Source of the DNA: a virus
Length of the DNA: 34,095 nt
Reading direction: 5' to 3' (one strand)
Virus record (IMG/VR): IMGVR_UViG_3300008339_000252
Span: 1 to 34,095 of that record
The notes below the pieces were generated by a model. The model was not told the DNA's origin and did not search any database. It was given only the letters and a program-made list of their open reading frames with translations. Positions 1-34,095 of this stretch are shown piece by piece. Numbering within the stretch: the first letter of the stretch is position 1; every line of letters begins with the position of its first letter. The translations under genes were made by a program, and so were the position numbers.

Positions 1-1175
1 CCAGGATCCCGCTCCGTAACAATTTGAAAATCAAATTCAGGGGTGTTAGTATTAATACCAACTTTATTATTAGCAGCATCAACAAATAAAGCACTATTAC
101 CAACAACAACGTTTCCAGTGACATTGGCTGATGCAAATGTGACTGTTGAGTTGGTCCGGACATCTTGACCAATTGCAATAACGGGTATTTCAGATTCTCC
201 ACTAGATGTATTTGAAATGAATACGCCTGTGCCGTTAGCAAGACTTGCAACATATGAACCTGTAGTATCAACTCCTAGTTCAACGCTATTGCCTTGCGCA
301 ACAGTATTAACAGTAATTGTGACGCTACCCAAGTTTGTTAGAGTGGCATTACCGCTACCAGAAATATCTCCAGTTAATACTAAATTAATATTAGGATTGC
401 GATTGATACTACCAGTAATATTAAGATCACCCCCAACCGTTGTATTACCAGCTAAGTTAGATGTCTGATTTATTGTTAGAGTGTTAGCATTTAAACTGTT
501 AGCGCTAAACGAAGTGGAAACAGACAAAGACCCATTAACAGCAGCATTGCCCATTGATACAGCTATAGGACTGCCATTTGACGATGTTAAGCTAAGACTT
601 GTGTTTGTATCCGTAAATACAACGTTGCCCATGTAGAGCGTGTTGCCACTTAAATATAAAGTAGCAAACCTATTTGTATTATTACCTATTGTGTATACAT
701 TATTAGCATCAGGAATAATATTTTGAAGCTGAAGGGTGCCTGTTAGGATTGTAGCATTGGAAATATTGACGTTTCCAAAAAATCCATTATTAATGTAGGT
801 GCCAGTACTGTTAGTGGAGAACTGGGTATTGACAGTTAAACTTTGATTTACAACAACCGTATTTGGCAACGACAAATTGAAATCAAAAGCGTTGTTGTTT
901 GCAACAGCTATTTGAAACGAGTTGCCTGTTAGGGATGTAGGATTTCTGTTTTCAAAAGATCCCGTGTTAGCCAAGTACGCTAATATTTGGGAATTGGATA
1001 CATCAGTAATAGTAACATCAAGAAGATCCGTTAAAAAACGGCCATTACCTACTGTATTGTTTTTGAGAGTGACAGGAGGCTGTGACTGCAAAGAGCCATC
1101 ATCCTGCACACGTACCTTCACATTATTTGTTTGATTTACGCGTGCTTTTATATTCTCAAGTGCTGTATTTGCCAT
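1..1175 (-). CDS. Tail-fibre-like structural protein (3' end outside window)
   Basis: This open frame starts at an ATG 5 nt after the stop of the 109-residue gene and stays open for 391 codons to the window edge, so its C-terminus is missing. The N-terminus begins MANTALENIKARVNQTNNVK. The rest is Asn/Thr/Ser/Ala/Gly-rich with repeating short beta units (for example GNTTVGGDLNITGS). Near the edge is a FVDAANNKVGIN motif, which also occurs as FVDAVNNRVGIN in the 487-residue fibre gene at 12388-13851. This composition is typical of trimeric beta-structured fibre or adhesin shafts of marine T4-like phages. Receptor-binding tips are usually at the C-terminus, which is not visible here. The fibre class is well supported; the exact role is not. 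Confidence 0.75.
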   Translation of the reverse strand, partial: MANTALENIKARVNQTNNVKVRVQDDGSLQSQPPVTLKNNTVGNGRFLTDLLDVTITDVSNSQILAYLANTGSFENRNPTSLTGNSFQIAVANNNAFDFNLSLPNTVVVNQSLTVNTQFSTNSTGTYINNGFFGNVNISNATILTGTLQLQNIIPDANNVYTIGNNTNRFATLYLSGNTLYMGNVVFTDTNTSLSLTSSNGSPIAVSMGNAAVNGSLSVSTSFSANSLNANTLTINQTSNLAGNTTVGGDLNITGSINRNPNINLVLTGDISGSGNATLTNLGSVTITVNTVAQGNSVELGVDTTGSYVASLANGTGVFISNTSSGESEIPVIAIGQDVRTNSTVTFASANVTGNVVVGNSALFVDAANNKVGINTNTPEFDFQIVTERDP

Positions 1176-1180
1176 GTACT

Positions 1181-1510
1181 CTATCTTGTAACTTGTGGGG
1201 TAACAGTAACGATACCCTCAACTACACGAGAGATAACGTTGGAAGAATTTGTTAATTCAACGTCGTATACGTAACGACCTGCAATCAAACTAGCGGATTG
1301 ATTGGCTGTTAATGACAAAGTTACAACACCGTCCACCGGAGCGGTAGTAACGGTAAATGCTACAGAGTTAGAGGATGTAAAATGTTTTCTGATTTGCGCA
1401 GCCCCGGTGTATCCGGTGAGATCAATTGCTTGATCCTCATCATCCATAATATCAATAGAAACCGAAAACGTTGCGCCTTGATCTATAACGAGATTTGCTT
1501 TTGTAGCCAT
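1181..1510 (-). CDS. Small Ig-like/beta-sandwich virion protein
   Basis: A 109-residue protein starting at ATG, about 32 nt downstream of an exact late promoter. It begins MATKANLVIDQGATFSVSI, continues with an LTGYTGAAQIRKH segment, and ends with a GRYVYDVELT strand and VVEGIVTVTPQV. From memory, near-identical strand patterns recur in small structural proteins of T4-like cyanophages, and the pattern resembles N-terminal beta-sandwich domains of baseplate or receptor-binding proteins. It has no signal peptide, membrane segment or catalytic motif. It is the first gene after the late promoter and is followed 5 nt later by the fibre gene, which suggests a fibre attachment or adaptor role. That role is inference. 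Confidence 0.75.
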   Translation of the reverse strand: MATKANLVIDQGATFSVSIDIMDDEDQAIDLTGYTGAAQIRKHFTSSNSVAFTVTTAPVDGVVTLSLTANQSASLIAGRYVYDVELTNSSNVISRVVEGIVTVTPQVTR

Positions 1511-1541
1511 AGCTTAACCATGTAAGTTGAAGTATCTGGGG

Positions 1542-1549
1542 TATTTATA
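1542..1549 (-). promoter_or_regulatory. T4-type late promoter TATAAATA
   Basis: Read on the minus strand, the octamer is TATAAATA, the exact consensus -10 element recognised by the T4 late sigma factor gp55. It lies 31 nt upstream of the ATG of the 109-residue gene, in the only intergenic gap above 100 nt in the window. I found no other exact copy on the minus strand. It probably restarts late transcription of the fibre genes after the radical SAM cassette. Confidence 0.8.
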
Positions 1550-1570
1550 CTATTAATATATCGATAGTAT
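1547..1570. repeat. 7-bp inverted repeat overlapping the late promoter
   Basis: The arms atactat (1547-1553) and atagtat (1564-1570) are perfect inverted copies separated by 10 bases. The left arm overlaps the last three bases of the late promoter octamer. The repeat is AT-rich and has no GC stem or U tract, so it is a poor intrinsic terminator. It could be a small operator or chance. Confidence 0.35.
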
Positions 1571-1624
1571 GCCTATTACATCCCTCACTTACTACAATAA
1601 TATTTACGTTTATAGGTAAAATAT

Positions 1625-2356
1625 TTAAGACATTTTTAATTGAATTTCATCAAAAAACTTAATCCTAGCGTCTATTGCATTAATAGCAGCTTTTTCTGCT
1701 TCGAACGCCTTTACAGGATCATTACCACAAAAGTATTCTACCATTTGCTCGGCTTTAGGGCCATGATCTTGCCCATCAACTTCGATGTGCCGGTCAAGGT
1801 AATAATAAAATTTAGGTGCCTCAACTGCTGATATATTCAATTGCCTTAGTATTCTTTTAAACATAAGAGGTATTACTGTCTCCCTCCCATAACAAAACGA
1901 AGAAGCGGTACAGTGAGGTCCACGCCGAATGCTCTGAAACGTAGTTTCAATAAATTCCGATGAAGCTTTAGGAATAATATTGAAATCTTTCTTGTCTAAA
2001 AATTCAATAATTTTAGACGCATCGGCTTCAATCTCTAACATAGCTTGCAGATATAAATCAAAATGACTAATGGATCCTTTACCATCCGGCGTCAAATCTG
2101 ACTCTTCACAAAGAACAATTTCATTAATCATTCTTGCAATAGGACTACGCGTTCCTTGCGTCGGAAACCACAGTTCCGTTGATGGGCAAGCGTTATGCTG
2201 CAAAGTCTTAATTAAACTCATAAAGTCCCAAACAGCAAACACATGATGTTCCATAAAGATTCGCAAATCTTCGATTGTCTGTATGCTATTTGTGACTAAT
2301 AAACTATGATTGGCAAGCTTTTGTTGTTTTGCTATAATCCGCGTAGTATCTATCAT
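1625..2356 (-). CDS. DUF3050 protein, haem-oxygenase-like fold, putative oxidase
   Basis: A 243-residue protein with strong DUF3050 hallmarks: FMEHHVFAVWDFMSLIKTLQ (residues 34-53), INEIVLCEESD (77-87), SHFDLY (97-102), CYGRETVIPLMF (155-166) and YYLDRHIEVDGQDHGP (185-200). DUF3050 belongs to the haem-oxygenase/TenA/PqqC-like helical fold. The H190-x3-D194-x3-H198 pattern, with upstream acidic and His residues (E36, H37/H38, E79, E84, E85, E159), resembles the ligand set of haem-oxygenase-like diiron oxidases. That catalytic assignment is inference. The ATG overlaps the stop of the SPASM radical SAM gene by 4 nt, so the two are translationally coupled and likely act on the same pathway. It is the last gene of the cassette. 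Near full length for the family. Confidence 0.85.
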   Translation of the reverse strand: MIDTTRIIAKQQKLANHSLLVTNSIQTIEDLRIFMEHHVFAVWDFMSLIKTLQHNACPSTELWFPTQGTRSPIARMINEIVLCEESDLTPDGKGSISHFDLYLQAMLEIEADASKIIEFLDKKDFNIIPKASSEFIETTFQSIRRGPHCTASSFCYGRETVIPLMFKRILRQLNISAVEAPKFYYYLDRHIEVDGQDHGPKAEQMVEYFCGNDPVKAFEAEKAAINAIDARIKFFDEIQLKMS

Positions 2357-3663
2357 GTTGCAATAATGCCTGTTTCCTTTAATTCTACATCTGATCCAAA
2401 TAACAACTTAAATGCAGCGTTCTGAATAGCGCCATACCATATTTTTTCAACTCTACAATTTTTAAGGAACACCTCTGTAGGAAAATCAATTGGACAAGAG
2501 CTCTTACACAGTCGTCTAACTTGGCAATCGGAACAGTGCGTCTTTTTTCTATCCAAAGCTAAAGATACAATTTTCACGCCTTTTATATTTGAGACATGTC
2601 CGCTGTTGTATTTTTCATGCGTGTGGGGGCATAGCCTGACATTACCCCTTAAATCCATACTTAATATATCTGATGCATCTGCTCCGCAGTTTGTGGTAAT
2701 AGTGACTGGTATTTCGTGTTTGACGGACTGAGCAAATTTGAGTGCCCCTGTATCCCCATCAAAAACATTGGATTGTAAGATCGGTAAAGTTTTAGATCTG
2801 CCTTTTTCTTTTAACTGTAATATCGAGGCATCCATGTAATTCTTCATTACTGTTCTGAAGGCTTCTAAATTGTCTCCTTGGATTACATGGTCGGAGCTAT
2901 TTTTTGAATCCGTTTCATCGTATGTTTTACCAAGTGTATAGCTTATCTTTGAATTTTTTAACCCATTATCTGTGGCTAGTTTATAAAAATAATCATTAAT
3001 TAAAAACATATCAAAATTAGTATGGCTAACTACAGGATTAAAACTATATTGGAATTTTGGGTATAGAGCATCAAGTTGCTTCAACACATCCACTATTTGA
3101 GGACGTTTGAATATATCTTCTCCGCGAAGCGATTCTTGACCAGGCCCATCATGGCTTATTCCCATAGCCACAGTCGATTTCAACTGCTTGAAAAAATCCA
3201 CGTGCTTTTGACGAAGAGCGCTACCGTTTGTGGAAATATACCAAGAAATTGTTTTGCTATCAAAGTGGGTCATAATTTTAACCATATCGTTCCAATAAAG
3301 GAATGGTTCGCCGCCCCACAATTCTATGCGTGTTAATTCTGATATGTCGAGATATTTTTCTACCGATTCCAAGAAGCCCGGCGTCCAGAAATTTTCAGGT
3401 CTTTCTGAAGGATCGCCAATGTCTTTTTGCATACAATACCCACATGAATAATTACATGCATGCCCAAGTAAGAGCCTTAGCCCTTTTGGTTTATTGGTTT
3501 TAGTGACGACTCCATTTTGAGCAGCTTGTTCCGCATACCAGTCTTCAGACTCTACCGGTGAAGCGGATAGAGGCTGTCCTTCTGCATTTACGAGCGCGTT
3601 TCTATCATTGTTGTAATAAAATACTTGACCTGTTTCAATAACTTCAAATTTGGCAAAGCTCAT
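2353..3663 (-). CDS. Radical SAM/SPASM maturase (RiPP-type), adjacent to His-rich small protein
   Basis: A 436-residue protein. The radical SAM cluster motif is C70-x3-C74-x2-C77, followed by IELWGGEPFLYW (GGEP at 117-120). A complete SPASM domain follows: C326 and C345, then C377-x2-C380-x5-C386-x3-C390 and C403, the canonical set for two auxiliary 4Fe-4S clusters. This architecture is that of peptide or protein maturases such as anSME, PqqE, AlbA and QhpD. The first 60 residues precede the core and could be a substrate-binding region, but I cannot identify a RiPP recognition element by eye. The gene lies 15 nt after the 131-residue His-rich gene and overlaps the DUF3050 gene, so these three form a natural sub-module. 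Enzyme class is seen; substrate is inferred. Confidence 0.93.
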   Translation of the reverse strand: MSFAKFEVIETGQVFYYNNDRNALVNAEGQPLSASPVESEDWYAEQAAQNGVVTKTNKPKGLRLLLGHACNYSCGYCMQKDIGDPSERPENFWTPGFLESVEKYLDISELTRIELWGGEPFLYWNDMVKIMTHFDSKTISWYISTNGSALRQKHVDFFKQLKSTVAMGISHDGPGQESLRGEDIFKRPQIVDVLKQLDALYPKFQYSFNPVVSHTNFDMFLINDYFYKLATDNGLKNSKISYTLGKTYDETDSKNSSDHVIQGDNLEAFRTVMKNYMDASILQLKEKGRSKTLPILQSNVFDGDTGALKFAQSVKHEIPVTITTNCGADASDILSMDLRGNVRLCPHTHEKYNSGHVSNIKGVKIVSLALDRKKTHCSDCQVRRLCKSSCPIDFPTEVFLKNCRVEKIWYGAIQNAAFKLLFGSDVELKETGIIAT

Positions 3664-3678
3664 AATATACTCTCATAA

Positions 3679-4074
3679 TTAATAATTATCGTCAATCGGG
3701 TGATAGTGAGATCTTAACGCGTTTGCTGCAGTTACATGTTGATTAATGTAGGTGGCTGTAACAATTGATGCAGGATCTGGAATCCCGGGCGCGGTCCACC
3801 CTGGAATTGGATCAGTATTAACGTTTCGCGCACTGGTACTCCCATTGTTGCCATAATCAAAAATTCTGTCATAATCCACATACTGGTGATAATGCCGATA
3901 GAACGTATATAACAGATTACTGAGGGTGATAAAATCTTGACGCTGTATTGTATTTCCTGCAACGAAACGTGCTCTGAGTTCTTGACGATAAGACAGAGCA
4001 ACGCCAGTGTCCAGATTTTGCCCTGAGTCGTAGTTTAGTGGGAATCCTGCGTTTTGACTGGTTGATAATGGCAT
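3679..4074 (-). CDS. 131-residue protein with two HxH modules; candidate modification substrate
   Basis: I do not recognise a named family. The protein carries two copies of a helix-plus-His-x-His module: residues 43-63, ending H61-Y-H63, and residues 105-125, ending H123-Y-H125 just before the C-terminal PIDDNY. Both align without gaps to residues 25-45 of the 64-residue protein encoded at 7914-8108. Between them is a Gly/Asn/Pro-rich linker. The start is fixed by a perfect AGGAGG (4080-4085) 5 nt before the ATG. It lies 15 nt upstream of a SPASM radical SAM gene. It could be a maturase substrate, or a small virion protein whose HxH motifs bind metal, as in phage fibre and spike tips (T4 gp37, P2 gpV). 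There is no Cys. Confidence 0.75.
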   Translation of the reverse strand: MPLSTSQNAGFPLNYDSGQNLDTGVALSYRQELRARFVAGNTIQRQDFITLSNLLYTFYRHYHQYVDYDRIFDYGNNGSTSARNVNTDPIPGWTAPGIPDPASIVTATYINQHVTAANALRSHYHPIDDNY

Positions 4075-4079
4075 ATAAT

Positions 4080-4085
4080 CCTCCT
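4080..4085 (-). promoter_or_regulatory. Perfect Shine-Dalgarno AGGAGG for the 131-residue gene
   Basis: AGGAGG with a 5-nt spacer to the ATG at 4074. It is the strongest ribosome-binding site seen in the cassette and stands out against the weak or overlapping starts of most enzyme genes, which suggests the small protein is made in excess of the enzymes. Confidence 0.85.
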
Positions 4086-4089
4086 AGAG

Positions 4090-5208
4090 CTATTTATTCC
4101 AATGTATAATTGGGATTACTTTTGATTGAGGTTTAACAAGACCGTATTGTGTGTGCTTAAACCCACTCTCTATCAACTTATGGTAATATTTGCAACTTGA
4201 TCGTAGCATAAATTCTGGCACAAAATTAAAGTCTTTGTTAAACTTAAATTTTTGAACTTCATTAAAATAATCTACAAATTTTTGTTCTATAGCAGTGCCG
4301 GGAACAATCTCTTTGGCAAACTTATTATATAATTCTTGTTTACCAGTAAGCATTTCATACATTAACTCCGACGCGTTGAAGTCTTGATCTTTAACAAATG
4401 TAAAGAACGGATCCCAGTTTATATCTGTAGCATCATCGATGCTGTAGAAAAATCTATCGTTGTATAAGTGAATTGCTTCTCTGTATATCTGATATGTTTT
4501 ATTATTATGACTTAGCACATATGTATTCTGATAATCGTACTTACCTTGCTCTAAGTCGTACCTAGCATTAGCATCGTCTCTTAAATCATGCTGAAGACAA
4601 TTATACAATCCCCGATCATTCATCCAACCAACTATCTCTTCTACTTGCGGAGGCGTAGGATCATTTGTCGTACGAATAATTTTTATTTTAGCAATATCAT
4701 ACTTCGAAGCATAATCCTCCAACACTTCGATAATTTGTTTATTCTTATTTGTTTTTACGAGGAAGTGATCACTAAGACTAATATCTGCCATCCCCTTCAA
4801 CGTAACATGATCCATTAATGTTTTACGGTGGGTAAGGATAGCATTATCCGTCATTCCATATTCAAATACACTTCCGTGCGATTTATACCAGTCAAAAATA
4901 TACGGATGATTGAGGCGAAGATATGTTAGATCGTCGTTTGTACGTACGACGTAGAAATGATCAAACACATCGTACCACCTTGCTTCATCTCTTGATGTTA
5001 TTATCGTGGGTATGTTTTGAATATAATTAGAAAACCCTTGTTTAAGCTTATCTTTAATGTAACATATCTGACAACCTGCATGGCATGTATACTTGTATGT
5101 GGGCGTAAAGTACAAGTCAAACGTAAGAGGGCTTAAGGAGTCTTCTCTTAAAAAATACGTTGTGTGATCTTGGTAATGTTCGAAATCCTCCCCTGCATAA
5201 TTACTCAT
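4090..5208 (-). CDS. Divergent radical SAM-like protein without SPASM
   Basis: A 372-residue protein with one well-formed cluster motif, C42-x3-C46-x2-C49 (CHAGCQIC), preceded by a strand-like TFDLYFTP and so consistent with a radical SAM core. It lacks a GGEP motif, and there is no C-terminal CxxC cluster of the SPASM type. A single C-terminal SSCKYYHK cannot hold an auxiliary cluster alone. The ATG lies inside the end of the preceding radical SAM gene (8-nt overlap), so the two are translationally coupled and may form a complex. It may be an enzyme on a rare branch or a partner subunit that keeps only one cluster. The radical SAM call rests on the Cys motif, position and context, so it is less secure than its neighbours. 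Confidence 0.75.
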   Translation of the reverse strand: MSNYAGEDFEHYQDHTTYFLREDSLSPLTFDLYFTPTYKYTCHAGCQICYIKDKLKQGFSNYIQNIPTIITSRDEARWYDVFDHFYVVRTNDDLTYLRLNHPYIFDWYKSHGSVFEYGMTDNAILTHRKTLMDHVTLKGMADISLSDHFLVKTNKNKQIIEVLEDYASKYDIAKIKIIRTTNDPTPPQVEEIVGWMNDRGLYNCLQHDLRDDANARYDLEQGKYDYQNTYVLSHNNKTYQIYREAIHLYNDRFFYSIDDATDINWDPFFTFVKDQDFNASELMYEMLTGKQELYNKFAKEIVPGTAIEQKFVDYFNEVQKFKFNKDFNFVPEFMLRSSCKYYHKLIESGFKHTQYGLVKPQSKVIPIIHWNK

Positions 5209-6265
5209 CTATTCCTACCCAATGAAGTAAAGATGGTTTTCGGTTCAATTTACTCATGTGCTTTACTAATACGTTGATTGTTTGGTAAAATTTTACACAA
5301 TTGCCTTTTGGTTCTTCATCAAACATTTTGTAGAGATATTTAAGGCCGCAGTATTGTCTAGAGATGCATTTGACACAATCAGGGCGAATCAGGGAATCCT
5401 CATCCCCTTGTCTATAAAGCTCAATTCCATTTCTCCATTTGCCTACTCTAAACTCATCACGTTTATACTCAAGAAAATCAAACTCCGGATAGAGGTATCC
5501 ATCCGGCCCAAGGATAACTTTACCGTGATTGTTAAGGTAGTGCTTATCAATTTCCGTATAGTTGCCATCAATGTAGCACACAACGCCATTTACATAAAGC
5601 GTATGCAGCATCTTAGAAAAATCATACATGAACCTGTCTAGATTCATTTCATCTAGAAGTACCTTAAACTTCTGACGGCCACGATAATGTCTTAAGGGAA
5701 TAAGATTAACAACGTTGCAATGTAGAGTCTTACATGCATTAATAACTGCTGTAGACGATTCGATGTCCATTGCTCCAGGACTTGACACTGGTACAACAAA
5801 CTGAAACAGGCAGTTTGTCTTTGTAGCATGCAATACTTTAGCAATAGCTTCTAAATCAACAGGAGCCCTGTTAATATCTTGAAAATTAAAATCGTAACTA
5901 AATGTAATCTGACCCTTGCCTGCCCACTTCTCAAAGAACCATGCGTTATCCGCAATAAGAGAGCCATTGGTAGTCATTGTAAATTTGCAACCTAATTTTT
6001 CCAAATGGGTTGATATTTTATCAAGAATAAAATCCATTTTCTTAGCGTAGATCATTGGCTCGCCACCATGGAAGCAAATGTACTCAATGGGATGACCGCT
6101 CTCTACAATAGCGTCCATGAAAGCCACTATATCTTCCACAGCAGTCGTCTTCATATTTTGAGAGCCAATGTCCTCCCGTATGAATGCTCTATCACAATAC
6201 ACACAATCAAAATTGCAAGTATCCCCTAGATAGATAACTACGTTTTTGACGTTAGTTAAATCCAT
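5201..6265 (-). CDS. Radical SAM protein with short SPASM/twitch-like C-terminus
   Basis: A 354-residue protein. The motif C17-x3-C21-x2-C24 (CNFDCVYC) lies close to the N-terminus, so there is no leader domain. ICFHGGEPMIY follows (GGEP 67-70), then TMTTNGSLI, a usual strand of this fold. Near the C-terminus is C297-x2-C300-x5-C306 and C323, which looks like a shortened SPASM or twitch domain able to bind at least one auxiliary cluster. These traits fit peptide-modifying radical SAM enzymes. The start overlaps the 548-residue enzyme by 14 nt, and its own end overlaps the next radical SAM gene by 8 nt, so three such genes are translated as one unit. The reaction is unknown. Confidence 0.92.
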   Translation of the reverse strand: MDLTNVKNVVIYLGDTCNFDCVYCDRAFIREDIGSQNMKTTAVEDIVAFMDAIVESGHPIEYICFHGGEPMIYAKKMDFILDKISTHLEKLGCKFTMTTNGSLIADNAWFFEKWAGKGQITFSYDFNFQDINRAPVDLEAIAKVLHATKTNCLFQFVVPVSSPGAMDIESSTAVINACKTLHCNVVNLIPLRHYRGRQKFKVLLDEMNLDRFMYDFSKMLHTLYVNGVVCYIDGNYTEIDKHYLNNHGKVILGPDGYLYPEFDFLEYKRDEFRVGKWRNGIELYRQGDEDSLIRPDCVKCISRQYCGLKYLYKMFDEEPKGNCVKFYQTINVLVKHMSKLNRKPSLLHWVGIDE

Positions 6266-7898
6266 AATTCTTTTGATTAAATATTATTGTAGATATTAAT
6301 TGCAAATAGAATATTCTTATTTCTGGCGTATCTCCATCAACAATCTTAGTTGGAATTCCTTGACGTCCAGCAATTGCCTTGTATAGATCTACAGCTTCCA
6401 TTTCTCCTGCGTCGTTTGTCTCGCCACTAATGTGCGTCCATATATCTAACATAATTTGCCTATAAGGCTTGTAGTGGGACTTCGTGCATTTACCCATCTC
6501 CGGCCTTTCACCAGTCCGCAGATATTCCAACATATAATCTGCCCCAGTAGCCATAGCCTTCTCTTCGCCATCTTGTTGTAGCTGAGCAAGTCTAATTTCA
6601 AACATTCTGTGAAATTGTTTCTTAGCAACATCAGCTTGTAAATCAAGATATAGCTTAACAATTTCTTGACACATGTCGTCGGGTCTAAACATACGAGGGC
6701 CTGTATCAATATTGCCGGCTGGACATTGGTAACACATGTTCTGATAATTACACGTCTTACACTTCTCCTCTATTTGAAACATTTCGTTGTACATCGCCTG
6801 AAATTTGGTATAGCGATCGACGTATACTTTATCATCTAGTATGTTTCCAAGGATTGTTTCGTGAGCAGCTGCTTTTTGATTCGTGAAGAAGTAGCAGCCC
6901 GAGAAGTCGCCAGACGCGTCAATTGCTATCATATCTGAGCCAACCATACAATTGTTATCTTGTTTTTCGCCAACTCCTTCACTAAACAATACAGTCAAAT
7001 CCCTATACTTGTCTAAGCAATCGAACAACGCCTTACGCATTGTGTTCCAATTCTTTTCTTCCCATTTAATATAGCCGCGTCGAGAGTCAAGCACTAACGG
7101 ATGCACAATTAATCTTTTAACACCTTTCGCATACAAGGCTTCTATAAAGTTATGTAATGTGTCGGCCGTCTCTTCTGATAGAGTGCAGCGGATAGTTAGT
7201 CTAGCCCCGACGTTGGGAATTTTTGTAATCTTACTTACGTTAGAAAGAATTGTATTTAACTGATCTTGTGTAATGTCCCTATAATCTTTCTCAAGGTCCA
7301 TTGTATCTAAGCTAATCAACATGTACGTATATCTTTTGCTAAAATACATGTTAATAAAATCATCGTCTAACAGCAATCCGTTAGTGCAAATAGAAACTCC
7401 CGTACCTGTATACCCAACCCAATTTGAATTTAATTCTTTGTCGTGCGTGTTAATAAAATCTCTAATTAACGGCTTATGGATAAGAGGTTCGCCTCCAAAA
7501 AATTGAAGGATTTTTAAAGGACGATCGTTAATATTTTTGAGCCAGTCGTATGCTTTTTTTACAGACTCTACTGTAAATCTACCATAATCTTTATTGTGTT
7601 GCTCATAGCAATAATTGCAGCTAAGGTTGCAAGCGTTTGTAAGAAGAAGATTCATGTGAGCTAAACTACCAAACAAGTGTTTAGCTTCACTAAAGCGCTT
7701 TACTTGTTCTTCTTCTGATGGGATAATTGAGATTAGCTTGTTTTCTTTTTCCAAGCCATTGGGAGTAGTAATTGTACTAACTGTAGTTTTTAGCGTTCCG
7801 TCAGGTAATTGAATTACAGATGCAGCATGTCCCGCAATACGATCTTTTTGAGCATCATTGAGCGTTCTGTATATGTTTACTACATTCACTTGGTTCAT
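6252..7898 (-). CDS. Radical SAM/SPASM maturase next to the Cys-rich small protein
   Basis: A 548-residue protein. Radical SAM motif C90-x3-C94-x2-C97 (CNLSCNYC), then FFGGEPLI (GGEP 135-138) and SICTNGLLL. The SPASM region has C317, C335, C380-x2-C383-x5-C389-x2-C392 and C410. The domain is complete but for a CX2C rather than CX3C in the last pair. About 90 residues precede the core and about 130 follow SPASM; both extensions are unrecognised and could bind substrate. The architecture matches RiPP and protein maturases that form thioether, C-C or formylglycine products. The gene starts 15 nt after the 64-residue Cys/His gene. AGGGAAG overlapping that gene's stop is a usable though distant ribosome-binding site. 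Enzyme class is certain; substrate pairing is inference. Confidence 0.94.
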   Translation of the reverse strand: MNQVNVVNIYRTLNDAQKDRIAGHAASVIQLPDGTLKTTVSTITTPNGLEKENKLISIIPSEEEQVKRFSEAKHLFGSLAHMNLLLTNACNLSCNYCYEQHNKDYGRFTVESVKKAYDWLKNINDRPLKILQFFGGEPLIHKPLIRDFINTHDKELNSNWVGYTGTGVSICTNGLLLDDDFINMYFSKRYTYMLISLDTMDLEKDYRDITQDQLNTILSNVSKITKIPNVGARLTIRCTLSEETADTLHNFIEALYAKGVKRLIVHPLVLDSRRGYIKWEEKNWNTMRKALFDCLDKYRDLTVLFSEGVGEKQDNNCMVGSDMIAIDASGDFSGCYFFTNQKAAAHETILGNILDDKVYVDRYTKFQAMYNEMFQIEEKCKTCNYQNMCYQCPAGNIDTGPRMFRPDDMCQEIVKLYLDLQADVAKKQFHRMFEIRLAQLQQDGEEKAMATGADYMLEYLRTGERPEMGKCTKSHYKPYRQIMLDIWTHISGETNDAGEMEAVDLYKAIAGRQGIPTKIVDGDTPEIRIFYLQLISTIIFNQKNYGFN

Positions 7899-7913
7899 TA
7901 TGTGATGGCTTCC

Positions 7914-8108
7914 CTATAGCGAGCCGCGTTGGCATTGGCATTGGCAATTGCTGTTGTAGTCGTCAGTAAACGTATGGCCATGCGATACTAAAGTATCTAC
8001 AATATCCAACATTTGAGTGAAATGAGCTGCTGTAATTGTTTCGCCGGCCGCCTTATCCGCTGCGGCCCCAACGCCTGAGGTAAACTGACTGGTATTATCT
8101 GCTACCAT
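7914..8108 (-). CDS. 64-residue HxH/CQCQCQ protein; candidate RiPP-like precursor
   Basis: An Ala/Thr/Gly-rich N-terminal half leads into a predicted helix (residues 25-42), then H43-G-H45-T and FTDDY, and finally C55-Q-C57-Q-C59-Q before RGSL and the stop. A small protein with a Cys-rich tail placed 15 nt upstream of a SPASM radical SAM gene, with two more after it, is the classic layout of a peptide precursor and its maturases. Residues 25-45 align without gaps with both modules of the 131-residue protein. An AGGAG (8115-8119) sits 6 nt before the ATG and within the end of the previous gene. Alternatives are a metal-binding tip protein of the virion or an Fe-S carrier. No family is recognised with certainty; the coding call is strong because of the ribosome-binding site and tight packing. 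Confidence 0.8.
   Translation of the reverse strand: MVADNTSQFTSGVGAAADKAAGETITAAHFTQMLDIVDTLVSHGHTFTDDYNSNCQCQCQRGSL
7929..7946. repeat. Three tandem hexamers encoding Cys-Gln
   Basis: The plus strand reads ttggca three times in a row; on the coding strand each TGCCAA encodes one Cys-Gln of the C55-Q60 tail. A fourth related unit, CAACGC, breaks the pattern. In-frame hexamer repeats can gain or lose units by slippage, changing the number of Cys residues without a frameshift. Confidence 0.85.
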
Positions 8109-8109
8109 T

Positions 8110-9072
8110 TTATACTCCTAAAAGAAGAGATTCTATTGTTATTTTTCTATCATCTGATATTATATATGGCTTCGTGAGGTCGTAACAATCGAACGTAACC
8201 TTGATATATCCCATACCAGGCTGCTTTTTAACTAGGATGGTATTACCCTTTATTTCCGTATCCCAAGATGACTTTACTGTAAAATAGTTATTAAGTAAAC
8301 AACTATTCGTTTTATGATATATTAACGAATTATGACCAATCTCTATCTTGAGATAGTCTTTTTCAACAACCAATGTATTTGCCACATATTCGCAATCAAC
8401 CCTAGGTTCAAAAGCAAACCTTACTATATTACCGGTTTGGTCGTGAGTTGATGAAATGGTGCGCTCATTTGTATTCATGCTAACGCCGGCATGGCCAGAA
8501 ATAATGTTATGGTTGCACATTAACACATATCCATTTGTTTTTGCCAACCGAAAAGCTATAAAAAAAGTAAGAACGTTGATTTGTTCGTTTTGCCCTATAT
8601 CGTCTATGCCATCAAACACTTTAAGCTGGTTGTCCTTCCCCCGCACAATATACTGGGAGTCTTTCAACAGCGTCGTTTCGCTTGTCGGGTCCTGTTTATT
8701 TAATATAAGGGCTAATGATACCCATTCATACTCATCTAACGCGCGCTCCATTAAATCAAGGTCAAGAATCCTTGTGTTGTCAGGTGTGCGCATTTGAGCA
8801 GGTAAAAAAGATCTAGTAATTAATACGTCATTTCCGTCTTGCAAAAAAACAAGATTAGTAATATCTTTATCAAACTGACGTAGTATGGGGCCCTGCTTAT
8901 ACTCTCCGGCAGCTTTGCGTAGGGATGGAAGAAGAAGTCGAGTGTTAGCAGGCACTACTAATGTAGATCCGTTTTGATCTACAAATGTACGGTTTGTATT
9001 ATTAATGGCATTAGATACCCCATCCCACTGGGAAGGTCTATTTGTTGCTCGCATAAAAAGCCAATGTTTCAT
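8110..9072 (-). CDS. Unrecognised 320-residue protein, possibly lectin-like beta-sandwich
   Basis: I do not recognise this family. The sequence alternates hydrophobic strands with polar turns. A central stretch, from EWVSLALILNKQD through a GKDNQLKVFDG strand to FFIAFRLAKTNGYVLMCNHN and ISGHAGVSMN, has the spacing of concanavalin/LamG-type jelly-roll domains, which often bind glycans. That is a weak visual inference. There is no signal peptide or membrane segment. The ATG overlaps the stop of the 189-residue gene by 4 nt, and the gene is followed after one base by the 64-residue small protein, whose ribosome-binding site lies inside this gene's last codons. It could be a virion protein carried in the cassette or a partner of the modification enzymes. 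Confidence 0.7.
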   Translation of the reverse strand: MKHWLFMRATNRPSQWDGVSNAINNTNRTFVDQNGSTLVVPANTRLLLPSLRKAAGEYKQGPILRQFDKDITNLVFLQDGNDVLITRSFLPAQMRTPDNTRILDLDLMERALDEYEWVSLALILNKQDPTSETTLLKDSQYIVRGKDNQLKVFDGIDDIGQNEQINVLTFFIAFRLAKTNGYVLMCNHNIISGHAGVSMNTNERTISSTHDQTGNIVRFAFEPRVDCEYVANTLVVEKDYLKIEIGHNSLIYHKTNSCLLNNYFTVKSSWDTEIKGNTILVKKQPGMGYIKVTFDCYDLTKPYIISDDRKITIESLLLGV

Positions 9073-9638
9073 AATTGCTGTATATACTCCAAAACTTCTT
9101 GTTCTACACTTCCATCAAAAAAAACATCATATATGTGCTTATTATTTTTCATCCACTTATTGTGAGCATCGCAGATTGTATGACCCTGCATAGCTCGTAT
9201 TCCCTCATGCTCCTCCATATGGTCTACTTCATATTCTGTCTCAGAGACAGTCCATCCAACAAAGATATCTACATTCGAGGGTTTTGTTGTGTTATGAGGA
9301 AAGGTAATAACAAGTTTAGAATCCCCGCCCTTAATTTCAGCAAATGTTTTAGCATACACGTCATCAAATAAGTGACTAAAATGAACCATGGTTCTTTCAT
9401 TTTCTGCAGTAGCATCGACGGCCTCACTATACTGACCTTGTTTTACTAAAGCACTAACTTCTTTTCCATATAGCCCAGGATTGCTTATAACATGATTAAC
9501 CATATATTCATATACATTCTCCGTGCCCAACCGGTTATACTGCTGCTCAATCATTCTTAAGTTAGTGGGGGTGTTTGTTTGCTGCTTTATTTTGTAGGCG
9601 GATTGAGATTCAATTGGATAATTTAATAATATAATCAT
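9069..9638 (-). CDS. Unrecognised 189-residue protein
   Basis: No family is recognised. I place the start at the ATG at 9638 (MIILLNYPIESQSAYKIK), 5 nt after the stop of the P-loop gene. A longer reading from a TTG at 9692 would overlap that gene by 49 nt and is less likely. The middle is helical and charged. A VITFPHN strand and an EVDHMEEHEGIRAMQGHTIC stretch, rich in His, Glu and one Cys, could bind metal. The C-terminus (DVFFDGSVEQEVLEYIQQL) is acidic. The stop overlaps the ATG of the next gene (ATGA). Its fixed place between the kinase-like and 320-residue genes suggests a shared pathway, but no function can be assigned. Confidence 0.7.
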   Translation of the reverse strand: MIILLNYPIESQSAYKIKQQTNTPTNLRMIEQQYNRLGTENVYEYMVNHVISNPGLYGKEVSALVKQGQYSEAVDATAENERTMVHFSHLFDDVYAKTFAEIKGGDSKLVITFPHNTTKPSNVDIFVGWTVSETEYEVDHMEEHEGIRAMQGHTICDAHNKWMKNNKHIYDVFFDGSVEQEVLEYIQQL

Positions 9639-9643
9639 TTTTA

Positions 9644-10351
9644 TTATCTTGACATTAACACTTCTACAACACTTTCTATTGTATTTTTGCAATTTAATTT
9701 GAATGTATCTAGATTGCTGTTGTTGTTAATATTAGCAGCAACCTCTACAATGCGCGCTTTATCAAACATGGTATCGTTATACTTCATGGTAGTTATAGCA
9801 TCTTCTATACTGCATTTTGGCGTCATTCCATCAACATAATTATTTACCCACCAAGATGTTTCATATGTCTTTGGCCGGCTGATTGTAATCATAGCATCAA
9901 ACATATCATTGTATTTAAATTTAGTTGATAAAGGACATTGCACAAATACAACATTATTACTTTTTAAAAAAAATGAATATGTCGACATAGTCTTTATATC
10001 CTCAGATATAAAATTCATGTGTACATCAAACATTACGTTTTTTATAGTCTCATATGTAGTATAATTTTGTGACATATATACAACCAATTTACTGTATCTG
10101 CTGTCAAAATTAAGCTTATTCCATGTTAAAATTTCTGCTTGATGTTCTGGAGGCAACAATGTTATTTCCGGTATTGGAAGAAACGTGTCCTCCATTATTC
10201 CCTCGCGGTCATAATTAAATATGGTATATCCTAGCTGCCGGACTACCGTATCAAACTCTGTTTTTCCGCTGGCCGCCATTCCGACTACCCCAATAACGGT
10301 AGCTGATCTGCGCAATGCCTGGATTCGTAAGTTGTAGTCGTAGTTACTCAT
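9644..10351 (-). CDS. P-loop NTPase, small-molecule-kinase-like
   Basis: A 235-residue protein with a Walker A motif G24-M-A-A-S-G-K-T31 after a VIGVVG strand. This is the GxxxxGKT loop seen in adenylate, deoxynucleotide, shikimate and dephospho-CoA kinases. A later strand, VVFVQCPL (residues about 132-139), fits the central sheet. The lid and acceptor site cannot be assigned by eye. An N-terminal RIQALRR helix precedes the loop. The ATG overlaps the end of the cobalamin radical SAM gene by 8 nt. It might phosphorylate a cassette product or a nucleotide for phage DNA synthesis; its position inside the cassette favours the former. The NTPase call is firm; the substrate is unknown. Confidence 0.8.
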   Translation of the reverse strand: MSNYDYNLRIQALRRSATVIGVVGMAASGKTEFDTVVRQLGYTIFNYDREGIMEDTFLPIPEITLLPPEHQAEILTWNKLNFDSRYSKLVVYMSQNYTTYETIKNVMFDVHMNFISEDIKTMSTYSFFLKSNNVVFVQCPLSTKFKYNDMFDAMITISRPKTYETSWWVNNYVDGMTPKCSIEDAITTMKYNDTMFDKARIVEVAANINNNSNLDTFKLNCKNTIESVVEVLMSR

Positions 10352-12386
10352 ATATAACTTTAAGGTCCTGAAAGTTTTTTGGTTTTACACTATTTGAGCA
10401 AAGGGACAAAAAGTGATTGCGTATTCGTGTATTTAGGTCGACGTCTTTATCCCATTCCGCAAGATCTTGCGGCACGTATGTAGTCTTTTTTTCTTGAATT
10501 ATATTATTTTTCATATATGTTGACCAATCGTATTTTGTAGTAAACTTATATGCTCCGGGCGTATAGCTGATAGTCTTTAGCGAAGATGCAACATACACAA
10601 TTAAATCATCCCGTATAGCATCTTCCCCAAATTGTTCTGCACACCATTGCTGTAGAGCGAAGTAAAACGTACTAATGTTTAAATATACAATCATGTTAAA
10701 CAAAGGACCAGGAAGACTTCTTACTTGAAAAGGAAAGTTTTCAGGTAAATCGTAGTATTCAAAATCGACAACTTCATCTTGTTGTAGCTTTTTTAGGCCC
10801 TGAGTTTTCATAGTCTGCAAAAGTTGATTTTGTACGACGGTCATCTTATTGTTACCATACAAGAAGGTTTCCCAGAACTTTCTATAAAAAGTACTATGAT
10901 TGATACCGCTAGAGGCAAGATATTTTGTAATCGGTTGTAGTATTTGTCCTACTTCTGTTTGTAAAATAATGTGATCAAGAAGAAACATATTAAGCCATTC
11001 TTCTCTTGTATATGAGCTAGTTTCAATTACAATTTCAGTGGGCTCCATCCATTCAGGATCGATTACTAAATGGCGGATACCAACAGGCTGCTCATCCAAT
11101 TTCTTTTTAATAATGACAGAGCCTCCATCTACTGTGCTCCTCATACCAAAGCTAGTTTTAAGACTTTTAATGCTGAACCGTTTACGGTATTCCGGTTTGG
11201 ATGCTGGGGTTGTTGGTAGAAGGTGCCATATGTATCGACGGCCAAACGTATCTAACGTACAGGAATAATCCAAAGCTTCATAGTAGCTATCCAGCGTTGC
11301 GCCAGGCAGACCAAGAATCATCTCTAAACGTATCTTGCCGCCAAACTTATCTCTAATCTTTATATAACTTTCTAATTGAATTTTCCAATCTTCATCTGTT
11401 CTGTCAATATTTTTTAGCACTTCTCTATTTAAATCTTGAACAGGAACTTTGTAGTCAGATAACATCCCGTGCTCTGCTGTTAACGATTCAATAAGATATA
11501 CGTTTTGTTTATTTACCTTTGACGGACCAAAGAAGTACATTACGCTAGGAACATTTGCATTTCTTTTCCATTCACAAATACGTTTAATTATATCAACATC
11601 GCGATCGATTATTCCAAAGTTGGCATCCGTAAATGAAAAAAAGAATGGCTGAACATGTTCCATTATAAAGTTGATATCTTTCATAACCATATCGGTTGGT
11701 TTGAAAGTGACTTTGGAATTAATTCCTCCCCCCCACTCACAGTATGTGCAGCCAAACGGACATCCTCGAGATGTTTCATAAGCAACATACAACTTTTTAT
11801 CTTCTATTTTAGCTTTTTGAATTCGTCTGCTAAGATAATGTATATTACGTTCGTAAATATTAGATGGCCATTTAAAGTCTCGTTTGTAGAAGCTAGCAAA
11901 CGATTCCTTCCACATTCCCTTGTCGGGGTATATGCAAAAAGGAACTTCTGATAGATTGGGAGTAGGCTGTTCTAATTGATAAAGGTACTCAGTGATAAAA
12001 ATTTCACCATACCCATCCTCTTTACATACTGCATCGATAAAGTAATTATCTTTAAAGTAATTAATATTTTCTTTGTATGTAATATGAGGACCGCCAACAA
12101 CAATCTTACAATTGGGAAGTTGCTTCTTAACTTGCTCTGCTACATGTAGCGAAAGTCCTACGTTCCACACGTATAGAGAGAACCCAACAACGTTAGGTTT
12201 GCGGGTTACTATTTCAGTTACAAGTTCGTCAACATGGAAAGCAAAAGACTCAGTGATTGGGTCTAACCATTCCCACTGAGTCTTGCTTTTATTGTTTTCT
12301 TCGAAATAAGATTTGAATGATAGCCACGCATAATCTATTCCAAGAACCTCTGCGGCCATGGAATAATTCACAAATTGTATTTTCAT
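10344..12386 (-). CDS. Cobalamin-binding-domain radical SAM protein
   Basis: A 680-residue protein with a Rossmann-like B12-binding domain at about residues 1-145 (NVVGFSLYVWN near 65-75, KIVVGGPHIT near 94-103, KEDGYGEIFI near 122-131) and no DxHxxG base-off motif. The radical SAM motif follows as RGCPFGCTYC, C209-x3-C213-x2-C216, and then EWGGG. LRLEMILGLPGATLDSYYEALD-type residues (about 355-375, matching the GLPGxT motif common to B12 radical SAM proteins) support the core. The C-terminal ~230 residues are unrecognised. Such enzymes commonly methylate unactivated carbon or phosphorus or rearrange rings. It is the first gene of the cassette, starting 1 nt after the fibre gene with no promoter, so it relies on read-through. 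Class is secure; reaction unknown. Confidence 0.92.
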   Translation of the reverse strand: MKIQFVNYSMAAEVLGIDYAWLSFKSYFEENNKSKTQWEWLDPITESFAFHVDELVTEIVTRKPNVVGFSLYVWNVGLSLHVAEQVKKQLPNCKIVVGGPHITYKENINYFKDNYFIDAVCKEDGYGEIFITEYLYQLEQPTPNLSEVPFCIYPDKGMWKESFASFYKRDFKWPSNIYERNIHYLSRRIQKAKIEDKKLYVAYETSRGCPFGCTYCEWGGGINSKVTFKPTDMVMKDINFIMEHVQPFFFSFTDANFGIIDRDVDIIKRICEWKRNANVPSVMYFFGPSKVNKQNVYLIESLTAEHGMLSDYKVPVQDLNREVLKNIDRTDEDWKIQLESYIKIRDKFGGKIRLEMILGLPGATLDSYYEALDYSCTLDTFGRRYIWHLLPTTPASKPEYRKRFSIKSLKTSFGMRSTVDGGSVIIKKKLDEQPVGIRHLVIDPEWMEPTEIVIETSSYTREEWLNMFLLDHIILQTEVGQILQPITKYLASSGINHSTFYRKFWETFLYGNNKMTVVQNQLLQTMKTQGLKKLQQDEVVDFEYYDLPENFPFQVRSLPGPLFNMIVYLNISTFYFALQQWCAEQFGEDAIRDDLIVYVASSLKTISYTPGAYKFTTKYDWSTYMKNNIIQEKKTTYVPQDLAEWDKDVDLNTRIRNHFLSLCSNSVKPKNFQDLKVIYE

Positions 12387-12387
12387 A

Positions 12388-13851
12388 TCATAGGATTACT
12401 GCTTCAACAATCCCTTCACTATACTCATTATGGTCGGTCAAGGCAACAGCAAATACGTGGTCATATCGTACTTGAGCTGTGCCGGGAGCTGCAGGAGCAT
12501 GCGCTGGTCCTAAAGAATCTCCTTTTTTTACAATTCCGTAAACGCGGACAGGAACACGGCCTTTAAGAGCAACATAGGTTCCACCTTCCAAGTCCTTGTT
12601 CATCATAAATGCTGGATTTTCTGATATAACCCCAATTGGTCTTGTTCTATCACTACCAGTAGATGCTGTGACTTCTTTTTCACCACCAACACTTATTACG
12701 GTGCCAATTGGATATTCAGCGTCGGCCAAATACTTTTCAGCCAAGTCGGCGTACCGAGCAGCTGTCGCTGTGCCAGTCATAACATTAGCAGAGAAGTTGC
12801 CAGAAGCATCACGCGCAACAATTGAGTTGCCTGTGTTTGTTTCCGTGGCAGAACGGAAAGTGCCTCCATATAATAAGAAGTTGGCATTTTGCGCAACTCC
12901 ATTCAATGTAGCAGTAACGACGTTTGCACTAAAGCTGCCGGAGGCATCCCGAGCCACTACCGTACTTGCGGTAGCAGCATCTGTTGCATTTACACTAAGC
13001 GATCTGTCTACGGATAGAGCGCCGCCTCCAACTAAATAAGCTCCAGCACTAATACTACGAGAGCAGGTATTAGCATTACCACTTACACTACCAACAATAG
13101 TTGCTGTAAATGTAGCTGCACCAGTAACTGCCATTGTGTTAGAGAATGTTGCAGCTCCTGTTACGCCTACGGTGTTTGAGAAAGTAGCAACGCCAGTAAC
13201 TGCCATTGTGTTAGAGAATGTTGCAGCTCCTGTTACGCCCACGGTGTTTGATAAAGTAGCAGCGCCAGTTGTACCTAAAGTACCACCCAATGTTGTACTG
13301 CCGCCTACATAGAAGCTGCTTGATACGTTTGCTGTGCCAGTAACTGTCAAAGAAGCGTCCGGAACAGCATTGTTAATACCAACCCGGTTGTTAACAGCAT
13401 CAACAAACATTGTACTTGAGTCAATGTTCGTATTGGTTGTACCAGTTACAGAAAACACGTTTGCAGCAACTGTGCCAGCATTAATAGTCGTAGCGTTAAT
13501 GGTTGTTGTGGTAAACGTACCTGAAACGTTTGCATCTCCGTTAACAAAAAATGCTACTGTGGCGGAAGCTGCGTTTATAGAGAGACGATCATTAACGGCA
13601 TCGATTACCAGCGTATCTGTGTCAAACGTCACATTGCCTGTGCTAAACGAAACAATATTACTGAACGTTGCATTACCTGTAACATTTATAGTGTTAGCAA
13701 ACGTGGCTGCACCAGTTACTGTAAGAGTATTAGAAAATGCAGCAGTGTTTGTTACGGTTAAGTTTTGTTGAACGGCAGCGTTACCTGCCACTGTAGCGTT
13801 CTCAGTAACAAAAAGGCCTTTGCGAGCTCGTAGGTCTTGTATAACCGCCAT
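12388..13851 (-). CDS. Repetitive tail-fibre protein with conserved C-terminal domain
   Basis: A 487-residue protein. Residues 15-270 are built from a roughly 12-residue beta repeat (consensus VTGAATFSNT), including an almost exact 72-bp DNA repeat. FVDAVNNRVGIN near 150 is a motif shared with the fibre gene at the left edge. The last ~120 residues form a compact non-repetitive domain: ADLAEKYLADAEYPIGTVIS, then VALKGRVPVRVYG, KKGDSLG and EGIVEAVIL. I recall similar domains at the ends of fibre proteins in marine T4-like phages; the part after PIGTVIS resembles a beta-barrel head, and a chaperone-like role is possible but not shown. A GGA-type ribosome-binding site (AAGGAAAAAC) precedes the ATG. 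It is the last structural gene before the radical SAM cassette. Confidence 0.85.
   Translation of the reverse strand: MAVIQDLRARKGLFVTENATVAGNAAVQQNLTVTNTAAFSNTLTVTGAATFANTINVTGNATFSNIVSFSTGNVTFDTDTLVIDAVNDRLSINAASATVAFFVNGDANVSGTFTTTTINATTINAGTVAANVFSVTGTTNTNIDSSTMFVDAVNNRVGINNAVPDASLTVTGTANVSSSFYVGGSTTLGGTLGTTGAATLSNTVGVTGAATFSNTMAVTGVATFSNTVGVTGAATFSNTMAVTGAATFTATIVGSVSGNANTCSRSISAGAYLVGGGALSVDRSLSVNATDAATASTVVARDASGSFSANVVTATLNGVAQNANFLLYGGTFRSATETNTGNSIVARDASGNFSANVMTGTATAARYADLAEKYLADAEYPIGTVISVGGEKEVTASTGSDRTRPIGVISENPAFMMNKDLEGGTYVALKGRVPVRVYGIVKKGDSLGPAHAPAAPGTAQVRYDHVFAVALTDHNEYSEGIVEAVIL
13121..13251. repeat. 72-bp direct repeat in fibre gene
   Basis: A 59-bp block at 13121-13179 recurs at 13193-13251, offset 72 bp, with a single base difference (t/c at 13167 against 13239). 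It encodes two 12-residue fibre repeats (a 24-residue unit). High identity at the DNA level points to recent duplication or ongoing recombination. Confidence 0.85.
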
Positions 13852-13874
13852 TGTTTTTCCTTATGCTATATCAA

Positions 13875-14612
13875 TTAAATAATTGTTGTTCTTGCTACTT
13901 TAAATGTGGCATTTGTTGTTGGAGTTGCTAGCAATCTTACATTGCCGGTGTTTATATCGGCATCAAATGTACAGAATAAAGTAACTGAATTTGCTATACC
14001 ATATTCTGTAATGAATACAGTAGACCCATCGTGGGTCAATAGTATTTCGGATGCCTGATAGCCAGTAGTATTATTTTTTACTTCTATTACATACTTTGAT
14101 GTTCTGTACGTTGTTGCTGAATAAGAATCAACAACTGTTTGTCCGGGAGTTGTGTTAGTGTAAGCAACAGTATTAGATTGAATTGTTAGTACGCTACCAA
14201 TGTTTACCCGAGTAGTGATACTTGCTGTATTAGAAACGGTAAGTGTATTTGCTACAGTAGCGTTGTTAGATATATCTAATGATGTACCAAATATTAACCA
14301 CCGCCCGCTTGTATTTCCTAATGTTACTCCATTAGCAGTTGGTAGTGTGTCGCCATTAAAAGTAGCTGTGTTGGAGGCGTTAAAAGAATTAGCCCATATA
14401 TTCCAGCGGTTGCTTGTATTGCCAAGTGCTCGACCTGAAACATCAGGTACAAAGTTGCCTTGAACATTGGCCGTAAATACGATACTTCCCCCAACACTCA
14501 AATCTCCAACAACGTTAGCGCTACCAAAAACAAGAAGGTTTTGCTCTATGTCTGTGTTACCGACAACCAGTAACCCATGCTCTGCTTTAAATTTTGTATT
14601 TCCAGTGGCCAT
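13875..14612 (-). CDS. Fibre-like virion protein with shared C-terminal domain
   Basis: A 245-residue protein, Asn/Thr/Ser-rich with repeats such as LGNTSNRWNIWANS and LGNTSGRWLIFGTS near residues 60-110. Its C-terminal ~90 residues (TSKYVIEVKN, ASEILLTHDGSTVFITEYG, FDADINTGNVRLLATP) form a beta-rich domain widespread in T4-like marine phage structural proteins. The motif ILLTHDGSTVFITEY aligns with ILIVADGTNAFLTEY in the next gene upstream (14617-15567), so the two are paralogues at this end. The domain is probably the distal head of a short fibre. The start follows the preceding stop by 4 nt. Receptor specificity cannot be read from sequence. Confidence 0.82.
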   Translation of the reverse strand: MATGNTKFKAEHGLLVVGNTDIEQNLLVFGSANVVGDLSVGGSIVFTANVQGNFVPDVSGRALGNTSNRWNIWANSFNASNTATFNGDTLPTANGVTLGNTSGRWLIFGTSLDISNNATVANTLTVSNTASITTRVNIGSVLTIQSNTVAYTNTTPGQTVVDSYSATTYRTSKYVIEVKNNTTGYQASEILLTHDGSTVFITEYGIANSVTLFCTFDADINTGNVRLLATPTTNATFKVARTTII

Positions 14613-14616
14613 ATTG

Positions 14617-15567
14617 TTATGCTATTAAAGATACGTTTAAAATAAGCTCGGAATTGGGAGCGGTTTGATTGAATCTTAATATTGCATGAGTTGCATTAGC
14701 AGATATACTATACACCCCTAAGTTTGCTGATGTTGGAGAATGTAGCGTCGCATACTCCGTTAAAAAAGCATTGGTGCCATCTGCCACTATTAAAATTTTT
14801 GATACCCTAACGTTCGCCCCATTCTTGACTACAGAGGTTATATCGCCGCCTTTATAATTAGCAGTAATCCAATTATAAACGGTAATTGGAGATCCAGTAG
14901 TAGCTCCGATGTCGCTATTAGCTACATGGGTTTGTATTCCCTCCATTCCCCCTGCCCCATGCCGCCACTCTCCCATCATTGTTATGTTGTCTGTTATTTC
15001 TACAGAACCTGTAAACAATGTATTGGAAGTGATGTTAACAGCATTAGAGGTGATGTTAACAGTGTTGCTGGAAATTGCTAATGTATTGCTTGATATGTTT
15101 GTAACAGCAGAGGCAAGTGATGTATTGGCGCCTGTAAAGCTAGCATTACTTGTAATAATTAATCTATTTCCACTAATATTAACGTTAGCATTGAACGTCG
15201 AATTAGAGCTAACGTTAAGAGTTGGTCCTTGAACAAACATTGTTACAGCATTTATTGATGTAACGGTATTTGTAATTATTACATTGGCAGAAAAAGATGC
15301 ATTGGCTCCAGTAAAGCTAGCATTGCTTGATATAGTCAAATTAGCAGCTGCATTGACGGTACCTCCACGTAAAGCAGTTCCTACTGCTACTGTATTGGCG
15401 CCAAAGATACCAATTAAAGTTGTATTACCGGTTGTATTAGCTCCATCATTAGAGGAGTTGGCAGTAACTACTTCAGATCCTATTGCTGAAATTACTTGAT
15501 TAGTTTTTGTAATAAGAGACGAAAATGTGTCTGTAGCTATTACAACGGAATTTATACTTTTTGCCAT
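14617..15567 (-). CDS. Fibre-like virion protein, paralogous C-terminus
   Basis: A 316-residue protein. Residues 60-195 are a run of short Asn/Ser/Thr beta repeats (SSNTLAISSNTVNITSNAV type), as in a trimeric shaft. A non-repetitive C-terminal domain follows with MMGEWRHGAGGMEGIQTH, ITVYNWITANYKGGDI and SKILIVADGTNAFLTEYATL, which matches the C-terminal domain of the 245-residue protein. The ATG overlaps the stop of the small coiled-coil gene by one base (TAATG). It is likely a short tail fibre or a fibre segment. No lysin or enzymatic motif is seen. Confidence 0.82.
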   Translation of the reverse strand: MAKSINSVVIATDTFSSLITKTNQVISAIGSEVVTANSSNDGANTTGNTTLIGIFGANTVAVGTALRGGTVNAAANLTISSNASFTGANASFSANVIITNTVTSINAVTMFVQGPTLNVSSNSTFNANVNISGNRLIITSNASFTGANTSLASAVTNISSNTLAISSNTVNITSNAVNITSNTLFTGSVEITDNITMMGEWRHGAGGMEGIQTHVANSDIGATTGSPITVYNWITANYKGGDITSVVKNGANVRVSKILIVADGTNAFLTEYATLHSPTSANLGVYSISANATHAILRFNQTAPNSELILNVSLIA

Positions 15568-15782
15568 TATTTGTTACCGGTAATTAACTGAGTTAATAAT
15601 TTTTTAATATCCCCAATATCATTCTTGAGGGCGTTCACTTCATCAACTACTTTTGTTAATGCAATATCTTTTGCACGGGCATCTCTATATGCTTGAAGTG
15701 AGACATTATCTATATTTAGAATAGCTCTAGCCTGTCCTGGAGTATCATCTTTCATATATCCTGGAAATTCAGTCTTTATCAT
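15567..15782 (-). CDS. Small coiled-coil structural protein
   Basis: A 71-residue protein. An N-terminal MIKTEFPGYMKDDTPGQARA segment is followed by ILNIDNVSLQAYRDAR and a heptad-like coiled coil (VVDEVNALKNDIGDIKKLLT, residues 45-64). Small proteins of this shape precede fibre genes in many T4-like marine phages and may trimerise or connect fibre and baseplate. Both ends overlap neighbours (ATGA with the 683-residue gene, TAATG with the fibre gene), which supports it as a real gene despite its size. The connector role is inference. Confidence 0.78.
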   Translation of the reverse strand: MIKTEFPGYMKDDTPGQARAILNIDNVSLQAYRDARAKDIALTKVVDEVNALKNDIGDIKKLLTQLITGNK

Positions 15783-17830
15783 GCAGACACCGCAATTGCT
15801 CTTATATCATTGACATGGGGTACGCGATACTCTGTGGCAGATAATAAAACAATTTTGATTGCAAAGGTTTTATATCCATCAAAAGCAGAGTAGGAGGAAT
15901 TGTAATAACGCACAACGTTGTTATTTTGAATATTAATAAACCCAGAATTTTTCTCAGTAATTTTATCAATACGCAATCCTGAAGAAACCATGCTTGCGTT
16001 AGAAACAACATCTCCTATTGTAAGCGTACTTGTATTTGCTGTTGTTACAATCGATACAATATGATTATTGGGGAAGTTTGGTTGATATACTTTTACCAAA
16101 TCATTTACTGCTATTTCAGTATTAACTGTAGCTCCAGTTCCCGTTATAACAGCACTACCATTTGTGGTTGTATATAACCCAGCTGTCGTAGTACCTGTTT
16201 GGTAGTATGGAATTTTGTATTCTAATTCAACAATGTCATTGCGATTAAAAGGATTACTTAATACATTACTGCTTGTTATTAATTCAAGCTTAGTCCAGTC
16301 TTTATCATCAAATGGATCTGGATCCACGTTGTTATGAAACTTACCAAAGACAATTATATCTGTATTTGCAGGTTTGTAAGCACTCAAATATACACGAACA
16401 TCTTCAGCATCCTGGCCATCGGCCAACACAATACGCTTAGAGATATATTTGCTAATTGCATTTCCTTGAGAACGATATTCGTTAGTATAGTCGTTATTTA
16501 CATCATATCTCGTTACAAATGCATCAAGGTTTTCTTCTTTGACAAAAGGAGACGTATAGGGATTAGTGCTATTAAAGGTCAATTCAGACTCAAAAGATTT
16601 GGCATTATTAAATAGAGTGGCTGAGTTGACAACCTCATTGGATCTAGCTGCAAATACAGCTGGATAACTATCTAAAAATTTAATTTGATTAATTTCTGCG
16701 GTAACTTTATTAGCTCCAGCAGTTCCGTAAGTAGAATTGGCTACATTAAAAGCAACATTTGTTGATGTACCGGCTGGCGTAAATATGGTGTAGGACGGTC
16801 TAACATACCCTGCTTCAAAATCGTCAATTGATTCAATCTTACAGCTAGCTTCCGAATCAACCCCTTTTATAAAGGAATTAGCCGTAAAACGTACAGTAGA
16901 GTTAGCTGTAGAGTTTTCTAGTGTTATACGTTCTGCCAATCCCTTTACGTCATATACAGTAGCCACAGGGGTTATAATATAATTGGCTGTACCATTAGAA
17001 AAGGATGGAGCAACATCAATCGTAAGGGATGTATTGTTTGCAATAGAGACCACCGCACGAACGTCAGCATTACCAACAGTTCCGTCCGTAATTACAAACT
17101 TATCTCCTACTTGTAAAGTGGATGTAAAGGAAGTGCCTGTTCCAACAATAGTAACAATAGAGCTATTAGCAACAACGTTTCCGGTACTTGGAGCATTGTT
17201 TTGCCAAACATACTCTCCGCCTTTAAAATTACCAGAAATACTATTAGCGTAGAATTTAATAAATTCATTACTATTATTTTGAAGCTTAAAGGTACTAGCA
17301 GTAGAAGTAAATTTAGCTATTTTTAAATTAAATTTTAGATCAGCATCTTTTAAAGAAGTTAGTTGTTTACCGTTGGTGATGGTATAAAAGAATCCATCTA
17401 CCTTGCCAGAATTAACTTGGGTGCTGTTAGTTGTGTTAAGAATGTTTTCTCCAGCCTTATTCCACCAAAGACCAAAATCATTATCGCTACCATCGAATTT
17501 TACTAAGATAGCATAATTTTGAGTTGTCTTAACAGGAACGGGGAAGTTAAAAGAAAAAGTCGTAGCTGTAGAAGCTGTATTAGATTCGTATACATTATCA
17601 TATTCTCTACGAGCTACTTCAGGAAAAGCTTGATCCAAAACAGGTATCTCATTATCTACTGGACATATATGTACGGAAACTCCAGGCTTATAAATGCCAG
17701 TACTAGCTTTACCTATTACAGGTTTTGTCTTAAAATATAAATCAACACTTGTAATAAAGATGGTATCTGCTTGTCTAACAGCATCTTTGTCAATATAAAA
17801 CGTTTGTGCTAAATCAAATTCTGATGCCAT
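15779..17830 (-). CDS. Large virion structural protein (baseplate/fibre-associated)
   Basis: A 683-residue protein beginning MASEFDLAQTFYIDKDAVRQ, then TIFITSVDLYFKTKP and KPGVSVHICPVD. This N-terminal pattern recurs in virion proteins of T4-like marine phages, where it lies between the baseplate wedge and the fibre genes as it does here. Two copies of a small module containing GTGTSFTSTLQVGDKF or GTGATVNTEIAVNDLV are seen, and a similar one exists in the 1497-residue protein. The rest is beta-rich with a WNKAGE segment near 125. GGAG before the ATG overlaps the upstream stop and gives a good ribosome-binding site. It is not a homologue of T4 gp9-gp12 that I can identify by eye. Confidence 0.82.
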   Translation of the reverse strand: MASEFDLAQTFYIDKDAVRQADTIFITSVDLYFKTKPVIGKASTGIYKPGVSVHICPVDNEIPVLDQAFPEVARREYDNVYESNTASTATTFSFNFPVPVKTTQNYAILVKFDGSDNDFGLWWNKAGENILNTTNSTQVNSGKVDGFFYTITNGKQLTSLKDADLKFNLKIAKFTSTASTFKLQNNSNEFIKFYANSISGNFKGGEYVWQNNAPSTGNVVANSSIVTIVGTGTSFTSTLQVGDKFVITDGTVGNADVRAVVSIANNTSLTIDVAPSFSNGTANYIITPVATVYDVKGLAERITLENSTANSTVRFTANSFIKGVDSEASCKIESIDDFEAGYVRPSYTIFTPAGTSTNVAFNVANSTYGTAGANKVTAEINQIKFLDSYPAVFAARSNEVVNSATLFNNAKSFESELTFNSTNPYTSPFVKEENLDAFVTRYDVNNDYTNEYRSQGNAISKYISKRIVLADGQDAEDVRVYLSAYKPANTDIIVFGKFHNNVDPDPFDDKDWTKLELITSSNVLSNPFNRNDIVELEYKIPYYQTGTTTAGLYTTTNGSAVITGTGATVNTEIAVNDLVKVYQPNFPNNHIVSIVTTANTSTLTIGDVVSNASMVSSGLRIDKITEKNSGFINIQNNNVVRYYNSSYSAFDGYKTFAIKIVLLSATEYRVPHVNDIRAIAVSA

Positions 17831-18256
17831 TTATTTTTCTCCAAATCCTGCTTGGAACTCTTCTTCCGTGGGTCTGTACGCTTCAATATTAATATAATCT
17901 ACAGCATAAGAAAACGCATCAGTTACGTAACTAGTAGCCAATACTGCTTGATTTATATTTGCTATTACCAATTGTTTTTTCCCTGCCAAAGAATTAATAA
18001 GACTATAATATTCTGATAATTCTGTAGTTAAATTAGGTAAGTTGGAAGTGTAATAATATACTAATTCCAGCTTACCATTACTATCGCTAATAAGAGGATC
18101 CCCGAGCTTCCCTCCAATAGGTTTAAATTGTGTGTTAGAAACTAGTTTATTTTCAAAGTACAAGTAATGATAGGTCAATGGAAGTAACCCGCTTACACTA
18201 ATATTAAAGGCCTGATCCCTAACTACAAAAACAATCTGAGGTTTACGTGTTGGCAT
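17831..18256 (-). CDS. Unrecognised 141-residue virion-region protein
   Basis: A 141-residue protein with IVFVVRDQAFNISVSGLLPL at the N-terminus, a HYLYFENKLV strand, a QFKPIGGKLGDPLISDSNG segment and a helical C-terminal part (TELSEYYSLINSLAGKKQLV). No family is recognised. The GGKLGD..SDSNGKLE pattern resembles an Ig-like or filament-type domain. It ends directly against the ATG of the 683-residue gene (GGAGAAAAATAAATG), so the two are translationally coupled. It probably contributes to the same baseplate or fibre substructure. Small size and lack of catalytic residues argue against an enzyme. Confidence 0.75.
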   Translation of the reverse strand: MPTRKPQIVFVVRDQAFNISVSGLLPLTYHYLYFENKLVSNTQFKPIGGKLGDPLISDSNGKLELVYYYTSNLPNLTTELSEYYSLINSLAGKKQLVIANINQAVLATSYVTDAFSYAVDYINIEAYRPTEEEFQAGFGEK

Positions 18257-18283
18257 ATTAGATTTTACTCTCTGTCATGATAT

Positions 18284-18291
18284 TATTTATC
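18284..18291 (-). promoter_or_regulatory. Possible weak late promoter GATAAATA
   Basis: Read on the minus strand this is GATAAATA, one mismatch from the T4 late consensus, in the 38-nt gap before the 141-residue gene and 27 nt upstream of its ATG. The same octamer occurs inside a coding region near 23144-23153, so specificity is low. The relatively long gap is the main support. Confidence 0.35.
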
Positions 18292-18294
18292 ACT

Positions 18295-21200
18295 TTATTT
18301 TTCCGGTTGAAGTACGTTGGACGATTTACTTTCAATAAGTTTTCCTAACTTTGATATTGTTCGTAACAATACAAATACTAGAATTAACATTATTCCTTTT
18401 CCAAAACCAGCTGGCTTTTTACTTGGCCCAAATACACGTTGCCATACACCAACTACCTTACAAATTGGAACGCCTACCATAGCAATCATTTGACCTGTTG
18501 TATTGTTCTTATTCAATACGCCCATCTTAAATGCCATGTACTCGGCCCAAGGAGTAGCAATTTCTACTGCCCATTTTGTAGACCAGGCTTGCGCTGCTTT
18601 ACTGAAGTCCTCATCGTTTAGCCAAGGTATCATTTTAGGACCTTTACCGCTCATCCAGTCCACCACGATTTCAGCCCAAGCCCTATATCCATTGTAAATG
18701 TCTGGATGAGTCTTCACAAGCTGAGCTCCAAATGCTTGGTCGGCTTCGTATATTTCTTTACTGAGTAAGCCAAGTTCATATAACTTAGTACATATAATCT
18801 TACCAGGACCTCTGCCAGGCAATATGCCAAAAAGCCAACGATCTCCATCCCCGCCACCACTTTGAGGATCGGGAATGATTTGTACCTCTCCGCGGGCTAG
18901 TAATCTAAACGTTCCAGGAGCAACAACCACTGAACCACTATAGTTTGTTTTATTACCATCGGAATTTACTGTAGAAGTAGCTAGTTCTTGTTTTACAAGA
19001 GTCTCCTCTACGTATGGCAACATTAAGGAATTGTTTGCAAAAATAGCTGCGTTGGTTGTAGCATTTGTTCTATCAAATACAAGATTTAAATTGTATTGCT
19101 TAGAGCGAGGATGCAATTCACTTAATGATTGTTCAATTGTAGCATTAAATTCTTTGCTTGTTGTATCTACAACCGTGTAGTCATCAAAGTTGTCAACAAA
19201 GAAACCATTTTTAAATCTGTTAATGGCTGGATTAACAGAGCTTGGAATAATTAAATCTTTTACTTTAGTTTCTAATAAATTTAAGCTGACATAATATTCA
19301 AGCTGATTGACTCGTTTTTCTAAAACGCCAATATCAGCCATATTATAAGACTTGGATTGAGTATTTTCTTCAAATTGAGTTGTGGTAATATTAGCGCTGT
19401 AAAGAGAAAGTCGCTTGTTGATTTCTCCTGATTCGTTACCGGCATTTTTACTTGCGATAGTAACGTTTGTGTTACCCAAAACCATTGGCAAAGATGGATA
19501 TGGGTTTGTTGTTACAATGGCAAGGGTGACACTATCAGCTGGTTTACGGGGAGGACGGGGATTGTTAATAACTGACGAACCCTCCAACACTTCAAACGAA
19601 CCATCTTTTTTAGCAATAACTCTATCTGTTCGAGACAAGTAGTATTCCGCATCAAAGGATACTTCAGAATCTGGAGCAGGAAAGAGTTTATCGTTGCTAT
19701 TAAAGCTCTCCGTATTTGCTGGGTTAATCGGAGCTCCCCCAACTGTGTTTGCAATAGCTACTGTATTTGCTACGTAAGGACGAAAATCAAATGTATCCCG
19801 TAAATCAAAATACTTTTTATCAGATGTTATGACTTCCGGAATCTCAAGAGTATTAACAGTATTGCTCGATGCTGCTAATGTTAATGTATCATTAATAGAA
19901 TAGGAAGATACTGTTAAGAAACCTTCAGCGGATGATGTGTAATTATCAAGTTTTACTAATAGCCATTGGGTACCCGAAATGCCTAAAGTTGATGTGCCTT
20001 TCTTGACAAGATAAGACTGGCCATAAAAATTACCATCATGTCCTTGATCAATATAAAAATGTTTGGTAACATCTAAATCAGCTGCTGTATTACCAAAGTA
20101 AACATTTTTAAGACGTACAGCATCTGGTAAACCTAAACACCACGGACCTGTAGAGCTTGCAGAGTTGTTTCCTGTATAGATTTTAACATAACTATCCCGT
20201 TGTACTGCTTTTGTAGATTCTGTTGCAGTGGAGCGACGTACGTTATAAGTAACAGCTGCATTTGTTGGAGCTGCTAAAGATTCATTTAAATGAATCTTCA
20301 ATGTTGTGCTACTGCTTCCTGTATTAACAACGCGAGCACTTCTTGTAGATAAAGGAATTGGATAAAAAGCAGGAAAGAATTTTTTAACTTTTGTAGTTGT
20401 ATTAGCAAAGCTAACGTTGGCATCGATGGAGATTGAAGATGAGTTAGTAATTCCTGTTATACATCTTACATCAGAAACTGTATTGTTTGGAGCCAGTAAT
20501 ATATAATCTCCAACTTGCAAATCTACAGTAAAAGATGTACCAGTGCCAGTTAAATTGTTTGACGTTGTTAGGGTTGCAACAGAACCTGATAGATTAGCGG
20601 CCGCTTCAGCATTAGCCAAAGGAATAACAATTACGTCTTCTTTTTCATTAGAAGTTAAGCTAGTATCGGCTGTGTAGGGAAATTGTTCTCCTGCGGAAAT
20701 CAATGTAAGAGTCAACATACCATTAGCAGCAATTGTTGCTGCCTCATTTGTCGTTCTATATGTAAAGCTAACGCCATTTGCTACTTTAACAGCTTTTAGT
20801 CCTGTAGTAAACAAAAGATTGTTGTTGTCGGTATCTTTTAAAACAGTTTCGTTTGCAGTAGTGGACGCATTATATTCTTGTACTGCATCACATATGCCAT
20901 CATTGGTGCCATTGTAGTACAACGCTCTGACATTCTTAAATGCATAACCAACACCCATTTTAATATCAAATAGATACAAACGATAAACAGCAGCTGCTGT
21001 ACCTGGCTCCCCAGATTCATACACAAGAGAACGCATGCGAGCAGTACCTATTTCGGAACCAGCTGGAGTAATGCTTGTTCCGGTAGGGAATGTAACACTG
21101 CCAACAAGGTTTGTAACAGCACTGCGGAGACTAACAGTATCTCCAGATTTAAATCCAAACACACCAGCTAAATTATTAACGCGTACATAGTTGCCATAGT

Positions 21201-22788
21201 TAGCAGTAATAATTTGGTTTGTTTTTATTAAAGTGTTTGATGACTTTTTAATATCTAGATATGTATTTTTTAAAGTTTGAATCCGCTCACCAGAAATGTA
21301 AGCAAGACCTGGATCTACTAGAACACTATTATGGGTTACGTTAGCTGTATCTTGATCTTTTGTAATTACTAAAAACTCATCAACAACAAAGTCGCCATTA
21401 GTTTCATTGGTACGACGAGCAAATTCTTTACCTAAAGTATTGTAAACTGTGTTACGATTTTCTTTATATGGCTCTCCATTTTTAAATTCTACTAATGCAA
21501 AGAATTCTACGTTTGCAGCTGCATTAGCTGAACTTAACGTTATGAGTTCCGGAACAAGTTTTAATCGATCAGCACCAGGGGCTGTATAATTTGTTGTACC
21601 AAGAGCATTATCATACAACGTATCATCTGTATAAACGTTTACAGTGGCTTCAGTTGTTTTAAATCCTACAACTACGTTATTAGGCGAGCTTGAATATTTG
21701 TCAACGACAATGACTTGAGGATCGACGCGGAGGAAATATCCTTTTTGGTAGATAATACCTTCTGTGGTAGCAAAGGCATATCCATTACCAACAGGAGCGG
21801 TGAAACTATTATTTGCAATTAATATCTGAGCTTTATAATTGAGAGCTGTTAAACTTAATGTACTAATAGAAGCAGTGTTATTAGTCGGCTTAATTGTTGC
21901 ATAAGGAGCAATTACGTAATTATTACCACCCGATTGAACTGTAACGCTTGTTACAACTCCCAAAGAGTCTGTTGTAACAATACCAGAAGCTCCACTACCA
22001 ACTAAGCTTACTACGTTAGCAACGGCTCCTGAAGAACCTCCGGTCACGTTGTAGCCAGGTGTAAACGTCCATTCAGCGCTATTTGCTGATGTGTTTGCTA
22101 AATCAGCATTTAATGGTTTGATTTGTAATACAAGACTATTAACAATAATGCTATTATTTACTCCAATAATTGTAGCTTGAGCTCCTGTAGTAGCTTGAGT
22201 GATTGTTTCTCCATTTGAGAACGAACCGGAGGAAGTATTGACACTAAGAGCACTTACAAAAACAAGACCATCAGAGTTAGAAAAATTCAAACCCCCATTA
22301 TTAACATTAACACTATAAAGAGGATAATCTGTACTATAAACGGTTAGAGTTTGACCGTTAGCAAATGTAGATGTGTTTCCTGTATCAGAACTATTAACAT
22401 ATTGGAGATATAATGTATTTAAATTTGGGTTGGTTTGCTGGAATCCAGAAACGCTTTCTACAACTCGAGCCACAAGATTTGAAGTGTTTCGTACAAAAAG
22501 ACTTTCATAACCTGTAGGGTTAACAGGCTGACCATCTACTTGTAAGTCAGCAATTTTAATATATTGATAATTTGGAAGATACCTAAAATTGACGCCACTT
22601 ATAATAGTGCCGCTTTTGAATACATGATCTCCAAAGCGTTCAATTTGCTTTTGGAGAATGGTTTGAAGTTGGTTTAATTCGCGAGCTTGTACAGCAACAC
22701 TGGGCTTAAACAAAATACTGTAAAAGTCTTTTGTCTCTGTATAGTCGTCGAAATATGGACTACTGGAAAGGTTTGTTTCGAGTGGCAT
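18295..22788 (-). CDS. Giant DUF4815-type virion protein with C-terminal membrane segment
   Basis: A 1497-residue protein. The N-terminus (SSSPYFDDYTETKDFYSILF, then KPSVAVQARELNQLQTILQKQIERFGDHVF) is the DUF4815 signature seen in large structural proteins of T4-like marine phages. The long middle is beta-rich with several copies of modules also found in gp7, gp8 and the 683-residue protein. The C-terminal ~150 residues change character: a helical WAEIVVDWMSGKGPK region, GQMIAMVGVPICK, and one hydrophobic stretch GIMLILVFVLLRTISK near residues 1463-1478 that looks like a membrane helix. AAGAGGA 4 nt before the ATG is a good ribosome-binding site. Likely baseplate peripheral or fibre-network protein in the T4 gp10 position, but homology to gp10 is not visible. 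Confidence 0.85.
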   Translation of the reverse strand: MPLETNLSSSPYFDDYTETKDFYSILFKPSVAVQARELNQLQTILQKQIERFGDHVFKSGTIISGVNFRYLPNYQYIKIADLQVDGQPVNPTGYESLFVRNTSNLVARVVESVSGFQQTNPNLNTLYLQYVNSSDTGNTSTFANGQTLTVYSTDYPLYSVNVNNGGLNFSNSDGLVFVSALSVNTSSGSFSNGETITQATTGAQATIIGVNNSIIVNSLVLQIKPLNADLANTSANSAEWTFTPGYNVTGGSSGAVANVVSLVGSGASGIVTTDSLGVVTSVTVQSGGNNYVIAPYATIKPTNNTASISTLSLTALNYKAQILIANNSFTAPVGNGYAFATTEGIIYQKGYFLRVDPQVIVVDKYSSSPNNVVVGFKTTEATVNVYTDDTLYDNALGTTNYTAPGADRLKLVPELITLSSANAAANVEFFALVEFKNGEPYKENRNTVYNTLGKEFARRTNETNGDFVVDEFLVITKDQDTANVTHNSVLVDPGLAYISGERIQTLKNTYLDIKKSSNTLIKTNQIITANYGNYVRVNNLAGVFGFKSGDTVSLRSAVTNLVGSVTFPTGTSITPAGSEIGTARMRSLVYESGEPGTAAAVYRLYLFDIKMGVGYAFKNVRALYYNGTNDGICDAVQEYNASTTANETVLKDTDNNNLLFTTGLKAVKVANGVSFTYRTTNEAATIAANGMLTLTLISAGEQFPYTADTSLTSNEKEDVIVIPLANAEAAANLSGSVATLTTSNNLTGTGTSFTVDLQVGDYILLAPNNTVSDVRCITGITNSSSISIDANVSFANTTTKVKKFFPAFYPIPLSTRSARVVNTGSSSTTLKIHLNESLAAPTNAAVTYNVRRSTATESTKAVQRDSYVKIYTGNNSASSTGPWCLGLPDAVRLKNVYFGNTAADLDVTKHFYIDQGHDGNFYGQSYLVKKGTSTLGISGTQWLLVKLDNYTSSAEGFLTVSSYSINDTLTLAASSNTVNTLEIPEVITSDKKYFDLRDTFDFRPYVANTVAIANTVGGAPINPANTESFNSNDKLFPAPDSEVSFDAEYYLSRTDRVIAKKDGSFEVLEGSSVINNPRPPRKPADSVTLAIVTTNPYPSLPMVLGNTNVTIASKNAGNESGEINKRLSLYSANITTTQFEENTQSKSYNMADIGVLEKRVNQLEYYVSLNLLETKVKDLIIPSSVNPAINRFKNGFFVDNFDDYTVVDTTSKEFNATIEQSLSELHPRSKQYNLNLVFDRTNATTNAAIFANNSLMLPYVEETLVKQELATSTVNSDGNKTNYSGSVVVAPGTFRLLARGEVQIIPDPQSGGGDGDRWLFGILPGRGPGKIICTKLYELGLLSKEIYEADQAFGAQLVKTHPDIYNGYRAWAEIVVDWMSGKGPKMIPWLNDEDFSKAAQAWSTKWAVEIATPWAEYMAFKMGVLNKNNTTGQMIAMVGVPICKVVGVWQRVFGPSKKPAGFGKGIMLILVFVLLRTISKLGKLIESKSSNVLQPEK
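20277..20298. repeat. 22-bp perfect palindrome inside the giant structural gene
   Basis: Bases 20277-20287 (aagattcattt) and 20288-20298 (aaatgaatctt) are exact reverse complements with no spacer. It encodes KIHLNES on the minus strand. By chance such a palindrome is rare in a window of this size, but selection for it is unproven. Confidence 0.8.
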
Positions 22789-22796
22789 AGGTCCTC

Positions 22797-24557
22797 TTAG
22801 AACTTCATAATAATCTTAATAACTTCTGTTTGGTTATTAGATCTGGAAATTGAGTCTGTGTTTTCTATATATAGAACTTCTCCAGAACCTATTACAAGAT
22901 CGGGAGGAAGTTTGGATGTAATATTTGCTGATGCAGAGCTTGTGTTACCGATTAAATCAATAGTAGGATTAAACGTACCACGCTCGTCAGTTAAAAATAT
23001 ATAGTTGCTGTCAATAGAATGGAAAACAGCGTTTGTAGTAGATAAGTCTGTTTGGTACACGGGTTCGTCTGCTTGAAATGTTCCTGTTACAGTGCTATAA
23101 GTATATTTGGCTCGTTGATCAAACGTATTAAAGTTCTTGGTGATATTATTTATCTGATAACTAGAAACGTTTGCTGTGGCATTGGAAGTTGCCCCAGTCA
23201 CAATTTGACCAGTAGTAAACGTACCTGTTACGTTGGATAATCTTAAAGTAGATCCAGAAAAATATGTGACAACTCCGGAAGCGTTTGTGTTGGCCTGACT
23301 CACTATTTCTTCATCAACATATGCTCCAATAACTGAAGATAAAGCAAATTCAACGTTAGCGAATAAAGGATCTTTTAAAATTCCAATTGTTCTAAAATCA
23401 TTAGTTGATGGAATTGTATTAGCTTCAGTGTTAGCAAACGATACACTAAATCCTAGATACTTACCTCCAAGCTCATATTCTGGGTCAGCTCCATGACCAC
23501 CCTTTGGTCCAATAATTACACTAAGACTCGCAGCATTTGAAACTCCTCCCGTATTACCTACAACGGTGGCTGTAGCAAAAGAGTAATTCTGGCCACGCTC
23601 AATAATTTCTACCCGATAAATGGAATTACCAGAAGATGTGTTGACAAGAGCTCGAGCTTTGGCGTTACTGCCATCTCCAAGAATATTAATGGATGGAGTT
23701 ATTTCGTAGCTTGAAGTTGTATCAGGAGCTACTGTAAATGCTGTATCAATAGTAGCTACTTTATCTGTTCCAATAACAGCATAATCTACAATCTTACGTA
23801 TTTGACCTAACCCAGTCCCAGTACTAATGTACATAAAACTATCATTGTAGAAATCATTATTTGCACTTGCTCCGCTTGCAAGACCATACTTGGTCGTGTC
23901 TCCCCCAATACGAAGATTTGTTGCCTCAAATGTATTAGCAAACGAAGAATTATAATTTGATCCTCCGCTAGAAATTGTTATAACGTCAATAGCTCCGCTA
24001 ACAGCATTGGCTGTTACATTAGCATTGGGAATTACAGGAATAAAATCTGCTGTTGAAAATTTATCAAAATCATTTTTAGAAATACTATACATGTATTTCC
24101 ACACATATCCATCACTTGTACTATAATATTCATCATCAGCTGCAGTATCAGCAAATTCCGGCCGTTGAGTAGATGGAGCTCCTCCATTATTATCTAAAAC
24201 TTTAAAAACATGATATTGGGCTGCGGCATCGGTCAATACATAAAATGCTGTATTAGATAAATCTACATTACTATCATATTTGGTATATACTGTGTTGCTA
24301 ATCCAATCATATCTACTAATCATTATTTTAGCATCATCTGCTGACACTCGTTTTCCAAAAATCATATTTCGGAAAGAGTCTACATCTATTTCTTGTATGC
24401 TATTTATTGGCGAAGGAACAATAGCGTCTCCATTAGCATAAGAAGTATGTCTACCCACAAAAACATAATAGGCATTGTTAGCTGCTTCGGATATAGATTC
24501 TCGCAGTTGTTTTGCGTTATTTAATCTAAAATAATCGGTTATAAGTTGTTTGGCCAT
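22797..24557 (-). CDS. 8: Baseplate wedge protein gp8
   Basis: A 586-residue protein. The N-terminal 200 residues match the gp8 pattern of T4-like phages: LITDYFRLNNAKQLRESISE, NAYYVFVGRHTSY, a YDWISNTVYTKYDSN segment, TAFYVLTDAAAQYHVFKVLD, and DGYVWKYMYSIS near residues 170-180. Gp8 forms part of the baseplate wedge with gp6, gp7 and gp10. At 586 residues it is longer than T4 gp8 (334 residues); the extra C-terminal half carries beta modules (TFTTGQIVTGATSNATANV) shared with other proteins here. Its place directly after gp7 and before the large structural protein fits the T4 order. Confidence 0.85.
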   Translation of the reverse strand: MAKQLITDYFRLNNAKQLRESISEAANNAYYVFVGRHTSYANGDAIVPSPINSIQEIDVDSFRNMIFGKRVSADDAKIMISRYDWISNTVYTKYDSNVDLSNTAFYVLTDAAAQYHVFKVLDNNGGAPSTQRPEFADTAADDEYYSTSDGYVWKYMYSISKNDFDKFSTADFIPVIPNANVTANAVSGAIDVITISSGGSNYNSSFANTFEATNLRIGGDTTKYGLASGASANNDFYNDSFMYISTGTGLGQIRKIVDYAVIGTDKVATIDTAFTVAPDTTSSYEITPSINILGDGSNAKARALVNTSSGNSIYRVEIIERGQNYSFATATVVGNTGGVSNAASLSVIIGPKGGHGADPEYELGGKYLGFSVSFANTEANTIPSTNDFRTIGILKDPLFANVEFALSSVIGAYVDEEIVSQANTNASGVVTYFSGSTLRLSNVTGTFTTGQIVTGATSNATANVSSYQINNITKNFNTFDQRAKYTYSTVTGTFQADEPVYQTDLSTTNAVFHSIDSNYIFLTDERGTFNPTIDLIGNTSSASANITSKLPPDLVIGSGEVLYIENTDSISRSNNQTEVIKIIMKF

Positions 24558-24558
24558 A

Positions 24559-27500
24559 TTAGGTATCTAGTGTAATACTAATGTAAGAAACGTTTGCTAC
24601 TGCCCCTGAGTTTGCTCCTGTTACTAAAGAAGAGGAAACAAAATTAGAGAATGTATTTGTTACACGTAATGTATTTATGGAGCTTGTTGCAACGTATGTA
24701 TTGGTAGCATTTGTTACAGAAGCTGTATTAGCATATGCATTGGAGGTTACGCCATATACTATAGTATTTGTATTCCAACTACCATCAACGAGTCGTATTT
24801 GCACTTGAGTGCTGTTAGCTACGAATACCGTACCATTAGCAGTATGAATGCCTCCCATTACATTTGCTTGATATACAACTTCTCCTACAGCAAATGAGCC
24901 AGTTACCGTATTTCCTTGCTGTACGTCGTTTATTGTCAGGGTTCTACCAATAATAGCCTCAAACGTAGCCGAAGTGTCAATTGTACCTTCTATTAATTTT
25001 GTATATACTGTACTATGACTAGCATTAGAAGATATAGCAACTACGTTAGCACTACTTGTATTTGTGCTAAAATTAGGAGTCGATATTTGCGTATATTGTT
25101 CAATGTATGGTTGATTATTTGCAATAATTATAACCCCAGAAGCGTTTTGAAATATACCATTGGCCGATCCTTGATTAACTTTTTCTCCAACTACAAATGA
25201 TCCATTACCACTATTTACATTTAAATCTATGACTCTACTTGCAGTCTCTATAATGTTGCTGCCTTCAAAACTTGGAGCTGAATCAACAATAACTTTGCCG
25301 AAAAATTCTGTACCAGCTGTATGAACAACTGCCTTTAATATATCCGCATACTTACTAAGGGGAATTCTTGATTGAACTTCATAGCTATGATCTTGATAAT
25401 AGGATCCATCATGTATTTTATCTACACTATTAAGAAACCCACGCTCCGTTTCAAAATAACCTTCACTTATTCCTTGATTTTCCACTACTGTTCTGGCTGT
25501 TACAACAAATGCATTATTAGCTTTAGCCATGCTTACATTTTCATCGTCTACATATCCAAATCCTGAATCTAATACTTGTACTCTTGATACTGCTGTATTA
25601 GCAATTTGAACGTTTGCAGATATATCAGCATTCTCTCCTAACGCGTTGGTAGTTATATCTTCCGCTGCATCAACTATACTAGCAGTAGCTCCTGAAGACC
25701 TACCTAAAATTGTATATCCAGCATAAAACTCATTATTTAAATTTAATTTTTTTACTTTTATTATACTTGTGTTACTAGTTTTTATAGAACCAGTAGTTAT
25801 TATTACAAGAGTTGTATTGTTGGCTTGAGTTACTGTTGCTGTTGCATTAGATGTTAGTGTATTGATTCCATAGGTATTAACAAAAGTGCCGGTAGTATTG
25901 CTAACTTTAATTGTACCTGCACCTGCAACAAGATTTGTTTGATATACAAATCCCGATGCTGTATTAGATGTTCCGTTACTTTGCCAAATATACTCTCCTA
26001 TTTCAGGAGCACTTGTGGGGGACCCATTTGCTGCGGTCCCTGAAAAAGAAGCGACGGTAAGTTGTTGACCGGTAGAATTGCTCGACATTTCTACTGTCTC
26101 GCCGTTAACAAACAACCCAGTCAATGCAGTAACTTTAAGAGTAACATCTCGTTTTCCTAAAGCAGCAACTTCAGGTTCTATTACCAACACATAAGGATCA
26201 TCGTTATAGGACTCTCCTGGATTAATAGCAGTTAATACAGATATTTCTCCAATATTTTTAGTACTTTGGCGTAAAAGATTTTGAAGAGTTGTATTAATAT
26301 CTCCTGCGGGGTATTTTACAAACCCATAACCATTAGCTGCAACATTTGAGTTACTCCCATCAAGAAGTACACTCATAAAGGCAACGTTGCCGGAATTATT
26401 AGCTCGTAATAAGTCTGGATATAAAGCTACTGTCTCATCATTCGTAATACCTCCAACACTAAATGTAGCTCCTGTACCAGTGCTAATGGAAATAATAGTA
26501 GCATATGTGTTAGAATTTAATCCATAAATGTAATTGCCTGTATATGATACAAAAGTATTTGTAATATTGTATATTCCCAAAGAAGTGTTAGAAACAAACA
26601 TTACATTACCAGTTGCTGTGGAATTTACAAAATTAGCTATTACAGCTGTAGCAGTGTTACCTTGAAGACTGAAAGTAGAGTCTACGTTCATGCTTCCTGT
26701 CAAAGGAAGTAACGTTAATGTTCCTGCACTTGTATTTGTAATTGCGTTAGATAAAATTAAAGCATTAGCAGAAACAGCTCCATTACCGACATGATAATTC
26801 TCTACAATAGCTCCATTAGCCCACAGTGCGGAATTAGCAGTAGAAGTGTATTCAAGTGTAGCTAGAGGTTGTTGTATTGTTTCAAAACGCTCAAATCCTG
26901 TAATAGAGGTATTAGAATTCGTTACGCTGCTAATACTTAAATTGCGAGAAGATATTACTACTTGAGCATTTGTAGAATATCCAAACCCGCCGTCAATAAT
27001 TCTAAAATTTACACGACCTGTTTCTGTTGTTATTTCTGTGACCAAAGCTTTGCCTTGTCGGCCACTTCCATTAGTTATTGTTAAAAGATCCCCCTTACTA
27101 AAGTTTTGACCTCCGTTGGTTACTATAAGAGAAGTAAGAGAACCAATCATCTGGGGAGCATTTTCTATAACAGGATTGGATCTAATTGTAATCCGTTCTG
27201 TAAACAAAAAATTACCAGTGACAGCGCTTAGAAAAAATACATCTATAAATTTACCAGCAACGCGTTTTGTTACAATCCGCTCAACATAAGCAACAGCTCC
27301 GGATGTTGTGCCTAATATCACTTGTCCTAGAAAACGTAAATTATCTCTCTTAGGGGTAACTTCAATATATTGAGGAATTGTCCATTTGCTATCAGATGGC
27401 TTAAATACATCTTCGCCCGGATAATATACAGTAGAATTTACATTGTAGAGAAGTCTTAATAAAAGTTGTACTCCTCGCTCTGTACCTTTTGTGCGATATA

Positions 27501-27780
27501 AATCTTGTACATGCTTAATAAAAAGTCTTTTATTTGTTATTGCTGTAAAAGGAAGATCTGCAAGATATTTTTGATTGAAGTGAGTTAGAAAGCTGTCGAG
27601 GGTTGTATCCACATCTCTATAATTAGATAATTTTCTTGATTCATGAGCAGCTTGCCCTGTAGATTGCATCCACTCGTAATAGGTTTCTACAAATAGTATA
27701 AAGTCAGCCCCCTCATCCCTATAAAAAGAAGGAAATTGGGACTCCACAAAAGGAGTGATAAAGGACTCGATGTTTATCAT
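24559..27780 (-). CDS. 7: Baseplate wedge protein, gp7-like
   Basis: A 1073-residue protein, close to the size of T4 gp7 (1032 residues), lying between gp6 and gp8 as gp7 does in T4. The N-terminus, IESFITPFVESQFPSFYRDE followed by FVETYYEWMQSTGQA and a GTERGVQLLLRLLYN helix near residue 100, matches the wedge-initiator protein of marine T4-like phages. The rest is a chain of beta modules with repeated FVVGEKV..A.G and GSFAVGEVVYQA units. The ATG overlaps the gp6 stop by 4 nt. I assign gp7 by position, size and N-terminal pattern; direct similarity to T4 gp7 is not obvious by eye. Confidence 0.75.
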   Translation of the reverse strand: MINIESFITPFVESQFPSFYRDEGADFILFVETYYEWMQSTGQAAHESRKLSNYRDVDTTLDSFLTHFNQKYLADLPFTAITNKRLFIKHVQDLYRTKGTERGVQLLLRLLYNVNSTVYYPGEDVFKPSDSKWTIPQYIEVTPKRDNLRFLGQVILGTTSGAVAYVERIVTKRVAGKFIDVFFLSAVTGNFLFTERITIRSNPVIENAPQMIGSLTSLIVTNGGQNFSKGDLLTITNGSGRQGKALVTEITTETGRVNFRIIDGGFGYSTNAQVVISSRNLSISSVTNSNTSITGFERFETIQQPLATLEYTSTANSALWANGAIVENYHVGNGAVSANALILSNAITNTSAGTLTLLPLTGSMNVDSTFSLQGNTATAVIANFVNSTATGNVMFVSNTSLGIYNITNTFVSYTGNYIYGLNSNTYATIISISTGTGATFSVGGITNDETVALYPDLLRANNSGNVAFMSVLLDGSNSNVAANGYGFVKYPAGDINTTLQNLLRQSTKNIGEISVLTAINPGESYNDDPYVLVIEPEVAALGKRDVTLKVTALTGLFVNGETVEMSSNSTGQQLTVASFSGTAANGSPTSAPEIGEYIWQSNGTSNTASGFVYQTNLVAGAGTIKVSNTTGTFVNTYGINTLTSNATATVTQANNTTLVIITTGSIKTSNTSIIKVKKLNLNNEFYAGYTILGRSSGATASIVDAAEDITTNALGENADISANVQIANTAVSRVQVLDSGFGYVDDENVSMAKANNAFVVTARTVVENQGISEGYFETERGFLNSVDKIHDGSYYQDHSYEVQSRIPLSKYADILKAVVHTAGTEFFGKVIVDSAPSFEGSNIIETASRVIDLNVNSGNGSFVVGEKVNQGSANGIFQNASGVIIIANNQPYIEQYTQISTPNFSTNTSSANVVAISSNASHSTVYTKLIEGTIDTSATFEAIIGRTLTINDVQQGNTVTGSFAVGEVVYQANVMGGIHTANGTVFVANSTQVQIRLVDGSWNTNTIVYGVTSNAYANTASVTNATNTYVATSSINTLRVTNTFSNFVSSSLVTGANSGAVANVSYISITLDT

Positions 27781-29576
27781 TCTTTAACGGCTACCACATT
27801 TACTATAACATCATTATCTGGCAAAGAAAGAATATAATTCTTAGTAGTGGATATATCTTTTTCCAGAGGATTTACAAAGAGGTTAAAATGACCACCTGGA
27901 TGGATATAACTATCAACAATTAACCTACTAATAACTACCCTGCCTATTGTGTAATCCACAGTACCTACTCTAATGAGAAGTGTATTTTTATCTTCTCCTT
28001 CAGCTGTATAAACTCCCAAGTTGCCATTTAAATCATCTTGGAGATTACACAATCGACCTCCATATTGAAATGTCATACTGTAAACTGCTTTAACTGTTGT
28101 TTCTATAAAATCATCATAAGAAATTGTATATGTCGTAGATAATGGGAAGCCAAAATCAATAATATTATTATATACAACTCCTGGAGTTACAAATAATTTT
28201 TTATATGGCACTGTATAAACGTCAGCACTTATAATGCTGTTGTGAGCGTTGTTTATATCTTCTACCAACTTACTATATCTAAGAGTTTTCTTAAACCCAT
28301 TTAGTTTTGTATTGTTGTAAGTGCTTATAGCAGTTCTAACTAACGTGGCTATATCATTTGTTTGTAATGTTGTTAGATTAACATTATATCTTACAAGGGA
28401 TTGACACTCTACGTAAACAAAGTCTGGATCAATAAAAACTGGATCAATAGCAAGAGGAGATCTTGTTTTTATAAAATCATAATATTTTTGTTTGGATGAA
28501 TCAGATGCCCCATCAAGATTTTCATTATCAACAGCAATAAAGACTTTGCCATACTGAGGAGGATTTGCATCTTCCCCTCCATAAGCTGATACTGCTTGTA
28601 TCTCAGGGAATGTCGCTAATAATAGAGTTTCAAAGTCAGAAGCTGTTACAGCACGCTCTTGATTTTGATAATGTCTTGGTGCATTAAATTTGATTGACTC
28701 AATTGTTTCGTTGACTGCCCCGCCGGTAGCTGTTGATATAGTGGTAATACTACTGACATTAGATTGGCCTGAGATGGATCCGTCCACATCAAAAGTACGA
28801 GCTCCGTTAGGCAGTTCACCATTACATACTCTATATTCTACTGAAACAACAGACCCACTTTTAGGTTGACGACCAACAATGCCATCTCCAAAAATAACTT
28901 CATATTGAGAATTTTCAGCTGCTTGTAAAAAATAAATTTGAGAGTTTCCTGTTAGTCCAAGGAAAGAAGAGGTTCGAGTGTACACTAACGTATTAGCTCC
29001 ATTATCCTCTACTACCACCACAGTAATACTTCTAGTATCTACAGTAGAATTTGTTAATACAAATCTTTGAGATGTATTAGAAGAGTCGTATATAAAAGAA
29101 TCAGTTACAAATGATCCCTCATATACTGTTAAGTTAGCAGTAAATACATTGTTGCTAAGTGTTAAAACAGAAGATTCGTTTGTAGTAAAAGAATAATTGT
29201 TGCTACCCACTTTGGAAGTGAATGATGTTCCTTTTGGAACTATTAACGCGGATACAGATGTTGATGGAGTAATTGTAAAAGAAATTTGAGCCTCGGCTGA
29301 TCTAAAAGATCGAGGCACGTAGTTTAATTCTTTAGCATGAGACACAGCGCTGTCTCTCAATGCTGCTGTATCCAAAAACATCTCACTACCTACCATATTA
29401 AGATAATAAGAATTTAGATAGGTATTGTAAGACAGTACGTCCAACAATTGGTTGATGTTGGATCCTTCAAAGTCCACATCCTGAAAAGGAGAGCTTGAAC
29501 TCTTAAGATAATTTTTTAAATTTGTTTTAATTGTCTCAAAATCGAGACCAACTAAACTAACGCTCGTATTTGCCAT
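27777..29576 (-). CDS. 6: Baseplate wedge protein gp6
   Basis: A 599-residue protein (T4 gp6 is 660). It has the gp6/J-like baseplate signature: LSYNTYLNSYYLNMVGSEMF and DSAVSHAKELNYVPRSFRSA near residues 50-95, YEVIFGDGIVGRQP near 235-248, NGARTFDVDG, and RAVTASDFETLLLATFPEIQ near 315-335. Gp6 dimers form the continuous ring of the inner baseplate with gp25 and gp53. The ATG shares one base with the gp25 stop (TAATG). The C-terminal part (YVECQSLVRYNVNLTTLQTN) is also conserved in the family. No oddity except a hairpin-forming DNA stretch near 29290-29316. Confidence 0.9.
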   Translation of the reverse strand: MANTSVSLVGLDFETIKTNLKNYLKSSSSPFQDVDFEGSNINQLLDVLSYNTYLNSYYLNMVGSEMFLDTAALRDSAVSHAKELNYVPRSFRSAEAQISFTITPSTSVSALIVPKGTSFTSKVGSNNYSFTTNESSVLTLSNNVFTANLTVYEGSFVTDSFIYDSSNTSQRFVLTNSTVDTRSITVVVVEDNGANTLVYTRTSSFLGLTGNSQIYFLQAAENSQYEVIFGDGIVGRQPKSGSVVSVEYRVCNGELPNGARTFDVDGSISGQSNVSSITTISTATGGAVNETIESIKFNAPRHYQNQERAVTASDFETLLLATFPEIQAVSAYGGEDANPPQYGKVFIAVDNENLDGASDSSKQKYYDFIKTRSPLAIDPVFIDPDFVYVECQSLVRYNVNLTTLQTNDIATLVRTAISTYNNTKLNGFKKTLRYSKLVEDINNAHNSIISADVYTVPYKKLFVTPGVVYNNIIDFGFPLSTTYTISYDDFIETTVKAVYSMTFQYGGRLCNLQDDLNGNLGVYTAEGEDKNTLLIRVGTVDYTIGRVVISRLIVDSYIHPGGHFNLFVNPLEKDISTTKNYILSLPDNDVIVNVVAVKE

Positions 29577-30004
29577 TAGCGTGTCCTGTTAAGTAATATT
29601 TCTAATGTAACTGGGTCTGATTTATTTATTACACTAAAAACAATGGTTACTGCATATGCATTTGCTTCTTCTAATACTGTGACAATTACTTCAATTAAAT
29701 TAGCACGAGGCTCAAAGTTGTTTATAGCTTCCTCAACATAGTCTCTTACTAAGCTTTCTGTTTGAGGGGACATCTGTTCAAACAATAGCGCCCGTATGTT
29801 TCCTCCAAAAATAGGATTAAAAAACCGCTCGCCGCGATCCGTAAGTAATATGTTTTTAATAGAAGCTTTTACAGCATCCTCATTAGTTTCTACAATTAAA
29901 TCTAAAGTATTAGAATTAATATAAAAAGGCGTCGTGAGATCTGAATATATCTCTTCTACACGAGCTGTTTGAGTATTCCGTCGAGTTTTTTTAATAACAG
30001 CCAT
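29576..30004 (-). CDS. 25: Baseplate wedge protein gp25
   Basis: A 142-residue protein of the GPW/gp25 family (T4 gp25 is 132 residues). Hallmarks are NEDAVKASIKNILLTDRGER (residues about 41-60), NPIFGGNIRALLFEQMSPQT and a NNFEPRANLIEVIVTVLEEA strand. Gp25 lies near the junction of baseplate and sheath and seeds sheath assembly; related proteins act in type VI secretion. Its place between gp5 and gp6 fits. A short gap of 3 nt separates it from gp5. Confidence 0.92.
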   Translation of the reverse strand: MAVIKKTRRNTQTARVEEIYSDLTTPFYINSNTLDLIVETNEDAVKASIKNILLTDRGERFFNPIFGGNIRALLFEQMSPQTESLVRDYVEEAINNFEPRANLIEVIVTVLEEANAYAVTIVFSVINKSDPVTLEILLNRTR

Positions 30005-30007
30005 TTA

Positions 30008-30892
30008 TTATCCGTTGTATTCTGCCGCTGTAATTGATAAAGTATTTACAGTTTGACATTCCACTCCCTGAGAAACATCCACTCCTCCCGAAACATTAAA
30101 CGATCCTTGCAAAGAAGCTGTTCCTCCTGTAGCAGTTATATTTGCAACATGAAGGGTACCTTCTACAAACGTATCGCCTGTTATCGTCACTTTTCCGTCT
30201 ACAGTAGCTTGTGGAGTTTTTAACATCGTACTGCCATCGACATTAATATTAGCATTTCCTTTAATGTCAACAGTAACATTGCCTTGAACATACACAACAT
30301 CATTACCAGCAGTTATTTGATAACGATTGCCAGCTGCTTTGGATACATATTGTCCGTTTTCATTTATCTCCACATAAGTGCCAGACTTATGGTATAAATG
30401 AATTCGCTCAAAGTTTGGTGTATCATCTAGCTCAATTACATGTCCACTTTCGGTACGAATTACTTTATTATAGGGGTATTTAGCATTGTATGCAGAACCT
30501 GGTTCTGGACCTAGCTGAGCCTTATTAATTAAATTAATTTCTCGAGCTTCTGGCGGAACATCATGGTTGTCAACGTTAATCCCAGGTATGCCAGCAATTG
30601 CTCCCATAATCACAGGATTGTTGCCATCTTCTCCATCCATGAAAAATCCAATGACAGTAGTACCAACTTGTATACCTACTGGGGCTTGACCAACCTTATT
30701 ATGATTGGCGCCAGTAACTGAGCTCATTACAGTTGCAAAAGGTAGACTTGCTGTATCCACACGGCTCTGTTTTTGGGAGTGTACGTTATAAATTCTTACA
30801 CGCACTCTACCAAGTTTTAAAGGATCTTCTCTATCTTCCACAACTCCAAGAAACCATCTAAACCCTTCTTCGCCTATGTGTCTTGTTGTCAT
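30008..30892 (-). CDS. 5: Central spike protein gp5 (VgrG-like), without lysozyme domain
   Basis: A 294-residue protein, about half the size of T4 gp5 (575). Residues about 10-110 are an OB-fold domain (FRWFLGVVEDREDPLKLGRV and GTTVIGFFMDGEDGNNPVIM). Residues about 148-185 hold the VgrG-like SGHVIELDDTPNFERIHLYH and KSGTYVEINENG. The last ~90 residues are a triple beta-helix-like run (NVTVDIKGNANINVDGS and onward). The T4 muralytic domain between OB and beta-helix is absent. The stop is at the gp25 side; the ATG overlaps the hub stop by 4 nt. It forms the membrane-piercing tip under the hub. Confidence 0.9.
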   Translation of the reverse strand: MTTRHIGEEGFRWFLGVVEDREDPLKLGRVRVRIYNVHSQKQSRVDTASLPFATVMSSVTGANHNKVGQAPVGIQVGTTVIGFFMDGEDGNNPVIMGAIAGIPGINVDNHDVPPEAREINLINKAQLGPEPGSAYNAKYPYNKVIRTESGHVIELDDTPNFERIHLYHKSGTYVEINENGQYVSKAAGNRYQITAGNDVVYVQGNVTVDIKGNANINVDGSTMLKTPQATVDGKVTITGDTFVEGTLHVANITATGGTASLQGSFNVSGGVDVSQGVECQTVNTLSITAAEYNG

Positions 30893-32136
30893 GCGTTAAA
30901 TCCTATCTTATTACAGTCAAATGCTACATTATGTTTAAATTTTTTATCTTCTTGGGTAATAATATGTCGTAACTTAGTAATCATATATTTGCCAGAGAAA
31001 CGATTATCGTTAGATTTTTTCTCTGTGGTTCCTGATGTGTCAGGTAGATTTAATTCTATCATATCTCCCACTGTCAAGTAATTATCTCCATAAGCCATAC
31101 ACCGAGTAACGTTTTGATTAAATAATTTTACAAATGAGTGTCTATATCCCATTAAGTCTGAAACAAAATCATTACCCTTACTTGAGTCTTTTGGAGCAAA
31201 CATAAAATACGGAGCCCCTTGTCCAGCTTCACTTAATATTTTATTGGTGTTAGGTATTTTTGCTTTCTTATCCCCAGTCTCAAATTTATGAGCTTGTTTA
31301 CTTAATTCAAATGATACTTCTTCAAATTCTTTTGATAGCATATCAAAAGAGCGTACAGTATTTTTAAACATTCCCCCAGCCATTTTATCAATAGTATCAA
31401 ATTTGGAAAGATGCTCATAACGTTGAAGATTGCGAAAGGCATGAGCTTGTCGTTGTTTATCGGAAATGACATCAGGACTGTAAGTAAACACTTTAGATTT
31501 AATTGTTTTGGATCCATCTTCAATTAACTTTTCTAAGGATACAAAATTAAATCCATATTGGTTTTCATAAAAAACAAAAACGCCTCCAGAAGGTCTTTTT
31601 GCTACGGCCTTCTGTCTTAGAAAATCGATTGCTTGGAAAGGATTCATTTTAGGAATAGCAATTGGAATTAATCCTCTTGTGGTTTCAACAATTGTTGGTT
31701 TTTTTGTAGTTAATTCATTGACAACAATATCTGCCACCATTTCAGCTACTGTATTGTTATATCCTTTATCTACTTGCTTAACGCTATTAGCAAAATGCTC
31801 AGGGGATACGCATTTTAAAATATAAGCAGATGCCTTACCGGTTGGATTTGCAACAGTACCATCTACAGCAAAGGTGCGAAGTTTATAGTTGGTTGGCTTA
31901 TCTCTTCCAGGAGTAATGTAGGAAATTTCTACATCTTCTTCCCCAATGATTGGAAGATCTTTAACTAAGTTAGCACTATCTACCATCATTAATTCCGCAT
32001 ATACAGTTGGCTCTTCTATATCTTCAAAAATAGAAAGAGACATAGTTTGAGCTCGTATATCTAAAGTAACTGATTTGTTGGTGTTAGTGATCCTAATACC
32101 AATTATCTTAATATCGCCTGGCTCAATTTGCTTCAT
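30889..32136 (-). CDS. 27: Baseplate central hub protein, gp27-like
   Basis: A 415-residue protein (T4 gp27 is 391). It begins MKQIEPGDIKIIGIRITNTN, then FEDIEEPTVYAELMMVD, LPIIGEEDVEISYITPG and a FRNLQRYEHLSKFDTIDKM region, and ends with KHNVAFDCNKIG. The early strand pattern (two-layer barrel with PIIGEEDVEI) is that of phage hub proteins that cap the tube and bind the gp5 trimer. It directly precedes the gp5 gene, with which it overlaps (ATGA), as expected for subunits that assemble together. The gp27 label is by position, size and strand pattern. Confidence 0.78.
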   Translation of the reverse strand: MKQIEPGDIKIIGIRITNTNKSVTLDIRAQTMSLSIFEDIEEPTVYAELMMVDSANLVKDLPIIGEEDVEISYITPGRDKPTNYKLRTFAVDGTVANPTGKASAYILKCVSPEHFANSVKQVDKGYNNTVAEMVADIVVNELTTKKPTIVETTRGLIPIAIPKMNPFQAIDFLRQKAVAKRPSGGVFVFYENQYGFNFVSLEKLIEDGSKTIKSKVFTYSPDVISDKQRQAHAFRNLQRYEHLSKFDTIDKMAGGMFKNTVRSFDMLSKEFEEVSFELSKQAHKFETGDKKAKIPNTNKILSEAGQGAPYFMFAPKDSSKGNDFVSDLMGYRHSFVKLFNQNVTRCMAYGDNYLTVGDMIELNLPDTSGTTEKKSNDNRFSGKYMITKLRHIITQEDKKFKHNVAFDCNKIGFNA

Positions 32137-32996
32137 AAAAGTTCGTCTAATTCTTTTTCTATTTGATCCACATACGAACTATCAATTAATTTTATATGAC
32201 GTTTTTGTTCGTTGACTTCATTTTCATAATCATAAGCACTAACATATGTCCAGTATACAGCTTCATTTGCTGGTATTGGTGTTGCAAGAGTTGTAGTAGA
32301 TGAAAGAGAAGTATTTGTAGATCCTGCTTGGCTAATAATATTTCCAACAGACCCTCCTGTATTAGCAAAGGCTCCAATTACATTATATACATCCATAGAT
32401 GTTGTGTTGCCAATTCGCTTGATGGCAGCGGTTGCTGTAATGCTGCCAGAAGTTCTCTGCACTATGTTTTCTTCTACTACAAATCCTGTTGTGGAAACAA
32501 CAGCTAGCTGTTGGATTTTGTTTGTATCAACCATTAATTCTAAAGGGGAACGCTCATAAGCTACAATACTTTCTGTAGCCCCAAAGCGAGGAGTGAAATA
32601 TTTCTTGGCATAGCTTGGTAAGGCATTATAACCAGAAGGAGTCAAAATTGTTTCATCTTCAACATAATTTACTCGCCAAAATAAAATCTTTTCTTTAGCT
32701 TTTTCTAAAGATTGATATTTTTTAATAATAAATCTGTCCAATTCTTCACTTGTCATTGGCCAATCATATAACGGGTCGACAATATCATTAGCCATGTATA
32801 TTAGCCAACTATATCTCGGATCGTCATAATAATTAGCAGCTATAACATCAGGTCGCTCACCTTCTGCTATCGTGTAGGGATAATATATTGCTTTTGTTTT
32901 TTTTGCTAATTCATTAAATTTAACTTTTGCTAATATATTTACGATAGGATTATCGTTATAATAAATTACAGGAAATTTGGTAAATAAATTATACAT
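32133..32996 (-). CDS. 53: Baseplate wedge protein gp53
   Basis: A 287-residue protein. The N-terminal part is typical gp53: FTKFPVIYYNDNPIVNILAK, IAANYYDDPRYSWLIYMAND and VDPLYDWPMTSEELDRFIIK (residues about 50-92). T4 gp53 has 196 residues; the extra segment (about 170-240) is an inserted beta module (FVVEENIVQRTSGSITATAA) of the type also found in gp7 and gp8. A C-terminal YWTYVSAYDYENEVNEQKRH resumes the gp53 pattern. It overlaps the hub gene by 4 nt. Gp53 joins wedges around the hub. Confidence 0.9.
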   Translation of the reverse strand: MYNLFTKFPVIYYNDNPIVNILAKVKFNELAKKTKAIYYPYTIAEGERPDVIAANYYDDPRYSWLIYMANDIVDPLYDWPMTSEELDRFIIKKYQSLEKAKEKILFWRVNYVEDETILTPSGYNALPSYAKKYFTPRFGATESIVAYERSPLELMVDTNKIQQLAVVSTTGFVVEENIVQRTSGSITATAAIKRIGNTTSMDVYNVIGAFANTGGSVGNIISQAGSTNTSLSSTTTLATPIPANEAVYWTYVSAYDYENEVNEQKRHIKLIDSSYVDQIEKELDELL

Positions 32997-33014
32997 AGGT
33001 ATTAAGTTGAAAAA

Positions 33015-34095
33015 TTAAGGGGCATTGATATTACTGATGTTTTCAGGTTGATCGTTTTCGCCTAACCCTACACCCCCTCCGCGTCCTCGATTCGTAGGAA
33101 GAACTGATTTAGGTTTAGGAGCCGGATTTGTAGAAGGGAGGGGCTCTCTACCTTTATTGGTTGAGTTGGTGCCTGCCTCCATTGTAAAGTCTCCTTTTTC
33201 TGCATCTTGACGCGTGACTGGTTCCACTTCTCCAAACTCTAAACTAATTTCAGCCTCTGTTGGATGCTTACCGCCTTTGAAGAATGATGGGGTGCCTTGA
33301 GGAGCATAATTAACACCCATACTTTTTAAGTAACAATTCTTAAATGAGTATGGCATATTTCTTGTTTGGAATTCTATTGTGCATATGTCTGGGAAGTTAA
33401 AAAGAAGGCCTTCTTTTTCTGGCAACATTCTAATTTTAAATTGCTGTATAATTGCCTTTAATGCTTCTGCTTCTTTTTCGGAGTTAGGAGAACACCTAAA
33501 TCTAAAAGAATGAGATCTTAAATCAATGCCTTGAAATTGTAACGCTTGATATGGATTCAATATAGATCCCGTTACACGATCAATTGCAGCTCCTGCAGTA
33601 TCAGATACTGATTTAATACCACTTCTTGCCAAGTAAGCCAAGTTTCCTGGAGCTCCTGCTATATTGGCTAAAGATCTACCAGCTTCTTGAGCCTTTTCTT
33701 TAGTCATTGTGCCTCCTAATGTATCCTGAGCTGCTTTTAACAAACCTGATTCCTCTAATAAACCAGCCATTCCAAGTTGCTTTTCAGCATATTGTACACT
33801 ATAGCGTTCATTTAGTTCACTTGGAAGAGGCAAGAAAATAACAGCTTTAGTCAATACCGTACGGGGAAATACACTAGATTTTTGATAGGCACTTTTAAAT
33901 GTAAATTTAATATAATAGTGACCTAAATCCAAAGGGAATTGCAATTGATCAGCAGCTTCAGTTACTTTACCTTTTTTTCCTTCTGGTCGAATATCTTTAA
34001 TTTTTTCAGCTGTACCCAAACTATCAACAAACTTAGTTAGAGATGGGGCAAAAGCCCCCAATTGAGCATAAGCTGCAGTAGCAGCGCCGGAAACA
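33015..34095 (-). CDS. 48: Baseplate tail-tube cap protein, gp48/gp54 type (5' end outside window)
   Basis: The frame is open to the right edge, so the N-terminus is missing; at least 359 residues are visible. A TTG at 34061 is not a likely start because coding-like sequence continues upstream (Ala-rich codons). The pattern is that of the gp48/gp54 family: LGHYYIKFTFKSAYQ, then NPYQALQFQGIDLRSHSFRF and EALKAIIQQFKIRMLPEK, a FNFPDICTIEFQTR strand and KNCYLKSMGVNYAP. These proteins start tail-tube polymerisation on top of the hub. The C-terminal tail is Pro/Gly/Asn-rich (GRGGGVGLGENDQPENIS). Gp48 and gp54 are related and I cannot separate them on this part. Confidence 0.8.
   Translation of the reverse strand, partial: VSGAATAAYAQLGAFAPSLTKFVDSLGTAEKIKDIRPEGKKGKVTEAADQLQFPLDLGHYYIKFTFKSAYQKSSVFPRTVLTKAVIFLPLPSELNERYSVQYAEKQLGMAGLLEESGLLKAAQDTLGGTMTKEKAQEAGRSLANIAGAPGNLAYLARSGIKSVSDTAGAAIDRVTGSILNPYQALQFQGIDLRSHSFRFRCSPNSEKEAEALKAIIQQFKIRMLPEKEGLLFNFPDICTIEFQTRNMPYSFKNCYLKSMGVNYAPQGTPSFFKGGKHPTEAEISLEFGEVEPVTRQDAEKGDFTMEAGTNSTNKGREPLPSTNPAPKPKSVLPTNRGRGGGVGLGENDQPENISNINAP

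Follow-up and report, generated by a model that had tools for sequence, protein, structure and literature searches.

A candidate peptide-maturation module with up to five radical SAM proteins in phage fibre gene clusters

The 34,095-nucleotide stretch of viral DNA analysed here (the window) carries, between the fibre genes of a T4-type myovirus, a cassette of eleven same-strand ORFs. Its core combines g03, g08 and g07 with four proteins of the radical SAM fold (g06, g05, g04 and g02), and g01 is often added to it. In diverse phages this core is passed on whole, and its enzymes keep their cluster cysteines under strong purifying selection. With a little more than even confidence, we read the block as a mobile module for the maturation of a single small substrate of its own, the 64-residue protein g07; less certainly, the modified product would be a virion component. 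The initial annotation had proposed a phage-carried modification pathway; such a pathway with its own small substrate, g07 being tied to g06, is the best reading of the data.

The cassette and its enzymes

All eleven ORFs, described earlier as a one-strand block with five CxxxCxxC proteins (680, 548, 354, 372 and 436 residues), are present at 1625–12386 on the minus strand. The intergenic gaps are, in order, −4, 15, 15, −8, −14, 15, 1, −4, −49, −8 and 1 nt, and the overlap of 49 nt vanishes when g09 starts at an internal ATG, which is the start of its homologue in the related locus L002. Fibre genes had been placed on both sides, and genes of T4 type, some for the baseplate and others fibre-like, do flank the cassette. 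Upstream (12388–14612, minus strand), the stretch 12388–13851 has weak PHROG matches to tail fibre and structural proteins, and 13875–14612 is fibre-like in sequence only, with no match in Pfam. Downstream (3–1510, minus strand) are a 109-residue protein with a weak Phage_tube_2 match, whose homologue comes after the module in T4-type relatives, and a 391-residue protein that is fibre-like by sequence. T4-type baseplate genes occupy 18295–34095 (minus strand; PHROG baseplate wedge, hub/lysozyme and tail tube cap). A promoter and terminator scan gave nothing above shuffles, and Rfam and tRNA scans gave nothing.

Pfam Radical_SAM matches four of the five CxxxCxxC proteins, above the cut-off in g02, g05 and g06 and below it in the 680-residue g11, in which the B12-binding match is above the cut-off. 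The core enzyme g06 (548 residues, 6252–7898, minus strand) resembles radical SAM/SPASM peptide maturases (Radical_SAM, 3e-16; Pfam SPASM above the cut-off). Its best NCBIfam match is PapB (NF047865, 3e-32) at 112 bits against a curated cut-off of 340 bits, which makes g06 a relative of this family and not a member; its score lies far under the cut-off for each of the named maturase families. Its best PDB match is CteB (5wgg, 1e-18). No precursor-binding (RRE) domain was recognised. The conserved cysteines of g06 are C90/C94/C97 and an auxiliary group (C317, C335, C380, C383, C389, C392 and C410) kept in at least 90% of 48 alignment rows. SPASM-type proteins were defined here by the auxiliary-cluster cysteine set C, G-x4-C, CxxC-x5-CxxC, C, which g06 possesses. 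The set in g02 (436 residues, 2353–3663, minus strand; Radical_SAM, 5e-9) is similar: C70/C74/C77 and C326, C345, C377, C380, C386 and C390 are kept in at least 90% of 40 rows, and the SPASM domain model is just under the cut-off (7.5e-6). The third core enzyme, g05 (354 residues, 5201–6265, minus strand; Radical_SAM, 9e-11), conserves C17/C21/C24 and the auxiliary-cluster cysteines C297, C300, C306 and C323.

The fourth, g04 (372 residues, 4090–5208, minus strand), is divergent and has no match in Pfam. Its C42, C46 and C49 are invariant across relatives, and its AlphaFold2 model (pLDDT 92.7) aligns best with MoaA, SuiB, ChlB and viperin at Z of about 10 (VIA-align; 10.6 for MoaA and 10.3 for SuiB). 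On these cysteines and the predicted model, g04 is assigned to the radical SAM superfamily.

The remaining enzymes are found in part of the relatives. The DUF3050 protein named in the initial annotation is g01 (243 residues, 1625–2356, minus strand; Pfam DUF3050, 6e-71), which is present in about 25 of 40 related modules and whose PDB relative 9vwb is also a DUF3050 protein (2e-54). It belongs to the heme-oxygenase-like oxidase family, MgoB type: H17, E79, E84, H98, E108, E159, H190, D194 and H198 are conserved, and the candidate dimetal ligands among them (E84, H98, E159, H190, D194 and H198) are kept in 26 rows. The optional g11 (10344–12386, minus strand; B12-binding, 4e-10), found in 8 of 40 loci, is a relative of the C-methylases CysS (9n1b) and TokK (7kdx), both matched at about 3e-31; its KedN5 family match (2e-30) is below the cut-off. 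The P-loop protein reported earlier is the kinase-like g10 (235 residues, 9644–10351, minus strand), which has a Walker A motif GMAASGKT and a weak TIGR00152 match (0.013), and which is present in the window only and absent from L002. The unrecognised g09 (about 189 residues from the internal ATG, 9069–9638, minus strand; the TTG-start ORF extends to 9692) is found only in the window clade (L002, L025–L028 and L111). Missing from most relatives, g09, g10 and g11 were rejected as core members.

Inheritance of the core as a unit

The block had been expected to be conserved as a unit in related phages, and the core does recur, in order, in about 40 non-identical viral contigs of up to 379 kb. All four enzymes are held by 40 loci with non-identical g06, and their pairwise distances correlate (r 0.74–0.91, Mantel p 0.002). 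Independent searches with g06, g07 and g04 all recover the core module; the g04 search brought in 35 new loci, 32 of them with all four enzymes and the other three beginning at a contig end. The recognised cassette enzymes show pN/pS of 0.10–0.25 against a relative with (nearly) saturated synonymous sites. Because of this ratio and because the same ordered block recurs in many independent contigs, chance and assembly error are excluded, and with them the assembly chimera that had been suspected.

Most relatives examined, T4-type and other phages, carry the module beside fibre or virion genes; in one locus (L061) its neighbours are ribonucleotide reductase genes instead of fibre genes. A nucleotide search of a phage collection gave no match, and tblastn with g06, g11, g01, g04, g03 and g07 variants gave nothing beyond weak matches, either generic to radical SAM proteins or due to chance.

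The proposed substrate and competing readings

The proposed precursor, g07 (64 residues, 7914–8108, minus strand), has a variable N-terminus followed by HxHxFxDDY and, in the window, by C-Q-C-Q-C-Q-RGSL. Its relatives carry a near-invariant HxHxFxDDY near the C-terminus, then three to six Cys-X units and RG; H43, H45, D49, D50, Y51, C55, C57, C59, R61 and G62 are conserved (44–46 relatives). The residue after the first cysteine is Q, D, N or E only (45 of 46 sequences) and that after the second is Q or N only (45 sequences counted), the exception being one sequence split by an intein-like insert. This pattern is compatible with a ranthipeptide thioether product. The Cys-X-Cys tail and the HxH motif could also simply bind metal, with no modification involved.

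Every locus recovered with g07 holds g06, bar one cut by a contig end, so that g07 and g06 show the tight linkage of precursor and modifying enzyme that is typical of RiPP clusters. Because g07 was never found without g06 and has a conserved HxHxFxDDY/Cys-X/RG tail, it is likely a substrate of the module enzymes. The initial annotation had named the loss of radical SAM genes with retention of the small proteins as evidence against its proposal. For g07 this was not seen; for the second small protein, g03 (131 residues, 3679–4074, minus strand; phrog_31780, 1e-6), it was. In L144 and L152, g03 sits next to another enzyme cassette, and the radical SAM genes are absent there; g03 was therefore rejected as a dedicated substrate. 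The two had been described together as His/Cys proteins, which holds for g07 but not for g03, which has zero cysteines. The g03 protein has two HxHxxxD motifs (conserved H61, H63, D67, H123, H125 and D129), and its relatives are fused to glycine-rich fibre-tip-like domains, as in L079, or to Hint domains. Motifs of the g03 and g07 types lie within one chain in L103, and the two proteins share an HxH domain.

PapB and CteB form cysteine thioethers. By analogy, we infer that g06 cross-links the g07 tail: it would bind g07 via its N-terminal region and bridge residues of the C-terminal (Cys-[Asp/Glu/Asn/Gln])n tail with thioethers, each connecting a Cys sulfur with a carbon in the side chain of the acidic or amide residue, in the manner of PapB and CteB. 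PapB itself links Cys to Asp or Glu at spacings of n = 0–6 (PMC9413430). The g05, g04 and g02 proteins may introduce more modifications or prepare the way for them, perhaps within the conserved HxHxFxDDY, and the DUF3050 oxidase and the B12 methylase may add lineage-specific ones. Less certainly, the product would not be exported as a free peptide: it would be produced together with the fibres and become a small part of the virion. The HxH of g07 is similar to the HxH motifs by which trimeric fibre tips bind metal, and the fibre tip is the probable place of the modified peptide. The fuller picture of a multiply cross-linked, metal-binding ribosomal peptide mounted at the fibre or baseplate tip, a structural part and a RiPP at once, is tentative, and we would sooner doubt it than assume it. 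If true, the tip peptide perhaps imitates a metal-chelate ligand recognised by host outer-membrane receptors.

Alternatively, g07 could be a free RiPP: after modification and cleavage it would leave the cell at lysis or by export and act on neighbouring cells as antimicrobial, signal or metal chelator. These enzymes, together with a small peptide whose N-terminus varies and whose tail is conserved, look like a RiPP cluster, and DUF3050/MgoB belongs to natural-product clusters. We nevertheless consider a free product unlikely: Pfam finds no transporter or exporter, no peptidase of leader or other kind and no immunity gene among the eleven cassette ORFs (an exporter or leader peptidase is common, not universal, in RiPP clusters), the HxH domain is shared with g03, relatives of which are fused to fibre-like domains, the module usually lies among fibres, and the genome scan gave a clear module in one bacterial assembly only.

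Phages keep host-surface-modifying cassettes near fibres too. The enzymes might make a small molecule or alter host surface sugars or lipids against superinfection, with the small proteins being ordinary fibre parts. In relatives, the cassettes in this region can be exchanged and include genes for ketoacyl synthase, desaturase and aminotransferase, and genes of the pelagimyophage host-recognition island have been so interpreted (PMC7029224). This explanation is improbable given that g07, in contrast to g03, was never found apart from g06, that the residues of its tail are arranged as one would expect in a thioether substrate, and that g06 and g02 bear the auxiliary-cluster cysteines of peptide-modifying enzymes.

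A different target within the cassette is conceivable, with g07 remaining unmodified and binding metal in the fibre tip (HxH and CxCxC are both capable of this) and the enzymes acting on g08 or a large fibre protein. The unrecognised g08 (320 residues, 8110–9072, minus strand), for which HMM matches exist in most loci, adjoins g07 and evolves fast (dN/dS of about 0.4). In fold comparison of its whole AlphaFold2 model (pLDDT 84), only the C-terminal part matched anything: residues ~215–320 align with Ig-like domains, including that of the phage lambda tail tube protein V (Z 6–7), which suggests a relation to phage virion domains. However, hardly any residue of g08 is invariant, and it ranks among the least conserved proteins of the module, whereas g07 is where the conserved chemistry lies; we give this possibility little weight. 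Auxiliary metabolism at low oxygen, as proposed for the Campylobacter phage radical SAM cluster (PMC2853527), or viperin-like nucleotide chemistry, suggested by weak pVip matches to g06, g05 and g02, is scarcely credible, as the CP220 cluster lacks g01, g03, g04, g07 and g08, and the pVip similarity is weaker than the g06–PapB match and generic for the superfamily, for which reason these three proteins were rejected as anti-phage viperins.

Comparison with known systems

High radical SAM counts in phages have already been reported (e.g. PMC2853527, PMC12390700, PMC5332604), and a literature search found no paper defining this module or naming its substrate. The proposed maturation module offers a concrete substrate and enzyme set for these reports of unusually many radical SAM genes, unexplained since 2010. 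If true, it would be an unusually complex viral post-translational pathway, with four radical-SAM-fold proteins and an oxidase, and up to five radical SAM proteins with the B12 enzyme, devoted to a 64-residue protein; its Cys-X repeats would be a new substrate class for radical SAM chemistry, and tail tips could carry non-standard chemistry.

The T4-like Campylobacter phages CP220 and CPt10 have an interchangeable block of five radical SAM genes (PMC2853527), accompanied, unlike the present module, by an amidinotransferase and sugar transferases. The 50–99 kb region of CP220 gave one radical SAM match and no homologue of g01, g03, g04, g07, g08 or g11, and CP220 was rejected as a carrier of the same module. 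Aeromonas phage 332-Vera has eight radical SAM genes in a structural cluster (PMC12390700) and Pseudomonas phage pPa_SNUABM_DT01 six nearby ones (gp057–066, PMC8541153); both were compared by description only, and a substrate has been proposed for neither. Twelve radical SAM genes and an Fe-S assembly gene are found in the marine T4-like genome TARA_ERS488813_N000010 (PMC5332604), and the pelagimyophages MAGV3 and MAGV16 gained radical SAM cassettes in a host-recognition island (PMC7029224). These genes were read as Fe-S metabolism or host recognition, with module and substrate undefined.

A 279,845-bp locus (L068), which we take to be Ralstonia phage phiRP12, holds g07, g08, g06, g05, g04, g02 and the DUF3050 gene in order. 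In phiRP12 and phiRP31, ORF76–80 and ORF72–76 were annotated as unrelated enzymes with no pathway proposed; ORF80 of phiRP12 was named MgoB, the counterparts of g03, g07, g08 and g04 are unnamed in the text of that paper, and virion proteomics of phiRP31 gave 32 proteins (PMC5468394). HxH motifs in fibre-associated phage proteins are common to the module and to metal-binding tail fibre tips of the T4 gp37 type and of Alteromonas phage R22Y (PMC11705849); in the module they belong to separate small proteins with DD and Cys-X additions, and metal binding there is a prediction.

The closest systems are PapB/PapA (freyrasin-type ranthipeptide) and CteB/CteA (SCIFF), in which a SPASM radical SAM enzyme likewise lies beside a small Cys-repeat peptide. 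PapB joins Cys to Asp/Glu within a Cys-X3-Asp/Glu repeat, and it tolerates different spacings. The module differs from both in its Cys-X repeats, which use Asn/Gln besides Asp/Glu, in an HxH domain that replaces the typical leader, in the lack of an exporter, in its four radical-SAM-fold proteins and in its location in phage fibre clusters.

Layout of the cassette

The window comes from a T4-type myovirus, as judged by the gene content of the 34,095-base IMG/VR record. Along the minus strand, the tail tube cap, baseplate wedge and hub genes come first (33–18 kb), followed by fibre genes, the cassette (12,386–1,625) and further fibre-like genes. The initial annotation had described eleven closely spaced genes, flanked on both sides by fibre genes and encoding five CxxxCxxC proteins. 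This description is borne out: the packing is tight, fibre genes precede and fibre-like genes follow the cassette, and all five proteins are present. Of its two small His/Cys proteins, one stands, the 64-residue g07 with its Cys tail, but the 131-residue g03 contains no cysteine. The start of g09, an unrecognised protein, is very likely an internal ATG (ORF 9069–9638) because its homologue in the related locus L002 begins there.

A conserved enzyme module

The cassette is almost certainly a conserved module. A sister block (L002/L003) came up in the first search: its gene order is identical except for a missing P-loop gene, and its radical SAM enzymes are 73–87% identical to those of the window. 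More divergent blocks were retrieved with the DUF3050 protein as query. Module members were called in related loci by family HMMs built for this analysis. The four core radical SAM-fold genes, g06-g05-g04-g02, are all present, in this order and on a single strand, in 40 loci with non-identical g06, some of which are close relatives of one another, so that 40 is not the number of independent lineages. The block is kept as a unit in diverse phages. In most loci g03, g07 and g08 lie directly upstream of the enzymes, the order of g07 and g08 being variable. The optional members are the DUF3050 gene g01 (about 25 of the 40 loci), the B12-radical SAM gene g11 (8 of 40), g09, which is confined to the window clade, and the P-loop gene g10, confined to the window. 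Pairwise distances are correlated among the four enzymes (r 0.74–0.91, Mantel p 0.002). A search started from g04 brought in 35 loci not retrieved before; all four enzymes are present in 32 of them, and the other three loci start at a contig end.

The enzymes and small proteins of L011 and L050 are oriented opposite to the adjoining fibre genes, and therefore the block moves. Module-bearing contigs reach 379 kb. In L013 (a contig shared with L026), g06 and g02 are each split into two ORFs (4435–6078 and 8629–9984) but are intact in the close relatives L027/L028, the split reflecting either sequencing error or decay. Some modules carry two or three diverged copies of g08 (L046:6552–9921, L064:8083–9876).

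Among 84,980 bacterial and archaeal species genomes scanned, a single clear module came to light (47% identity). It lies on a 253 kb contig from an Ewingella assembly and has baseplate-like genes close by; the remaining seven matches are partial and 22–35% identical. The Ewingella contig, L103, is probably that of a jumbo phage within a bacterial assembly. The g06 of its module (4009–11710) has a long extension at the N-terminus, and upstream there is a transposase-like gene.

Whether the small proteins persist without radical SAM genes has a different answer for each. A search started from g07 gave 36 loci, and g06 is found in all but L111, which is cut by a contig end. In L144 and L152, g03 adjoins a ketoacyl synthase gene in place of the radical SAM genes, both contigs stopping soon after; g03 therefore looks like a general fibre-region protein. 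A g03 relative in L079 forms a fusion with a glycine-rich, fibre-tip-type domain, and in L103 a g03-like and a g07-like motif share a single chain. Exchangeable enzyme cassettes adjoin g03 whether the radical SAM module is present or not (L144:9926–12603, L152, L036:5245–8414, L145), their genes including ketoacyl synthase, fatty acid desaturase, class III aminotransferase and unknowns. A 452-residue g03 relative (L059:7485–8843, also in L060) has a C-terminal Hint-like domain (Hom_end_hint 9e-7, slightly under the cut-off).

The enzymes and a putative substrate

In g06, the three SAM-cluster cysteines and a full SPASM set (C317, C335, C380, C383, C389, C392 and C410) are conserved across 48 rows; auxiliary-cluster cysteines are also kept in g02 and g05. 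The closest named family to g06 is PapB (3e-32; 112 bits vs a cut-off of 340, i.e. under it). Its closest solved relative is 5wgg, which we take to be CteB; the title of 5why names a thioether-forming sactipeptide enzyme. The 372-residue g04 has no Pfam match, but its confident AlphaFold2 model (pLDDT 92.7, from 34 aligned sequences) has MoaA, SuiB, ChlB, viperin and anSME as best structural neighbours (Z about 10), and it is therefore a divergent radical-SAM-fold protein. g11 is a relative of CysS and TokK, two cobalamin-dependent methylases. The DUF3050 family has a solved member (9vwb), and the conserved E/H/E/H/D/H set of g01 would fit two metals as candidate ligands. DUF3050 relatives (about 40% identity) lie beside a different radical SAM protein of 474–475 residues, without the module, in L018:936–3121 and L019:2546–4752, a setting of DUF3050 in viral contigs distinct from the module. 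With synonymous sites at or close to saturation, pN/pS is lowest for g02, g04, g05 and g06 (0.10–0.15), followed by g01 (0.20), g11 (0.25) and g07 (0.26); the evolution of g08 and g09 is much more rapid.

Relatives of g07 (63–122 residues; no Pfam or NCBIfam match) consist of a variable N-terminus, HxHxFxDDY with slight variation, three to six Cys-X units and RG. Five units are most frequent (32/46 by script count), and the window's clade has three. The first cysteine is followed by Q, D, N or E in 45 of 46 sequences, and the residue after the second is Q or N in each of the 45 sequences that possess it; A, S, G and T occur as well at later positions. The deviating sequence, L072, has an intein-like insert within the repeat, and it alone has cysteines outside the tail. 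By its motifs this 207-residue protein (L072:9793–10416, minus strand) carries an apparently intein-like Hint insert, without a Pfam match, inside the Cys-X tail (CQCNCA/CFAGDTLIHTREG...SGIITKN/CNCTCCTRG).

We consider g07 a probable substrate of at least one module enzyme. PapB joins a Cys sulfur to the Asp beta carbon or Glu gamma carbon and tolerates 0–6 intervening residues (PMC9413430). On g07, g06 would perform the equivalent linkage along the Cys-[D/E/N/Q] tail, where Asn and Gln acceptors would differ from the Asp and Glu used by PapB, and the three remaining core enzymes (g05, g04 and g02) may act on g07 too. The odds that the tail carries thioethers are roughly even. In L017, IscU-like and IscA/HesB-like genes, identified by sequence, lie directly past the DUF3050 end of the module (11563–12262), consistent with the Fe-S requirement of a pathway of this kind and in agreement with the Fe-S assembly genes reported in T4-like phages with many radical SAM genes.

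Location of the product and comparison with other phages

A virion component is favoured over a released peptide because the cassette contains no exporter or protease, an HxH domain is common to g07 and the fibre-region protein, and fibre or virion genes neighbour the module in unrelated phages. However, the L061 module adjoins ribonucleotide reductase genes rather than fibre genes, which counts against it, and the balance tips only slightly towards a product that sits in the virion.

Radical SAM genes are numerous in Campylobacter phages CP220/CPt10 (PMC2853527) and Pseudomonas phage pPa_SNUABM_DT01 (PMC8541153), number 12 in a marine T4-like genome (PMC5332604) and eight inside the structural cluster of Aeromonas phage 332-Vera (PMC12390700), and occur in host-recognition islands of pelagimyophages (PMC7029224). 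They have been attributed to metabolism, DNA repair, Fe-S need or host recognition, or given no role (PMC2853527, PMC5332604, PMC7029224, PMC8541153, PMC12390700). No account of the module, g07 or a substrate was found in the literature searched, which included few subscription papers and preprints, so this absence is not proof. The CP220 cluster (L142, 70.7–79.3 kb) was compared and rejected as an instance of the module, its gene set being different and including amidinotransferase and nucleotide-sugar transferase genes; adjoining baseplate lysozyme and PAAR genes, it is a further example of radical SAM genes clustered in a tail region. In Ralstonia phage phiRP12, the radical SAM, Fe-S oxidoreductase, MoaA and MgoB genes given at ORF76, 77, 79 and 80 (PMC5468394) correspond by gene content to g06, g05, g02 and g01 of the window.

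Follow-up and report, generated by a model that had tools for sequence, protein, structure and literature searches.

Two small proteins of a marine phage, 131 and 64 residues long, are homologous as judged by their family profiles, carrying two copies and one copy, respectively, of an H-x-H module. Together with a protein of ~320 residues and four radical-SAM genes (A to D), they make up a conserved cassette that has apparently not been described before. The 64-aa protein ends in an invariant array of alternating cysteines and, as far as sequences tell, there is a statistical linkage, across many phages and genome loci, between such arrays in tail-fibre-like proteins and radical-SAM relatives. 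With modest confidence, we lean towards the view that the cassette is a maturation set for a phage tail-tip protein, in which the radical-SAM enzymes would modify the cysteine array and the HxH modules would mount it.

The window, meaning the whole analysed stretch of 34,095 bases (one viral record), contains a T4-like baseplate and fibre region, and the cassette genes lie on its minus strand as follows.

1625..2356, minus strand: DUF3050 (haem-oxygenase-like) protein, accessory; PF11251 at 6.3e-71; in 17 of 33 contigs
2353..3663, minus strand: radical SAM/SPASM enzyme D, 436 aa; PF04055 at 36.9 bits; kin of an enzyme found near fibre cysteine arrays
3679..4074, minus strand: 131-aa protein with two HxHx3D modules and no cysteine; phrog_31780 at E 1.4e-6
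3700..3762, minus strand: module 2 of the 131-aa protein, residues 105-125, HxH at 123/125; H123, H125 and D129 invariant in 27 sequences
3886..3948, minus strand: module 1 of the 131-aa protein, residues 43-63, HxH at 61/63; H61, H63 and D67 invariant in 27 sequences
4090..5208, minus strand: divergent radical-SAM-like protein C, 372 aa; phrog_36229 at 7e-38, CX3CX2C, no Pfam match
5201..6265, minus strand: radical SAM enzyme B, 354 aa; PF04055 at 42.6 bits, CX3CX2C
6252..7898, minus strand: radical SAM/SPASM enzyme A, 548 aa; PF04055 at 60.3 bits, PF13186 at 22.5 bits, CX3CX2C
7914..8108, minus strand: 64-aa protein with one HxHx3D module, C-terminal CxCxC array and RG(S/T) tail
7932..7946, minus strand: array C55-x-C57-x-C59, the proposed substrate; C55, C57 and C59 invariant in 26 sequences
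7974..8036, minus strand: module 3, in the 64-aa protein, residues 25-45, HxH at 43/45
8110..9072, minus strand: 320-aa partner protein; accompanies the 64-aa gene on 32 of 33 contigs; BFVD match from phage RP12
10344..12386, minus strand: B12-binding radical SAM protein, accessory; PF02310 at 40 bits; in 3 of 33 contigs

The earlier note had aligned residues 43-63 and 105-125 of the 131-aa protein with residues 25-45 of the 64-aa protein as three copies of one module. Both open reading frames and all three modules are present at these positions, with hydrophobic residues at columns 1, 6 and 16 and HxH at columns 19-21. The window sequences alone are weak evidence for this alignment. In a shuffle test on the 18 residues before HxH, p was 0.00055 for modules 2 and 3, 0.016 for modules 1 and 3, and 0.78 for modules 1 and 2. 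Two HxH motifs occurred by chance in 0.6% of 20,000 shuffles of the 131-aa protein, and one in 9% of 20,000 shuffles of the 64-aa protein. The alignment within the window is uneven, with modules 1 and 2 unmatched; family profiles settle the matter.

Relatives came from 23 loci reached through enzyme D, 32 through the 64-aa family and 21 through the 131-aa family. Iterated HMMs merged the radical-SAM families with one another, and likewise both HxH families; the counts use curated seeds only. With the window left out, the 131-family HMM gave all 26 members of the 64-aa family higher scores than any of 5,200 shuffles, and the 64-aa protein of the window reached 24.7 bits against 9.7 for the best shuffle. 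With the 64-family HMM, also built without the window, 21 of 27 members of the 131-aa family outscored every one of 5,400 shuffles. The 131-aa protein of the window barely passes here (16.3 bits vs 15.5 for the best shuffle), with one domain per module, scoring 10.1 bits at residues 31-69 and 7.3 bits at residues 101-131. Direct comparison of the two families by hhalign gave a probability of 94.7 and E of 5.7e-8. A PHROG family of unknown function, phrog_31780, matches the 131-aa protein over residues 31-127 at E 1.4e-6 and the 64-aa protein at E 0.012. The earlier note had named failure of the family profiles to match each other as the sign of a chance alignment; they do match each other and, with hhalign, support common ancestry of the three modules, confirming the homology of the two proteins at the profile level.

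H-x-H-x3-D is invariant in both families (27 and 26 aligned proteins), and the module count is constant, being exactly two in 27 of 27 proteins of the 131-type and exactly one in 26 of 26 of the 64-type. In an AlphaFold model of the 131-aa monomer (pTM 0.70), a helix at residues 45-59 leads into a strand at 61-68 that holds the first HxH, and another helix at 107-121 lies immediately ahead of the second. Comparison of this model with PDB folds gave no match at Z >= 2, and direct searches of the named-phage collection with the 131-aa and 64-aa sequences gave none. A 128-aa relative likewise matched no named phage, and weak terminase matches of a 67-aa relative (E 0.1 or worse) were taken as chance. 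At two loci (L053 and L059), the two-module protein is lengthened by extra sequence, which at L053 ends in a part that looks Hint-like by eye.

The module had been put forward as the recognition or modification unit. A docking or recognition part is possible, but modification of the module is unsupported: HxHx3D is invariant, cysteine is absent from 26 of 27 proteins of the 131-type, and beyond the cassette it is the CxC array, not HxH, that tracks radical-SAM genes. A profile search with the module, suggested at the same time, found nothing beyond the two families at E < 0.01 among 3,589 predicted genes, on which ground a generic fibre HxH repeat was rejected as its explanation.

Alternatively, the modules could be self-sufficient metal-binding units of a fibre tip like those of T4 gp37/gp12, while the radical-SAM enzymes act elsewhere, on another virion protein, the host envelope or cofactors. 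The earlier note also raised such a metal site, which is chemically attractive. It is in keeping with H-x-H being invariant in the cassette proteins and likewise present in gp37/gp12, with the T4-like baseplate and fibre setting of the window, and with three HxH units per proposed unit in both cases. HxH motifs of T4 gp37 are reported to hold iron (PMC11705849). On the other hand, the cassette has a predicted helix-then-strand module, with two modules on one chain and one on another, and no match to gp37/gp12 was found in sequence or fold, a missing match not being proof of no relation. Because the module profile had no outside match and the PDB sequence search with the small proteins gave no informative match, these searches do not establish homology with the known HxH fibre tips, and the cassette is not filed as a gp37-type tip. 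Since a metal tip would also leave the invariant CxC array and its linkage to the enzymes unexplained, we regard this alternative as rather unlikely.

The gene set around the small proteins is conserved. A 64-type gene is present on 33 contigs, of which 32 also have the 131-type and 32 the 320-type gene, while A, B, C and D are found in 31, 27, 27 and 18, respectively; many absences come from contigs or stretches that are truncated. The genes usually run 131-320-64-A-B-C-D-DUF3050, and several divergent contigs have 131-64-320-A-B-C. A distant virus (L004) keeps the first seven cassette genes and lacks both the DUF3050 protein and the B12 enzyme. The distance from the 64-aa gene to enzyme A is -40 to +20 nt in 23 of the 31 contigs with both, and 814-1021 nt in the other eight. 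Both small genes had been described as lying just upstream of radical SAM genes. This is true of the window, where the gaps are 15 nt, but elsewhere the 131-aa gene is upstream of the 64-aa gene; among the listed gene orders, its placement immediately before enzyme D is confined to the window and two further contigs and is thus not general.

Every distinct relative of A (27), B (23), C (22) and D (23) has an intact CX3CX2C motif. Enzymes A, B and D exceed the PF04055 cutoff, and C has no Pfam match. In an alignment of enzyme D with 21 relatives, both CX3CX2C and the C-terminal cysteines are invariant. The B12-binding protein scores 105.9 bits against the KedN5 family, for which the cutoff is 700, and its gene adjoins a fibre gene in the window. 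A model of the 320-aa protein (pTM 0.82) has an Ig-like C-terminal domain; its PDB fold matches are solely Ig-like, covering about residues 214-320 at Z of 7.1 or less. At three loci (L007, L008 and L025), an ORF of 160-162 aa between B and C looks by eye like a 2OG- or cupin-type hydroxylase. The protein at positions 1181-1510 of the window matches a family for assembly of L-shaped tail fibres (phrog_3304, 1.6e-23), and its relatives are found downstream of the cassette in many contigs.

In the window the 64-aa protein ends in C-Q-C-Q-C. Its relatives have three to five strictly alternating cysteines, five in 22 of 26, at a spacing of 12 residues from HxH in 26 of 26, and R61 and G62 after the array are invariant in the 26 sequences of the 64-type. 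No other alternating-cysteine array was seen among the predicted genes of the window. This array is likely the modification site, which the earlier note overlooked. As the sole feature that the cassette has in common with simple one-enzyme systems, it is the likeliest substrate.

The closest NCBIfam family of enzyme A is the PapB ranthipeptide maturase (NF047865), at 112.2 bits against a curated cutoff of 340; its best resemblances are to PapB, nif11, CXXX-repeat and SCIFF maturases, all below cutoffs. QhpD (TIGR03906) is at 73.9 bits against a curated cutoff of 453. A PqqD-like recognition domain gave no Pfam match at E up to 1, and such domains are often missed. Because the enzymes are all far below the cutoffs of known maturases, the chemistry is a guess, and the likeness of enzyme A to maturases of Cys-rich peptides favours thioethers. 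Viperin was rejected, as the score for pVip (NF038283) was at most 54.5 bits against a cutoff of 180 and the PADLOC matches were at the superfamily level only.

A virus-borne product resembling RiPPs could also be considered, for which the 64-aa protein would be the precursor, matured at its Cys-rich end and then released to act, as toxin or signal, against rivals or the host. The short ORF with a conserved N-terminal part and a Cys-rich end does lie directly before a SPASM radical SAM gene, as in ranthipeptide and other Cys-rich RiPP systems (PapB, SCIFF, CXXX-repeat), and enzyme A is nearest to RiPP maturases. In contrast to those systems, arrays here also end large tail-fibre-like proteins rather than short precursors, and the 131-aa paralogue accompanies the 64-aa gene in 32 of 33 contigs. 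Since no peptidase or transporter was seen among the ten proteins scanned around the 64-aa gene, the cassette is not filed as a RiPP, and we consider such a product improbable. A precedent is QhpC/QhpD of quinohemoprotein amine dehydrogenase, in which a radical SAM enzyme of the same operon makes Cys-to-Asp/Glu thioethers in a small protein, and this cross-linked protein forms one subunit of a larger complex (PMC7876137). Unlike that system, the cassette has four radical-SAM genes and a strict CxCxC array, with no protease or quinone context seen.

A related arrangement is found in Achromobacter phage JWF, whose tail-fibre protein has CNCDCNCNCSC right before a Hint domain and is encoded two genes upstream of a radical SAM gene akin to D; Achromobacter phage 2-1 resembles it in array, Hint-type domain and radical SAM. 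Viral contigs were therefore scanned for DNA coding for CNCNCNC. With an ORF cutoff of 45 aa, at least 120 loci were obtained, of which 54 were in-frame, 56 had no ORF and 10 were shadowed. Among the matches listed, relatives of A-D occur at 37 of the 54 in-frame loci vs none of the 56 no-ORF loci, and a radical SAM relative at 3 of the 10 shadowed ones. The Fisher test for array vs no-ORF loci among these matches gives 1.8e-16, which is optimistic because array loci are related. When distinct array ends among the matches listed are each counted once, a radical SAM relative accompanies 32 of 44. No radical SAM was detected at 17 of the 54 array loci in these listed matches, some of which are on cut contigs. 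Also among the matches listed, no more than 15 residues separate the array from the C-terminus in 44 of the 54 in-frame loci, and 7 of the 120 loci match the 64-aa family profile, being thus not independent of the cassette. In a subset of 80 of the 120 with a 60-aa cutoff, radical SAM was found among the matches listed at 26 of 36 in-frame, 1 of 39 no-ORF and 2 of 5 shadowed loci; the lone no-ORF positive is a 45-aa array ORF, which falls under the cutoff. Ten array proteins were scanned, of which nine had PHROG matches, eight to tail-fibre families, and four had collagen repeats.

The converse scan starts from the enzyme, using an alignment (A6) built mostly of array-linked enzymes, so that it is not fully independent and covers the kin of A6 rather than all phage radical-SAM genes. 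At 80 viral loci, arrays of at least four alternating cysteines were found in 42 and of at least three in 56; thinning at 60% enzyme identity left 10 and 15 of 22, respectively. The 37 control loci had 0 and 1, and shuffled genes had at least four alternating cysteines in 8 of 18,960. On genome contigs an array was found at 34 of 80 loci and none at the remainder, over half. Since genes on the shadowed strand are lost in greedy gene calling, the array counts are lower bounds. The radical SAM region of Campylobacter phage CP220 has no alternating-Cys array; the linkage is thus not common to all phage radical-SAM genes.

Phage radical-SAM genes are usually classed as auxiliary metabolic genes, and here too the enzymes might be hitchhiking genes of that kind, with the cysteine array a plain metal-binding or disulfide tail. 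Radical SAM cassettes are indeed listed among the variable genes of pelagimyophages and were noted in the host-recognition region (PMC7029224). Likewise, section 14 of the RP12 paper places under 'other genes' ORF76 (radical SAM), ORF77 (Fe-S oxidoreductase), ORF79 (MoaA) and ORF80 (MgoB), and draws no tie to tail fibres for this region of RP12/RP31, in contrast to our proposal (PMC5468394). Recurrence of the array-enzyme linkage over divergent viral and genome loci is hard to square with hitchhiking, to which we give a slim chance. Ralstonia phage RP12 provides BFVD matches to the 131-aa protein (E 8.7e-6, 24% identity) and the 320-aa protein (E 1.5e-17). With the published ORF list, these suggest that ORF78 would be C and ORF80 the DUF3050 protein, and that this cultured phage appears to carry the cassette.

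In the maturation scheme that we favour, the 64-aa protein would be the substrate and its helical HxH module a folded anchor or docking part. The radical SAM/SPASM enzymes encoded alongside would modify the C-terminal array, 12 residues past HxH, and most probably link its cysteines through thioethers. The 131-aa protein would act as a cysteine-free paralogous partner. The constant 2+1 HxH modules suggest a pseudo-trimer, as two modules and one add up to three HxH units; together these could build a metal site of six histidines with pseudo-threefold symmetry. Six histidines are also the number in the T4 gp37 site. Such a site, along with the 320-aa protein and its Ig-like domain, may anchor the array to the tip of a trimeric fibre, and the array, if located there in the virion, might serve host attachment or tip stability.

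More tentatively, tailed phages may finish their fibres by a chemistry so far unrecognised, in which radical-SAM enzymes encoded beside fibre genes cap a distal Cys-X array. The lineage of the window, with four or five radical-SAM genes, would add the 2+1 HxH holder as a six-histidine mount. The cap at the fibre tip, cross-linked or otherwise non-canonical, would touch the host. Radical-SAM maturation of a Cys-rich protein is known, and its place in a phage fibre cassette appears to be new. In searches of open-access literature, no paper tied phage radical-SAM genes to tail-fibre cysteine arrays.

The linkage offers many phage radical-SAM genes a concrete, testable substrate in the fibre-tip Cys array. 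If it is true, phage adsorption proteins bear radical-made modifications, which would affect how receptor binding is predicted from sequence and how functional recombinant fibres are made, and would offer a source of peptide-modifying enzymes. Cultured systems are available in Achromobacter phages JWF and 2-1, probably in Ralstonia phages RP12/RP31, and at loci in sequenced Limnohabitans strains.

Several further arrangements were observed. In the simple systems, spacer ORFs lie between array genes and relatives of enzyme D (L091, L097 and L107, for example), coding for a family of 31 related proteins of mostly ~260-320 aa. Homology to the 320-aa protein was rejected for the four largest clusters of spacers, where hhalign probability was at most 0.1, and the only two spacer proteins matching it are from loci with the HxH cassette. 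In JWF (L028, 6676-8127) and 2-1 (L083, 4083-5525), the CNC array lies directly before a Hint-type domain (CFPAGT...). If that domain cleaves itself off, the array could end up at a new C-terminus; similar CxC-then-CFP junctions are seen at genome loci L296, L361 and L363. Enzyme-D relatives at L020-L023 stand alone, without the HxH pair. At L020, L021 and L023 each is followed by a Gly-rich protein with an ACGAC stretch at its start, and at L020 and L021 an ORF with a Gly-rich end precedes the radical SAM gene. Finally, Thalassobacter stenotrophicus and Thalassobius vesicularis (L337, L339 and L359; L334 and L356) have several enzyme-D relatives per genome.

Follow-up and report, generated by a model that had tools for sequence, protein, structure and literature searches.

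An alternating-cysteine ribbon on a small T4-like phage protein as the probable target of linked radical SAM enzymes

The window, that is, the whole stretch of DNA analysed here, is a 34,095-base IMG/VR virus record of a T4-like myovirus. Amid its tail-fibre and baseplate genes, including one for a protein with weak tail-fibre matches (12388-13851) and those for baseplate wedge subunits (22797-27780), lies a gene for a 64-residue protein (MVADNTSQFTSGVGAAADKAAGETITAAHFTQMLDIVDTLVSHGHTFTDDYNSNCQCQCQRGSL; 7914..8108); this gene and all further genes and motifs of the window given with coordinates below are on the minus strand. It begins 1 nt past a gene for a fast-evolving 320-residue protein (8110..9072), possibly a tail protein. 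The AGGAG ribosome-binding site noted in the initial annotation (8115..8119) stands 6 nt upstream of its ATG and, as also stated there, exactly 15 nt separate the gene from a downstream gene for a 548-residue SPASM enzyme. The T4-type late promoter TATAAATA occurs only once in the window, less often than expected by chance, and that site does not precede the gene for the 64-residue protein, a point against the virion location proposed below. The residues of interest were also as described: a helix, predicted by AlphaFold2 (mean pLDDT 71.9) and by homology to a 131-residue neighbour to span residues 27-42 (7983..8030), is followed by H43-G-H45 (7974..7982), the acidic motif D49-D50-Y51 (7956..7964) and the alternating cysteines C55-Q-C57-Q-C59 (7932..7946). 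The reported CQCQCQ tail proved to be three alternating cysteines followed by QRGSL, and thus lies near the C-terminus rather than at its end. The tail was modelled with low confidence, and a structure search with the model, which is of moderate confidence only, returned no meaningful match.

Four enzyme-like genes, here called rA to rD, follow. The SPASM gene (rA, 6252..7898) had been said to precede two more radical SAM genes; this holds for the 354-residue rB (5201..6265), which matches the Pfam Radical_SAM family and bears a C-terminal CX2CX5C...C auxiliary-cluster motif, whereas the cryptic 372-residue rC (4090..5208; phrog_36229) is radical-SAM-like only. Beyond rC lie the gene for the 131-residue protein (3679..4074) and that for a fourth, 436-residue enzyme with SPASM-type cysteines, rD (2353..3663), the most widespread of the set. 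The scores of rA, rB and rD against PF04055 (60.3, 42.6 and 36.9 bits; gathering score 29.5), together with a CX3CX2C motif in 42/42 rA, 39/40 rB and 37/37 rD sequences, place these three in the radical SAM superfamily on sequence criteria. No relevant Pfam match, to PF04055 or otherwise, was obtained for rC in the window or for 32 homologues, and its profile found no relative in the PDB; it is termed radical-SAM-like because CX3CX2C is nevertheless present in 39 of 39 homologues. Upstream of the 320-residue gene, a 680-residue B12-binding radical SAM enzyme (10344..12386) is nearest to the NCBIfam model KedN5.

The relationships of rA point towards thioether-forming peptide maturases. Its ten conserved cysteines would serve the SAM cluster and the SPASM domain, and the invariance of C317, C335, C380, C383, C389, C392 and C410, with a PF13186 score of 22.5 bits (cut-off 21.5), assigns it by sequence to the SPASM subfamily. 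The best NCBIfam model was that of the ranthipeptide maturase PapB (NF047865), matched by all 18 rA members tested; next came the maturases of nif11 peptides and CXXX-repeat peptides, QhpD and the SCIFF maturase. The scores against three of these models fell below the curated cut-offs: 112 bits against 340 for PapB, 74 against 453 for QhpD (matched by 17/18 members) and 69 against 425 for the SCIFF maturase TIGR03974. Since rA scores so far under the PapB cut-off, its product may differ from that of PapB. In the PDB, the best profile match was CteB (5wgg, 83.9 bits), and the rA model (pLDDT 83) was likewise closest to CteB (5why, Z 24.8 over 326 residues), closely followed by anSME (23.0) and ChlB (22.4). 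Most of what this comparison matched was the radical SAM core, the C-terminal helical part yielding nothing specific, and the modelled fold by itself would fit more than one chemistry. As for an RRE domain, rA gave no PqqD-like Pfam match, and structural matches mostly began around residue 70. Separately, the rA of an Ewingella contig (L242 12057-14144) is extended at its N-terminus by a segment that includes the Cys/Gly stretch CGSCGSSADNGGGCG and resembles a fused substrate or accessory part.

The nearest relative of the 64-residue protein, at loci L001/L002, is also 64 residues long, is 73% identical and lies in an identical gene order; a more distant member, at L003, ends in CDCNCNCTRGTWG and has the order peptide-rA-rB-rC-rD. 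A DNA pattern for H.H...D.Y...C.C.C, searched across viral contigs, returned 68 stretches, of which about 50 encode true small proteins; HHHWRRDFY..., HEHFAND... and a few others were discarded as chance matches. Many contigs are fragmentary, and some represent one virus sampled repeatedly. Among 46 distinct viral family sequences H43, H45, D49, C55 and G62 are invariant, D50 is kept in 41 and Y51 in 45. The cysteines, always at every second residue, number three (n=7), four (n=4), five (n=32) or six (n=3); the first and second interleaved positions are N/Q/D/E in 46/46 and the third is N/Q/D/A. This invariance, and the comparison with the L001/L002 gene over codons 25-64 (dN 0.135, dS saturated), indicate that the gene is not a chance reading frame. 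In one homologue, an intein-like insertion (L140 9549-10169, equivalent to L125 9796-10428 on the minus strand; Pfam support weak, 13.8 bits) sits inside the run, opening with CFAGDT after ..CQCNCA and closing with IITKN before CNCTCCTRG... Inteins prefer conserved functional sites, and for that reason the insertion counts toward the run being functional. In cultured phages, tblastn with the 64-residue protein gave only chance-like matches with E above 1, one of which (H2) is antisense to an annotated gene, and searches with another family member and with the 131- and 372-residue proteins found no match. A single weak plasmid match, inside a kinase gene, was rejected.

Because the pattern itself demanded the HxH, the D.Y and three alternating cysteines, it cannot by itself prove these features essential, but a scan with the enzyme alone can test this. 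A profile of rA recovered 56 viral loci, mostly the same contigs as the motif-only scan. The peptide was present at 53 of them, on the same strand in 50, at a median gap of 11 nt (maximum 3.9 kb); at the three others (L098, L119 and L123) the rA gene lies near a contig end. Conversely, the peptide occurred without rA at L019, on a contig of 39.9 kb, at L051, on one of 20.7 kb, and at L041, where the contig is truncated; the first two, though lacking rA, retain rD. Homologues free of any radical SAM gene, which according to the initial annotation would count against it if common, were found only on truncated contigs. The rest of the cluster is similarly constant across the 56 loci: rB at 51, rC at 47, rD at 47 and the 131-residue family at 53, with the 320-residue neighbour recognised at 35 and a conserved 243-residue neighbour (1625..2356; phrog_34539) at 29. 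The initial annotation had also asked whether cysteine number co-varies with the enzymes. On the rA tree it changes five times, against a mean of 8.6 after shuffling, with none of 1000 shuffles as low, and the three-cysteine clade of the window forms one fully supported branch. Linked genes of a cluster are inherited together, so both the co-occurrence and this tracking partly reflect common descent. In addition, the B12-binding enzyme is encoded on the strand of the peptide at six of six three-cysteine rA loci and at 3/47 others, and may add C-methylation.

Upstream of its ribbon, the 64-residue protein resembles the 131-residue protein (phrog_31780), which has two HxH elements and is its kin minus the cysteine run. 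The single sequence matched phrog_31780 at E 0.012, and the two families aligned profile to profile with a probability of 96.4 (E 1.1e-9), the homology covering the second half of the 131-residue protein; on this sequence evidence, the small protein carries a helix-HxH-D element of the phrog_31780 type. The near-constant 131-residue protein could be its partner or scaffold. The helix-HxH-DDY part is conserved about equally with the cysteine tail in the 46 members and looks like a structural domain that the mature protein keeps. The proposal that everything before the tail is a leader was therefore not borne out: this part is conserved like the tail and is homologous to a neighbouring protein, and the cluster showed no recognisable gene for a protease or transporter.

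Cysteine runs recur on unrelated proteins beside relatives of rD. A search with rD gave 206 confirmed stretches, of which 80 were kept; rD is more widely distributed than rA and also occurs without the other three enzymes. At such loci a frequent neighbour is a poly-Gly protein of 120-153 residues with an N-terminal cysteine pair or run (CGACACFAAGGGGGGG, CACACDCTITTSYGGGGGGGG, CVCACTYAGGGGGGGG and CQCQCQCQCTYGGGGGGGGG), several carrying just CGAC. At L170, the one case tested, the product of the upstream gene gave a match to PF05268, the model for GP38 adhesins. Apparently split GP38-like poly-Gly adhesins were observed at L168 8050-9048, L170 9380-11852, L193 3905-5416 and L206 6990-7962, where the first half ends ...NNGTIGGGGGGGGG, the second opens with the cysteine pair or run, and the distance to an rD-type gene is no more than a few kb. 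Moreover, the cultured Achromobacter phages JWF and 2-1 encode a radical SAM protein 27% identical to rD two genes past a tail-fibre protein (L221 3676-5127 and L222 3664-5106) in which NCNCDCNCNCS or NCNCDCNCS directly precedes a Hint domain; that the run stops exactly there suggests that self-cleavage exposes it as a C-terminus. Near rD relatives in bacterial genomes, Rhodobacteraceae proteins end in FNCNCNCRC or FNCNCACRC, and twin Bradyrhizobium proteins of 77 and 72 residues, adjoining a tail-fibre gene, end in NCACDCNCACGK-like runs. The whole cluster is present in Bdellovibrio and Ewingella contigs, the Ewingella peptide (122 residues) having an extra HxH element fused to its cysteine tail. 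In a survey of loci selected by rD, which overlap in part and total 1.45 Mb, runs of at least four alternating cysteines in reading frames of 40 or more residues were restricted to these rD-neighbour and cysteine-run proteins, L149 excepted. There (9182-11388), tandem repeat proteins of about 275 residues, with a cysteine-rich stretch of the DCSCCCSCNMNC type, are encoded close to an rD cluster.

Taken together, the two-way co-occurrence, the tracking of enzyme clades by cysteine number, the kinship of rA with thioether-forming enzymes and the reappearance of the run, next to a related enzyme, in proteins of no kinship to this one suggest, through genetic linkage, that the cysteine run is very probably the substrate of the enzymes. 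To this extent the initial annotation, which had proposed the cysteine tail as their target, is upheld. We consider it about 70% probable that the 64-residue protein is a small tail or baseplate part whose ribbon is modified by rA to rD. The protein would consist of a helix-HxH structural element and a short C-terminal ribbon with a cysteine at every second residue, which rA, rB, rC and rD would modify post-translationally. The modification would most likely install thioether staples, in which a cysteine sulfur is bonded to a carbon of a nearby Asp, Glu, Asn or Gln or of the conserved DDY, whose residues are possible acceptors. PapB accepts Cys-Xn-Asp with n = 0-6 (PMC9413430), which makes such short cysteine-acceptor spacings chemically plausible. 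The product would be a rigid, reduction-proof tip kept within the mature protein, with a putative role in attachment or fibre assembly. The run would thus behave as a transferable tag, and the rD branch appears to act on it when fused to other tail-fibre or adhesin proteins. The odds appear evenly balanced for the broader proposal of a widespread and hitherto undescribed phage system, whose SPASM enzymes would recognise the alternating-cysteine ribbon as a portable tag and thioether-staple it on tail-fibre and adhesin proteins of many unrelated kinds, so that receptor-binding parts of the virion would be modified by radical SAM chemistry.

Alternatively, the HxH and the alternating cysteines might bind a metal ion or an Fe-S cluster that rigidifies the tail tip, the radical SAM enzymes acting elsewhere, for example on the 131-residue protein or the tail fibres. 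Phage fibre tips are known, such as that of T4 gp37, in which iron is bound by HxH motifs. The HxH of the family is invariant (46/46), and cysteine runs are able to bind metals; the two together would also be well suited to coordinating a metal. The 131-residue neighbour, at 53/56 rA loci, has the HxH without the run. However, a metal tip does not readily account for the tracking of enzyme clades by cysteine number or for the runs near rD relatives on proteins without an HxH, and to our knowledge Fe-S clusters are not usually ligated by a C-x-C-x-C-x-C ribbon whose length varies; we regard this explanation as unlikely. Inter-chain cross-linking, a sub-form of the stapling reading with a different bonding partner, seems similarly doubtful. 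Here the run would be the donor tying the small protein covalently to another fibre subunit or, at rD-only loci, rejoining split GP38 adhesin halves from cysteine to poly-Gly end. The cysteine run possibly joins such halves, as the first ends ...TNNGTIGGGGGGGGG and matches PF05268 GP38 while the second opens with the run; on the other hand, the run alone contains both cysteines and N/Q/D/E acceptors, enough for intra-chain bonds.

Considerably less probable is a classical RiPP, in which an N-terminal leader is cleaved off and the modified cysteine core freed as a bioactive peptide. Such a pathway would fit a short protein encoded next to a SPASM enzyme with kin among the ranthipeptide maturases. 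Nevertheless, the tested cluster proteins had no match to peptidase or transporter families, although the host could supply such functions, and what would be the leader recurs as an element of a neighbouring protein and shows roughly the same conservation as the tail; it is on the lack of recognised processing genes and this shared structural element that the RiPP was set aside. The tail-gene setting, and the related runs carried by tail fibres of full size and by parts of adhesins, also argue against it, and from its genes the system looks like modification of a tail-fibre component, presumably located in the virion, and not a secreted RiPP. That peptide and enzymes are merely co-located in a variable host-recognition region, as the radical SAM cassettes noted in the pelagimyophage host recognition cluster (PMC7029224) might imply, is largely contradicted by near-total two-way co-occurrence over very diverged clusters, those of Ewingella and Bdellovibrio included, and is highly improbable.

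Stapling of the cysteine ribbon, if right, would account for the radical SAM cassettes in the host-recognition regions of T4-like phages from the sea and would mean that chemistry contributes a further layer to host recognition by phages or to the stability of their tips; it would also provide sets of several enzymes that staple peptides and need just a simple tag, portable between substrates. In the open-access literature searched, we found no report of a phage tail protein or receptor-binding protein being modified by a radical SAM enzyme; the nearest statement was that on the pelagimyophage cassettes (PMC7029224). The present comparison suggests that phages chemically staple portions of their attachment proteins, and since the two cultured Achromobacter phages hold a related enzyme-tail pair, the idea is directly testable.

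Several known systems share parts of this arrangement. QhpD places thioether staples in the gamma subunit of quinohemoprotein amine dehydrogenase, which stays within a larger complex; the concept of a stapled small protein retained in a bigger assembly is common to both, whereas substrate, organism type and role differ, as does the QhpD score of rA from its cut-off. In PapB/PapA, as here, a SPASM enzyme adjoins a small ribosomal peptide containing Cys and acidic residues. In contrast to PapA, the present substrate is a protein of phage structural type with cysteine at every second residue and no visible leader/core logic, and three more radical SAM-type proteins accompany an rA that is far under the PapB family cut-off. 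CteB, the best PDB match of rA in both sequence and structure, also makes thioethers from cysteine, but rA is only about 20% identical to it, matched no RRE domain and has a substrate unrelated to SCIFF. The phrog_31780 proteins share the helix-HxH-D element; the 64-residue family has a single copy and adds the cysteine ribbon. At rD-only loci the cysteine-run protein accompanies a half adhesin resembling GP38 and is rich in poly-Gly itself, although the adhesin there apparently comprises two genes, the second starting with the run, with a radical SAM gene close by. Finally, the pelagimyophage host recognition cluster (PMC7029224) likewise places radical SAM cassettes within the tail-fibre region of T4-like marine phages; the available part of that account names no substrate, and a cysteine-run partner for such enzymes is described here.
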